A stretch of DNA of 64,000 bases from Hemileia vastatrix (lineage: Eukaryota > Basidiomycota > Pucciniomycetes > Pucciniales > Zaghouaniaceae). The DNA lies in contig JASXTE010000016.1 of NCBI GenBank assembly GCA_030280995.1, positions 23,630,501 to 23,694,500 of the forward strand, written 5' to 3'. Of the stretch, positions 1 to 64,000 are shown piece after piece. Under the pieces are notes generated by a model. It had not been told where the DNA came from. It worked only from the letters and a program-made list of their open reading frames with translations, and made no database searches. The position numbers and the translations under genes were made by a program. The stretch's first letter is position 1, and each line of letters starts with the position of its first letter.

Positions 1-714
1 CTCCTTCACAGATATCCAAGAATCACATTCAGAAGATTTATTCTTAAATCTCAATAACTATTCTGTACCTCTTTCAGCAGTAACTATTCTGTCATTTAGA
101 ATATTATCGATTTCTGCTGTCTCAGTGATCTTATTAGGGGTATTCTTTGGTTTTCCCCTCCTTTTGGGAAATAAATCACTATTGAATGTGTAAGTTTTCA
201 AAAGAGATATTGAAAAAACAGGGTTTTTTCTGTCATATAGTGAATACAAGATAACTTCAACTGCATTATCCCCAACGATGATTCTGACAAAAAATGGACC
301 TAAAAATCGGTCTTTTAATTTGTTATTACCTTGTAAATTGAAGTGAACAGTAGAAATCAGTACTTCATCACCCTTTTTAAAAGTGTATTCTTTATGGGAT
401 TTGTCCCATTTTTTCTTCTCATATTCAAAGGATTTTTCAATAAATTTTTGAGCATGACTTCTGCACAGTTGTTGGATTTGGAGAAAAGATTTTACACCAG
501 GATGTAAATCCAATTTAGGTATTTTGATATTGAGAATTTGGGATGGAGTATTTGGAACATATCCAAGCCAGAGCTCAAGAGGCTTTCTTTGAGTAACAGA
601 ATGAACAGTGCTGTTATAAGAAAATTCCAAACTAGGAAGTAAGGTAACCCAATCATGAGTAAATCTTTCATTGTATTTATAATCAAGGCTAAAGGCACAA
701 TACCTTCTTATCAT
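1..714 (-). pseudogene. Ty3 chromovirus integrase C-terminus with chromodomain remnant (element T)
   Basis: The minus-strand frame from 714 down to 58 is open and reads as the end of an integrase: an IRRYCAF/THDWVTLLP region, then KGDEVLIST and LKDRFLGPFFV (the GPF module), then PVFSISLLK. It ends with EIDNILNDR, and after one stop the same frame continues towards position 1 with LLRFKNK and SWISVKE, which fits a chromodomain. Chromoviruses use this domain to target integration to marked chromatin. Stops show that the copy is dead. The element runs off the left edge, so its 3' LTR is not visible. The layout is the one I know from rust-fungus Ty3 elements (recognition, not a search). Confidence 0.8.
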
Positions 715-1470
715 GTACTCTAAAGTCTGAATAATTCTTTCAGCTAATCAATCAGTTTAGGGATGATAAGAAGTGGAAAGTTTCAGATCACAGCCACAAA
801 AATCCATCAGAGACATCCAGAATTCAGAAGTGAATTTAGGGTCTCTATCAGAGATTATGGCTTTAGGAAAACCAGCAGTATTAAATATATGAGACCACAC
901 AAGAAAGCTAATTCTTTAGTGGAAAAATCCTTGTGAGTAGGGATAAATTTAAACATTTTTGTGAATCTGTCCACAATAACCCAACAAGAGTTATAACTTT
1001 ATTTCCCAGCAATGGGTAATCCTGTTACAAATTCTATGTTTATTATCTGCCATAGTGCATCAGGAGTTTCAATATGTTGCATTAATCCAGCTCTCTTACC
1101 AGTCAATCTTTTTAATTTTTGTCAAGAATCACAGGACTCAGCATATAGTTTGCTTTCTTCAGACATATTAAACCACCGAGCAGTGTTTTTAACTCTGACC
1201 ATTGCTTTTTCAAGATCAAAATGTCCAGCCAATATGTCATCATGGAAAATTTTCATGATCTCTTCGATAGAAATGGAATAACAATAACATTACTCAACTT
1301 TCTTCTATGATATAGATATCCTTCATCAATTGAAAACTCACCTTTTTCCAAAGCCTTCTGGTACTTTGGTGAACGGGTTTTTATTGATGCTTGTATTGAA
1401 GCAATCTTTGGATCATTTAATATGGTACACAATTTTTTTAAATCAGTATCCTTATCATATGAATCCAGAA
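715..1470 (-). pseudogene. Integrase zinc-binding and catalytic core, decayed (element T)
   Basis: On the minus strand this stretch reads, through several stops, as an integrase core: GHFDLEKAM, a Cys-x2-Cys pair, NIEFVTGLP (first catalytic residue read as Glu instead of Asp), [20 protein letters not shown] (second Asp) and AERIIQ (catalytic Glu). It joins directly to the C-terminal domain at 714. The core would insert element DNA into the genome; here it is broken by stops. The plus-strand ORF at 1012-1281 is a shadow. Confidence 0.7.
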
Positions 1471-1477
1471 TAAGCTA

Positions 1478-2670
1478 TTATAGCTCTTCCTCCATAAAAA
1501 CTACATATATCCCATGAATATGAATAATTTCATCTTCAGAATCATATGCAGGATTTGAGTCATCATGTGGCAAAGGTAACCTTGATAACATATCCACATT
1601 TGAGTGAACAATACCAGACTTATGAATTATTTTTGTTCTCCCTCTTTTTTCTTGAACAGCTATCTGCCATCTGAACATATGCCTGTTAGGTTTTTTTTTA
1701 AGTTTAAGAGAAATTTAACTGCACTTCAGTCAGTGAAAAGTTCAAATTTCTGGTCATACAGGTAATAATGTAGCTTCTCTAGAGCCCACACCACTGCTAA
1801 ACAATCTAGTGGAGTGGAACCATATTTCAATTCACGATTTCTCAACGTTCTTGAAATATAACAAATTACTACCTCTGATACTTTATAATTCATCACTTGT
1901 TTCTCATGGAGGGCAGCACCAAGACCAATAAAACTGGAATCAGTGTATAAAACAAATGGTTTATTAAAGTCAGGTAAAGCAATAATTGGTACTGACGTAA
2001 AAAAATGTTTCATAGTGTCAAAAGCTCTTTGTCTTTCACTATTCCAGACAAAAGCAACATCTTTCCTAGTTAATTGGGTAAGGGGTAATGCTATGACTTG
2101 GTAATTTTTTATATACTGTCTATAGTAACCACACATTCCCAAAAAACTCTGAAGCTCTCTAACTGTGGTAGAAGCCTTCACCTGTTGTACGGCTGCCACT
2201 TTGTTTTGGCCAACACACATCTGTAGACCTGAGCCAACATGACCAAGCACTGTTAAGGAATGAAAACCAAATTTTCATTTCTTCAAAGCAAGTTTCATAT
2301 TTATCTCATCCATCTTATGGAAAACTTTACACAGGTGGTTAAGATGGTCCTCAAATGTTTTAAAGAATATAATGATATCATAAATATAAACCATCAGCCA
2401 TCCTTCAATTACCACTTGATGGAATGTGTTATCCATAACTTTTTGAAAAACTGAAGGGGCATTTTTAGGGCCAAATGGCATCCTAACATACTTATAAATA
2501 CCCATATGAGTAGCAATCATCAGAAAATTCTGGGAATTCTTCTCAAAAGGTACCTGGTGATATCCCTTATTACCATCCAAACAGCTGATATATTTAGCAC
2601 CTTGTAGGGTAGCATGTATAGAGCTAATTATGGGTAAAGGATAGATATCATCAACAGTATAAGTGTTCAA
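1478..2670 (-). pseudogene. Reverse transcriptase and RNase H remnant (element T)
   Basis: Two main minus-strand blocks. Block 2670-2275 carries RT fingers and palm: DDIYPLPII, CLDGNKGYHQVP, MPFGPKNAPSVFQ and VYIYDIIIF, where the catalytic YIDD has become YIYD. Block 2250-1726 continues in another frame with FLGMCGYYRQYI, PLTQLTRKD and the RNase H start LYTDSSFIGLGAAL. Block 1678-1478 holds the RNase H end (MLSRLPL). The order RT, RNase H, integrase is typical of Ty3/Gypsy. Frameshifts and the lost catalytic Asp make it inactive. Confidence 0.85.
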
Positions 2671-3400
2671 TTCTCTATAATCAAAACATAATCTGGTTTA
2701 TCTTTCTAATAAGAAATTAGGACAGGTGAGATTAAAAATTTTTTAGGTGTTTCAACTACCTTTTCAATAATATTCATTTTAAAAGGGTAGAGATATTGTC
2801 TTCAATATCATTTCTCTTTGTGGGGGAAGCAGGATAAGGCTTACTTTTTTTAAACTAGGTGGTATTTCAGTTAATGGGAAAAATAATGTAAGCTTCATCT
2901 CTTCTTTTACCAATCCTAATTCATGTGACACATGAGTAAAGGCCATAGGAAAAGATTTTAGAAACTGATTGATGGAATCTTATTCCTCTCCAGAAAGTTG
3001 TTCTCCAAAAGAAGCTATGTCAATTTCAGACTGAAGGGCAGGTGTTTCTTTTGTTGATCTTCCTTTATATTGAACCAAAGAATGACATGTGTTCAATACT
3101 GGTGTTATTAATTTTTTGAGGGAAGAAATTTTAAATTTCCTCTTCCCATTAAACCCCATTGTGAAGAATTGGTTTGAGGTATCAAATTTTATGCCATATT
3201 TGGTTAATATATCACTTCCCACAATGAACCAATTGCTTAAGTTATTATTTTTAATAACTAAAAAGTCACAGATAGCTCTTACAAAGCCATTGTTATATTT
3301 GAAAAATACTGTAGATTTGTATTTACCAATGGGGGACAAAGCAGAGCCATAACCTCTCCAATTTTCAGAAGTGACAGGTATAAGTTTACACAGAAACAAG
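2671..3400 (-). pseudogene. Protease and RT-linker remnant (element T)
   Basis: Minus-strand frame 3399-2980 contains FIVGSDILTKYGIKFD, which matches the region around the flap and ILG segment of Ty3 retropepsins, just upstream of RT as expected. The catalytic D-S/T-G is not visible in the open part. The stretch 2671-2979 reads as degenerate linker between protease and RT. Confidence rests mostly on synteny with the RT downstream. Confidence 0.5.
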
Positions 3401-3435
3401 TAAACCAGAAAGAGATTACCTCAAATTAGAAAGAT

Positions 3436-3981
3436 TGGCCCAAAATTGACCAATATTCAACATTTGATGGTGATTCTTTCTCTGACTGGCAGCAATTCAT
3501 CTGTAGAATTGATAATCTTAAGAATTCTTATAAACTACCAGATGAATAAATTGTTTCTAAATTAATTTCTTTTTTTTCCAATGTTTCTCTCATGTGGTAT
3601 GAATCTGTCCTTTTGGATAATAATCATTACTCTTGGGAGGATTGGAAAAAATTGATTAATGAACAATTTGGTGGTTCAAAGTTTAGGTTAGCCCAGCAAA
3701 GGAAGTATGAGGAGTCTAGATATAGCTCATCCTCTACAGAAAAAAAAATTGAGTTCCTGATGAAACTAGTAAAAATCATGAGAGAAATGGATCTAAATAT
3801 GGATTATGAAGTATGGAAGGACAGGATCCTTTATAAATTGTCAATGTCTTTGACTAACTTATTTGTTGCAAGAACTGAATTTTTCAGGCAGTATTCTTCC
3901 TTTATTAATACTTGTAATGAAGTTCTTTTAAATAGCAGGTATGAATCTAGAAATTTCTTCCCAAGAAATTCGGTGGATTAA
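3436..3981 (+). pseudogene. Gag core domain, inverted relative to the rest of element T
   Basis: On the plus strand, opposite to the T protease and RT, this region reads FDGDSFSDWQQFICRID, one stop, then MWYESVLL, YSWEDWKKLINEQFG, KYEESRYSSSSTEKK and LYKLSMSL. The W-x-E-x-x-x-x-L-I-x-x-F-G signature is that of retrotransposon Gag (capsid-like), which assembles the particle. The Gag N-terminus of T (next entry) is on the minus strand, so the core segment has been flipped, or a second element in the other orientation is nested here. Confidence 0.65.
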
Positions 3982-5155
3982 TTTTTTCCAATTTGATTTC
4001 TGACCTTCTAGTTCTTGGCAAAAGATAGACATAGTCTCTTGCACTTTGGATAGATCATTTTTAATATTTTTTCACAAAGCAAATTTCTTTTCATAAATTA
4101 CTTTTCAGCTAAACAATTCATCAGATACCCTATTCAACTCACCTTTCAACGCTTGGTAACCATATTCAATTAACAAGCTATAAAGTTTTGGGTCAATTGT
4201 AAGTTATTCATTATCTGATTTTTTTGTGATAATGTCTCTCAAATATTGATCATTAATAGTTGCTACATCAGGAGAATTTCTAAGGAGAGAGACAGAGTAA
4301 TTTTTAAGAATTTCATAAACTTCAGGATCAATTGATTCATCTATAATAGGCATATCTGGATTTATCATGGAAGTAGAAATTAAAACTAAAGAAGTACTTA
4401 CATGACTAGAAATTTTATTACTTTTTATGCTAGAACCAGCTTCACCTGGTCTCAAAGTGTTATCTCCCATCCCAGAGTTACCTGAAGGAACTAAATAAGC
4501 AACAACAAAAGGAACTTGAGATTCAATGGAAGGTCTTACCATGGTTTTGGCACAATTTGAATGTGATTGTTTTTCTTTCTTGTTCCTCCTTGGTAAGGGT
4601 GAGGAGGGGTTGGATTAAAGTGTTGGGGCCTGGAGGGTCCTGCCTAAGGAGCCTGTTGCATTTGCTGACCCTGAAGGGTTTCCCATTGGGTGTTCAGCCA
4701 GTCCCATTTCGATTTTGATACTTCAATTTTTTCTTGTTGTTGAGGAGCCAACTTTGGAGTGGGTTTTGCTACTTGTGGATGTTTCTTCTTCTCTTGAAGA
4801 AAAGTTTCCATGCTTCTTATTTTTTCTTCTAACAGCTCTACCTTTGCCTTTAGTTTGAGGTTCTCTGACTTCAGCTTCTTGATGTGAGTTGAAAGGTTGT
4901 TTAACTGTTGTTGAACTGGCATCTTTTTTTTTGAAGTCTTTTGGAAGCTCTTCTAGGGTGGCTACCTGGGACTTGGATTCCAGGGGAGGATGTTCCTTCT
5001 TGATTTCCACCTCCTGCTTTTCTACATCTTGTTTGGTTTATTAATTTATTAATTTGAAAAAAATTTGTAGTCAAAGGAGAGCTTATAGAATTTGCATCAT
5101 AATCAATAAGATCCAATTCCTCTTCATGAGTGTTAGAAAGATTTAATTCAGCCAT
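3982..5155 (-). pseudogene. Gag N-terminal region with coiled coil (element T)
   Basis: Minus-strand reading starts at ATG 5155 (MAELNLSNTHEEELDLIDYD). After frameshifts it passes through a heptad-like coiled coil (QQQLNNLSTHIKKLKSENLK, LEEKIRSMETF; 4922-4644) and an acidic segment at 4542-4204 (DESIDPEVYEILKNYS). Degenerate reading continues to about 4010. A charged N-terminus with a coiled coil before the core is common for fungal Gag proteins. The frames at 4644-4922, 4723-5010 and 4901-5155 overlap, showing indels. Assignment to Gag is by position and composition. Confidence 0.5.
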
Positions 5156-5189
5156 TGTTTGTATAACTTGAGCTGAAAAAAAATATTAA

Positions 5190-5775
5190 TATTTTTTCAG
5201 TTAAAATTCTTTTTTGTTAAAAAAATAGATAAAATAAAAAATATCTAAAGTTTTAATACTAATTACCAGGACTACTAATCAACTGAAATGATAAGTATTT
5301 ATCAATTATCAGGACCAAAAATCAAGCGAAATAATTAATTAATAAAATTCTTAATCATTTAATTAACTAAGATATTGATATTATTTATTATCAGGATTTT
5401 AAAAAAAATCAACTGAAATAATAAAATAATATATTAATTATCAGGACCAAAAAGTCAACTGAAATAATAAATACAATTTCTTAACCAAATAAATAATTTA
5501 TATATTATTTTTTAATTTCCAGGACTAAATTTCAAATGAAGTAATTTATTAATATAATTTCTAATCAAATAATTAATTTATATATTTTTATTATTTTAAT
5601 ACCAGCACTAATTTTCAACTGAAAAAATAAAAAATATTTTTAATTATCATGAAAATTTTTCAACTGAAATAATTAAATAATATAATTTTTCAATTAAATA
5701 ATTTAAATTATTTTACTTCTAGGACCAAGAAAAATGTTTCTCTATCTTTGTCAACTAGGAAAAAAAAATATTATA
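5190..5775. repeat. Degenerate AT-rich tandem array in the 5' leader of element T
   Basis: About eight copies, spaced roughly 45-85 bp apart, of a core close to CAGGACCAAAAATCAACTG followed by AAATAAT. They occur near 5264, 5309, 5391, 5442, 5518, 5602, 5646 and 5719. The array lies between the Gag start (5155) and the putative LTR of T, so it would be the 5' leader of the transcript. No coding sequence is seen. Confidence 0.6.
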
Positions 5776-5975
5776 TACCTGACACCTCCCCCTTTAATTT
5801 GAGTGATTCAATCCCAACTACAGAATGCTGAGTAAAAAAGATATACGTATATAATGAAATATGCAGGGTGAGACCTACAGATAATAACTGCTATAGTCAC
5901 TAAAAATATCTAAAACAATTATGCTTATATAAACCTTAAATTTTGGGGCAAGGTTCAAATCCCAGTTGCGGCAAA

Positions 5976-6843
5976 AAAAGTTAGTCATTTGCCTTTGATG
6001 TTTGTCTTTTGTTTTTTGTCCAAAAAGTTGCTATAGGTGTTGGAGTAAATGGCCCCTTGTTCACCAGTGTCCATATAATGATAGTTCAACAACTATTTGG
6101 AAAGGCCCTCAGTTGTCAAGGGGCGCTTTTGGTCAATAAAAGTTTTGGGTGGTCCAATGGCAATGAAAGGTGAAGGAAGACCCAAGATATCAAGATAGTT
6201 ATGTATTTATTTTTTTATATGTTATTACTCAATGAAAAGGTAAACAGATTATTATTATTATTACTTTAACGTCTTAGAAATATGCATTTGTAAATACTAA
6301 GGTGGAAATAGTAGTAATAGAGTGGGTTTGTATATATAATATCTGATTGTAAAGTAAGTATGGAATGAATGAAAACAGCCATATTGAGAGGCCTTATATA
6401 GGCAAAAAGGAGAGAAACCATGGAACCACAATTCTACATACATGAAGAAGAATTCCACAGATAGAAATTTCTAATATTTAAAGTTGCTCTATAAAGAATG
6501 TACTCATATACAGTATTTATCTGTATATGTCAATTTTAATTTTGAATTATTTGAGTTATTTAAGTTTCTGTCAGTGTCCAAGTAAAATAAAAATATTTAA
6601 TTTTAATATTTAGTATTTTTATAGTTTAGTTTACTTTTCAGCTGTCATGAGGATGCTTTCAAGGAATAAAAAATGAGGGAACATAAGAATTATATATTTA
6701 CTTCATTTTACTTATTAATTAGCTAAAAATATTATAAGTAATATATAAAGTAAGTATAACTAATAGAATGAGAGGTAAAGGTGTAGCTCTACTCTAGTAA
6801 ATAATTAATTATTTACTGGGTAAGTCTAGTAGCCTGGCTGACA
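5976..6843 (-). mobile_element. Putative 5' LTR of element T
   Basis: In minus orientation the segment would start TGTCAGCCAGGCTA at 6843 and run towards the leader. The same terminus recurs at 15800. In both places it is followed by CCCAGTAA and an AT palindrome ending in TTACT. The inner end is not clear: no CA terminus is visible near 5976. A TATA-like stretch (CTTATATAGG) lies near 6394. Called from the repeated terminus and position only. Confidence 0.35.
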
Positions 6844-7020
6844 GATAACCTGTTTATTTCACTCTAAAATCAACTATGGCACCAGTGATTGGCGCAACCT
6901 TAAGAAGACCCCCTGCACCACTAGGCTCTGAGAAGGGCCCTTTGGTGTTTTTTCTACACTCCTGTTACCCTTCTTTTACATTACTCATAATCTCTCCCCT
7001 AAAAATAATGTTTAGATTTA
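6844..7020. other. No feature seen
   Basis: Short intergenic stretch between the putative LTR and the LINE remnant. No ORF or repeat recognised. Confidence 0.5.
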
Positions 7021-8335
7021 GCTATTAATAAGGTGTGGACAAGACTTCTTACCATCCCTTCCACAAATAACATGGCCTTCATGGAAATGTTTCTTCTCTC
7101 CTCTACTCCTCTCAAAACTCATTAAAACCAGATCCATATCCTTTCAAAAATCAAAGTCATTCCCTCATCTTTCCCCCTCTCAAATTTAGACTCACAACAC
7201 CCATCCCTCTTTCCCCCATGGCTCCCTCCCCTCTTCTTTACCCATATCAGAGACACCAATGAACTCACATATAATGAAACTATCAAAAACCTATCATCAA
7301 GACCCCTTTTTTCTTATCTAATATAAAAAGATGGGTCAAGATCTGATTCAGGCTCATTTGCAGCTGTGTTTAACCCAGGACAGTCCTTTACCTTTGTGGT
7401 ATGCCTAGGTGACTAACACCTCTTCTCAGTATTTTAGTTAGAGATGTTTGGGATTGTTTTAGGCTCATGCCTTTTTGTCTTAAACCCCTTTCACTCACTT
7501 TATAGCTCACTTACTCTTCTCACTTACATCCAGTCTTCAGTTAAAGCATTGTGTTCCACAACCAACCCAACACACAACTCCATCTTTCTCTATTCAATAT
7601 CTGACTCCATCTTCACTATACTAGAGGTCAACCCTCTATTGTCCCTCACTATTCAATGGTTCCCAGGACAACTGGCAATCCCAGGTAACAAAGTTGCAGA
7701 TAAACTTTCAAAAAGAAGGTACAACATAGATTACCTAGCTGAGTCTCTCCTTTCTATTCATTCTCCCTCCCTTCCATCTCCAATGTTAAATCACATAATA
7801 AAAACGCTCTAAACTCCTTCTCAATTCCCCCCTCAGCAGAGACACACTCAGAAAACTCAGGGGTCACTATAATCCATCCTTCTGTTTTAAAGTACTCTCC
7901 ACCCACCCAAAAGTGCACATTACTATGTTTCTTCAATGCAGCTCAGGATACTCTCTCTTGAAACACTAAATTTTCAAATTCAAGATATTCCCCTCTCCCC
8001 TATGCTCTGGATACCCCAGAACATGTGTAACCTTTCTTCCTGACCATTCCTCTGTATAAAAATCTCATTTTGCCTCAGAAAAAAAACATAAGATAAAATT
8101 GAATTCTTCCTCTCTTTTGTCCCCCTCCACAATTACTTTCCAAATCACCTCTTTTCTTATTTCCACAAACATATTTCCCAATAATTTCCCCCTCCCACAA
8201 TAGCTCCCGAAAATCCCCCCTTTTAATTTGCCTTATTCTCCTTCTCATTTCTCTCCTTCCTAAATTTGTACCTAGATATTATTAAACTGCTCCTTTATGC
8301 CCCCACTGGGTGAGATTGTATGAAATAAAAAAATA
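7021..8335 (+). pseudogene. LINE (non-LTR retrotransposon) 3' part with RNase H domain
   Basis: From about 7328 the plus strand reads DGSRSDSGSFAAVF (RNase H first strand with catalytic Asp), then LEMFGIVLGSCLF (the E-x-x-G helix) after two stops. At 7640-7720 comes IQWFPGQLAIPGNKVADKLS, the W-x-P-G-H-x-x-I-x-G-N-x-x-A-D signature of LINE-encoded RNase H, with His read as Gln. Downstream CSGYPRTCVTFLP (about 8010) fits the end of such an ORF2. The segment ends in an A-rich tail at 8313-8340 (GAAATAAAAAAATAAAAAG), as expected for a LINE 3' end. Frames before 7328 are compatible with inter-domain sequence. The copy is dead. Confidence 0.7.
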
Positions 8336-9800
8336 AAAAGACAGATGGAAAAGAGTAAATTTTAGATTTTTTGTATCAGGAATGTTTCTGAAGATAATTA
8401 GACACAGATTTATTTGTATTATTCTATAAGAGGTAACAGATATTTTTGACCATTTGATTTGAAACTGTTTAATTCTAATTTGAGTGTCTAAAACTATTTT
8501 CCCTGAGTTGAAAGATAATATATTGATGTATATTATTTATTAACTCAATACTAGTTGTGACATGATGCATAGAAATATAAGTTCTCTACTAGTTTTTTGG
8601 GTTGATAAATCTTTTGAATTTTTTTCCTTGATCTGTTATTTAAAACTTTTAATAGAATCTTAATCAGGATATTAAGAAGCCAATTTCTAATTATTTACAA
8701 GTTGGTGAATTATCAGAGGCTAAAATTAGTTTTGCATTGTGAATGGGTGAGTTTTTCTCCATTACTAGCTTCAAGTAAAACTGTGTCATTTTTGCATTGT
8801 GGGCGGTAGTTTCTCATAATAAAATTTAGCACAGTGCAGAAGCCAATGTCATGCATAAGTTGTATGAAAAGCAACTTTCTTTCAGTAAATACATCACACA
8901 CATTTTGCACCACTCAATTACACCCCCACTATAAACAACATGTGTGAATTGTGCAGCATCAGTAGTCCTTTTTTTCATGAGACCTGATGCCTTATTTTGC
9001 ATGTGTAACATTCACACCCAAAGAGAAAATATGATAAAGATTTCCCCTCTGTAAATTTGAGTGAGCTGTACCACTTTTTTATTAAGACAGGAAATGAGGG
9101 CAGAGATGTTTACATTTAAAATAAGATCTTTTTCAGTTTTTTGTATCAGGATGATAATTTTGAGTTGATTTTTTTTTAAAAAATTCCCCAGACCATAATG
9201 AACAAATTTCCACTTCAAAAGATAGGTTATGAATCATCTTCTTGAAATATTGTACGATTATTAATCTAAATTAATTTCTTATATTATTTTTCTCATGTTC
9301 AACAGAAAGCCAATCTCACAAGATAATCCTATTCCAGCCATCAGATGTACTGTTAAGATTATCTTTTTAAAACATTAATTAATTTCTCTTAATGCATTCT
9401 GATTTTTTTTTGTAACAAATTTGAAATACCCAAACTCATGTGGTTTTTTACAGAAAGTTCTGGAAATAATTTTACAGAAATTTTTGAAAAACAATTTTTG
9501 GCTACATGATATTTTTTCCCAGTTATTTAATTTTAAAATTTTATCTCTTGCAAGGGAAACAACATTTGGGAGAATCAGGAACACCTGCCTTTGGTATTTA
9601 ATTTTTTCAGGATATTTTATACTTTATAGTGAGGGGGGTTTAAATACAATGAATGCTATGTTGTTTTGGTGAGCCAAGAATCTATTCTAACCACTTGGAA
9701 CCTTATTTTGTGCATGAAAAAAGATTTTGGGGTACAAGCCTTTGACATGTTTGGTAAAATATGTCAATAAATAAGAAACATCAAATCAATATTAAAAAGA
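8336..9800. other. AT-rich region without recognised gene
   Basis: Only short ORFs of 60-83 codons are present, several mutually antisense (for example 9375-9584 and 9421-9672), with no recognisable domain. Nothing supports a real gene here. Confidence 0.5.
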
Positions 9801-9815
9801 AAAATATATATATAT

Positions 9816-10037
9816 GTGTGTGTGTGTGTGCTTGTGTGCTTGTGTTCTTGTGTGCTTGTGGGCTTGTGTGCTTGTGGGCTTGTGTGCTTGTGTGCTTGTG
9901 TGCTTGTGTGCTTGTGTGCTTGTGTGCTTGTGTGCTTGTGTGCTTGTGTGCTTGTGTGCTTGTGTGCTTGTGTGCTTGTGTGCTTGTGTGCTTGTGTGCT
10001 TGTGTGCTTGTGTGCTTGTGTGCTTGTGTGTGTGTTT
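9816..10037. repeat. Octamer minisatellite (TGTGCTTG)n with flanking TG and TA runs
   Basis: Begins with a short (TA)n/(TG)n run at about 9806-9830, then about 25 copies of an 8-bp unit TGTGCTTG to about 10030. A few early variants carry GGGCTTG or TTCTTG. Because 8 is not a multiple of 3 and the unit has no stop in most frames, long repeat-protein ORFs appear on both strands; they are artefacts. Confidence 0.95.
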
Positions 10038-10936
10038 AAAAAAATAGTTGGAGATAAATAAATAAATAAACAGAATCATAATGATATAGAATATTTTTTT
10101 CATGATAATGAAAATACAAAATGAAAACAAAGTAATCAAAAATGACTGAATTTAAAAATAAAAATAGTCTTTGAATTGTACAGTGTTATACTGAAAGTTG
10201 ATAAACAACTTACATTTTTGAAATCTCTGTATGTTTAGCACCATTTGGGCTCTCAAACTTATTCAATAACAATACTACATTTATTAATATTTTTTTACCT
10301 CATTATCACAGGTTATGAAAAGATTCTGTTTCTCTATTTTTATACAGATTTTTTATCTATCTGTTTCTTTTTATTTTAAAATATTCAAAAAAAAATTAAA
10401 TTGGCCATTAAGCAGAAAACTTTTGATTAATTCAAGATGTGTACTCCAAATTAAAGAATCTGTGAAATTTTTAACTTGAGGCCTTTGACTGTGTCAAAAA
10501 ATTATAAGTTTTGAAAGGAGTGAGGAATTTTTCAAGTAACTCCCAAATCTGGACATTCTTGTTTGATCCAAGTCTTATTCCTTTCAATTAAAATTTCAGA
10601 AAATTCTTAAACATTATTTGAATTATGCCATTTCCTCTATTATATTAATTTTCTTTGTAAGACTCCTGTTTTTTCTACACCAATGATTGCCTTATTATAA
10701 GAAACCCCATATTACTCATTTTGTTAAATGTTAAAATCTTTCCCTGTCTCCATATATAATATTTTTTATATTAATAAATGCATAATATCATAAAAATATA
10801 TATTATATTAAAAACTTAACAAAAAAGATATATATAGCTATAAAACAGTAGAATGAATATATTATTATTTTGACTTCAATCCATGAAGATAAAGATGGAA
10901 AGATCCTTTTCATTAAGTATGATTTCTAGAAAGAGG
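10038..10936. other. AT-rich region without recognised gene
   Basis: No ORF of note, no repeat with a second copy in the window. Several T-rich and TA-rich stretches. Confidence 0.5.
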
Positions 10937-11186
10937 CACTACGCAATATAGGGGGTGGACTTGCTAGCAAGTCCTCAACCTGAACTCAGATGGAACTCAG
11001 ACTGAACTCATACTGAACTCATGCTGAACTCTACTTGGACACCCACCTAAAACTGTTCTGCTGAGTGGTGTTCATCCCTGATTGTATGGTTCCTTTATCA
11101 ATAGCTCAATGTGTGCTCAATCTGTGGTGAGTTTGGGTCCAAGGTTGCGGACTCGCTAGCAAGTCTGCCCCCCATATTGCGTGGTG
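10937..11186. mobile_element. CACTA-type MITE, copy 1
   Basis: 250 bp. Starts CACTACGCAATATAGGGGG and ends with its inverted counterpart CCCCCCATATTGCGTGGTG (two mismatches). Flanked by the direct 3-bp duplication AGG (10934-10936 and 11187-11189). Inside each end is the 16-bp palindrome GACTTGCTAGCAAGTC or a near copy. Subterminal 11-bp repeats of the type TGAACTCAGAC follow on the left, one unit fewer than in the other copies. No ORF, so non-autonomous. CAC...GTG ends with a 3-bp duplication of no fixed sequence point to CACTA (EnSpm). Confidence 0.85.
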
Positions 11187-11301
11187 AGGAAAAAAAAATT
11201 ATAGGCTTCTTAAAAGACAATAAAAGCTAATTAACAATTAATTGTATTCCATTATGTATTGGAATTCACATGAAGAATACAAGAAAATAAAAGGATCATG
11301 T

Positions 11302-12222
11302 TGTAGAGAATATTATAGTACTTTCTATTATCCTTTACCAAGGCAGAGGGACAGAAACTAGAAAGAAAAATCCTTTTCCCTTTACAAAACCCAGGTTAAA
11401 TAAATTTTCTACAGAGATTTAGAAAGCCTCTAAATAAAATTTCCTACCAAACTTCTTGACTTCTTAAAAATTGAAGAAGGTAGCCCCTTGACAGACCAGG
11501 GAAAATCATAAAAACTGAAATGAAGAGTAGAGTATAGACCAGATAAAAATGCACAACTATACTGTATTGGCTGGAATAAAAATAAAAACAATACTTGTTT
11601 TAGGTTGCAAATATACACCAGGGAAAACAGTTACAAGTTTTAATATCACTGAAGAAATAAACTTGTACTAAGCTTTGACCAATGTTGCCACAAAAAATTG
11701 GCAGAAAGAGAGTGAGAAGTAAAAGCTCACACTGATCAGATGATGAATATCATTGCCCCACAGTGTCACTCAATTCATGCACAGATCTCTAAAGATCTAA
11801 CAAAAATGACTATTCTACATACAAAAATGCATAAAAAAACTTCAACAAACAGCTTCATAGCTTCCTAAAATAAAGGCAGGTGGACTACCTAGCTAAGCAT
11901 ACTACCCAAAACCCATGCAAACACTCTAAAACTCATAGACACCACAAAAATCACCAAAAAAATTGAAAAACAGTAAATTAATTACTAATTCATGGGAAAA
12001 AATATATATAAATCATACCATAATTCATGAAAAAAGTAGGTCAATCTAACAGACCCTATCAGTACTTAATCCTGGTAAAACCCCAAACACATAAAATTCC
12101 CAAGGCACTCATAAAATACCCAGTAATATTAGCAAGACTCAAAATCAAACCATTCTTAACCTAACTACTAAACTCGCACCAAATATGTAGAGAAAAGGTA
12201 CTATCTATGTTAATATACCAAA
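11302..12222 (-). mobile_element. Diverged 3' LTR of a Gypsy element related to M
   Basis: Starts TGTAGAGAATATTATAG on the plus strand and ends at ACCAAA next to TCCTCCCTC, which is the reverse complement of the polypurine tract seen in M and G. Along its length it can be matched, with many differences, to the M 3' LTR at 23328-24378 (shared landmarks: ACCAAGG near the start, CTTGACT, GGTAGCC, GCACAA). It is older than the M LTRs. The matching internal sequence continues for some 500 bp (next entry) and then stops, so this is a truncated element. Confidence 0.65.
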
Positions 12223-12720
12223 TCCTCCCTCAAATTTAGAATGTCCTCATTCCTGTCAGACATCTTACCAACTTCATTGTAGATGAATCCCTGAGAATAC
12301 TGCACAGACAGAAAAAAACGGCAACTAGAAAATTGGTTTTTTTCAAATACTGAATTGAATCAATTCAGTATGTGATCTGAAATTTTCATACAGTTGCAAT
12401 ATATTTTCCCCTGTGCTGTATTTTAAATAACCTTATCTACCTCGTCAGTGAGATTTTTCATACCTAAAGATCTTTATGTGATAGAAAGTCTTTCAAAGAC
12501 AAACACCACTGCCTTCATCACCAACTGAGCCTGAACCCTCTGGATCTTCTATCTATATTCAGCCCAATCCTGGCTCTTATTCACCCAAAAGACCTATATC
12601 TCTCATTCATATACCCAAATTATTAAAAAGATTCCATTGACTTAAGAAGGGCATGAGAACCACTCTTGCTTCTCTGTCCACTGCTTCTACCCTATTTGAG
12701 AATGAGTTTTTCTTTTCTAA
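12223..12720 (+). pseudogene. Decayed homologue of antisense gene A beside the LTR
   Basis: Directly after the polypurine tract (12223-12232) the plus strand reads AGAATG as at 24394 in M. An ATG (12283) is followed by Asn-Pro-stop-Glu-Tyr-Cys, which lines up with Met-Gly-Pro-Cys-Gln-Tyr-Cys of gene A (first Cys turned into TGA). Near 12505 comes PLPSSPTEPEPSGSS, matching PLSSEAASPPPQPGPSS of gene A. Stops and frameshifts break it. Its importance is that an independent copy of the family carries the same antisense gene in the same place. A 25-bp near-perfect palindrome at 12347-12371 lies inside. Confidence 0.55.
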
Positions 12721-12792
12721 TCACTAAAATTGTTTATGATTACCTATTTTTAGTAACTTTTAAACAAGATGATAATGATAATGATGATAATA

Positions 12793-13200
12793 ATAGGGGG
12801 TTTCAATGTTGTGGGATCAACAATTAGCAATCAGGAACTTTTTCTTCCTGGATCAAAAATTACTAATTACAGAAGACTCTTAACCACTAGCCCTTGAGAA
12901 AGTGAATAAAGAATGCAGGATAATGAATTATGCCACCTCTTTTACCCCAATTTCTATACCTAATTCCTAAAACAAAACTCATAAAAACTTAGATTAATTT
13001 GTATGAAAGTCACATGAAGTATAATTTCTAATGCCATCCTTATGTTTCTCTTCACTCTAGCCTACTTAAATTTTGTGGAAAAACTTATGATTTTTTATAA
13101 CTACACACCCCCTGCTCATTTGGTGGAACATTTCTGCTTCCCTGATCACCTAGACCTTCAACCAACATCAAAAAAGCACCTCTTTACTAGGAAGTAACTT
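12793..13200 (+). mobile_element. PIF/Harbinger 5'-end fragment
   Basis: About 400 bp match, with many substitutions, the first 400 bp of the Harbinger copy at 17375: TAGGGGG start, ATCAGGAA, CCACTAGCCC, CTTTTACCCCAA, GTCACATGA, TCTTCACTCTA, CACACCCC and TACTAGGA. The match ends near 13200, before the transposase core, so only a truncated end is left. Confidence 0.6.
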
Positions 13201-13500
13201 GAACAGGGGGAAAAAAATATGAACTAGATGTTCAGTTAAGTTTTGAGACCCTATTCCATTAATGGATGCATTTCTGTGAAAAAACATGGAATGAACCTTT
13301 TTGAGCTATTTAATTTTTTATAAACAGACGTCAGCATCCCCCTTTCAGATCCCATCTCCTTGCTCACCCTATCTCCAATTTTCACACCCCATCTCTCCTG
13401 TCTCATCCCATATTTCCATTGAACACTCATAAACTAGTCATAATAACTCTGTAACAAGTGCCTCCTTCTCCTTTCTGCTTTTTTTTAATTCTTTAGGCTT
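13201..13500. other. No feature seen
   Basis: AT-rich then increasingly C/T-rich sequence. No ORF or repeat recognised. Confidence 0.5.
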
Positions 13501-14045
13501 ACACCCTCTCTCCCTCCCCTCCTAATAAAATTACTTCAATCCAATCCCCCTCCCTTACCTCACCATCTTCTTTCTAACTTCCCCTCTCCTAACTTTCTCT
13601 CTTTTTCTCACTTGCTGCCCTCTCATTCCACTCACATCCTCTACCTCCCTCCCTCTTCCTCCTTCTCCCTTCCTCTTCCTCCTTCTCCCTTCCTCTTAAT
13701 CCTTCTCCCTTCCTCTTCCTCCTTCTCCCTCCCTCTTCCTCCTTCTCCCTCCCTCTTCCTCCCTCTCCCTCCCTCTTCCTCCTTCTCCCTCTCTCTCCCA
13801 TTTTCTTGCTTCCCCTTCCACTCCTTTCCACTTCCTCTCTCCCTCTACCATTAACTCCCTTACCCTTCAACTCACTTCCTCTCCCTCCCTGTCCCTCTCC
13901 CTTTCTCTCCCACTTTTTCCCATTCCCATTCCCATTCCCTCACTCCCCCTCCCTCCTTTTTCCACTTGCTCCCCTCCCATCCTTCTCTCTTACTCTCTCT
14001 TCTTCTTTCACTTTCTCCCCTCCCTCTCTCACCCTCTCTCTGAAA
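13501..14045. repeat. Long polypyrimidine tract with 20-bp tandem repeats
   Basis: The plus strand is almost purely C and T for over 500 bp. At about 13655-13795 it is organised as about seven copies of a 20-bp unit close to TCCTCCTTCTCCCTTCCTCT. The apparent ORFs on both strands are repeat artefacts. Confidence 0.9.
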
Positions 14046-14700
14046 AAGAAAAAGTAACTAGCTTAATAAGCTGAGGGAAAAATGAAAACTAAAAAAGATT
14101 GAATAACTAGTTATCTAATATAATAGAAAATTTAAATAACTAGAAAATGGAAAACATTTTACATAGAAAGAGAAGAAAAACATCAACATCTCACTAAAAA
14201 TGATGAAACTAAACTGTTAGCTACAAAAATTACATGCTTACCAAATAGTAAAAACAGCATGAAACTATCTATCAAATTTTCAAAATAATTAAATATCTTA
14301 ATAAGTGACAAACTAAAAAACTCACCAACAAAACAACTGAATTAAAATTAAAATAAACTTAGAAACCAACAAGATATACAAAAAATATTTTTTAAAACTA
14401 AAACATAAACAAAGTAGAAAAATAATAAAGATATGAATTATCATACAATCAAGTTAAGTCAGTTGATTAACTCACTAAGATAAAAAAGATATGAATTTCC
14501 CTACTGAATAAATTTCTATTTGATTCTGTCCCATGAATGTGAGTATATCATTCTTCAATTTTTACCTTAAAATTGGCTTTTCCTGTCGGCGGGTTGTCTA
14601 GAAGTAGGTGAATAAGAGGAGAAGAAAATAATAAGAAGAGAGTAACTAGATAGAGAAAAATGTACCAAATAAAATAATTAAATTATTAAATTAAAATTAG
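14046..14700. other. AT-rich region without recognised gene
   Basis: A-rich on the plus strand, no ORF of note and no recognised repeat. Confidence 0.5.
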
Positions 14701-15800
14701 AGAGATGCAATGACAATTTATAAGAAATGACACAACAGTGAGGTTCTGGTTGATTTGTAAATATTTAATTAATTAAGTAAAATATTCTCTGTGTAGCTAA
14801 AAAATTTGATTACTAATAAACTTAAAGAAACCTTAGAGTATTTATTGAATATTTAGATTAGAATTGAAATACTAATAGAAAAAATAATAAAGTGTTGTAA
14901 GTATGTAATTGTTTGTATTGTAAGTGATAATCAACAAAGAGGAATTACAAGATCCTTTTATAGGAAAGGATACTTCTGAGGATCTTCCAATGTATATAAA
15001 AAAGTAATAGTATGTGAAACAAAAGATAAAATGAATTTAATTAAAACATAAACTTTGAGGGGAAAAAATGAAACAACAAATTAAACCAGTGAATAAGTAA
15101 TAACTTTCCCATCTTAAAGTTCCAAAAAATTAATTAATATAATTAATAAATAAATAAGTATGACACCATAAGAACTTTGAGAAGAAATATCCTAAACAAG
15201 TATTATAATAAGATGTAAAGGTTTTAATTAAAACAACTAGAATTATTTTCACACCCAAATTTATGTAATCAATTTAATTCAGTTATAAAGAGAAATTAAT
15301 CAATTGTTTTAACTACTTTCAGTAATTAACTTAATTTTAACTTATTTAAAGTGAGAATTTAATATTAATATATTAAATATGTGTTTTAAGTTATTTAGTA
15401 ATTTTACTGACACAGTTAAGGGTCAAAAAAGTGCCCAATATTTATGGATAATATTATATGATGAGTTGGATTTAATATCTAAATTATATTAATTTATTTT
15501 TAATTCCATTATAAGTTAAATCTAATTAATCTTATAATATCATAATTAATCTAATTAATTTTTTAGAAATATTAAATACATAGAAATGTGCCATGTTTTT
15601 ATAGAATATAATATTTTTTATATAATAAAACTTATTTAATAATAAAATTAAATATAGTAATTATTTTATTAATTCATAAAATATTTATAATTTTATTATT
15701 TAATAAAATAATTTATTATAACTACATAATGTTATTTCCTTACATGATTTCAGTAATTTATTATATAAATTACTGGGCTCATGTGATAGCCTGGCTGACA
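14701..15800 (-). mobile_element. Possible solo LTR related to the LTR of element T
   Basis: In minus orientation it starts TGTCAGCCAGGCTAT at 15800, the same first 14 bases as the putative T LTR at 6843. Both are then followed by CCCAGTAA plus an AT palindrome. A TATA-like CCTTTTATAGG near 14955 may correspond to CTTATATAGG near 6394. The inner boundary is not defined and the body is too AT-rich to align safely by eye. Confidence 0.3.
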
Positions 15801-16494
15801 TTTCCTTTCTCCAACGTTTCATTTTTCCAGTTCATTTTTATCATTATTTTTTTAGTGATTTAATTGATATATATTGTTGGAAATACTCAATTGGTTAGGT
15901 AATTGCAACAATAAAAATCTTACTTTAATCACTATATACCCAGTATGATGTTCACAATGAGAAAATTTATGCAAAAGTTAGGGATATTATTTGGTGAGCC
16001 ATAAATTCAGAAATAAAATATTGCATGAAAAATATTTTGCAATCATTTGATTTTTATTTTTTAAATATAAAATAGTAAAAAATAAAAGAAAAGAAAATTA
16101 AAAAGGAAAGATTGGTTTTACAGAAAATTAAATAATCAAATAAATATTTCCAAGGTTGGAAAATATTTTTTATGCAATAATATTTATCATGCTTGTTTCT
16201 TCACAAGAATTTTTCTTAACTTTTTTCTATCTGTATATCCCTCCATAGAATATCCCTAGTTTGAGAATGAAACACTTCTTTAGAGATATCTTGGTGAATA
16301 TTTTATTTTTCATGCAGTGGAAAATTCTATTTCTACAATCAATGGAATGTGCAATGTGATACAATTTATAATTTAAACAACCTAATTACAATATATGAAA
16401 TAATCATTCAAATAAAATTATCTAAAAGGTGAAATATAAAATACTAGCCAGTAGAAGATAATTAACTAGCAGAAAAATAAACAAAAAAAACTTA
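15801..16494. other. AT-rich region without recognised gene
   Basis: No ORF, no recognised repeat. Confidence 0.5.
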
Positions 16495-16962
16495 TTAGGG
16501 GGTATCAAAGTTAGAAATATTTCATTTCATACACTACACAATATAGGGGGTGGACTTGCTAGAAATTCCTCAATCTGAACTCAGATGGAACTCAGATGGA
16601 ACTCAGACTGAACTCATACTGAGCCCATACTGAACTCTACTTGAAGACCCACCTAAAACTGTTCTGCTGAGTGGTGCTCATCCCTGATTGTATGGTTCCT
16701 TTATCAATAGCTCAATGTGTGTTCAATCTGTGGTGAGTTTGGGTCCAAGGTTGCAGACTTGCTAGCAAGTCTTCCCCCCCATATTTTGTGGTGATAATTC
16801 TTTATTTTGCACCAAATAAACCATGATTGTTTTTTAAAATATGGCATACTGTGCCCCAAAAAATCCTTTTCACAGAAAATTAATGTCAAGTTTGTGGCTT
16901 CTGCTTTGAGTTGTAAAATACTTTTTAAATATTTACAAATCTCTAACTTTGATACCTCCTAA
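16495..16962. mobile_element. Harbinger-like MITE interrupted by a CACTA MITE
   Basis: Left end TTAGGGGGTATCAAAGTTAG and right end CTAACTTTGATACCTCCTAA form terminal inverted repeats, flanked by TA on both sides. The left end is shared with the Harbinger transposon at 17375. The interior is AT-rich with no ORF and is split at 16532-16793 by a CACTA MITE, which must be younger. Confidence 0.6.
16532..16793. mobile_element. CACTA-type MITE, copy 2
   Basis: 262 bp with ends CACTACACAATATAGGGGG and CCCCATATTTTGTGGTG, flanked by ATA on both sides (16529-16531, 16794-16796). The subterminal palindrome is decayed on the left (GCTAGAAATTC). The 11-bp GAACTCAGA repeats are present. It is inserted in the Harbinger-like MITE. 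Confidence 0.85.
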
Positions 16963-17374
16963 TAAATGGAAAAATAAAAAAATGACTAATACAAAAAATG
17001 AAATTTTAGAAATTAGCTTCAAAATTAATACAAAAACTATATAAAACCTAAATACTAAATAAGTAGCTATAGTAATCTCAAAGAAACTTACTAACTTAAA
17101 AGGAACCCACTAGGAAAACTTTTGTCAAATAACTGACTAAAAAGAATATAAAATAATATACTTCCCAAATTTATCACTAATCATCCTAAAAGAAAAAAAC
17201 TTGTCTAAAATTCACTAACCCAAAATCTACCTGAATGAAAGAAAGAGAAAAAATAACTCAATAGCCAACTTAAAAAGTCTATAGAAGAACCAGACTTACT
17301 AATGATATAAGTAAGCTAGATAACTCAATTAAATAATGAAAAAGATTTTTTGATAAGATAAAATACATTTATAT
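16963..17374. other. AT-rich region without recognised gene
   Basis: No ORF or repeat recognised. Confidence 0.5.
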
Positions 17375-17461
17375 TAGGGGGTATCAAAGATGAGGGATCT
17401 GCAATTAGGGATCAGGAATTTTTTTTGCTGGGATCAGAAATTATTAATTTTGGAGGATTAG

Positions 17462-17489
17462 TATCCACTAGCCCAAGGGCTAGTGGATA
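17462..17489. repeat. Perfect 13-bp inverted repeat near the Harbinger 5' end
   Basis: TATCCACTAGCCC, AA, GGGCTAGTGGATA. In the truncated copy at 12793 only the left arm core CCACTAGCCC survives. Confidence 0.9.
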
Positions 17490-17799
17490 GGGAACCCACG
17501 ATAATGCATTATCCTGCCTCTTATACCCCAATTTTCATTCCTAATTCCTGATCCCAAACTCATCACATCCATGATAGATTTTAAAGAAAGTCACATGACT
17601 TATAATTGCTGATGCCATACTTTAGTCTTTTCTCACTCTATGCTACTTACTTTTGGTGGCAAACACTTAAATTTTTTTTCTATCTACACACCCCAACTGC
17701 ACATTGGGTGTTGAATTCCCACCTCCCTCATCACATAAGCCTTCCACCAAAAACTATGAAACACCTCTCTACTAGGAGGCTACTTCACTCAACTATAAA

Positions 17800-19285
17800 T
17801 TCTATTGCTTTAATTTTAGATCTTTATTATAAATCTGACTCTGATTTAGAAGATGCTTTAGCCTATATGTTTTTTCTTTCCAAAAAGAACTACACAAACC
17901 CAAGGGGTCCAACTCTTCATCATGATCCCAGATATGAACTCTGCTTTATTCTCAACATTCCTCAACTAAACTTCTCTCAACTATTTTGAACTTCCCCTGA
18001 TTCTTTCTTAAAATTTTATCAACTCATCTCTGAACATCCTATCTTTCATAAAAATTCTGAAAATAAACAGTGTGATCCTGATATTTAACTTCCTGTTGCA
18101 CAATGTTACTTTATCTAAAATGTAAATGGTGCTGCTGAAAGATGTTTGAATAATCTATTTAACATAGGATATGGTGTGGTGATATTGTACACCAAGTGCT
18201 GTATGATTGCTATCCTTTACCTCAAGTCTCAGAAAATTACTTGGCCGACTCCACAACAGCAACTTGAATCCTCTCAAGTAATGCAAGCCAAAGGTTTCCC
18301 TGGATGTAAAGGTTTTGTTTATTGCGCAACTACACCTTTGAGTCAAAAGCCTGCTCATGATGGCAACCATTATTTTGATTTCAAAAAAAGGTTTCTTAAA
18401 AATGCTCTACAATTTCACATCTTTCATAAACTAATTTTTTATCTTCTTTGTATATACTCTATCTCCTTTCAACTTGTCTATGATGTGAACAAAAATTTTA
18501 TTGCTTTTCATTATGGCAGCCCCGGCTCATGTTGTGACTCTTCTGTCTTCCAATGAATGAGGATTTATTAAAGTCCTGACTCATAATTTTATGAATCTCA
18601 GAACCTCCTTGCAGACTCAGAATATGCAAGTGGAAAGTAAATTATACCTGCTTTCCATGGTGCAACTTTAGAAAATGACTCCAAAAGCACCTTTAATTAT
18701 CACCTTGCCTACTCAAGAGTACAGATTGAACATGCTATTGTATTTTAAAGAGAATATTTTCTAGTCTCCAGGAGCTCAGAATCCAATTTCAAAAAAAATT
18801 GGAGATCAAAACTGCTAATCATTGGATCATGACTTGTGTTATCACTACGCAATATAGGGGGTGGCTTGCTAGCAAGTCCTCAACCTGAACTGAGATGGAA
18901 CTCAGATGGAACTCAGACTGAACTCATACTGAACCCAAACTGAACTCTACTTGAACACACACCTAAAACTGTTCTGCTGAGTGGTGTGTATTCCTGATTG
19001 TATGGTTCCTTTATCAATAGCTCAATGTGTGTTCAATTTGTGGTGAGTTTGGGTCCAAGGTTGTGGACTTGCTAGAAAGTCCACCCCCCATATTGTGTGG
19101 TGTATACTCCACAATATCCTTAATTAATTAAATGATGAGTGGAATGATCTTTAAGAAGAAGAGGATCCTGAACCAGCACCAGCTTTCCCCTTGAATCACA
19201 AACAATTCATTCAACTGGCATATGCTCTGTCATTATGCCAATCACCCTCCACCATCTTGACACACAACCCTTTTAATTCTTTTTT
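17800..19285 (+). pseudogene. Harbinger-type (DDE_Tnp_4) transposase
   Basis: Reads, through stops and frameshifts, as a Harbinger transposase. N-terminal part about 17810-18140 (DLEDALAYMFFLSKK). Core from 18146: QQQLESSQVMQAKGFPGC, GFVYCATTPLSQKPAHDGNH (the first catalytic Asp, normally GFVDGT, is Tyr here), YDVNKNFIAFHYGSPGSCCD (second Asp kept) and SSVFQ. Then ADSEYASGK, IPAFHGATLEND, FNYHLAYSRVQIEHAI (catalytic Glu kept). After the MITE come LHNILN and the acidic EEEDPEPAPAFPL tail. The enzyme would cut and paste the element; a partner Myb-like protein is usual in this superfamily. Confidence 0.8.
18843..19102. mobile_element. CACTA-type MITE, copy 3
   Basis: 260 bp, ends CACTACGCAATATAGGGGG and CCCCCCATATTGTGTGGTG, flanked by TAT on both sides (18840-18842, 19103-19105). 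Inserted in the Harbinger transposase: removing the MITE and one TAT joins the codons for Cys-Val-Ile to Leu-His-Asn in one frame, which fixes the 3-bp duplication independently of the terminal repeats. Confidence 0.9.
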
Positions 19286-19290
19286 TCATA

Positions 19291-19650
19291 CTCTTAAAAT
19301 TTGCACTTTGTATACTTTATTCAATTGTCTTGGTATTTTTTTGTTGCATATTCATTATTATTTTTAATTTACAGTGAATATCTCTTTTTTGGATGGCTCA
19401 TTGGTTTTCTTTCACCAGCTCATCATGAAATTGAATATTTTCAGAAATCACATATTTTTTTAGTGTTTCTTTTTTTATTCTTCACTCATATCCTTTTCCT
19501 CCTCTCCTCAAATATATTGGGTGAATTTTTTAAACTCATCTCACCAGGTAAGTCATTTTTTCATTTTTAATGATTTTTTATTTGCTAATCATGATTTTTT
19601 TTTGCTTTTTTTTTTTTTGTAAGTGCTCCATTTATTTTTTTTTCAAGGTT
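19291..19650. other. T-rich region without recognised gene
   Basis: ORFs at 19301-19570 and 19570-19827 translate to hydrophobic Phe/Leu-rich strings caused by T-rich DNA; no domain recognised. Confidence 0.4.
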
Positions 19651-20100
19651 AAATTAGTTTTTTTTGGTTTTCTCTCTCCCTTTTTCTCTCTTTTCTGCTC
19701 TTTTTACCTCCTTTCCCCCCTTCTTGACTGCCTCAATCCCCCCTTTCCCCTCTTATTCTCTTCCTCACCTTTCCCCCCTTTAGGCACTCTTTTTCCTCCC
19801 TTTATGCACTCTTTTTCCTCCCTATAGGCCCCCCTTTTCCCCCTTTAGGCCCTTCCCCCCCTTTTCTCCATTTTACCCCCTTTAGACCACCTCTCAACTC
19901 TCTCCCCTCCCCCCTCCCCCTCCCCCTCTCCCCTCCATGGCTTCACCCCCTCCCCCCTCCCCTCTCAACTTGCCTCCGACCCCCTTTTAACCACCAATGA
20001 ATTGGGTAAAGGGGGGGAAAGGGGGAGGACCTGCTGAAAAAAGGGGAAAAGGGTGAGGGGGGTTTGAGGACACAAAAAAGAGGTAAATGAGGCAGACAAG
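19651..20100. repeat. Polypyrimidine tract followed by a purine-rich G tract
   Basis: 19651-19990 is C/T-rich with recurring CCCCTTTAGGC-like units. 20000-20090 is G/A-rich with runs of 4-7 G (for example GGGGGGGAAAGGGGGAGG). The pairing of C-run and G-run segments allows hairpins, and the G side has G-quadruplex potential. Confidence 0.8.
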
Positions 20101-20879
20101 GAGGGTTAATATGGGAGTATGTAAAAAAAAATATTTATTATTTTTATTAACATTATTTTATTTTATTTTTATTTTTTTTACAAAATATTATAAAAAATTT
20201 TTTTACAGTTCAAGCTGAATCAAAAATAAATTTGGTGTGTTTATAATTTTTATTTTTATTTTTGGGAAAAAATATTCTGATACAATTTTTTTTTGGTTTA
20301 AATTTTTGATTATCATTTTTTTCTTTTTTTTTCAAGGACTTTAGGTAGTATATCTAGCACCAAATAACTTAAAAATTCATTTTTTTTCAAATAATTTTAC
20401 TGATTCTTGTTTTTATTTTATTTTTTTTACTTTTTTTGTTTCAATTACTTTTTCAAGGAAAGTTTTAAAATTTGATTTTTTTTCAAAAAAAAATTATTTG
20501 GATTAATTTTTATCAATAAATTTATAAGGTTGAATAAACAAACAAAATTTTGTGAGTTTTATATTTTTGCCATTTTTTTTTTGGTGTTTGACACATTTTT
20601 TTTTCAGAGAAAAAAATTTCTATTTCATCAGAATCACCTTTTACTTCTCTATCACCATCCTCTTTGTCATTTTTTTCATCTTTTTCAAATTCAACTTCAT
20701 TTCAATCATCATTTAAAATATCAAAACAAATAATGATGATTGAACTCAGCAGAATAATAGAAATTTAAAAAAGAAAATTTATTTGTATTGTTTATTTGTC
20801 CATATATCAAATATCAAGTACTATAAAACGAAAGTGGATAAAAAAAATCTTATACAAATGAGTTACCAGAAGATTTAAA
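20101..20879. other. AT-rich region without clear gene
   Basis: Long T runs. 20600-20750 reads as a Ser/Phe-rich stretch directly upstream of the Tet-like pseudogene and may be its disordered N-terminus, but this cannot be supported further. Confidence 0.35.
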
Positions 20880-22040
20880 ATGTATAACCAAATCAGGAGA
20901 CAATGAAATTGAAGCAGTTATCAGTAATTATTTTAAACCTCAATTTATTTTTGAAAATCATTCTTTTAATGGTTCAAAAGATGAAACCTTTAATAAAGCA
21001 TAAAATCACATAATAACACTATATCAAATGGCTTTGGTTTGCTTACCAATAAGAAATACAAATTTTTGGGTGGTATTATGATTGGATTTTGTTGGAGACC
21101 AGGATTTGATAAATGCTATTCTCTTGGTTTGTCTGATAATATATTTTTCTTTCTTAAGATCATGTCACTCATTTTATTTCCATAGACATCTATTAATTAC
21201 TTAAAAAGTTATCTTAATATGAAAAAGATGATGATTTTAACTTATGGGACACCTTACCTTTTTTTAATACTTTTCCTTCTCCTTGCCTCAAAAAACTCTG
21301 CAATAAAGCTTTTGAAAATAATCATCAACTTGCTACCAAAGTTAGAATACCAAATTTGTGTGACCCAGAATGAGAAGAAATTAGCAACCAATATCTTTTA
21401 TTTTCAAATGTTATTATTACTCATTCAGGATTCCACAATAAGATTCATATTGATAGGAATGATGCCAATTATCTTACTTTTGGAATTTTCTCATATATCA
21501 ATCGAACAACTGGAAAATCAATACCATCTCCAGCTAAAATTAAAGGACATGGCTTTTATTTTCCAGACTATGAGTGCATGATTAATTTTGGTTTGAGAAA
21601 TGGTGTGATTGAAACAATTTCAAACTCTTCTCAGGATCATCACCAAACAACCAAACCTCTACCTGGCTTGGAATCTTGTCAAGACACTACGCAATATAGG
21701 GGGTGGACTTGCTAGCAAGTTCTCAACCTGAACTCAGATGGAACTCAGATGGAACTCAGACTGAACTCATACTGAACCCATACTGAACTCTACTTGAACA
21801 CCCACCTAAAACTGTTCTACTGAGTGGTGTTCATCCCTGATTGTATGGTTCCTTTATCAATAGCTCAATGTGTGTTCAATCTATGGTGAGTTTGGGTCCA
21901 AGGTTGTGGACTTGCTAGCAAGTCCGCCCCCCATATTGTGTGGTGAGAGTTCACACATTTTGGATTTTCTTTTCAAAACATTCAAAATTCAATCCACCAA
22001 ATAAAAAAGGTAAAAAAAGAAGGTAAATTTAACAAATATA
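20880..22040 (+). pseudogene. Tet-like 2OG-Fe(II) oxygenase (rust/basidiomycete repeat-associated family)
   Basis: Plus-strand similarity in pieces: FKPQFIFENHSFNGSKDETF (about 20930), LGGIMIGFCWRPGFDKCYSL (about 21065), LWDTLPFFNTF, AFENNHQLATKVRIPNLCDP (21310-21370), then the core from 21434: HNKIHIDRNDANYLTFGIFS, where HxD (His 21446, Asp 21452) is the expected iron-binding pair. Then TGKSIPSPAKIKGHGFYFPD, and SQDHHQTTKPLP, where a His could be the distal iron ligand. After a CACTA MITE the frame continues as THFGFSFQ. I recognise this as the fungal Tet-like oxygenase domain that is very numerous in rust genomes; TET/JBP enzymes oxidise methylated bases, but the role of this branch is not known to me. 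Stops and frameshifts upstream show a pseudogene. Confidence 0.65.
21685..21945. mobile_element. CACTA-type MITE, copy 4
   Basis: 261 bp, ends CACTACGCAATATAGGGGG and CCCCCCATATTGTGTGGTG, flanked by AGA on both sides (21682-21684, 21946-21948). Both subterminal palindromes GACTTGCTAGCAAGT are intact. Inserted in the Tet-like oxygenase frame: without the MITE and one AGA, the codons for Ser-Cys-Gln run straight into Glu-Phe-Thr-His-Phe-Gly. Confidence 0.9.
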
Positions 22041-22366
22041 AAAAAACTTTAAGTAGATCAGAAAAATATGGGGATGAGTAGAGTCATCAAAAAAATTATT
22101 TTTTCATAGATTTTTTATAAATAACTCTTATATTTCAAATTTGTAAAGTAAAGTAATGGGCCAACAACATTGAGTTCTATAAATGGTAATCATGATAAAA
22201 TTAAATTGTTTCATGGGTTTCATCTTACCTATACCTGTGGAAAGTCCCAACCGTAGTATTTAAAATTGGTCCACATTTTGGCAGGAAGAATTTTCATTAC
22301 TTTAAAAATACGGAAATTGATATCTATTAGTTGTTTATATATTAATTTATGTAATTGAATTAAATT
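22041..22366. other. No feature seen
   Basis: AT-rich, no ORF of note. Confidence 0.5.
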
Positions 22367-22790
22367 TTGGCTATTCCCACCCCTTACTTCAATAAAATGC
22401 AGGGAGGGGGGTATTGCCAAATTTTCAAATCTTAAATGTAAAATTTTTGACCTGTAAAAACTTTGGCGATACCCACCCCTTACTTCAATAAAATGAAGGG
22501 GGGATATTGCCAAATTTTCAAATCTGACTTGCAAAATTTTTGACTTGAAATTTTGGTGATACCTGTTCTTACTTCAATAAAATGCAGGGGGGAGTATCGC
22601 CAAAAATTCTTATAAGACTTGCAAAATACTTGACTTGAAAGAATATTGGTGATACCCATAAAATGCAGGGGGTATTAATGCCAAATTTTCTTATAAGACT
22701 TTCAATATTCTTGACTTAAAAGGATTTTGGTGATACCCACCCCTTACTTCAAAAAAATGAAGGGGGATGGGCAAATTTTCAAATGAGACT
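22367..22790. repeat. Five-unit tandem array of short hairpins
   Basis: Units of about 80-95 bp starting near 22367, 22462, 22545, 22645 and 22727. Each has a left arm like GGYGATACCCACCCC, a centre CTTACTTCAATAAAATG and a right arm like GGGGGGTATTGCC that pairs back with the left arm. Fourth and fifth units are shortened. The linker reads AAATTTTCAAATCTGACTTG or similar. The ORF at 22229-22534 is an artefact of the array. Confidence 0.8.
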
Positions 22791-22949
22791 TGAAAATTTA
22801 ATTTAAAAAAGAATTTTAAAAATTAAAATTCAAAAATTCAACTAATGATGGATAGAGTAATGAAATACAGGAAATTACTTTAAAACTTTATGTACAAATA
22901 ATTATTAATAGTTGAAGTATGAAAGAAATAAAAAAAACTAGTCATTCAA

Positions 22950-23250
22950 AATTTCATTAGAAATTCAATTTCTTCATAAGATTTATTGGCTTTAACACAT
23001 TCCATTAAAAAAAATTCTTCTTTGAATTTTCTTTGAGATCATGCTTAAATCACATCTGTTCCATTAAGTTTTGATGCTCAAGTTTTTTCTCCTCTTTCTT
23101 TGATTTTTCAATACCAAGAGTTAGCTTGAATTTCTTCTCCTCAAAGTCTTGTGCCCTATCATCCCTCCTTAAAGAGAGCTCAAATTTTTGCTTTTCAAAC
23201 TTTAAAGGCTCTTAAGCAACTTCCACTTGTTCTAGAGTGATAAAAAAAAT
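22950..23250 (-). pseudogene. C-terminus of a charged coiled-coil protein, possibly a Myb/trihelix-like transposon partner
   Basis: On the minus strand the region reads, with a few stops, KFEKQKFELSLRRDDRAQDF, EEKKFKLTLGIEKSKKEEKK, LEHQNLMEQM and finally a segment like ANKSYEEIEFLMKF. This long Lys/Glu helix resembles the C-terminal part of Myb/trihelix-like proteins that accompany Harbinger transposons. No DNA-binding domain is visible, so the name is tentative. It ends just before the M LTR. Confidence 0.35.
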
Positions 23251-23327
23251 TAACAAAAAGTAGAATAACAGTAGAGTAAAATATTAAGAGGTATGGTATC
23301 ATTTACCAGAATCACATTGTAGAAAAT

Positions 23328-24378
23328 CCTATAGTAATAGCTATAGGCCTTGACCAAGGGAGTTGGAGTAAGCCTGGAGAGAAAAACCCTTGGCCCTTTG
23401 CAAAATACCAGGTAAGATTTATTTGCTACAGCAAATTAGAGACTGTTACAATACCCCTTCCAACACATCTTGACTGTTTTACAAGTCAAGAAAGTAGCCA
23501 ATAGCAGACCACTGAGAACCAAAGAACCAGAAAACATGAAATGTAGAGAAATCCACACCAGAAACCAAAGACACAGTGCACTTGTTGCACAAACACAGCA
23601 AAATACTTGATGTAGGCAGCAAAGCTACAACAGAGAAATCAGTTGCCAAAGTTCAGTTAAATGAAGAACTAACCTTGCAACAAACACAGCCAATTGTGGC
23701 CAAAAAAACAGTGAAAAATAAGTGAGAAACAATGATATAATTACCAGATGGTTTTATGATAATTAAGGTTGCCCCAAACTGTCTTATTCAGTATGTACAC
23801 ACAGACCACCTATCTAAAAATCCATGCACAGCAACTAATTTGGCACTTTTGAGAGCCAAATTGAATAAAAACCCTCTAGAAATGCTCCCCAGCCTTCTAT
23901 AACTGAGGTGGGATGACCTCCCAGAAGCCAGAAAACCACCAAAAACATCTAATAAAGCCCAAAATACTTAGAAAAATCCACCACAACTACAAAAAACCCT
24001 TAAAACACAAAATTAAGCATTGACAAATTTGAGACATAAAATATCGAGCCAATTTAGCTCTACTTAATTTTATTAAGCACTTAACTCAAAGACTTTAGGT
24101 TAGCCCCTAAAACACAAAAAAAATTATACAGCTATCTTTTAGAAATGAAAAATGAGGAAATGACCCCTTAAAGCTTGGAATATAAAAAATATCAACAAGA
24201 TGTCAGTTATAGAGAAAAACCGGGGCTATCCAATCGTAGTACCCACATACCCATAGTCCCAAAATTCACTGAATAATACCAAAAATTACACATAATTCTT
24301 CAACCAATGTCAATTAAGACAAAGAAAAATAGTACCAAACAGACCCCCAAAGGCCTCTGACAATGTTGGAAGACCACA
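23328..24378 (-). mobile_element. 3' LTR of element M
   Basis: 1051 bp. In element orientation it runs from TGTGGTCTTCC (24378) to GGATTTTCTACA (23328). It matches the 5' LTR of M around the Copia insertion and the 5' LTR of P. A plus-strand TATAAAAA at 24181 lies about 215 bp upstream of antisense gene A and is a candidate promoter element for it. Confidence 0.85.
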
Positions 24379-24388
24379 TCCTCCCTCC
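24379..24388 (-). other. Polypurine tract of element M
   Basis: Minus strand GGAGGGAGGA directly before the 3' LTR. The same tract precedes the 3' LTR of G (42489-42498). It would prime plus-strand DNA synthesis. Confidence 0.75.
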
Positions 24389-24396
24389 AATTGAGA

Positions 24397-25064
24397 ATGT
24401 ACACATTCTCCTTCATCACATCCACCATGTTCAGCTTTCTTTTTAAATCTGCCTCTGACATGGGCCCTTGCCAATACTGTATTGACAACAATCTGATCTC
24501 CACCATCACACCACCAGCTCATCCATACAGAACCTCCTGTGATGTCTTCCAATTCAGAAAGAAAACTTGCTTCAGACCTGTTCCATTATCATCTGAAGCA
24601 GCTTCACCTCCACCTCAACCTGGTCCATCTTCCACCAGAACCAAAAAATCCAGGCCATCCATCCTGACACCCATATTAGTCAACAAACTACACCCTTCAA
24701 AAAAGAGTGCCAACACCACTACAGAAACTAATTCCACCATTCTTTTTCCATCTGATGGTAAAAACTTTTATTCCTTCCTTCTACTTTTAAAGATGATGAC
24801 TTCTCAGTTCCTCCATCTTCTGGCAGTGATGATGACAATTTAGGATCCATTGAACAACCAACACCTAACCACTTTCCCACCATTAAGGCCAAGTTCCAAC
24901 AACACTCCTCTGAACAAAAACACCTTCTACTAAGCTATTTCCAATCCACTCCTGCTAGAAATCCACAGAACCTTAAGAAAAGGAAACACCTCATCAACCA
25001 TTTCAAGGCTAATGCTGAACACTTTGTTTCATCTCTTGATTCTCTTCTGCAACTTGACTCTTGA
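24397..25064 (+). CDS. Antisense gene A: zinc-cluster-like protein encoded opposite to gag-pol in the M 3' region
   Basis: Starts at ATG 24397, only 18 bp from the LTR edge. It is open to 24757, then shifts frame and is open again from 24793 to the stop at 25062-25064, about 210 residues in all. The shift is either a candidate 35-nt intron (24758-24792, GTAAAA to TTTTAAAG, unusually short) or a one-base indel. Cysteines at residues 25, 28, 48 and 58 (PCQYC, then SCDVFQFRKKTC) resemble a zinc cluster; gene B has the same positions. Next come a Pro/Ser/Lys-rich stretch (SPPPQPGPSSTRTKKSRPS), an acidic DDDDFSVPPSSGSDDDN and a helical C-terminus ending LDSLLQLDS. Unlike M gag and pol it has no premature stop. 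Function unknown; a DNA- or RNA-binding role is inference. Confidence 0.55.
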
Positions 25065-25690
25065 TTGAAACTTTTGACTTAGAAATGAAAATTCTTGACC
25101 ACTCTCCAGAATTACTGAATGTAGCCAATCATAAGAAATTCCTCAGTTTACAGTCTTGGGGGACTCATCTTCAGTTTTAAGTCTTGGGTGACTAACAGCC
25201 CTCATTTTGTAGTCTTGGGGGACTCAAAACCTAAATCATAAAGACAGAACCAGAGATCAAACCATCTAAGACTAAAGAAATAAACTAACATTCTAGGGTA
25301 ACTGTTCTACAGAGCAGCTAGCTCATCAGTTACCCTCAAACTTCCCTTAACTAAATTCAGAGACTCCCCCTTGGATGCCCTCTGCTAGAATAACACCAAC
25401 ACCACATTATCAGCTTGTAGTCCTAAAGGACTCAACCATAAAACCATCATCAGTTTATAGTCTTGGGGGACTATACGATTTTTGAATTTAAAGTCTTTAT
25501 GGACTGGCACAGTGTTTAGTTTAATTCTTGACACACCTTCCACACTTTGCATAAAAAATACAGAGCCAATTCCATCCACAATACTCCACAACCAACCTAC
25601 TGAACTTCTACTTTCTGTTCATCATCTACCCATCACTGATAAAAATTTTCTTATATCTCTTTTCTCTTCATTGTTGTCTCATCACAGATC
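25065..25690 (-). other. M 3' region between antisense genes: hairpin motifs
   Basis: Seen from the element strand it holds the 22-nt hairpin motif at 25144-25165 and 25451-25472, weaker copies near 25177, 25210, 25407 and 25485, and the larger hairpin with arms AGGGTAACTG/CAGTTACCCT at 25295-25304 and 25327-25336. The plus-strand ORF 25482-25943 overlaps gene B in another frame and is not supported. Confidence 0.6.
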
Positions 25691-27031
25691 ATGGCTGGAT
25701 CTCCTACTTTTGACCCAGATCTTCCATGCCTCACTGCTCCAAAGGACTATGCTTGAAAACAGTGTATCCACATGTGCAGACCTTGAACTTTCACTCTTCC
25801 AACTCCTGAGACCAAACTTTACAACAGGGCCTGTGATTCTTGAAACTTCAAAAATAAAAAATGTGACAGAGACCCCACTTATCCTATACCACCACCTTCA
25901 CCTTCACACAAATACATCTCTAGATCTTGTACCAGATCCCTAGAGCTTAGTCCTGCTTCTTCTTCTTTATCTTCAGCTCCATCCAGAAGATCCTGCTGCT
26001 CAGTTCCCAGAACACTCTCCAAAAGATCTGATTTATCCTCTCAAGAAACAGACTTTATCTCTGCAAATTCAGCTCAAACAGCTTCAAAATTAGCTCCCAG
26101 GATTCTAGACTGCGTCCAGGTGGCCCACCCAACATTGGGCAGCCCACCCACCTTGCTAGGAAGCAAAAATCAGGCACAAAACTTTCAAATTCAGCCATAA
26201 AACAGCCAAATTTCACCAAAAAACACCCATAATTCCAGGAAGAAACCTCCTAGTGCTCCCAGAGCAATGCAATCAAAAATTTCTTAGTCCAAAAATTCCA
26301 AAAATTCCAAAACTTCTAAAAGACCTGCCAGAGGACCCCAAAAAGACACCAGAGCACCAAACACTGCTCCCAGAAAAAATTCTCCCTCTCAATCAAGAAG
26401 AAGCAACTACACCTCTCCTCTTACATCCAATTATTCATCTGAAAGTTCAATTTCTTCCAGAACTTCATCCAGAAGAGACCAATCAGCTTCCAGGTCACCT
26501 TCTCCTGCTCCATCCTACAAAATCCCTGGTACTTCACCACCAGTACCCAACCAAACTGAACCAAGCAACAATATCAACAACAACAACAACAGCCCTACTT
26601 CTCCAACTAGGCCACAGGAGCATCCTCATTTTAGTTCATATTCTCAACACCACTTAGAGGATGACAAAGAAAATCCATACCTCCACCTGGTTGATCCTCC
26701 TACTACATCCATTCAAAATCCTTCAACAGTCCAAATTCCGGCCCCTTACAAATTTGATGAGCTTCCAATCTGTAAGTAACAAATTAATTCATCCAATTTC
26801 TTCAACAGAAAAAAATTACTAATCCAATTATTCTTTTTAGTTGGCACCCCACCTGCTGAAGCTACTATTGGGATTAGCCAACCTCTAGAAACCACCTTGA
26901 CACTGGATTACGCCAATATGAAGCAAAACCTAAGTATGATGTACTCAAACATGCTTAAGTCCTTTTCTCTTCATGGGCCATTGAATGAAATTGAGAGAAA
27001 CCTGAGAGAACAACTTCTTGACGACCACTAG
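25691..27031 (+). pseudogene. Antisense gene B: spliced zinc-cluster-like protein, paralogue of A, with premature stops
   Basis: ATG 25691 (MAGSPTFDPDLPCLTAPKDY). One frame runs to 26771 with five stops (TGA 25754, 25784, 25841; TAA 26198; TAG 26285), two of which fall at a likely Trp and a zinc-cluster Cys. Cysteines at 13, 25, 29, 48 and 58, with CDS-stop-NFKNKKC matching half a fungal zinc cluster. Then a long Ser/Arg/Pro-rich tail (SSRTSSRRDQSASRSPSPAP), an Asn run and KFDELPI. A 69-bp intron (26772-26840) follows, then exon 2 VGTPPAEATI-like sequence (26841-27031) with a helical end ERNLREQLLDDH. Lies antisense inside M. Function unknown. Confidence 0.6.
26772..26840 (+). other. Spliceosomal intron in antisense gene B
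   Basis: Donor GTAAGT at 26772, branch-site match TACTAAT at 26817-26823 (17 nt from the acceptor), pyrimidine-rich TTATTCTTTTTAG acceptor at 26840. Splicing keeps the reading frame across a phase-1 junction into exon 2. On the element strand these signals are reversed, so the intron would not be removed from genomic retrotransposon RNA. Confidence 0.75.
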
Positions 27032-28588
27032 ACAATGTTTAGAATAATTAAGCACACTTTCCAAAACTCCATCCCAGCCTCTTCTGCTTCTACCCAAAAA
27101 TTACCTTCAGATCCAGTTCCTTACCATTACAATACCTACACTCTCTCCAGCCAACAACACTACAAGGAACATAGTTTTTCCTCCAATCACAGAAAAAAAC
27201 AAAAATGCCAATGTAATCTGGATCAACCGCCAGAGGATTCTTCTTCCAGTAATTACTTATATAGAAAGAAATAAATAAATTAATAAATAGAGAAAACAAT
27301 AATAAACTTTTATTTTATTTTATTTTGTCTTTTATTTTATTTTTATTTTATTTTATTTTATTATTATTTTATTATTTTTTTTCTACACAGATTACTACTT
27401 AAAACTACTAACATACTAAAAAAACTTGAAAAGAATTAAACAAAATTACCTAAAAAATATGAGTGCTGAAAAAATAAAATGAAATGAAATTAATAATAAT
27501 AAGATAAAATAAATAATAATTACAAATGGTATACCCCAGCGAATTGATGAGCTGATCCTCTGATACCTATCCCACATCTAAGTGTACTGTGATGTGGATA
27601 CACTTTTAAATAAATTTTAAAAGATTTGAGATAAAAAAATAGAAATTAAAGTAAATAATAAAAATGAAATAAAGATAATTTAGTAAATAGCATTTCCCAG
27701 CCAATTGATGAGCCTTTCCCCACCAATACTTACCCACATGCAGGTGACCGTGATGTGATGACACTAAATAATATTGATTTTTGTTTTATACTTTTTCCAC
27801 CTCTTTACATCCTATTAACCCCCATAAAAATTAAAAGAAAAAAAAGAGAAAAAAAAGAAAAGAATCTAAAACTCCATCTAACACAACCATAGCGAGCTAA
27901 TTCAAAAAAATAAGAAAAAGAAAATCCCAGCTCCATAGAAGGTCCAGTCCAAGGAAGTGATCACTGGGTGGGCTCCCTCCAATAAGTAAAAATAATGGGA
28001 GACCACCAGTGATCCACTACCAATCCAAATAGACAAAAGACAAAGAAGCCAGAACCAAACCATTTTAAAGTCATAGTGGACTTAAAACCTGAATAAAAAA
28101 ACTAGAGCTAGAATTCAACTAGGACAAAAAAATACTTGAAACAGAAATTATGGGGGTAACTGTTCTAAAGAGCAGCCAGCTCATCAGTTATCCCCAAACT
28201 TTCCAAAATAAAATCTAGAAGCCCCCCCTGGGTACCTTCTAACAAAAACACAAAATCCATTAATAAACTAAAACCAATAAACATGAAGAGTCCATAAAAT
28301 GAAGACCAAAATATTTTCCAGTTTATAGTCATAGAGGACTAAAAACTGTGAAAATAAACCAATACTAGGGTTCAACCAAATTAAGAAAGGGGTGGGAAAC
28401 AGAAAATCTGGTGTAAATTCTCTACAGAGCAGCCAGACCATCAGTTACCCCTACACTTGCCAGGATAAAATCTAGAAAACCCACCCATGGGTACCTTCTA
28501 AAAAACAAGTTTCCAACAAAAGCAGATGCGCAGTAATAACACAATCCAAAATTAAAAGAATGGTCAATAGTTTATCCTCATTGTGGAT
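27032..28588 (-). other. M 3' region next to pol: structured and AT-rich sequence
   Basis: 27275-27540 is low-complexity TTTTA. In element orientation the rest contains two copies of the CCACATC/GATGTGG hairpin (near 27572 and 27731), a long hairpin at 27959-28014 (GATCACTGG arm), the GGGGTAACTG-type hairpin at 28151-28196 with a degraded copy at 28411-28457, and hairpin motifs at 28068, 28319 and 28572. These match the 3' regions of G and P in kind and order. A small ORF at 27035-27274 has no recognisable domain. Confidence 0.6.
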
Positions 28589-31266
28589 TCAATCTTTTTC
28601 ACTTCTAGTGCCTCTTGGGTAAAATCTCTTCACCTGATAAGCAGCCACTTTCTTCTTTAAGACTGCACCATCTAACTCCTCCAAAACATAAGAACCTCCA
28701 GAAACCTGAGATCTGACTTTGTAAGGTCCATTCCATCTGTCAGCAAATATTTCTCCCGACTTACTCTCCAAGCTTCTATTATACACCAAAACTAAACAAC
28801 CAGGTTTCAAGGGATTCCTGTGTCTATGAGCCAACTTCTTGTCCCAGTATATGACTGATTAATTTTTTATCTTCATCATTATAGAGTATGCCTTCTCTTG
28901 ACATTCCTCTCTACGTTTCAACTTTTTCATCCTGGCACAGAGCAAATCTTTTGTTGATCATACATCATCCCAATCAATTCCAAGATAAGAGACAGCTTCC
29001 AAGTCCACTGGAAGAACATCTTTCTTCTCAAAAATTAATTCATAAAGGGAATAGCCAGTTGTCGTTTTCACAGTGACACTATCAGCAAATAACACAAAGG
29101 GTAAATAATGCCTCCACTTTTCAGAAATATCTCCACACATCTTCATCAAACCATTCTTGATAACTTGATGGCCTCTTTCAACCATGCATTCAGCTTTGGG
29201 ATAATAAGGTATACCACTATAACTTTAGAGCCAATGCTTGCAACAGCTTCTTTGAATTCAGCTCAACACTCTGGCCCACCATCAACTGTCACCAAATTCA
29301 TCAACCCATAACTAAACACCCATTCCTTCTTTGAAACCTCTGCCACATTTTTGGAGGTCAAATTAACCAGAGGAACTGCCTCAACCCAACCAGACAAATC
29401 ATCCCTGGAAAAAATCAAAAATTTATATCTTCCCTCTTTAATATGGACAAAATCAAGACAGACTCTTCTAAACACAGTTGATTCACCAGTAGCACAGAAA
29501 ACCTCTTTAGGTCTCAAGTGACTACTTCTTTGATATTCTTCACAAGATTGAACCCAACCCTGAACAGCCAAATTCATATCTGGCCACCAAAATCTGTCTG
29601 AAACTCTTCTATAAGTTTTCCCAAAGCCTCTATGACCAAGGTCTTCATGCAAAGATTTTAACACCAGCTCTTGAACCTTCTCCTGAGTCACCAACACTTG
29701 AGGATTTGGATTTCTCCTTCTCATCAACCTCCTTCATGAAACATAGAAGCCAGAACTTTTTTTCTTGATTTCCATCCAATTATCATCATCACAACTATAT
29801 GGCCTCTCCAAGGTTAACAGATATTCAACCATTGTACAATAAAACCCAGACTGACCCCAGGTCTCATCTTTAAAATCCAAAAAAACAACATCCAAGGGTA
29901 AAACCCTGTCATTAAAAACACCAGTTTGAACATAAGCCACTTGACCAGCCCAACCAGGACACCAATCCCTAAACCTGGGTACATCCTCTTTCTTCCACTG
30001 AAACTTAAGAGAATCCAGTTCACTAACAAAAAAACCATTATCTAATTCTGAGACATCCCAAAAAACAACCCCATCTTCATCAACAAAGACATCCTGACCA
30101 CCAGAGTCAAGATCAGATCCATCCAGTTTAACCTCTTGGGGGAGGAGAGGACAATCTTTGAGTTTAGCCTCATGGAAGAGAAGAGAAAAATATTCAGTAC
30201 CCTTTGTGCTTACCCTAACCACTGGGACATCTTCATCAAATTCTTTAGATCTGAATCTTCATCTGTGGGTGGTCCTCTTGATAAACCATCAGGCATTGTA
30301 AAAGTTTTTCCAGGTTTGTGTACCAGGTCAAAAGAGAAATGCTGAATAAATGCCACCTACCTAGTCATTGGAGCATTTGGAAGACTAGTTGTATTGATTA
30401 TTTGAACCAGAGATTTGGCATCCACCTGCAGCTCAAAATGCTGCCCCCACAAAACAGTTTTCAGCTTCTTTAAAAATTTTGCTACATCACACAACTCCAA
30501 CTTAGTTTGAGAATATCTAGATTCAACCTCATCAAATACCACAGACTCAAACCTTAATGGCCTGACCCTCCCAGTTTTATCTTCCTGAGACAAAACAGCA
30601 CCAGCAGCAATATAACTTGAGTCCATTTCCAGATAAATTTTTCCAGCTCCCACATCATAATCCAACTTGATACCCACTCTGCATCTCTCCTGTTCAACCT
30701 CCTTTAAGGTGAGGCCAATAAAGAATAATCTTTAATAAAAATTCTGACATACACACAAACCCCCAAATATTCCCTGACTTCAGTAGTATTATTATACCTT
30801 GTCCATGACTGAATTTTATTAAATTTTTTTTTGCCATAATACTCCCCTCTTTACATACCACTTGACCCGAAATTTCCAGAGCAGGAACACAAGAACAAAA
30901 TTGTGACCCAGAAATGGTCAACCCAGCCTCTTCAATTATAAACAATACTCTCTCTAGAGTGATTTCATACTCCGAAACAAACCTCCTTATACTTAGGTTC
31001 TACTTCAGAACTTCATTCCCATAATCAGTGGATGGTCCTTTGATTCCACCATCATCAATAAAAATACCAGCATGAGTAGGAACCTCATCCTGAAAAATCC
31101 AAGCCATTTGTGATTGATATACTGCTACTGAATTAGTTGCTACTTGAGGCAATCTATAGAGCTTAAACCTTCCCAAATGAGTCTCAAAAGCTATAAATGA
31201 CCATGAATCCATAAGAAGTTCACTTTTATCATAACCACCCATAATATAACCCAAACCATAACACAC
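28589..31266 (-). pseudogene. Element M pol, 3' half: RT end, RNase H, integrase
   Basis: Minus strand, continuing from the G insertion point at 31266. RT: YGLGYIMGGYDKSELL, LPQVATNSVAVYQ, AGIFIDDGGIKGP (FIDD active site kept; 31266-31000), then EEAGLTISGSQF. RNase H: LEMDSSYIAAGAVLSQEDK, YSQTKLELCDVAKF (30677-30357). Spacer with the hairpin motif (30124-30145). Integrase: LHEDLGHRGFGKTYRRVSDR, FWWPDMNL, CEEY, DDLSGWVEAVP, LVTVDGGPEC (29727-29263), EGMVERGHQ (about 29185), then WNGPYKVRS, the GPY module, to RFYPRGTRSEKD at 28589. Broken by frameshifts and stops. Confidence 0.85.
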
Positions 31267-32400
31267 TGTGGTAGCCTAAAGTTTAGTACGGCACCTAAGT
31301 ACGTAAATGGAGTTATTACGGCGTGCAAGATTGGCGTTATTATTTTTTATAAAAGGGATTTATTTAATTTATTGGAGTTTTAAATATGAAGAAATTGGTC
31401 ACGAGCAAATGCCTACACGAAAACAATTTATTTTACGGAGAAAACTTATTTTTACGGTCTGAAAAATTTATAAGTATTAAGTCGAGTCACTCAAGAACCT
31501 TGGGAAATTTTCCCAGAATTTTTACTATTTTTCTTATATTTTTAAATGAATTTTAAAGTTTTATAGGAATATTTACGTTTTCAAAAATTACTTAACTTTG
31601 ATCAATTCTCACGGGGTAATTAGAGCTGCGCAGACTACGAAATTTAGTTTGGTATGTAAAGGGGAAGTAGCTCTATTATGTGTAATTTTTCTAGATTTTT
31701 TATTATGGTTTTAAGGTTCTAAATTGAGTCCGGAAGTCCGGACGGACTCCGTACGGACTCCGTTTCGACTCCGTACGGACTCCGCTTTGACTCCGTACGG
31801 GCTCCGGATTGACTCTGGAAGAGCTCTGGAGGGGAAAACTTAGGCACGTGACTAGGAATACTTAAGCGCTTTTCAACTCGAAATTGAGGGGGGGGGACAC
31901 ATCATACAGCTTAATCATTAACTACCACAGTCTCATTTTTTATTACTCAACAAATTAAAATAACTTGTAATACCCTTATAACATTATTATTTTTTACATA
32001 ACATTTTAGAAATACAATTCAACATGTTTAAATAACACTTCATACAGGGTATCTTTAGAAAGGTCTTCATCGCTGGGACTTGATTATTGCTGTCTCATAA
32101 AAATTCAAATTATTATAAAAACATAAAAGTCAATCTTTACAGATCTTTCACTGGTACACCTTAATTGTTGTCATCAGTATTTCTTTTATCAACAGCCACT
32201 TTCTTTAAATCTCAATAAGCGTTAATTATTTTAGAGTTTCATTATTTTTATCAATCAGATCTAAGTAGATTGGTTAGCTTAGTGATTTTGAATTCCCATT
32301 TTGTTATTTTTATTGGAAGGACGGGGTTTTCAGCTAAATCCACACATCTCCTCCGGATTCTGCTTACAGCAAGGCGACTGTAAGAGTTTACCTTACCATA
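31267..32400 (+). mobile_element. 5' LTR of element G
   Basis: 1134 bp, TGTGGTAGCC at the left and TTACCTTACCATA at the right, with short inverted ends TGTGGTA/TACCATA (one mismatch; TG...TA rather than TG...CA). TATAAAAG at 31348-31355 is a candidate promoter box. A tandem array of about 11-bp units like GGACTCCGTAC lies at about 31735-31815. The ORF at 32301-32555 is an artefact of the LTR end. Confidence 0.9.
31348..31355 (+). promoter_or_regulatory. Candidate TATA box in the G LTR
   Basis: TATAAAAG followed by GGATTT, 81 bp inside the LTR. The same sequence is in the 3' LTR near 42580. Typical of a pol II LTR promoter; not tested. Confidence 0.45.
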
Positions 32401-32402
32401 GT

Positions 32403-32419
32403 TGGCGCCCAACGTGGGG
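32403..32419 (+). other. Primer-binding site of element G (tRNA-Lys type)
   Basis: TGGCGCCCAACGTGGGG two bases after the LTR. This is the sequence complementary to the 3' end of tRNA-Lys(CUU) used by some retroviruses. P has the identical 17-mer (55463-55479); M has it with two substitutions. Confidence 0.85.
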
Positions 32420-32576
32420 TTCGATTTCTCTAGCTTTCTTTAAAGACTTACTTGGATCAAGAACGTTCTTAGCCTGCAAGAGGCTTATTTTCAGGAACTC
32501 TAATTGGATTTTTGTTATTGGCCTGCAAGAGGCTTGTTATTTTATCGATTGTTAACGCTTTTCATTACTTATTGGG
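32420..32576 (+). other. 5' leader of element G with two short hairpins
   Basis: Two copies of a hairpin: AGCC-TGCAAGA-GGCT at 32470-32484 and GGCC-TGCAAGA-GGCT at 32520-32534, identical loops and 50-bp spacing, between the primer site and the gag ATG. Position suggests a packaging or translation role; inference only. Confidence 0.5.
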
Positions 32577-35186
32577 ATGTCTTCTTCTGCTGTTGCTTCT
32601 GGATCTTCTAACCCTCTTACTCCCTCAGTTAGAATTGTTTCTTGGGATGGCCCAAAGTTTGATGGGGAGGAGGTTAAATGGTTCATTAGCAGGTATGAAG
32701 CGGCTGCTGCTGTTGATGGTGCTTCCCATGTGGATATGGTGAAGCAAGTTAGATTTTTTATTGCCGATAGGGAGGTGGAAAAAGAGGTTATTGCTATGCA
32801 GGCATTCAAGGACAAGGATTGGGTTAAGCTTTCTAAAGCTATGGTTGATAGATGGGGTGTTAGGTTTACTATGATGGACCTCAATAAAATTGTTGGAGAC
32901 TGGCAAGCAAAAGGTGGTGTTTCTTCTATGGCTGACTTCAAAAAGCTCTGTGTTCAGTTTGATGAAGTGGTGGAATATCTCATACTGGTGGACGAGTTAG
33001 TGCATGAGAACCAAGCAAAAGATTTGTTTTGGACAGCATGCAGCAGGGATATTCGAATGGACGTCTTGAAGGATCTTTCAAGAAAAGATTTGATGAAGGA
33101 ACTTCCTAATCGTGAGCAGAAACTGCCGGCTCTGGAGGTTATCAAAGAGAACATTCAGGCCCATCTCAAGTTATTGGCGTTGGACAAATATCAAGAGTCA
33201 TGCACTCAATATGTTAGCAAGGTTAGCGAAGTTTTGGCCGAAAATAACGATATTATGGTCAAAGCCCAGGAGGCCAAGAAGGCTCAAATGGGATTACCTG
33301 CTGCTAAAGTTGAGGGTAATGTAGATAATAAGATGGTCGATCACCTGGCCGATTTAACTGAACAATTAAAAATATTTGTTCAAGAAACCCAGAAGGCCAA
33401 CAAGGCCCCAATTGCTTCTTCGTCGACGTCGACTTCTTATCAGTCTAGAGGTTATGAATGTCGAAATTATAATGGCAATAACAACGGTAACCGCTTCCCA
33501 GGCAATAGGAGAAATGGTGGGAATGGTGGTAGTAATTATAGAGGTGGCTATGATGAGCCAAAGGTGCGCTCCTATTGTAATAGGAGGGGTCACAGAGCAA
33601 CAGTTTGTTTTGCTCTTGATAAGGATATGGATGCTGGGCGAGTTCTTTTTGATGGTAAAGTTTATAAATTTCCTGATGGTTCGTTCATCAAGCCCAGTGA
33701 TGGACAGTCTCCTTCTGATTTGGTCAGAAGAAGTTTAACGGCTGAAAGGAGAGCCAGATTTGAAGAGGTGACGGATGAAGATGTTAATGCCAAGAGTGGC
33801 AAAAATGGTAATGGTAATGGTGGTAAAGCTGACAAGGGCAAGGAGAAAGAGGTCAGTAAAGCCACATTTTCTACTTCTTTTGGTGTTTTAGAGCTGGCGA
33901 CGGTTGCCCAGGTGGAGGGTAGCTGTATGGCCGGCAAATACGATGTTAATGCTGCTAGAAGAGCAGCTGCTACTAAGGCGAAAAGTAGCATTCAGAGCCA
34001 ATTGAGGGCTAATCCTGGCAAGGCCAATAACAAAGTGAACCCTTACTCTAAGGACAAGATTTCTAGTGCTCAAACTGCCGCCAACAAATTGAACCCTTAC
34101 TCTAAGGACGAATTATATAAAATGCAGAAGGGGATTGCTGATATGGGGCCCCCTAGTTATGGCAAGTTTGATTTAAATGGTGAGCCTATGCCAGAGGATG
34201 ATTCGGATTCTGAGGAGGACGTACCGTTGGCGTCTCTACCCAGACCAAGTTTTAGCGGTCCCATCCCAATGGAGGGTGTAAGAAGGACTAGCGATGGATC
34301 AGGATTAGTGCAAGAAGCTGGTGACGGAGTTAGGGTTATAGAAAGTGAAGATGTTATAATGGGGGGTGAAGATGGCTCGGTTGGACCTCAAGAGGTACCC
34401 AGGGCCAAGGTTGTTAAATCAAAGGTCCAGTATGAGCGGCCAGTAGTTTCTGGTCAAGCTAATGCAATGGACGCAGTTTTGAATAGGGTGAATCAACTGC
34501 AGATTCCCTTATCTTTGGGGGAGTTATTTACAATTAGTCCGGCGCTTGCTGAAAAGCAAAAGAAGCATTTGACGAGGCGTCGGGTTTCCACTGGAGAGGT
34601 GGAATATATTTGTGAAAATGCTGAAAAGTTTGGGGAAGATGTAGATACACATTTTTCCGCTCCCCTGGGTTACCTGGTGGTAACTCTTAACGGTAAAGAA
34701 GTAAAGGCCTTGGTCGATTCAGGGTCTCAAATTAATTTAATTTTATTGGAGCAAGCAACGAGTATAGGCTTGCCAATTAAAAGTGGAACTGGGGGAAACC
34801 TCAGAGGTATTGGAGGGCATGCAACAGAGCTGATGGGTACAGCTGAGCATGTCAGGTTAGGCATTGGTGGATCTGTTGGAAAGGTTCACTTTTATGTGGC
34901 CAGAGGAGCAGTCAAAACTGTTCTTGGTGGTCCTTTTTTGATGGATTTTGAGGCCAGGATAGGGTATCAAGCTGGCATGGGGATTAGTTTGGAGATCACT
35001 GGTGAAGATATGCGGAGGTTACATATGCGGTTAGCGCCTCCTGGAGATGAAGGTTGGGAAACACGGCCAGGGATTACTACTCTGTGCCAGTGTTGTGTTT
35101 GCACCAAGAAGTGGCATATTAAATGGACGGCTTCTGGTGAATTATGTTTGTTGGAAAGGGATGGATGCCCTCATTTTTTGGGGTAG
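32577..35186 (+). CDS. gag-pro: Gag-protease polyprotein of element G
   Basis: 869 codons from ATG 32577, the first ATG after the leader, and aligned with the MASGSS starts of M and P. N-terminal capsid-like region (RIVSWDGPKFDGEEVKWFIS, FTMMDLNKIVGDW, DVLKDLSRKDLMKELP), a Gly/Asn-rich basic stretch, then a degenerate zinc knuckle near residues 331-344 (SYCNRRGHRATVC: the first Cys is missing, the second Cys, the His and the last Cys remain). Central low-complexity region with repeats of NPYSKD. Aspartic protease at the end: catalytic DSG at residues 714-716 (LVDSGSQINLI), and VLGGPFLMDF near 781. Gag builds the particle and protease cleaves the polyprotein. The stop lies three bases after a slippery heptamer leading into pol. 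Confidence 0.9.
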   Translation: MSSSAVASGSSNPLTPSVRIVSWDGPKFDGEEVKWFISRYEAAAAVDGASHVDMVKQVRFFIADREVEKEVIAMQAFKDKDWVKLSKAMVDRWGVRFTMMDLNKIVGDWQAKGGVSSMADFKKLCVQFDEVVEYLILVDELVHENQAKDLFWTACSRDIRMDVLKDLSRKDLMKELPNREQKLPALEVIKENIQAHLKLLALDKYQESCTQYVSKVSEVLAENNDIMVKAQEAKKAQMGLPAAKVEGNVDNKMVDHLADLTEQLKIFVQETQKANKAPIASSSTSTSYQSRGYECRNYNGNNNGNRFPGNRRNGGNGGSNYRGGYDEPKVRSYCNRRGHRATVCFALDKDMDAGRVLFDGKVYKFPDGSFIKPSDGQSPSDLVRRSLTAERRARFEEVTDEDVNAKSGKNGNGNGGKADKGKEKEVSKATFSTSFGVLELATVAQVEGSCMAGKYDVNAARRAAATKAKSSIQSQLRANPGKANNKVNPYSKDKISSAQTAANKLNPYSKDELYKMQKGIADMGPPSYGKFDLNGEPMPEDDSDSEEDVPLASLPRPSFSGPIPMEGVRRTSDGSGLVQEAGDGVRVIESEDVIMGGEDGSVGPQEVPRAKVVKSKVQYERPVVSGQANAMDAVLNRVNQLQIPLSLGELFTISPALAEKQKKHLTRRRVSTGEVEYICENAEKFGEDVDTHFSAPLGYLVVTLNGKEVKALVDSGSQINLILLEQATSIGLPIKSGTGGNLRGIGGHATELMGTAEHVRLGIGGSVGKVHFYVARGAVKTVLGGPFLMDFEARIGYQAGMGISLEITGEDMRRLHMRLAPPGDEGWETRPGITTLCQCCVCTKKWHIKWTASGELCLLERDGCPHFLG

Positions 35187-38100
35187 GAGGGGCTGATCAC
35201 TCTAATGTTGTAATCTCTCCTCAGGATGAGATCCCGGATTGCAATAGGTCAGCTCACTTGGAGATAATTCAAGTGGATTCTCAATTATTTTCTGTTAATA
35301 TTACTTTGGAGTGCAAATATGTTATGGACTTTTCTATATGTTTGTTGGATTCACCCTGTTTTTCTATAAAATTTAAAAATGGTGAAAAAGGCAATATGGG
35401 CCAAATTAGGTTGGATAAAAATTGGAAGGGTATGTTTTATGACCTCCAGCAAGAGGGTAAACTGCAATTAACTCATCAAAACTCAATAAAAAATCTCAGT
35501 ATAAGTAAAACACAAAAAAATAATTTTTGTGAAAATTCATTTCCGGACCTCCAGCAAGAGGTTAAACTGCAATTATCTCCTTCTATCACGGACCTCCAGC
35601 AAGAGGGTAAACTGCAAATATCACATCAAAATTCGATTAAAAATCTTAGTATAATTAAAACCCAAAAAAATAATTTTTGTAAAAATTCAATTCCGGTTCT
35701 CCAGCAAGAGGTTAAACTGCCAACTTTCTTTACGGGTGATTTACTGTTGGATAAGGGAAGAAAAGTTGTTGGAAAATCTGTTTATAAATTAGACGAGGGA
35801 AAGGAGAAAAGGGTAAAATTTAAAAATGAAATTAAATATTTTTCTAATTTTTCTTATTCTGATTCTGGCGATGAAGAAGATTCATTTGATGAAAGTTTTA
35901 ATGGCGATACAAAAGTAAATGATTTACCTCAAGTTTATTTAGATGTGGACGCAGCCAAATATAAGAAAGTAGCAAATAAAGTTCGACCTATTAATGAACC
36001 GCTACCTGCTGAATTAAATCCACCTTTGAGAAGACCAAGGTTATCAAGAGATCCTTATGAAAGTCCCTTGGTAAAGAATCCGCCTGAATTTTCTGAGACG
36101 TCAAGAATTACTTTTGAGAGACTGGGTGTTGTTAATTTTGGACCTGATGGTTGGTTGTCTGGAGAAGAGAAGAAGTTGTTGTTGGATGTGATGGTCAAGC
36201 GAGAGAAGGCCATTGCTTTTGTAGAAGAGGAGAGGGGTGTGTTGAAGCATTCCTATGGGGAGCCTTACAAGATTCCTGTGGTATGTCATGAACCGTGGCA
36301 GCAGAAACCGATTCCTATTCCGGCTGCATTAAAAGAAGCCTATATTGAAGTTGTCAGAGAACAGATACGCACTGGACTGTATGAGCAATCAACGTCAAGT
36401 TATTCTAGTCCTGTATTTTGTATCAAGAAACCGAATGGCAAGCTTAGAGTTGTTCATGATCTTAGGGAATTAAATAGGGTTACAATAAAGGATGCTGGGA
36501 TACCACCTAGTGCTGAGGAGTTTGTTGAAGCGTTTTCAGGGAGAGTGTGCTATGGTTTGGGAGATATTATGGGTGGATATGATGAGAGAGAGTTACATCC
36601 GGACTCAAGGCCTCTCACTACATTCGATACGCCACTTGGACGTTTACAGTTAACAAGATTACCTCAAGGAGCAACAAATTCGGTTGCAGTTTATCAAGCT
36701 CAGATGGCTTGGATCCTTCAAGATGAAATTCCACAATATGCTGGAATCTTTATAGATGATGGAGGAATTAAGGGACCAACAACCGACTATGATAACCAGG
36801 TGTTGGAAGAGAATCCCGGGATACGCAAATTCATTTGGGAGTTTGCAATTACTTTAGAAAGAATCTTGTTTCGAATTGAAGAGGCTGGTTTAACTATTTC
36901 AGGTTCAAAATTTTCATGTTGTGTGCCAGCCTTAGAAATATTAGGCCATGTGGTATGTAGAGAGGGTAGGATTATGTCCAAGAAGAAAGTTAACAAAATT
37001 CAGTCCTGGCCAAGACCCAAGAATACGACCAAAGTTAGAGGGTTTTTAGGTGTTTGCGTATATGTTAGAATGTTTATCAAGGACTTTTCTTCATTGGCAG
37101 CTCCATTGAGACGGTTAACGAGAAAGGATGCAGACTGGGAGTGGGATGAAGAGTGTGAGAAGGCGTTTGTGAAGTTGAAGGAGGTTGTGGGGAAGGATTT
37201 AGTCCTGCACAAGTTGGATTATGGAAAAGATGCTGGCAGAATTTATTTAGCAGTTGATTCAAGTCAGGTTGCAGCTGGGGCGGTTTTGTCTCAGATGGAT
37301 AAAGCTGGTTACATCAGGCCAGTTAGGTATGAATCTGTAGTATTTACTGAGGTCGAATCAAGATATTCTCAACCGAAATTGGAATTATGTGGTGTGGCGA
37401 AAATACTGAAGAAACTTCAGCATATTTTGTGGGGGCAACATTTTGAGTTGCAAGTGGATGCAAAATCGTTAATCCAGATGATTAATTCCCCAAGTTTACC
37501 CAACGCACCCATGACAAGATGGGTAGCTTTTATTCAACATTTTTCGTTTGATTTAGTTCATAAGCCTGGCAAAACTTTTACTATGCCAGATGGTTTATCA
37601 AGGAGACCACCCACTGAAGAAGATTCAGACTCAGAAGAGTTCGATGAAGATATACCTATTATCAAAGCCAGCACTAAAGGAGCTGAAGACTTTCCATACC
37701 TCCCCCATGAGGTTAAACTGGCAGGACTATTGTGTTTAGATTATGATGATGATGACCTCCACCAAGAGGATAAACTGGAAAATAGTTTTTATGTTAATAA
37801 AGGTGTTGGAAAAGGTGTAGATAAATTCGGCAGAGAGGAGGTAGAAGAAGATGTGGTGTATGTAGAGGAAAATGGATTGGTAGTGTGGGATAGTAGTAAA
37901 TTAAGGAATGGTGTATATGTTGGAGAATTAGAGAATTTAAATAAAAAGGTGGATAAAGAGAAAGAGGTATTTTCAAATACGGTTTTCGAAGGATCCAAAG
38001 GTTCAGAAGAAAAACGTCGACATAGCTCGATTAAAGATTTATTTAGGGGTCAACGATTATTGGCTCATTCATGTGCAGGTGATATTGGTGATAGAGAAGT

Positions 38101-39436
38101 CCCTATTGATGTTATATTAATCGATTTTCAAGATGAAGTCTGGGGTCAGACTGGTTTTTATTTTTTGTTAGTCATATATTTGTTGACTTTAGAGAGGCCA
38201 GAAGATTGTGAAGACAATGAATGGGTGGCTATCAAGAGGAAGTCATCTACGTTTTACCTATCTGGTCGTCGTTTAATGAGGAGGAGGTATCCAAATCCTC
38301 AAGTAGTTATAACTCAACAGAAGGGGCAAGAATTAGTTTTGAAATCACTGCATGAAGATCTCGGGCATAGAGGCGTTGGAGAAACGTTTAGAAGAATTTC
38401 TGATCGATTTTGGTGGCCTGGCATGAAGATGGCTGTTAAACAGTGGGTTCAGTCATGCGAAGAATGTCAAAGACAAAGTTATTTAAGGCCAAAAGAACCT
38501 GGACGCGCGACCGGTGAATATACGCTCTTTGGAAGAGTTAGTTTAGATGCCGTTCATATAAAAGAGGGACGGTATAAATATTTAATTGTGGCCAGAGATG
38601 ATTTATCTGGTTGGGTAGAGGCAGCGCCTCTTATTAATTTAACTGCCAAAAATGTGGCAGAATTTTTTTTGAATAATTGGGTATATAGGTATGGGGTGAT
38701 GAAGTTGGTAACGGTAGATGGAGGTCCTGAATTTTGGAAAGAGTTTAAAGAGGCCATATTGAAAGTTGGATCAAAGGTTAGGGTAGCAACCCCATATTAT
38801 CCTGAAGCTGAAGGCATGGTTGAAAGAGGGCATCAAGTTATTAAGGATGCTTTAGTTAAAATGTGTGGGACAAGTGCCGAAAAGTGGAGGCACTATTTAC
38901 CTTTAGTTTTATTTGCTGATCGAATCACTGCCAAAAGGACGACCGGATTTTCACCTTATGAACTCGTTTTTGGACAGAAAGCAGTTTTACCGGTTGATTT
39001 AGAAGCTGAATCATATCTTGGAGTTGACTGGGACATGGTCAAAACTACTGAAGAATTATTGTGTGCAAGAATGATGCAGCTAGAAAAGAAAGAAGAATAT
39101 TTAGAAAAGGCATATTTGCGGATGATGAAGATCCGAAATCAATCAGTTAGATATTGGGATGAGCGGTTGGCACATCGATTAAGGAAACCTTTGAACCCAG
39201 GAGATATGGTCCTGGTGTATAATAGGAGTTTGGAAAGTCAGTGGGGAAAGATGTTTGCAGATAGGTGGAATGGACCGTATAAAATCAAGGAGCAAGTTTC
39301 CGGCGGTTCATATGTGCTAGAAGAGTTGGATGGAGTAGTATTAAAGAAGAGGGTAGCGGCCGATCAAGTGAAACGGTTCTATCCTAGAGGCACCAGGAGT
39401 GCCGAAGTCTTCCTCCGCAATGAGGATAAACTATGA
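35144..39436 (+). CDS. pol: Pol polyprotein of element G: reverse transcriptase, RNase H, integrase
   Basis: 1430-codon frame, -1 relative to gag-pro; the ATG at 35144 lies in the overlap, and translation by frameshifting at 35174 is more likely. Residues about 100-200 hold four LQQEGKL/LQQEVKL repeats that coincide with the hairpin motif. RT: YSSPVFCIKKPNGKLRVVHD, LPQGATNSVAVYQ, FIDD at 536-539 (instead of YxDD), then IKGP and NPGIRKFIWE. RNase H: AVDSS (Asp 705), Asp in QVDAKSL. Integrase: H-x4-H (HEDLGH, 1070) and CEEC, Asp 1135 (SLDAVH), Asp 1192 (TVDGGPEF), Glu 1227 (MVERGHQ), GPY module at 1377. No chromodomain seen; the protein ends NEDKL inside a hairpin motif. All catalytic residues present. 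Confidence 0.93.
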   Translation: MFVGKGWMPSFFGVGGADHSNVVISPQDEIPDCNRSAHLEIIQVDSQLFSVNITLECKYVMDFSICLLDSPCFSIKFKNGEKGNMGQIRLDKNWKGMFYDLQQEGKLQLTHQNSIKNLSISKTQKNNFCENSFPDLQQEVKLQLSPSITDLQQEGKLQISHQNSIKNLSIIKTQKNNFCKNSIPVLQQEVKLPTFFTGDLLLDKGRKVVGKSVYKLDEGKEKRVKFKNEIKYFSNFSYSDSGDEEDSFDESFNGDTKVNDLPQVYLDVDAAKYKKVANKVRPINEPLPAELNPPLRRPRLSRDPYESPLVKNPPEFSETSRITFERLGVVNFGPDGWLSGEEKKLLLDVMVKREKAIAFVEEERGVLKHSYGEPYKIPVVCHEPWQQKPIPIPAALKEAYIEVVREQIRTGLYEQSTSSYSSPVFCIKKPNGKLRVVHDLRELNRVTIKDAGIPPSAEEFVEAFSGRVCYGLGDIMGGYDERELHPDSRPLTTFDTPLGRLQLTRLPQGATNSVAVYQAQMAWILQDEIPQYAGIFIDDGGIKGPTTDYDNQVLEENPGIRKFIWEFAITLERILFRIEEAGLTISGSKFSCCVPALEILGHVVCREGRIMSKKKVNKIQSWPRPKNTTKVRGFLGVCVYVRMFIKDFSSLAAPLRRLTRKDADWEWDEECEKAFVKLKEVVGKDLVLHKLDYGKDAGRIYLAVDSSQVAAGAVLSQMDKAGYIRPVRYESVVFTEVESRYSQPKLELCGVAKILKKLQHILWGQHFELQVDAKSLIQMINSPSLPNAPMTRWVAFIQHFSFDLVHKPGKTFTMPDGLSRRPPTEEDSDSEEFDEDIPIIKASTKGAEDFPYLPHEVKLAGLLCLDYDDDDLHQEDKLENSFYVNKGVGKGVDKFGREEVEEDVVYVEENGLVVWDSSKLRNGVYVGELENLNKKVDKEKEVFSNTVFEGSKGSEEKRRHSSIKDLFRGQRLLAHSCAGDIGDREVPIDVILIDFQDEVWGQTGFYFLLVIYLLTLERPEDCEDNEWVAIKRKSSTFYLSGRRLMRRRYPNPQVVITQQKGQELVLKSLHEDLGHRGVGETFRRISDRFWWPGMKMAVKQWVQSCEECQRQSYLRPKEPGRATGEYTLFGRVSLDAVHIKEGRYKYLIVARDDLSGWVEAAPLINLTAKNVAEFFLNNWVYRYGVMKLVTVDGGPEFWKEFKEAILKVGSKVRVATPYYPEAEGMVERGHQVIKDALVKMCGTSAEKWRHYLPLVLFADRITAKRTTGFSPYELVFGQKAVLPVDLEAESYLGVDWDMVKTTEELLCARMMQLEKKEEYLEKAYLRMMKIRNQSVRYWDERLAHRLRKPLNPGDMVLVYNRSLESQWGKMFADRWNGPYKIKEQVSGGSYVLEELDGVVLKKRVAADQVKRFYPRGTRSAEVFLRNEDKL
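35174..35180 (+). promoter_or_regulatory. -1 frameshift slippery site between gag-pro and pol (element G)
   Basis: In the gag-pro frame the codons are CAT TTT TTG GGG TAG, giving the heptamer T-TTT-TTG, an X-XXY-YYZ site one base from the HIV-1 U-UUU-UUA. Slipping back one base puts ribosomes in the pol frame (Phe-Phe-Gly-Val-Gly), which is open. An 8-bp stem can form 4 nt downstream (AGGAGGGG 35185-35192 with TCTCTCCT 35214-35221, two G-U pairs). Element P has T-TTT-TTA at the same place. Confidence 0.75.
35443..35719 (+). repeat. Four hairpin motifs inside the pol 5' part (element G)
   Basis: Copies at 35443-35464, 35548-35569, 35593-35614 and 35698-35719. Each is CCTC (TCTC in the last), loop CAGCAA, GAGG, then G/T-TAAACTG. 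In the protein they read LQQExKL. A larger 150-bp repeat (copies 1-2 and 3-4 with HQNSIKNLSI and KTQKNNFC between) shows duplication. Confidence 0.9.
37699..37777 (+). repeat. Two hairpin motifs between RNase H and integrase (element G)
   Basis: 37699-37720 (CCTC, loop CCCCAT, GAGG, TTAAACTG) and 37756-37777 (CCTC, loop CACCAA, GAGG, ATAAACTG). They read PHEVKL and HQEDKL in the protein. P has five and M at least two in the same spacer. Confidence 0.85.
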
Positions 39437-39670
39437 AATTTCTTAAATTTTATGGATTCCTCCGCAATGAGGATAAACTATGATATCAATGAAACTTTAT
39501 GGATTCCTCCGCAATGAGGATAAACTATGAAATTTCTTAAAATTTATCAACTCCGAAATGAGGATAAACTACAATTTTAATGACTTTTGTTAAATTTATA
39601 CCTCCGCAATGAGGATAAACTATGATGTTTATAAAAATCTTATGACGACCTCCGCAACGAGGATAAACTA
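39412..39670 (+). repeat. Cluster of six hairpin motifs at and after the pol stop (element G)
   Basis: 39412-39433 (its last bases encode the pol C-terminus and stop), 39459-39480, 39506-39527, 39550-39571 (left arm mutated), 39601-39622 and 39649-39670. All are CCTC, loop CGCAAT (CGAAAT, CGCAAC in two), GAGG, ATAAACTA. Confidence 0.9.
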
Positions 39671-39885
39671 TCTTCTTTTTTTTATCAATTAATTTACTAT
39701 CGTTACACTGCATATGGGCAACGAAACTGTGATGAAACATAACGAAATACGAGAAAACCTTCATTGAAAATTTTCAAAATTTAAAATTCTTAAAATATGG
39801 GTGAAGATAGTGTTGGAAAAATTTTAAAATTTATTGGAAGAAGTGTTCACAGGGGAACCTTCTTAATTAAATATTGGCAAGTGTG

Positions 39886-39926
39886 GGGGTAATTGATGGG
39901 CTGGCTGCTCTATACACAATTACCCC
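39886..39926 (+). other. Conserved 3'-region hairpin GGGGTAATTG (element G)
   Basis: Arms GGGGTAATTG (39886-39895) and CAATTACCCC (39917-39926) around GGGCTGGCTGCTC. M and P have GGGGTAACTG/CAGTTACCCC with the same centre, so the T-A pair here replaces a C-G pair there. Confidence 0.8.
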
Positions 39927-39993
39927 ATAATGTTCGTTTCCAAAATTTTCCCTGTTTCTAGTTGAATCCTGGCTTTGTCTTTTAATTTTAGGA

Positions 39994-40015
39994 AGTCCAC
40001 TAAGACTATAAACTG
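39994..40015 (+). repeat. Hairpin motif, AGTC/GACT type
   Basis: AGTC, loop CACTAA, GACT, ATAAACTG, about 70 bp after the GGGGTAATTG hairpin; P and M have the same arrangement. Confidence 0.85.
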
Positions 40016-40147
40016 GAACGAATCAAGAGACACCGCTCTCAACGCCAGATTCAAGATTTTTTTTATTTTATTTTGTTTTTGATTTTTTATGTTAGATTGT
40101 GATTTCTTTTCTTTAATATAAATTATGAATTAATGTAAAGGTGATGT

Positions 40148-40345
40148 TCACTGGTGGTCTCTAATCATTTTTATAAATTGGAGGGAGCACACCCAGTGAT
40201 CATCATTATAAAAATTATCTTCTAAAAACTTTCATTTATTTTCTTTTCTTTTCAATTTCTCAAAATTGTGTAACCACATCAAGTTGCACTTGGATGTGGG
40301 TATGATGTCGAGGGTACGGCTCATCAAATGGCCGGGGGGCATCTT
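40148..40345 (+). other. Two further conserved hairpins in the G 3' region
   Basis: TCACTGG (40148) pairs with CCAGTGA (near 40194); between the arms lies GGAGGGAGCACACC, as in P and M. CCACATC (40274-40280) pairs with GATGTGG (40293-40299), followed by GGCTCATCAAATGGCCGGGG near 40318. Both hairpins recur in the P and M 3' regions in the same order. Confidence 0.7.
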
Positions 40346-40700
40346 TTAAAATTTTATTTTAAAATTTTTTTTTTTTTTTAGTACTTTTTTTATCTTTCTT
40401 TTCACATTCATTTATCTTTCTTTAAAATTAAATTTTAACTTTTATTTCAAAACTATCTTTTCTAAAATCTTTTATTTTAAATTTAAAAAAAAAATTAAAA
40501 TTAAAATTAAAAAAAAAAATAAAATAAATAAATAAAATAAAAATAAAATAAAAATAAAATAAATAAATAAAAAATAATAATAATAATAATAAAAAAAAAT
40601 TAAAATTAAAATTAAAATTTATTAATTAAATGAAAATCATTATTATATTTCTTAGTTTTATTTTTTTAGTTTTCATTCTTTTTAGTTTTATTCATTTAGT
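40346..40700 (+). repeat. Low-complexity A/T stretch in the G 3' region
   Basis: Runs of T then of AAAATA and AATAAT units; no other content. M (27275-27540) and P (63100-63200, 63320-63400) have similar stretches after the same hairpins. Confidence 0.85.
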
Positions 40701-40765
40701 TTAGACAGGAAACAGGGTCTAGGAGAACTCAATACTTATGGGATTTTACTTCAAGATATATGTTT

Positions 40766-41240
40766 AGTCCTCCAAGACTTTAAACTGGCTACTGCTCAAG
40801 ACTTTCTTTAAGGTTTTTTTTACACGTATTTTGGAGCTGTTAGTCCTCCAAGACTTTAAACTGGCTACTGTTCAAGACGTTCTTTAAGGTTTTTTTTTAC
40901 ACGTATTTTGGAGCTGTTAGTCCTCCAAGACTTTAAACTGCCTACTGCTCAAGACTTTCTTTAAGGTTTTTTTTACACGTATTTTGGAGCTGTTAGTCCT
41001 CCAAGACTTTAAACTGGCTACTGTTCAAGACGTTCTTTAAGGTTTTTTTTACACGTATTTTGGAGCTGTTAGTCCTCCAAGACTTTAAACTGGCTACTGT
41101 TCAAGACGTTCTTTAAGTTTTTTTTTTTTATACAAATTTTGGAGCTGTTAGTCCTCCAAGACTTTAAACTGGCTAATTTTCAAGACTTTCATTAAAGATT
41201 TTATAATGGAGCTGTTAGTCCTTCAAGACTTTAAACTGAA
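40766..41240 (+). repeat. Seven tandem 67-79-bp units, each starting with a hairpin motif
   Basis: Motifs at 40766, 40842, 40919, 40995, 41071, 41150 and 41217: AGTC, loop CTCCAA (CTTCAA in the last), GACT, TTAAACTG. They are followed by CTACTGYTCAAGACTTTC, a T run, ACACGTATTTTGGAGCTGTT. Period 76-77 bp for most units. Confidence 0.95.
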
Positions 41241-41315
41241 TTTCAAGGATAATCAAGATTTTATGGATATTTTCGGAGATGGATTTTTTTTATTTTTTTT
41301 ATCAATCAAATGTTA

Positions 41316-41823
41316 GGTCCACCAAGACCTTAAACTGGAGTGTTATCAAATGTCAGGTCCACCAAGACCTTAAACTGGACTGTTATCAAGCTGTTGGGTC
41401 CACCATGACCTTAAACTGGATTTCTTATCGATTAAATGTTTGGTCCACCATGACTTTAAACTGGTAGTTCATTCATTGTTTAGTCCACTATGACTTTAAA
41501 CTGGAAAATTAATATCTGCAGGATAATTCAACATTCATTGGACCACTATGGCCTTATACTGGATTACTTGTCGATCAAATGTTTGGTCCACTATGACATT
41601 AAACTGGATTATCAAATTTATTCAATCTTTGGTCAAGCCTAGGCCTTACTTAGGAATATATCAAGATATTTATGCACTTAAACGATCTTTGGTCCACCAA
41701 GACCATAAACTGGAAATCGATTATATGTTTGGTCTACCAAGACTTTAAATTGGAATGTCAATCTTGTTTGGATAACTCAATTCAATCTTTTAATTTATCA
41801 CTGTCCCCTAAGACTCTAAACTG
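41316..41823 (+). repeat. Ten dispersed hairpin motifs, GGTC/GACC and AGTC/GACT types
   Basis: 41316, 41356, 41397 (GGTC, loops CACCAA or CACCAT, GACC, TTAAACTG); 41442 (GGTC/GACT), 41482 (AGTC/GACT, loop CACTAT), 41691 (GGTC/GACC); weaker at 41540, 41585, 41731 and 41802. Stem bases change in pairs while loop and tail stay the same. ORFs at 41279-41872 are artefacts of these repeats. Confidence 0.9.
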
Positions 41824-42488
41824 GTTATTCAATTATTTCTGGAATTGGGTGCTGATAGCTTTAGGAGGTTAAAACTTTAGGTGGTGATGATGTTAAAGAA
41901 AGTATAATGGTTAATTAGGTGAAATTTGTGGCGCTTTAACATGGTCTAAAGTTAATATTATTATTGGAAGCCTGGCAAAAGTATTTTATGGGTTTGCTGT
42001 ATAGCAAAGTTTGAAAATTGTGATGAAGGAATCAGAAGTTAGGATGGTAGTTGGATTTTAGGGAATGATTTTTTTAGTGCCTCATAGTTAGGCCATTTTT
42101 TTTTTTTTGGTGTGAAGCTTGGAGGACCTTATGGCAAGATTGGAATCATAGAATTCGGCTCAGTGGGGGGCCCTATGAGGTTGGAATCAGGAGTATTCGG
42201 CTCATAGGAAGATCCACTCTCTCAATGCTGTGACAAGAAGGAAGACTGGTATATGGGAGTCTGAAGGGATTCAAACCTTGCTCTCAGTAGTGGAATCATC
42301 ACAAGATTTATATTATTTTATTTTATGTTATATCAAGCCAGAGAAGAAGAAAGAACATTTTTTATTATAAAGATTTAAAAGAAGACCAGCTAAAACAAAT
42401 TTATCAAGTTATTTTATTAGAAAAGACAATTCTTTTGGAATTGCTCAACCACTTATGCAAAGTTATAAGAATGGGGACATTCTCAATT
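41824..42488 (+). other. Distal 3' region of element G
   Basis: No ORF on either strand. A pair of similar segments (GATTGGAATCATAGAATTCG near 42140 and GGTTGGAATCAGGAGTATTC near 42180). The reverse strand next to the polypurine tract begins AGAATG as in M, but only a few codons follow before a stop, so G lacks the antisense gene. Confidence 0.6.
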
Positions 42489-42498
42489 GGAGGGAGGA
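42489..42498 (+). other. Polypurine tract of element G
   Basis: GGAGGGAGGA immediately before the 3' LTR, identical to that of M. Confidence 0.85.
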
Positions 42499-43597
42499 TG
42501 TGGTAGCCCAAAGTTTAGTACGGCACCTAAGTACGTAAATGGAGTTATTACGGCGTGCAAGATTGGCGTTATTATTTTTTATAAAAGGGTTTTATTTAAT
42601 TTATTGGAGTTTTAAATATGAAGAAATTGGTCACGAGCAAATGCCTACACGAAAACAATTTATTTTACGGAGAAAACTTATTTTTACGGTCTGAAAAACT
42701 TATAAGTATTAAGTCGAGTCACTCAAGAACCTTGGGAAATTTTCCCAGAATTTTTACTATTTTTCTTATATTTTTAAATGAATTTTAAAGTTTTATAGGA
42801 ATATTTACGTTTTCAAAAATTACTTAACTTTGATGAATTTTTACGGGGTAATTAGAGCTGCGCAGACTACGTAATTTAGTTTGGTATGTAAAGGGGAAGT
42901 AGCTCTATTATGTGTAATTTTTCTAGATTTTTTATTATGGTTTTAAGGTTCTAAATTGAGTCCGGAAGTCCGGATGGACTCCGTACGGGCTCCGTACGGG
43001 CTCCGGATTGACTCTGGAAGAGCTCTGGAGGGGAAAACTTAGGCACGTGACTAGGAATACTTAAGCGCTTCTCAACTCGAAATTGAGGGGGGGGACACAT
43101 CATACAGCTTAATCATTAACTACCACAGTCTCATTTTTTATTACTCAACAAATTAAAATAACTTGTAATACCCTTATAACATTATTATTTTTTACATAAC
43201 ATTTTAGAAATACAATTCAACAGTTTAAATAACACTTCATACAGGGTATCTTTAGAAAGGTCTTCATCGCTGGGACTTGATTATTGCTGTCTCATAAAAA
43301 TTCAAATTATTATAAAAACATAAAAGTCAATCTTTACAGATCTTTCACTGGTACACCTTAATTGTTGTCATCAGTATTTCTTTTATCAACAGCCACTTTC
43401 TTTAAATCTCAATAAGCGTTAATTATTTTAGAGTTTCATTATTTTTATCAATCAGATCTAAGTAGATTGGTTAGCTTAGTGATTTTGAATTCCCATTTTG
43501 TTATTTTTATTGGAAGGACGGGGTTTTCAGCTAAATCCACACATCTCCTCTGGATTCTGCTTACAGCAAGGCGACTGTAAAAGTTTACCTTACCATA
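42499..43597 (+). mobile_element. 3' LTR of element G
   Basis: 1099 bp. Matches the 5' LTR except for about a dozen substitutions and a shortened GGACTCCGTAC array near 42970. Followed by the duplication ACAC and then the M RT sequence. Confidence 0.9.
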
Positions 43598-43601
43598 ACA
43601 C

Positions 43602-45076
43602 TCTTCCAGAAAAAGCTTCCAGAAAGTCTTTTTCACTTAAGGGCATACCAGCATCCTTGATAGTGTCTCTATTCAAGGCTCTATGATCATGCACTACCCT
43701 CAGCTTTCCATTCTGCTTCTTTACATAGAAAACTGGACTTGAGTAACTAGATTTTGATTGTTTGTATAAAACAGTCCTGAATCCTTCCCTAACAATCTCT
43801 ACAAAATCATCCATAATAGCAGCTGGGATTGGAATAGGTTTGATTTGCCAAGGTTCATAACAACCCACAGGAATCAAGTATGGCTCCTCTTAAGAGTATT
43901 TCAACACACCCCTTTCCTCTTCAACAAATGCCACAGATTTCTCCCTCAGAACAATGAAGCGCAACAACAAATTCTTTGCCTCATCAGACAACCACCCATC
44001 AGGACCAAAATTAACAACTTTTAATCTTTCCAAAGTCACTCTAGCTATCTCTACAAAATCAGAAGGATTCTTCACCAGAGGAGTACAGTATGGATCTCTT
44101 GACAAAGGAGGTCTCTTTGAAGGAGGATTCAACCCTACAAGCATAGGCTCCTTTACAGGCCTAATCTTCTGTGCTACCTTCTTATAATTTGCAGCTCCAC
44201 CTTCCACTTGTGGGATCTTCAGGACATCTTCACCACTAGACCTGGAACAAAAACCAAGGGTTTTCCCATTGCTCACATGTGTGGCCAAGGTAATGCTTTT
44301 GAAAGGTGTAGAAGAAACCCTAGAATTTCACCATTTGGACAAATTTCTTTTGGACCCCAATCTCACCACTCCAAAACTTTTCCACAATTCCACATCTTCA
44401 TCCTCACTTCAAACTTCTAAATCTTCAAATCTTGATTCATCCACTAAATCACATCTTCTAAAATTGTGCAGTTTATTTTCATGCTGGAGGCCCAAAAATT
44501 GATCTTGCTGATCTTCTTTCTTTAAAAATTTTGGCAGTTTAACCTCATGCTGGAGGCCCAAAAATTGATCTTAATGATTTTCACAAAAATAATCCTCATT
44601 TTCTTTATTAATTATCTTAAGATTTTTTTCTTGATTTTCTTCAGCTATCTTAAAATTTTTCTTTTCTTTTCTTGAGTTATCTTCTAACCTAAAATAATAT
44701 CCAGGTGTTTCCCCAATACTCACAGGCGTGGCCAATGTAATGTCTTTGAAAGGTGTAGAATAAACCCTAGCAGTGCACAATTATGAGGTCTTACTATTAG
44801 ACCCCAATCTCACCACTTCACAGCTTTTCTGCATATCCTTCAATAAAGATATATAACCAATCTTCTTATCTGAGTTGAATTAAAAATAATTGAGAATCTT
44901 GAGAGAGAACAGATACTTGATAAAAAACTTGAAGAATACTTGCATGGAAGAGGAACATTAAAAAGAAAAATTTGAAAATCCACTTGGTATATCTCAAAGG
45001 GAGCTGAACTACTAAAGCCTGGTATTTCCTCATCTTGGGGAGAGGTTGTGGCACTTGGGTGATCAGCCCTTATCAC
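43602..45076 (-). pseudogene. Element M pol, 5' half: linker and RT start
   Basis: Minus strand. 45076-44840 is the pol start (IRADHPSATTSPQDEEIPGF, equivalent to G after the frameshift). 44780-44571 is a Lys/Glu-rich linker. Hairpin motifs occur at 44535-44556 and near 44462. 44288-43890 reads VKEPMLVGLNPPSKRPPLSR and VVNFGPDGWLSDEAKNLL. 43877-43602 is the start of RT (KSSYSSPVFYVKKQNGKLRV, LSEKDFLEAFSGRV). It stops at the G insertion and resumes at 31266. The frameshift heptamer is decayed here (near 45080). Confidence 0.8.
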
Positions 45077-45176
45077 TCTTAAAACAACATACTCCCACTA
45101 GGGCATGAGCCACACTCCAAAAAACCAGAGGCAGCACCCACTTCTCTTCTTCTCCTACAACAATCCATGCACTACC

Positions 45177-48100
45177 ACATTGAAGACAAACCAGGCCTGG
45201 TATCCCAACCATCCTCTCCATGGGATGATAATATCATGTGAAGCCTCCTTTCATCTTCACCAGTCAACTCCAAAATGATTCCCAAATCAAACTGATAGCC
45301 AATTCTTGCTTGAAAATCTATCAAGAATAGCCCACTCAAAACAGCTTTTACTGCTCTTTTGGCAATGTAAAAATGAACCTTCCCTGAGGCTCCACCAACA
45401 TCTAACTTAACAAAATCAGATGTTCCCACCAATTTAGTGAAATGGCCACCAATCCCTCTCAAATGTCTACCAATACCAGTTTTGATGGAGAGGCCCAGAT
45501 GAGTATCCACAAAGAAATCAGGTTAATCTAAGAACCTGAATCTACCAATGCCCTAGCCTCCCTGCTATTCAGAGTGAAATTGACATAACCCAGAGGTGCA
45601 GAAAAATATGTTTCCATCCCATCACCAAATTTTTCAGAAGAATCAAAAATTTAATCTACCTCGCTAGAAGAAACCCTTCTCCTGGTCAACAACTTTTTCT
45701 GCCTATCAGCCAACCCAGGACTGATAGCATAAAGCTCCCCATAACTTATATAAACCTGACCCTGATTCAGCCTCTCTGTCACACGTCGAGTGACGCTCGA
45801 GGCAAAATTAGCTCATTAAATCAATAATGCAGAGGTCTAAATCCATACTCGAAGTGCAGAAAGCAATTCTACATAGCAACTGCAACTTTCCTTTGTGTAC
45901 TCACTATTCAACCGCACTAGTCTAAACTCTAAGTCTAAATTAGTCAATCTCTCAATAGTGTGTCTCAGTCTTTTCCTCAATAAGCGACGCACAGCGCAGT
46001 AGTCAATGTAATAGTACACTAAAAGGTTTATTAAATGTCTGTGGATTATTAAAAGGGGTAGTGAGAATGGACGGAAAGGATAGCGGAGGATTAAAGGGTT
46101 GACGGATTTTAGTGAGGAGGGTCCAGGTGTAATGGGTATATTTTTTAATGGTCTGTGGTGTGTGGAATAGTGGATGGGTATTAGGTCAATGCAAGGAGGA
46201 GTAAAGGATATAAAAGGGGTTGGGTTTTTGGTTCAACATTCTTTAGAATTAAATCATAAAAACGTATATATAGTTAATAGTGGTAAAAGCTTTAGGTTAA
46301 ATCATTATTATTGTATCTTTCCTTATTTTCTCAATAAACATTTCTAAATCCTAAATCTTTGATTATTGAGTTTTCAGCCATTTGTGAGATTTTAAGAACT
46401 TTAAAATTACCTTTAAATTATACTATAATTCTTCTCAAACATATCTCAAAGCAGTAGCTCTTCCTTTGAGTCATCTTTGAATCACTTCTTTGAACATTTC
46501 CTCTGTGCATTGAAGAAGTTTCTAAACTCCTCCCTCCATCTCACTTCAAGGAACACCCTCGACCTTGTGCGTAGATTGTCCAGTGACACTTTCCAGGACA
46601 CAGTCCATAACATTAACTTGACCAGAAACCACTGGCCTCTCAAAGTAAACTTCTTGCTTCACTACCTTGTTCCTATAACGTTCTTGAGGACCAGAACCAC
46701 CAACAGCTTTACCATCAACATGAATCAGACCAGATCCCTCACCAGAGCCTCTAACTCCAGCAGGCTTTGGAAATGAAGCCAAAGGGACATTCTTCTCTGA
46801 GTCAGGATAAGCATCCATAGGCATTGGCTCACCATTCATGTACAATGCTCCAAAACTAGGGGGGCCCATATCAGCTATACCCTTCTTCATTTAATACAGC
46901 TCCTCTTTGCTGTACTTCTTCCTAGCTGCACTCAGCTTATGATCCACATTTGAGGCCTTGGGCTTTGGTTGGGCCTGAGCACTATTCTTAGGCCTTCCCA
47001 CCTTTCCTGCTTCCACATCATAAACACCAGCCAATCAATCCCGACTTGACTTTCCTCCACAAGAATACAACTCTAATCCACCAAAGGAAGATGTAAATGA
47101 GACTCTATTAGCCTCCTTTCCCTTGCCCTTGCCATCATCTCCACCTTTACCTAAATAAAAAGCCTCATTAGGCAACTCTTCAATCTTGGCCTATTTGAGT
47201 TGACATTATGTCTCCTCCTCACCAAGTCCACTAGATCCTGACAATCATTGGGCTTCAAAAAATATCAATCTTGGAACTTGAACACATTTCCATCAAATTC
47301 TACCTTCCCTTCAGACACATCCCTATTCAGTGCCCAAGAATTATTGAACTTGTGGCCCTTCCTTCTGCAATAAAAGCAGACCCAAGGATCACTTCTACCA
47401 GCCCTCCTTTCAAAATCTGGAGGCTGAGAAGGAGCCTTATTGGCCTTCTGAGCCTTCTGAACAAAAATATGTAGCTGTTTTGTCAGATCAGCCAACTGCT
47501 CCCCTACTGGATCAACCTCTTTATGCTTCTAGGGAGCCTTTCCCTTTTTCAAACTTTCCTTCTTCCTGGATTCCTCCACATCTTCAGCAAAATCTTCACT
47601 GGCCTTGCTAGCATACTTAGTGCTAGCTTTTTGTCAAGAATCCACTGCCAAAAGTTTCAGATGACCCTCCACAAACTCCTTCACCACAGAAAGAGCAGGC
47701 AATTTTTGATTCCCATTAGAAAGAATCTTCATCTTATCCTTCCTTTCCAACTCCTTCAGCACATCAATCCTGAAATCCCTAGCCAGAGAAGACCAGAAAA
47801 TATCCCTTGCAGAGTCACTACTCTCCAACTCCTGCATATTTACCAAATAATCCACCACTGGCTCCAACTGAGCCAGAAACTTCCTATAAGTATGGAGGTT
47901 GTCCCTACCTCCATAATATTTCCATTCACTTGCAATCATATTGAGATCCACCATAGATTACCTGGATCCCCACTTATCTGTCATCTGTAGACACAACTTT
48001 TTCCAATCCTTTCTCCTATAACCTTCCATAGAAGCAACCTCCTTCACCAGAGCTCTTTCACCAATATAGAAGATGACTTTCTCCACCATTTCCACGTGAG

Positions 48101-48287
48101 TAGCACCATCTACATTCACAGAAGTCTCAAACAGCTCCAGAAACAACTTCACATCCTCCCCCATAAAAATAGGCCCCTTCCAGTAACTGATCCTGACAGA
48201 AGGCCTAAAAGAAAATGGAGGATTACCATCCTCAGAAGCACCAACAGTGCCACTACCATTACTAGAGAAAGAGGATCCAGAAGCCAT
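45177..48287 (-). pseudogene. Element M gag-protease, interrupted by a solo LTR
   Basis: Starts MASGSSFSSNGSG at 48287. Capsid-like region RISYWKGPIFMGEDVKLFLE (48287-47958) and IDVLKELERKDKMKILSNGN (47954-47634). Zinc knuckle near 47385-47340 CFYCRRKGHKFNNS (last Cys replaced by Ser). 46890-46594 reads KGIADMGPPSFGALYMNGEP, then the inserted LTR, then INGELYAISPG-like sequence. Protease: VDSGS-stop-INLI near 45530 and LSGLFLIDFQARIGYQ (45510-45172). Many stops. Plus-strand ORFs here (46477-46776, 47523-47990, 48096-48689) are shadows. Confidence 0.85.
45777..46588 (+). mobile_element. Solo LTR inserted in M gag
   Basis: 812 bp, starts TGTCACACGTCGAG and ends GTCCAGTGACA, with 6-bp inverted ends TGTCAC/GTGACA. 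Flanks CTCTC (45772-45776) and CTTTC (46589-46593) fit a 5-bp duplication with one later change; joining the flanks restores a Leu-Glu-Arg-Leu-Asn reading like that of G and P. TATAAAAGG at 46209 and AATAAA at 46333 are in LTR-like positions. A second copy, reversed, begins at 63411. Confidence 0.8.
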
Positions 48288-48373
48288 GGTTCAATAGATT
48301 ACAGAAAAACAATCTCAAACCACAGAAGAGAGTCCAAAAGTAACAGAAAGTCCAAAAAGCTAACTAATCCTCA

Positions 48374-48390
48374 CCCCACTTTGGGCTCCA
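48374..48390 (-). other. Primer-binding site of element M (decayed)
   Basis: Minus strand TGGAGCCCAAAGTGGGG, two changes from the G and P primer sites, 4 bp inside the 5' LTR. Confidence 0.75.
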
Positions 48391-48394
48391 GAAA

Positions 48395-48849
48395 TGTAGA
48401 CAATCCTATAGTACTAGCTATTGGCCTTGACCAAGGGAGTTGCAGTAAAACTGGAGAGAAAAACGCCTGTCCCTTTGAGAAATACCAGGTAATATTTATT
48501 TCCTACAGCAAATTAGAGACTGTTACAATACCCCTTCCAACACATATCTTGACTGTTTTACAAGTCAAGACAGTAGCCAATAGAAGACCACTGAGAACTA
48601 AAGAGCCTGAAAGCCTGAAATGCAGAGAAATCCACACCAGAAACCAAAGAAACAGTGCACTTGTTGCACAAACACAGCAAAATACTTGATGTAGGTTGCA
48701 AAGCTACAACAGAGAAATCAGTTTCCAAATTTCAGATAAATGAAGAACTAACCTTGGAACAAACACAGCCAATTGTGGCCAAAAAAATAAAATAAGTGAG
48801 AAACAATGATATAATTACCAGATGGTTGTATGATAATTAAGGTTGCCCC
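48395..48849 (-). mobile_element. 5' LTR of element M, part 1 (before Copia insertion)
   Basis: TGTAGACAATCC at 48395 corresponds to TGTAGAAAATCC at 23328. The sequence matches the 3' LTR up to the Copia target GCCCC. Confidence 0.85.
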
Positions 48850-49038
48850 TATGGTAGCAGTGTCAGCGCTTCGTCCGGAGTGAACCCATGAAATGCATTA
48901 CTTACCTATGGTAGCAGTGTCAGCGCTTCGTCCGGAGTGAACCGGAGTTAGACGCGTCGGCTGCACCATAGGTTTTATACTAGGAATTCTATATACATAT
49001 TGAATAATCACTAAGCATAGCCTTATGTAGACATAACA
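48850..49038 (-). mobile_element. Copia 3' LTR
   Basis: 189 bp; on the element strand TGTTATGTC to CTACCATA. Holds a 37-bp direct repeat (48850-48886 and 48907-48943 on the plus strand). Confidence 0.93.
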
Positions 49039-49049
49039 CCCCCCCTCTT
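49039..49049 (-). other. Copia polypurine tract
   Basis: Minus strand AAGAGGGGGGG directly before the 3' LTR. Confidence 0.8.
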
Positions 49050-49129
49050 AGTGATTTTCCCATAACCGTTTCACATGTAGAGGAAATAATTAAATAATAA
49101 AAGAAAGAAAAATAGGTATAGAAATAAAA

Positions 49130-52100
49130 TCAATAGACACCCAATAAAAACCGTTTTTCCTTCCATACATTAGGACCTAGATTTTTTGTTAATAGGTCGG
49201 CAATTTGTTCTTTAGAAGAAATCCATTCAATAGTGAGTTCTTTACGGTGTACTTGCTCATTCACGAAATAAAAATCTCGGTCAACATGTCTACAACGTTT
49301 GTCTGAAGGGTTGTCTGTTGCCGCAACAATCGCTCCTTTGTTGTCACAATATAGCTTAGTGGGTCCAGTGCATAGGTTGACTTCTCTGAGTAGATTCCTC
49401 ATCCATAGAGCTTGTCTGGTAGCATTCGACATTGCCATAAGTTCAGAGTGGAGAGAAGCCGTGGCCACTCTCAATTGCCGTTTTGATTTTCACAAGATAA
49501 GACAATTGTTGATTAAGAGGATGTGACCGCCAGTTGCACGAGCAAATTTGCCTCCCCATGTGGCGTCACAGTAAACTTCTGTATTAGGCGTTTTCAGAGT
49601 CGAAGGGAATAAATGGAATTTCATATCTTTTGTAAATTGTAAATATCATAGCAGATGACTCAACGCAACCCATTCTTCTTTACCTGGACTTGATGCATAA
49701 CGTGCCAGGAAGTTCACGGGATACGCCAAATCGGGTCTTGATCCTGCCACAAGATATGATAAAGAGCCAATGATGGAAAGAAACTTCATAGGTTCTATAG
49801 GCGGATCTTTTTTATCTTTTAACGAGATTAATGACAAACCAGTTGGCAGGGGAGAATGCGACGATAAACCAGTAGGATTATGTTCATTAAGGATTTTATT
49901 TACTAAGCTAGGTTGATGAATCGTAAAACCCTTCGAACACCTAGAAACTGCAAGACCTACAATAGAAGAAATTCCATCCGACCATTTTAAATTTAAAAAA
50001 TTTTTCAGATCCTTTTCCAACACTCTTAATACCTCATTATCACTACCAACTACTACTCCGTCATCCACATGTATCCACAACATACCTATTGTACCTCCTT
50101 TTGATAAAATGTATACGCTTGCATCTTGATTACTTGATTTATATCCTAATTGACATAATATTTTGCTTAAATGCTTCCACCAACATCTGGCAGCTTGTTT
50201 AGTGCCATATAGAGCTTTGTTGAGCTTGCAAACTTGGGATGGATCGTTTGTTTCAAAACCTTCGGGTTGCCGTATATATATCTCTTCATCTAAAGTTCTG
50301 TGGAGATAAGCTGCGGTAACATCAAAAGTTTTTATTGGCCACTGATAAGTAGCTGCTAAGGTAAGAATTAAACGAAGGGAGGCAAATGTAGCTGTTGGAG
50401 CAAATGTGTCGCTGAAATCAACACCTTCCGTTTGTTTAAAACCTTGTGCCACATACCGTGCCTTATGCTTGATCACCTTTCCAAATTCATCACGTTTAAT
50501 GGCAAACACCCATCTGGCTCCTGTTACAGACTTTCCCGGTGGAAGATGTACAAGGTCCCAAACTTTCATGTTGGACATATTCTGTAGTTCATCATGGCAC
50601 GCTTTTTTCCATTTGTCAGCATCTTGACTTTTAAGAGCTTGCTTATATGTGCGCGGAAGACGATCGGATAAATCTGGAGCATTTTTTTTGATATAATCTA
50701 CCAAAGTATCTTGAGTAGAAATAGTTTCCTCCGCAGAGAAATCACCAAAACGTAAGTTGTTTAATACGAATGAAAGATCGCCTTTTGACTTGATACTACT
50801 ATCGTATGGTATCTTAAGATTACCAACATCTTGTTCACAGGTCTCATTAATGAACTTCGCCATTGCTGTTTGAACAAACGAATTGGATTCTGGGTGCCAA
50901 AAAATCCATCCTTTTCCACCATCTAGGAACCCAACAACCCGACATCGCATTGCTCTAGGTTGCATTCTTGTACGCTTTTCAGTTGGTATATGAACATACG
51001 CCCATTGACCAAATATTTTAATAGGTGTCAGATCAGCTTTTCTATTAAAAATAACTTGATAGGGTGTACTGTCTGTAACTCGTACATTTGGCAACCTGTT
51101 ATGCACATAGGATGCCCAACAGTATGTTAAAGGCCAAAAAACTGGTGCAAGATTAGATGCCAGAAGAATTGTGCGCGCAATTTCTCCAATAGTTTCATTG
51201 AATCGTTCGGCCATACCGTTTTGTTCGTGATGATACGGCATCGAGTGTTCATGGAGGATCCCGCACGAAGAAAGGTACTCAGAAAACTTCTTATTCATAT
51301 ATTCTTTGCCATTGTCTGTTCGAAGGATTTTAAGACGGTTACCAGTGACAGTTTCAAGTCTGTTTTTGAAATGAACAAATGCATCAAGCACGTCTGTTTT
51401 CTTTTTTAAGACAAAAACCTCTCCATATGATGAGTAGGACTCCCGGAAGGTAGCGACATAAATTTCTCCGTCATTTGTAATATCAACCATGGGTCCCACA
51501 AGATCAGACACTACTAGATCCATAAGAGGGTGATCGCGTTTCTGGGCAATGCATGTGTTCCTTCGTTTACTCTTTGATACGGCACAGATATCGCAATTTA
51601 ATCTGCAAGAAGGTACATAAGTAGGGGCCCCATGACACAAACCTAATTTAGCAATTCGCTTCAAAACCCGTGTGCTGGTGTGACCTAGTCTACGATGCCA
51701 ATCCATGATTGAGTTAGGGACAGCTGTAGGATAAGGAATTTTCATGGGCATAGTAGGGACAAAAGGCGCTGGAAGGGACGTCGAAGACAAAGAATTAAAA
51801 TAATTCATTGCAAATGAGTTAACATCTAGGGTACATGGATAAGCTAGGTTAACAGTCCATTTACGATCAGAATGAGATAAAACGGCAGAGAATAATGTAT
51901 TTTGTTCTTTACTAATAATGAAATCATGATTATTATTAAGAGAAAGAGAAATATCATTTTGTAATAAGTCAACCGGGGAGATCAAAGTTGACTTTGCCTT
52001 GTCACAGAAGAAAACATGTTTAATTGTGATGAGATTCCCATTATTTCCTATTACTGCAATATCTCCATAGCCCGTGATGAAAGCAGCATTCAAATCAGTG

Positions 52101-53269
52101 GCTGTTTTAACTGATATCGGGTTTTGCAATTTCTGAAAATTAGAGAGAAGACATACATCCCCTGTAACATGGTGGGTTGCGCCAGTGTCAAAAACTCCTG
52201 TCGTTCCATCTGCTTCAAGTATGTTAAGCCATTCATCGCTCCCTAAATCAAGTTCGTTGAGGGAAGTAGTAAGGACATCCAGAGCTGAGGAGTCTATTTC
52301 ATTTAAGCGAACTTTGGAGGATGATTGTTTCCCTTTCCTATCACGTAATGAATGTTTGATAGTATTTAGGGCATTTTTTGCCTGTTGGAGTCTCGCTTCG
52401 CGTCTGGTCCAAACTTCACAATTGAAAGCCGAGCCGTTACCATTATAAGGACAAGTTTGCCAGAAGTGTTCGGTGGAACGACAAAGACAACAAGAGTAAT
52501 CGGGTGGTTTATTGCCCAGTCGATAACTATCCATTTTACCACGTCGAAAAGCCAATGCTGACAGATCATCATTATCGACTGTAGTTTCAAGGGCAGTTGA
52601 TGGTAGAGCCGTAGGGACCAAGGAGTTCTTTACAGTGTTCTGCAAAACAGTGAACATATCGTCAAAACTAGGTTGAGGTAGATCTTTTCGGAGTTCGAAG
52701 TGTTTACTGATGTCAGAGGAGATATGCGCTGCTGACTGGGGAAGCAAGAGTTGAATAAGTACTGCTCCTAATTCGTCGTATCCTAGTTTAAACCTTGATT
52801 GTTTCAAAGAATCTAGGATTGCCTTTATTGAGTCAGCGTGAGACATCGGATCCACAAAAGGTGACGATTTAATGTTAATAAGATCGTTGAAAAGAGTCAT
52901 GCGAGATGTGTGGGTAGCAGTTTCGAATTTTGATGACAATACACTATATGCATGTCGGCAGGTGGTACCAATATCAATAAAACCCTGCAACTTTTCTTCA
53001 ATCGTAAAATATATGATGTGCCAGCAAATTTCATCTTCAAAAGCTTGAGTAGCTGTTCCAATAGCATCTGGCGACGTCATATATTTTAAAGATCGTACCC
53101 TTCGTTGCATGAATAGGGAAATACTTTTGTACCAGGTAAGCCAGTTAGATCCATCTGACTTTAGTTTGGCGGTATGTTTAACTTGACTTAATACATCGTC
53201 AATCACAGCACCACATTCTTTCCCTTTATATTCGGAAATGGGGTTCGCTGGTTCGGGTCGTAAAGACAT
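49130..53269 (-). pseudogene. Copia Gag-Pol polyprotein (one frame, two premature TGA codons)
   Basis: From ATG 53269 one frame encodes all domains. Gag-like N-terminus (LKSDGSNWLTWYKSISLFMQ), zinc knuckle near residue 260 (CCLCRSTEHFWQTC, complete CCHC), protease DTG at 361-363, pre-integrase WHRRLGH plus Cys pair (about 522-560), integrase Asp (VVSDLVGP), Asp (RTDNGKEY) and Glu (GMAERFNE), RT with HVDDG near 1068, RNase H start SLSYLVAGSRPDLAY. The frame is stopped by TGA at 49646-49648, continues, and is stopped again by TGA near 49490. The RNase H end (ASLHSELMAM, YCDNKGAI, ADLLTKNLGP) is in the same frame to 49130. Integrase and RT look intact. Confidence 0.9.
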
Positions 53270-53735
53270 GGGGAAGTAAGTTGTAGGGGGAAAGGAGGAG
53301 GAAGAAAGAACGGTAGTAGGTTGTGTAGTAGGTGGGGGAGCTGCGAATGGAACTGATGGTTGTTGCGAGGAAGAAATTTCGGCGTCCGAGGAATCAAAAA
53401 ATGGACGAGCAGTACTTCCACTGGAAGATTGGGTTGGAGAAGTGGATGTAGGAGAAATGGTATGGGAAAAAGATCGGGAGCGTCTTCTGTCACGTGTAGT
53501 TATTTTTGAGATGTGGGGTGGAAGGTCGAGATTTCAGAGTTCCCGTTGAAGTTTAGGTCTAGACTTGAAAGGGTCGGAGTTGTTTGGGTCTATAGGCATG
53601 AATTAAATGCCAGGAGAGTACGTGCGTCAAGAATGAATTGGACGCCCGTGTAGGCACGTTTTACGAGGGACAGGCTCGGGGCACACAATCGTTCCGGGAA
53701 AAATACAAGATTCTATTACTGCTAGTAACAAATCA
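53270..53735 (-). other. Copia 5' leader
   Basis: Between primer site and the Gag-Pol ATG. The ORF at 53203-53493 is Pro/Leu-rich and overlaps the start in another frame; no domain, probably not a gene. Confidence 0.5.
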
Positions 53736-53751
53736 GGGACAGCCCATAACC
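53736..53751 (-). other. Copia primer site resembling the anticodon arm of initiator tRNA-Met
   Basis: Element strand GGTTATGGGCTGTCCC immediately after the 5' LTR. GGTTATGGGC is complementary to GCCCAUAACC of the initiator tRNA-Met anticodon region, the half-tRNA primer type known from Drosophila copia. Confidence 0.65.
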
Positions 53752-53940
53752 TATGGTAGCAGTGTCAGCGCTTCGTCCGGAGTGAACCCATGAAATGCAT
53801 TACTTACCTATGGTAGCAGTGTCAGCGCTTCGTCCGGAGTGAACCGGAGTTAGACGCGTCGGCTGCACCATAGGTTTTATACTAGGAATTCTATATACAT
53901 ATTGAATAATCACTAAGCATAGCCTTATGTAGACATAACA
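53752..53940 (-). mobile_element. Copia 5' LTR
   Basis: 189 bp, identical by eye to 48850-49038. Followed by the target duplicate GCCCC. Confidence 0.93.
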
Positions 53941-53945
53941 GCCCC

Positions 53946-54396
53946 AAACTGTCTTATTCAGTATGTACACACAGATCACCTATCTAAAAATCCATGCACA
54001 GCAACTAATTTGGCACTTTTGACAGCCAAATTGAATAAAAACCCTCTAGAAATGCTCCCCAGCCTTCTATAACTGAGGTGGGAGGACCTCCCAGAAGCCA
54101 GAAAACCACCAAAAACATCTAATAAAGCCCAAAATACTTAGAAAAATCCACCACAACTACAAAAAACCCTTAAAACACAAAATTAAGCATTGACAACTTT
54201 GAGACATAAAATATAGAGCCAATTTAGCTCAACTAAATGTTATTAAGCACTTAACTCTAAGACTTAAGGTTAGCCTATAAAACGCAAAAAAAAAAATTAA
54301 ACAGCTATCTTTTAGAAATGAAAAATGAGGAAATGACCCCTTAAAGCTTGGAATATGAAAAATATCATCAAGACATCAAATATAGAGAAGAAATTG
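53946..54396 (-). mobile_element. 5' LTR of element M, part 2
   Basis: Continues the M LTR after the Copia (AAACTGTCTTATTCAG as at 23773). It matches the 3' LTR to about 54390 and then stops at the P LTR, about 170 bp short of its own end; the missing part should lie beyond the 3' end of P, outside the window. Confidence 0.8.
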
Positions 54397-55458
54397 TGTG
54401 GTCTTCCAACATTGGTGGAGCCCTTTGTTGGTCTATTTGGCCTTTTTTTAATATGTCTTAAATGGCATTGTTTAATAATTGGGTGTTTTTCTGGAATTAT
54501 TTGGCAAATATTGGGACTGTGGTGATTTGGGTACTACCATTGGAAATCCCTGGTTTTTCTCTATATTTTATGTCTTTAAGACATTTTCCTGATTTTAAGT
54601 ATTAAAGGGATTATTTCTCATTTTTCTTTAATAAGATAGCTGTTTAATTTTGTTTTTTGTGTTTTAAGGACTAACTTTAAGTCTTAGGGTTAAGTGCTTA
54701 GTACCATTAGAATGAGCTAAATTTTCTCTACATTTTATGTCCCAATGTTTTTATAGCCTAATTATGTGTTTTAAAGGTTTTAGTAGTAATAGTAAATTTT
54801 TCTAAGTATTTTGGGTATTTTTGGAGGTTTTTGGTGGTTTTCTCAATTCAGGGTGGTCCGGCCACCTTGGTGCTAAAAGACTGGGAAGAATTTTTAGAGG
54901 GGCTTTATGAATATTGGCGCTCAAGAATTCCAAATTTGTTTGTGTGCATGGGCTTTTAGATAGTGGTCTGTGTGTACATAGTGAATAAGCCAGTTTGGGG
55001 CAACTTTAATTATCATACAACCATCCGGAGGTGATATCCTTGTTCCTCACTCAATTTTCACTGTTTTTTTGCCACAACTGGCTGTGTTTGTTGCAAGGTG
55101 AGCTCTTCATTTAACTTAACTTGGCAACTGGGTTCTCTGGTGTAGTCTTGCAAGCTATATTAAGTATTATTTCTGTCTCTGGTGTGGATTTGCAACCTAC
55201 ATCAAGTATCATTGCTTTCTCTGGTGTGGACGTTGGTCTACATTTCAATTCTTTGGTTTGATAGTCTGTCTGGGGACGACTTTCTTGGCTGATCAGGCAG
55301 TCAAGTGTGTTGGAAAAGGAGCTTTAGCAAACAGGAACCAATTTACTGTAGCAGGTAAATCTCACTTTATTTTTCTAAAGGGACAGGGGATTTTCTCTAT
55401 GGGTTTTCTCCAACTCCCTTGGTCAAGGCCTCTAGCTAGTACTATAGGATTTTCTACA
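54397..55458 (+). mobile_element. 5' LTR of element P
   Basis: 1062 bp, TGTGGTCTTCC to GGATTTTCTACA, the same ends as the M LTRs, to which it is clearly homologous in reverse orientation. The two head-to-head LTRs (M part 2 and this one) form a large inverted repeat around 54396. ORFs at 55258-55631 are artefacts. Confidence 0.88.
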
Positions 55459-55462
55459 TTTC

Positions 55463-55479
55463 TGGCGCCCAACGTGGGG
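55463..55479 (+). other. Primer-binding site of element P (tRNA-Lys type)
   Basis: TGGCGCCCAACGTGGGG, identical to that of G, 4 bp after the LTR. Confidence 0.85.
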
Positions 55480-55518
55480 TGGAACCTGATAGTTCTTTGG
55501 AATCTCTGTTGTTTTTGA

Positions 55519-57899
55519 ATGGCTTCTGGATCTTCTATTCCTGTGGTGACTGTCAGTGGGAGGGAAGGTACTCCTACTTTGATGGTTAGGGAGTGTGTTA
55601 GGATCAAAACTTGGGATGGTACTAAGTTCAATGGTGAAGATGTGAAGTGTTTTCTAGAGAAGTATGAAACTTTTTCTGGTGTGGATGGTGCTTTTTACCT
55701 GGACATGGTGAAGCAGATTATTTTCTTCATTGGTGATAGGGCACTGGAGAAGCAGGTTGTGGCCATTTCTGGCTACAAGAAGAGGGACTGGAAGTTATTG
55801 TGTAGGGAGATTGTGGATAAATGGGGCTTCAGGTTCACTATGGTGGATCTGAACAAGGCTGTCATTGAATCGAAGTCTTATGGTGGTGTTGGTAACTTTC
55901 ACTGTTACAGGAAAGTTTGGCTACAGTTTGATCCTGTGGTGGAATATTTGGTGGAAATGGAGGATCTGACACATGAAAATGCTGCCAAGGATGTTTTTTG
56001 GTCTGCCTTGGCTAGAGATGTCAGGATGGATGTGTTGAAGGAGCTGTCAAGGAAGGACTTGATGAAGACTCTTTCCAATGGGGATCAGAAGTTTTCTGCC
56101 TTGGACAAGGTGAAGGAGGCTGAAGAGGCACATTTAAATTTATTGGCTGTGGACACCTATCAGGGGGGGTGTGCCAAATATGTCAGCAAAGTCAGTGAGG
56201 CTTTGGCTGAAGAGGAGAATAGCATTAAAAAGGAAGCGAAGAATATCGTGAAGTTTCCCAAACAGGAAAGGGACCCAGTGGTTGAGCAGTTGGCTGATCT
56301 CACAAATCAGCTGAATATTTTTGTTCAGGAGGCTAAGAAGGTCAATAAGGCACCTTCTCAGACTAGAGATTTTGATAGAAGGGCTGGTAGGAGTGATCCT
56401 TGGGTCTTCTCTTATCGCAGCAGGAGGGGGCACAAGTCCAATGATTGTTTGACTCTGAACAGAGATGTGTCAGAAATAAAGGTGGAGTTTGATTGCAGGG
56501 TGTTCAAGCTCTCTGATTGTTCATTTGTGAAGCCCAGTGAGGGGCAGGTTCCTGTTGATTTTTTCAGGAGAAGGAATGGTCTCAATCAGAGGAGGCCAAG
56601 GTATGAGGAGATTCCTGATCAGGGGAAGTCTTCTGGTAAGAAAGATCAGGATGTCAAGGGAAAAGGGAAGCAGGTGATTAAGGTCTCTTTTTCTACTTCC
56701 TTTGGTGGATTGGAGCTGTATTCTTGTGGTGGACAGTCAAGTGGTGAATGTTTGGCTGGTGTTTATGATGTAGAAGCGGGAAAGGTGGGAAAGCCTAAGA
56801 GCAGTTATCAGGCCAACCAAAGCCTAAGGCTTTAAAGGTGGATCCTAAGCTGAGTGCAGCTAGGAGGAAGTACAGAAAATAGGAGCTGTACAAGATGCAG
56901 AAGGGGATTGTTGATATGGGCCCCCCTAGTTTTGATGCATTGGACATGAATGGTGAGCCAATGCCTATGGATATTAATTCTGACTCTGAGGAGGATGTCC
57001 CTTTGGCTTCATTGCCAAAGCTTACTGTAGTTAGATGTTCTGGTGAGGGATCTGGTTTGATTCCTGTTGATGGTAAATCTGTTGGTGGTTCTGGTCCTCA
57101 AGAATCTTCTAGGACCAAGGTAGTGAAGCAAAGAGTTCACTTTGAGAAGCCAGTAGTTTCTGGCCAATGTAATGTTATAGACACTATTCTGGATAGGATG
57201 AATAAGGGTAAGATTTCCCTTTCTTATGGGGAATTGTATGCTATCAGTCCTGGGTTGGCTGATAGAAAAAAAAAGTTGTTTACCAGGAGAAGGGTCTCTT
57301 CTGGGGAGGTGGAATACATTTGTGATTCTGCTGAGAATTTTAGTGAGGGGTTGGAGGCTCATTTTTCTGCACCTCTGGGATATTTCAAGGTTACTTTGAA
57401 TTTCAGGGAGGCTAGGGCATTGGTTGATTCAGGTTCTCAGATTAACCTGATTTATTTAGTTATGGCTTCTTATCTGGGCTTCCCCATCAAGACAGGAATT
57501 GGTGGAAATTTAAGAGGAATTAGTGGCTATTTCACTGAGTTGATTGAGACAGCTGAATTTGTGAAGCTGGATGTTGGTGAAGCCTCAGGGATGGTTCATT
57601 TTTACATTGCCAAAGTTAATGTATAAGATGTTTTGGGTGGACCATTCTTGATGGATTTTCAAGCAAGAATTGGTTGTCAGTTTGATATGGGAATCAGTTT
57701 AGAGTTGACCTGTGAAGATGAAAGGTGGCTTCACATGAGGTTATCATCTCCTGGAGATGATGGTTGGGAGACCAGGTCAGGCTTGTCTTCAATGTGCCAG
57801 TTCATGGATTGTTGTAGGAGAAGAAGAGAAGTGGGTTCCGCCTCTGGTCTTTTAGAGTGTGGCTCAGGCTCTAGTGAGAGTCTGTATTTTTTAGAGTGA
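55519..57899 (+). pseudogene. Element P gag-protease remnant
   Basis: Block 55519-56835 (438 codons, MASGSSIPVV start): capsid-like RIKTWDGTKFNGEDVKCFLE, DVLKELSRKDLMKTLSNGDQ, and a zinc knuckle that has lost its first two Cys (FSYRSRRGHKSNDC). Frameshift and stop near 56836-56883. Block 56895-57626: MGPPSFDALDMNGEPMP, LVDSGSQINLIYLV (protease active site kept). A TAA at 57624 separates block 57633-57899 with GGPFLMDFQARIGCQ, ending SLYFLE at the slippery site. Confidence 0.88.
57887..57893 (+). promoter_or_regulatory. -1 frameshift slippery site, element P
   Basis: TAT TTT TTA GAG TGA in the gag-pro frame gives T-TTT-TTA, the same heptamer as HIV-1. Seven nt downstream a hairpin TAGGGC-TGATT-GCCCTA (57901-57917) can form. 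The -1 frame continues into pol. Confidence 0.7.
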
Positions 57900-58414
57900 T
57901 TAGGGCTGATTGCCCTAGTGCCACAACCTCTCCCCAAGATGAGGAAATCTCAGGTTGTAGTAGGTCAGCTCCCTTGAAGATATACCAAGTGGATTTTAAA
58001 CTTTCTCTTTTTAATGTTCCTCTTCTCTGCAAGTATTCTTCATGTTTTTGTCAAGTATCTGTTCTCTCTCAGGATTTTCAATTATTTTTAATTCAAGTTC
58101 AAAAATAAAGATTGGTTATATATCTTTATTGAAAGAAATTCAGAAAATCTGTGGAGTGGTGAGATTGGGGTCTAAAAGTAATTCCTCCCAATTGTGCACC
58201 GCTAGGGTCTCTTCTACACCTTTCAAAAACATTACTTTGACAACGTCTGTGAACATTGGGGAAACCCCTGGTTATTTTTGTAGGATGGAAGAAAACTCAA
58301 GAAAAGAAGATAAAAATTTCAAGATAACTGAAGAAAAGCAAGAAAAAAATTTGAAGATAATCAAAAAAAAGAAAAGAATTATTTTTGTAAATATCATCAT
58401 GATCAATTTTTGGG

Positions 58415-58502
58415 CCTCCAGAATGAGGTTAAACTGCACAAAATTTTGAAGAAAGAAGATTGTCAAGATCAATTTTTGGGCCTCCGGCATGAGGATAAAC
58501 TG
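58415..58502 (+). repeat. Two hairpin motifs in the pol linker (element P)
   Basis: 58415-58436 (CCTC, loop CAGAAT, GAGG, TTAAACTG) and 58481-58502 (CCTC, loop CGGCAT, GAGG, ATAAACTG), in the position of the four copies in G. Confidence 0.9.
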
Positions 58503-60522
58503 CAAAATTTTAGAAGATGTGATTCAGAAGATGAATCAAGATTTGAAGATTTGGAAGATGGAAGTGAGGATGAAGATGTGGAATTGTGGAAAAGTTTTGG
58601 AGTGGTGAGATTGGGGTCTAAAAGTAAGTCCTCCTAATTGTGCACCACTAGGTTTTCTTCTACACCTTTCAAAAACATTACCTTGGCCACACATGTGAGC
58701 AATGGGAAAACCCTTAGTTTTTATTCCAGGTCTGGTGGTGAAGATGTCCTGAAGATTCCTCAAGTTGAAGGGGGAGCTGCAAAGTATAAGAAGGTAGCAC
58801 AGAAGATTAGGCCTGTAAATGAGCCTATTCCTGTAGGTTTTAATCCTCCTTTGAAGAGACCTCTGTTGTCAAGAGATCTGTACTGTACTTTTCTGGTGAA
58901 GAATCCTCCTGATTTTGTGGAAACCGCTAGGGTGACTGTGGAAAGGTTTTAAGTTGTTAATTTTGGTCCTTATGGGTAGTTTTTTGATGAGGAAATGAAG
59001 TTGTTGTTGCACGTTATTGTGCTGAGGGAGAATGTGGTGGCATTTGTTGAAGAGGAATGGGGTGTGTTGAAACACTCTTATGGGGAACATTACTTGATTC
59101 CTGTGGTTTTTCATGAGCCTTGGCAAATCAAAACTATTCCAATTTCAGCTGCTATTAGGGATGACTTAATAGAAATTTTTAGGGAAAGATTCAGGACAGG
59201 ATTGTATGAACGATCAACTTCCAGTTACTCAAGTCCGGTTTTCTGCGTTAAGAAGAAGAATGAGAAATTAAGGGTGGTGAATGATCTTAGGGCCTTAAAT
59301 AGAGTCACTATCAAGGATGCAGGAATGCTTCCAAGTGTGGAAGACTTTGCTGAAGCTATTTCTGGAATGGTGTGTTATGTTTTGGGTGATATTATGGGTG
59401 GTTATAATAAAAGGGAACTTCACACTGAATCACAGCCACTAACAACATTTGAGACTCCTCTAGGATGATTTCAGCTCAATAGGTTGCCTCAAGGAGCAAC
59501 TAATTCAGTAGAAGTATATCAAGCTCAAATGGCTTGGATTTTACAGGATGAAGTTCCGACTCATGCTGGTATTTTTATTGATTACAGGGTAATTAAAGGA
59601 CCCTCCACTGATTATGGAAATGAGGTTCTGAAGGAAAACCCAGGTATAAGGAGATTTGTTTGGGAATATGAAGTTACTCTAGAGAGAGTATTGCTTAGAA
59701 TTGAAGAGGCTGGTTTGACCATTTCTGGGTCAAAGTTTTGTTGTTGTGTTCCTGCTCTGGAAATTCTGTATCATGTGTTATGTAAGGAGGGAAGGATTAT
59801 GGAAAAGAAGAAAGTTAATAAAATTTATTCATGGCCAAGGCCTAAAAATACTACTTCAGTCAGGGGACTTTTGGGAGTTTGTGTGTACGTCAGGATTTTT
59901 ATTAAAGATTTTTCTTTGTTGGCTTCACTTTAAGAAGGTTGACCAGGAAAGATGTTGAGTTGAAATGGACTGAAGAGTGTGAAGAGGCTTTTCAGAAGTT
60001 GAATAAGGTGGTAGCTGAAGATATTATTCTTCACAAGTTAGATTTTGGAAGGGAAGCTGGAAAAATTTATCTGGCGGTGGACTCAAGTTATATTGCTGCT
60101 GGTGCTGTTTTGTCTCAGGAAGATAAAGCTGGGAAGTTCAGGCCAGTAAGGTATGAGTCTGTGGTTTTCAATGACCTGTAATCTAGGTATTATTAGCCAA
60201 AGTTGTAATTGTGTGGTGTAGAGAAAATTTTGAAGAAGCTACAAACTGTTTTGTGAAGGAAGCATTTTGAGCTGCAGGTGGATTCAAGATCTCTGGTTCA
60301 AATGATCAATACACCTAGTCTTCCAAATGCTCCAATGACTAGGTGGGTGGCATTTATTCAACATTTTTCTTTTGACCTGGTACACAAGCCAGGTAAAACT
60401 TTTACAATGCCAGATGGATTATCAAGAAGACCACCCACAGATGAAGATTCTGATTCTAAATAATTTGATGAAGATTTTCCAGTGGTTAGGGCCAACACAA
60501 AGGGTGCTGAAGATTTTTCTTT

Positions 60523-60687
60523 CTTTCCCCATGAGGCTAAACTGGATGGTTGTTCTTGCCTCCCCCATGAGGCTAAACTAGATGATCATTCTTTCCTCCC
60601 CCATGAGGCTAAACTTGATGATCATTCTTTCTTCCTCATGAGGCTAAACTGGAATATTATTTGCTCCTCCACCAAGAGGTTTAACTG
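60523..60687 (+). repeat. Five hairpin motifs between RNase H and integrase (element P)
   Basis: 60523, 60559 and 60595 (loops CCCCAT, tail CTAAACT), 60630 (shortened) and 60666 (loop CACCAA, tail TTTAACTG). The first three read PHEAKL in the protein. Confidence 0.88.
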
Positions 60688-62220
60688 GATGGTTCTGATC
60701 TTGATTCTGGTGATCAGGATGTTTTTGTTGATGAAGATGGGGCCATTGTTTGGGATAACTCAAAATTGGAGAATGGTGTTTTTGTTGGTGAGCTGGATTC
60801 TCATAAGATTCAGTGGAATAAAAAGGAGGTACAAAAATTTAGGGATTGGTTTCCTGGATGGGCTGGTTGTGTTGCTCTTATGTACACTTGAGATTTTGAT
60901 GACAGGGTTGTACCCTTGGATGTTTTTTAATGGATTTTGAAGATGAGACCTGGGCTCAGACTGGGTTTTATTATATTATGGTTGAGTATCTTTTAACTTC
61001 CGAGAGGCCAGATATTTTTGATGATGATACTTGGGTAGCAATCCAGAAGAGAAGCCCTGAAATCTATGTTTCAAGAAGGAGGTTGATGAGGAGGAGACAT
61101 CCAAATCCTCAGGTAGTGGTGACTCAGAAGAAGGGTCAAGAGCTGGTGTTGAAGTCTTTGCATGAAGACCTTGGTCATAAAGGCTTTGGGGAAACTTATA
61201 GAAGAGTAGCAGATAGATTTTGGTGGCCAGGTATGAAGTTGGCTGTGCAGGGTTGGGTTCAATCTTGTGAATAATTCAAGGGAGAAGTCACTTGAAACCT
61301 AAAAATGTTGGCCGTGCTACTGGTGAAACAACTGTGTTTGGAAAAGTCAGTCTGGATGCTTTCCATATCAAAGAGGGTAGGTATAAATACTTGATTGTTG
61401 CCAGGGATGATTTGTCTGGTTGGGTTGAGGCAGTTCCTCTGCCTAATTTGACTGCCAAAAATGTGGCAGACTTTTTGAAAAAGTATGGGTGTTTAGGTAT
61501 GGGTTGATGAAGTTGGTGACTGTTGATGGTGGGCCATAGTTTGGAGCTGAATTTAAAGAAGCTGTTGAAAGTATTGGCTCTAAAGTCAAAGTGGCTACAC
61601 CTCATTATCCTGAAGCTGAAGGCATGGTTGAAAGAGGCCATCAAGTTATCAAGAATGCTTTGGTGAAGATGTGTGGTGATAATGCTGAAAAATGGAGGCA
61701 CTATTTACCTTTGGTGTTATTTTCTGATAGTGTCACTGTGAAAAGGACAACTTGCCATTACCCTTATGAATTAATTTTTGGGAAGAAAGCTGTTCTACCA
61801 GTAGATTTGGAGGCAGTCTCTTATCTTGGAATTGATTGGGATGATGTGTGCTTGACTGAATATTTTCTCTGTTCCAGGATGAAACAGTTGGAATGTATAG
61901 AGTAATGTCAAGAGAAGGCATACTCTAGAATGATGAGGATAAGAAATCAATCATTCAGATACTTGGACAAGAAGTTGTCTCATAGACTCAGGAATCCCTT
62001 GAAACCTGCTTGTTTGGTTTTTGTGTATAATAGAAGTTTGGAGAGTCAGTGGGGTAAGTTGTTTGCTGACAGATGGAATGGACCTTACAGAGTCAGATCT
62101 TTGGCTTCTGGAGGTTCTTATGTTTTGGAGGATTTAAATTTTGCAGTCCTAAAAAAGAGAGTGGCTGCTGATCAGGTGAAGAGATTTTACCCTAGAGGCA
62201 CTAGAAGTGAAGAAGATTGA

Positions 62221-63410
62221 CTCCACAATGAGGATAAACTATGTACCATTCTTTAATTTTGGATTTAAGTGATGCTGTGCATCTTTTTTGCTGGAAACTG
62301 TTTTTTGTTAGAAGGTACCCATGTTTTGGGCTTCTAGATTTTATTTTTGAAAGTGTGGGGGTACGTGATGGGCTGGCTGCTCTATCAACAGTTACCCCAT
62401 TTTGTGTGTTTCCAACCCCTTCTCTTAATTTAGTTGAACCCTAGTATTGGTTTTTCTTTACAGGTTTTAGTCCTCTATGACTTTAAACTGGATGTTCCTT
62501 TGGTCTTCAAGTGCCAGACTCTTCACTCTTATTGGTTTGGGTTTGATGTGTTTTATTTTGTGTTTTTGTTAGAAGGTACCTAGGGGGAGCTTCTAGATTT
62601 TATTTTGGAAATTGTGGGGGTAACTGATGAGCTGGCTGCTCTATAGAACAGTTACCCCACAATTTCTGTTTCAAGTATTTTGTTTGTCCTAGTGGAATAC
62701 AAGTTCTGGTTTTTTTATTCAGGTTTTAAGTCCACTATGACTTTAAACTGGCCTACTGGCTTGGGACTGGCTTCTTTGGTTTTGGAGGTGGATCACTGGT
62801 GGTGTTCCATCATTTTTACTTATTGGAGGGAGCCCACCCAGTGATCATTTCTTGGACTGGACTTTCTATGGAGCCAGACTTCTTCTTTTTCTTTTCTTTA
62901 ATTTTCTTGTCTATGGTTGTGTTAGATAGTAGTTTTAGATTATTTCCTTTTTTCTCTTTTTTTCTTTTAATTTTTTATGGGAGTTATTAGGATAAAAAGA
63001 GGGAAAAATCACAAAATTATAGTATATGGTGTCACCACATCAGGGTCACCTGGATGTGGGAAAGCATTGGTTGGGAAAGGCTCATCAATTAGCCAGGCAA
63101 TTCTATTTTCTTTTTTATCTTTATCTCATTTTTTATTATTTTCTTTGATTTCTATTTATTTCATATTTTCTTTATTTATATTATTTTTCCTAATTTATTT
63201 TATCTCAATTCATTTAAAAATTATTAAAAGATTTATCCACATAAAGGTGCACTATGATGTGTGTAAAGTATAAGGGGATCAGCTCACCAAATGGCTGGGG
63301 GATACAATTTGTAACTATTATTTATCTCATCTTATTATTATTATTCATTTCATTTTAATTTTTTAGCTCTCATATTTTTGGTTAATTTTGTTTATTTATT
63401 TTCAAGTTTT
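62221..63410 (+). other. Structured 3' region of element P
   Basis: Starts with a decayed hairpin motif (62220-62241). Then two similar modules of about 260 bp. Module 1: TTCTAGATTTTATT, hairpin around GGGGGTACGTGATGG (62356-62398), motif 62469-62490. Module 2: CTTCTAGATTTTATT, hairpin with arms AAATTGTGGGGGTAACTG (62609-62626) and CAGTTACCCCACAATTT (62649-62665), motif 62729-62750. Next GATCACTGG (62791) pairing with CCAGTGATC (62838), CCACATC (63035) pairing with GATGTGG (63053), AT-rich DNA, a weaker repeat of that hairpin near 63238 and CTCACCAAATGGCTGGGGG. The small ORFs here have no recognisable domain. Confidence 0.75.
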
Positions 63411-64000
63411 TGTCACCGGACGACCTACGCACAAGGTCTAGGATGTTCCTGAAAGTAAGATGAGAGATTTAGAAACTTCTTCGAAGCACAGAGGAATGAT
63501 TCGAGGAAGTGGTTCAAAGGTCACTCAAAGTAAGAGCTACAGGTTCGAGGTTCGTTCGAGAAGAATTATAAAATAGTTTCAAAGGTAATAGGAATTCTTA
63601 AGATCTCACAAAGGGTTGGAAATTCAATAATCAAAGATTTAGGATTTAGAAATGAATATTGAGAAAATAAAAGAAAGATACAATATCAATGATTTAACTT
63701 TAAAGATTTATCACTATTAATGTAAATACGATTTATAATTTAATTCTAAGGAATATCGAACCAAATACCCAACCCCTTTTATATCCTTTGTTCCTCCTCG
63801 CATTGACCTCCCTTCCATTGCACCATTCCCATTCCATTGACCATTACTAACATACACTTAGACCCTCTTCACTAAATATCCGTCCATGCTCAATTTACCC
63901 CTGTTTAATTAATTAACAAAACTTAAATGAAAAAACTACTACTGTACTATTTCTTTGAACCTAGCGCTGTGCGTCGCTTATTGAAAAGGAGACTAAGGCA
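63411..64000 (-). mobile_element. Second copy of the solo-LTR family, cut by the window end
   Basis: TGTCACCGGACGACCTACGC at 63411 is the reverse complement of the right end of the LTR at 45777-46588. The match continues to the window end (GCGCTGTGCGTCGCTTATTG). Whether it is a solo LTR or the end of a full element cannot be seen. Confidence 0.75.

What the first reader, a model, noticed from the sequence alone, without database searches (positions are those of the whole stretch)
24397..27031. Two antisense, zinc-cluster-like genes inside a Gypsy retrotransposon, one with a spliceosomal intron
Seen: between M pol and its 3' LTR, on the opposite strand, genes A and B share cysteines at residues 25, 48 and 58 plus a nearby 28/29, followed by Ser/Pro-rich tails and short helical ends. 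B has GTAAGT, TACTAAT and TTTTTAG in order and splicing keeps frame. Known: some plant Gypsy lineages carry antisense ORFs near the 3' LTR. Inference: an antisense orientation is the only way an accessory gene can keep an intron through an RNA intermediate, since the signals are reversed in genomic RNA. A transcriptional or silencing-control role would fit a zinc cluster, but is not shown.
Basis: partly seen in the sequence, partly recalled or inferred. Interest (0 to 1): 0.92.

Follow-up and report, generated by a model that had tools for sequence, protein, structure and literature searches.

The report
Antisense gene pair in rust retrotransposon
An old, decayed jumping gene in what looks like a rust fungus carries two related backward-facing genes, at least one with a well-formed intron, which probably belong to the element as extra regulatory genes like those known in some plant elements and one fungal element.

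Summary
Genes A and B lie on the + strand between pol and the 3' LTR of a minus-strand Ty3/Gypsy element (M). They share a four-cysteine motif, C-x2/3-C-x18/19-C-x9-C, found nowhere else in the window outside one microsatellite. B's 69-nt intron (26772-26840) has textbook signals, is the only strict match in the window, and coincides with the lowest G+C in the gene. A decayed second copy at 11.2-12.8 kb carries an A relative at the same place and orientation, so A is not a one-off insertion. An intact, more distant element in the window lacks the pair. Zn2Cys6 fails: A has only four cysteines. Antisense is not the only way to keep an intron. Best reading: element-borne antisense accessory genes, dead or dying in this copy, as in plant Retand/Grande and Botrytis Boty, here a related pair with at least one good intron. 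Function as regulators is inferred; RNA evidence and further copies could not be obtained.

The parts
24397..24757 (+). gene A, exon 1 (or whole first frame, which runs on to 24843); four-Cys region at 24469-24570 (Cys25-Cys58)
24758..24807 (+). candidate intron of A, 50 nt, phase 1, weak donor GTAAAA, 30% G+C; a simple frameshift in a decaying gene is the alternative
   Evidence: aligned to an A+T-rich stretch in C12
24808..25064 (+). gene A, putative exon 2 / second open frame with acidic stretch, KKRK cluster and helical-looking end (judged by eye)
25691..26771 (+). gene B, exon 1; four-Cys region 25763-25864, then Ser/Pro-rich basic region; five in-frame stops
26772..26840 (+). intron of B, 69 nt, phase 1, GTAAGT / TACTAAT / TTTTTAG, 22% G+C against 43-45% in the 100-nt flanks
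26841..27031 (+). gene B, exon 2
24379..24392 (-). polypurine-tract-like stretch of M, next to the 3' LTR; A's first ATG is 19 nt from the LTR edge
23316..24378 (-). 3' LTR of element M
28589..31266 (-). 3' part of pol of M, broken into several frames
43594..48290 (-). gag and 5' part of pol of M, continued beyond inserted element I; broken
48395..54392 (-). 5' LTR of M, split by a Copia element (48849-53945) and cut at its outer end by element T
11220..12222 (-). inferred LTR of decayed copy C12, aligned to M's LTR over 11220-12005 and again near the PPT-like tract (12170-12277)
12417..12718 (+). decayed, frameshifted relative of gene A in C12, same place and orientation beside the PPT-like stretch at 12223
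31267..43597 (+). element I: a related Gypsy with intact gag and pol and unrelated LTRs in which no A or B relative was found

Best explanation
A and B are accessory genes of a rust-type Ty3/Gypsy family. They probably arose from one gene by duplication, lie antisense between pol and the 3' LTR, and are dead or dying in this old copy. Shown by sequence: position, orientation, shared four-cysteine motif, B's intron signals, B's stops, and a relative of A at the same spot in another copy. Inferred mechanism: promoter activity inside the 3' LTR starts an antisense transcript from the integrated DNA (A's first ATG is 19 nt from the LTR edge, so its mRNA must start in the LTR unless a later Met is used). 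The host spliceosome removes the intron(s). The proteins, a small four-Cys metal-binding-like domain joined to Ser/Pro-rich basic linkers and a short C-terminal part, would act in the nucleus on the element's own transcription, as proposed for plant antisense ORFs and as HTLV-1 HBZ acts on Tax-dependent transcription. Because the introns are reversed in the sense genomic RNA, they are not spliced from the replicating form.
For: Place and strand. Cys motif specific to A and B; local alignment of A 1-70 with B 1-75 reached by 3 of 2000 shuffles. C12: LTR homology E 5e-55, PPT-like stretch E 1e-7, collinear A-like stretch; its two blocks score above all of 2000 shuffles each. B intron: single strict match in the window, at the lowest-G+C stretch of the gene. 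Codon usage ranks B's frame first of three in all three exon-1 pieces. Open frames on this strand exceed shuffles taken together. Basic pI: 9.4 for spliced A, 9.7 and 9.9 for two B exon-1 pieces. Precedents: passages of PMC7264820 and PMC11963269, abstract of PMC1459196.
Against: No RNA data. B has five stops and A needs a splice or has a frameshift, so neither is a demonstrated working gene. Another frame over B exon 1 is just as open (five stops) and two of the four longest open frames are not in B's frame; codon usage hardly separates A's frame from the next (-0.259 against -0.269) and ties for B exon 2. A against C12 shows no codon-position bias (44/94, 45/94, 48/94 differences at positions 1, 2, 3; p 0.32), so coding constraint is not demonstrated. 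A and B exon 2 do not align beyond chance (1320 of 2000 shuffles as good), and longer A-B alignments are weak (59 of 2000 for exon 1; 283 of 2000 in full). B exon 2 is acidic (pI 4.8). No B relative seen outside M. No homologue in the protein search for A or B. Element I, with intact gag and pol, does without the pair.
Confidence: 0.62

Rival explanations
1. The antisense unit works as an RNA, not as proteins: a spliced antisense transcript of the element pairs with the sense RNA and feeds silencing or regulation; the open frames are by-products or relics.
For: Spliced antisense lncRNAs over transposons are reported in the powdery mildew Blumeria hordei; of eight cloned and sequenced, two had their predicted introns verified (passages of PMC10648671). 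No codon-position bias between A and C12. Stops in B, and a second frame as open as B's.
Against: The shared cysteine spacing of A and B and the excess of open frames on this strand (longest on the other strand 77 codons) are not expected of a non-coding RNA.
Confidence: 0.2
2. Chance: long open frames arise because this strand is poor in G (11-12% in A and B), and the motif and intron are coincidences.
For: The single longest open frame is reached in 44 of 1000 shuffles and is not in B's frame; B's frame is interrupted five times, no less than a neighbouring frame.
Against: Sum of the four longest frames 0 of 1000; motif 71 of 200,000; single strict intron, at the G+C minimum of the gene; A relative in C12.
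Confidence: 0.08
3. One-off capture of host genes by one element copy.
For: No B relative was seen outside M; other copies outside the window could not be searched (genome search did not complete).
Against: A relative of A sits beside the LTR of a second, much diverged copy at the same place and orientation. No host protein relatives, although the same database holds rust pol proteins.
Confidence: 0.04

Closest known systems
brtn of Boty-like Ty3/Gypsy elements, Botrytis cinerea (Zhao et al. 2011; the paper itself not seen, only as cited in passages of PMC7264820 and PMC8365987)
   Same: antisense additional gene between pol and 3' LTR of a fungal Gypsy element
   Different: Boty is an ascomycete element with a chromodomain (PMC4227169 passage); the brtn sequence was not held, so homology, cysteines and introns could not be compared; here two genes rather than one
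Plant antisense additional ORFs (aORF-3R): Retand, Grande gene23, RIRE2 (PMC7264820, PMC11963269, passages)
   Same: [quoted passage not shown] 4.2 kb here) that often holds tandem repeats; suggested nuclear or DNA-binding role
   Different: Retand ORFs carry TRP28 (PF04195), not found here; the word 'intron' does not occur in either text
HTLV-1 HBZ (PMC1459196, abstract)
   Same: antisense gene whose transcripts start in the 3' LTR and are spliced; its protein inhibits Tax-dependent transcription
   Different: bZIP protein (by name; recalled to lack such a motif); a retrovirus, not a fungal element; no RNA data here
Spliced transposon-antisense lncRNAs of Blumeria hordei (PMC10648671, passages)
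   Same: intron-bearing antisense transcripts over transposons in a plant-pathogenic fungus
   Different: reported as non-coding; here long open frames and a shared motif

Membership tests
antisense additional ORF between pol and 3' LTR (aORF-3R) | coding region antisense to gag-pol, between pol and 3' LTR | tested here: met
   position and strand; that it codes is likely, not proven
antisense additional ORF between pol and 3' LTR (aORF-3R) | present in most copies of the family | tested here: inconclusive
   A relative in 2 of 2 copies with this LTR type whose 3' end was recognised in the window (M, C12); B in 1 of 2 (C12 runs into another repeat at 12790); T is cut by an insertion at 63411 before the region; the wider genome was not searchable
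Retand TRP28 proteins (PF04195) | TRP28 domain match | tested here: not met
   Pfam scan of A (both frames) and of B 25844-26197, 26288-26770 and 26840-27031: no TRP28 match; B's first 51 codons were not scanned because of stops
Zn2Cys6 fungal zinc cluster (spacing recalled) | six cysteines with the Zn2Cys6 spacing | tested here: not met
   A has four cysteines in all; no Pfam match for A up to E 10
zf-CW domain (spacing about C-x2-C-x18..20-C-x10-C and conserved Trp recalled) | Pfam match and conserved Trp | tested here: not met
   similar spacing only; no Pfam match for A up to E 10; no Trp in A
zinc-binding domain of any known fold | predicted or solved fold match | tested here: inconclusive
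   single-sequence models of A, mean pLDDT 57.6 and 63.1, a strand and a hairpin; no reliable PDB match
spliceosomal intron | GT-AG ends, branch point, pyrimidine tract, A+T-rich, frame restored | tested here: met
   B intron
spliceosomal intron | splicing seen in RNA | not testable with these tools
   no RNA reads held
HBZ-like antisense regulator | antisense transcript from 3' LTR | not testable with these tools
   no RNA data; only the 19-nt distance of A's first ATG from the LTR

The most novel reading that the evidence does not exclude
A lineage of rust Ty3/Gypsy elements carries a duplicated pair of antisense genes, both with an intron at a comparable place and the same phase, that encode a four-cysteine domain which Pfam does not recognise. 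The proteins bind the lineage's own repeated near-palindrome (AGTCTTGGNGGACT), which is scattered between pol and the 3' LTR. Antisense placement shelters introns that make the genes readable only from integrated, nuclear DNA: a self-regulating switch.
Probability: 0.1. Interest if true: 0.78.

Novelty: new variant of a known kind. Interest (0 to 1): 0.5.

Why it matters
Antisense accessory genes are described mostly from plant Gypsy elements and, in the papers seen, one fungal family, and their function is open. An intron-bearing, related pair in the transposon-rich rust lineage would be an independent case. It would let one ask by comparison whether such genes are constrained as proteins, whether introns mark them as genes read only from integrated DNA, and how fungal LTR elements regulate themselves. 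RIP-like signatures are reported absent in the rusts' subphylum (passage of PMC12210899), so other controls on transposons matter there.

Tried and rejected
Rejected: Zn2Cys6 membership (four Cys, no Pfam match for A). 'Only way to keep an intron'. A one-off host capture, for A. RIP as the cause of B's stops: the M LTR pair differs at 51 of 897 sites, only 17 of them transitions.

Full report
WHAT THE WINDOW IS. G+C is 36%. Element I's pol finds, among the best listed named proteins, ones of Puccinia striiformis and P. coronata at up to 71-72% identity over about 40% of the query; the best hits of all (75%, 73%) are unnamed. A rust or close relative is likely; the species is not identified. 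The region is a nest of LTR elements. Element M is on the minus strand, with a 3' LTR at 23316-24378, broken pol and gag up to 48290, and a 5' LTR at 48395-54392. Into M went element I (31267-43597, + strand, intact gag and pol), a Copia (48849-53945) and element T (from 54397, + strand, close kin of M). M's LTRs differ at 51 of 897 aligned sites, I's at 10 of 1029, so M is old and I young.

THE OBSERVATION. Gene A (ATG 24397, open to 24843) and gene B (ATG 25691 to stop ending 27031) lie on the + strand, antisense to M, between the pol end and the PPT-like tract/3' LTR. Both carry four cysteines in the order C-x2/3-C-x18/19-C-x9-C at residues 25, 28/29, 48 and 58. A six-frame scan of the window for this pattern gave 14 hits; 12 lie in the microsatellite at 9821-9929 and the other two are A and B. 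Shuffling B's first 75 residues gives the pattern in any register 71 times in 200,000. The local alignment of the two N-termini is reached by 3 of 2000 shuffles, but exon-1 and full-length alignments are weaker (59 and 283 of 2000) and the exon-2 parts do not align beyond chance (1320 of 2000). Relatedness of A and B therefore rests on the cysteine region.

B's frame has five stops, at 25754, 25784, 25841, 26198 and 26285; the first stands three codons before Cys25 and the next two lie between Cys25 and Cys58. This copy of B cannot make the protein under the standard code. The frame starting one base later also has only five stops over exon 1, and two of the four longest open frames of the strand (25461-25943, 26160-26657) are in that other frame. 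So the excess of open frames (642 codons in the four longest, 0 of 1000 shuffles) does not by itself pick out B. Codon usage trained on three intact ORFs of the window ranks B's frame first of three in each exon-1 piece (for example -0.182 against -0.301 and -0.442 for 26288-26771), ties for exon 2, and barely prefers A's frame (-0.259 against -0.269); all scores are negative. A's 148-residue frame runs out of its coding-like part near 24757; a second frame (24762-25064) carries an acidic stretch, a KKRK cluster and a helical-looking end.

THE INTRONS. B: GTAAGT 26772, TACTAAT 26817-26823, TTTTTAG to 26840, 69 nt, phase 1. It is the only strict match in 64 kb on both strands, with none in 100 shuffles of a 10-kb part. 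Its 22% G+C against 43-45% in the flanks places it at the lowest-G+C 69-nt stretch of the gene, within a few bases. It is a good intron by sequence; RNA evidence is lacking. A: a 50-nt stretch, 24758-24807 (GTAAAA...CTCAG, 30% G+C), would join the two frames in the same phase and at a comparable place. In the second copy C12 the aligned place holds a 48-nt, 21% G+C stretch ending TTTTTAG, though C12's own frames do not fit a splice there without further indels. The donor is weak and a frameshift is the simpler rival; I put about even odds on it.

NOT A ONE-OFF. At 11220-12005 an LTR-like stretch matches M's LTR (62%, E 5e-55), followed by a PPT-like stretch (E 1e-7) and, collinear and in the same orientation, a decayed relative of A at 12417-12718; its two blocks each score above all 2000 shuffles. 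The PPT-like motif occurs three times in the window: at C12, M and I. C12, M and T share LTRs, while I's LTRs show no match to them, and no A or B relative was found in I's 3-kb pol-LTR region. So A goes with the M/T/C12 family. T would be the third test, but its region is cut by an insertion at 63411, about 400 bases short of B's counterpart. No relative of B outside M was seen. The differences between A and C12 are spread evenly over codon positions (44, 45 and 48 of 94; p 0.32), so protein-level constraint is not shown: two old decayed copies are poorly suited to show it.

HOW IT MAY WORK. A's first ATG is 19 nt from the LTR edge, so an antisense mRNA would begin inside the 3' LTR unless a later Met is used. 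HTLV-1 HBZ transcripts start in the 3' LTR and are spliced, and the protein inhibits Tax- and c-Jun-dependent transcription (abstract of PMC1459196). An LTR element of a mussel also makes LTR-driven antisense RNA (abstract of PMC10974842). The spliced A form and B's exon-1 pieces are basic (pI 9.4-9.9) and Ser/Pro-rich, while B's exon 2 is acidic (pI 4.8); this fits a nuclear role but proves none. The introns are reversed in the sense genomic RNA and so are not removed in replication. This is one way to keep an intron, not the only one: splicing of sense transcripts is known in Ogre, CRR, Bagy2 and BARE1 (passages of PMC3735527). An RNA-only role is the main rival, with spliced antisense lncRNAs over transposons shown in Blumeria (passages of PMC10648671).

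WHAT IS KNOWN. [quoted passage not shown] In Retand 97% of the clusters studied have a TRP28-coding antisense ORF, in pol-LTR regions of 2.9-6.6 kb, about half with tandem repeats (passages of PMC11963269). Here the region is 4.2 kb. No TRP28 was found (B's first 51 codons not scanned) and no Zn2Cys6: A has four cysteines, and Pfam gives nothing for A up to E 10. Spacing resembles the recalled zf-CW pattern, but A has no Trp and no Pfam match. Single-sequence structure models are too weak to decide the fold, and no PDB match is reliable.

VERDICT. Real, element-borne and of a known kind: antisense accessory genes, here a related pair with at least one good intron, in a rust-type lineage, in a decayed copy. 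Function and expression are not shown. Interest 0.5.

Noticed in passing
window 25152-25505, 28069-28340, 39994-41815, 62469-62742: A repeated near-palindrome AGTCTTGGNGGACT: 24 places with up to 2 mismatches against 1.3 expected, all between pol and 3' LTR of M, I and T and antisense to the element; in I several sit in a 76-bp tandem array (40764-41202). The ends change together in some copies (AGTC..GACT, GGTC..GACC).
   Followed up: partly
window 45777-46588 and 63411-64000: The same repeat (75% identical over 45961-46588 and 63411-64000) is inserted in M's gag/protease region and in T's pol-LTR region; at 63411 it begins TGTCACCGG and may be an LTR.
   Followed up: partly
window 31267-43597: A young Gypsy element with intact gag (869 aa) and pol (1430 aa), LTRs differing at 10 of 1029 sites; tandem repeats of about 47 bp at the pol end (39410-39671).
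   Followed up: partly
window 10925-11173, 16531-16779, 18841-19089, 21684-21932: Four copies of a 249-bp repeat, 79-94% identical to the reference copy; the ORFs at 17606-18556 between two of them look like a decayed Harbinger-type transposase (recognised from memory, not tested).
   Followed up: no
window 25754, 25784, 25841: The three early stops of B are all TGA and all stand in the same local context, CTTGA; cause unknown, and the LTR differences show no transition excess.
   Followed up: no
window 25461-26657: The frame one base off B's stays nearly as open as B's own (five stops over B exon 1; open stretches of 160 and 165 codons); whether this is composition or a second coding frame is unresolved.
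   Followed up: partly
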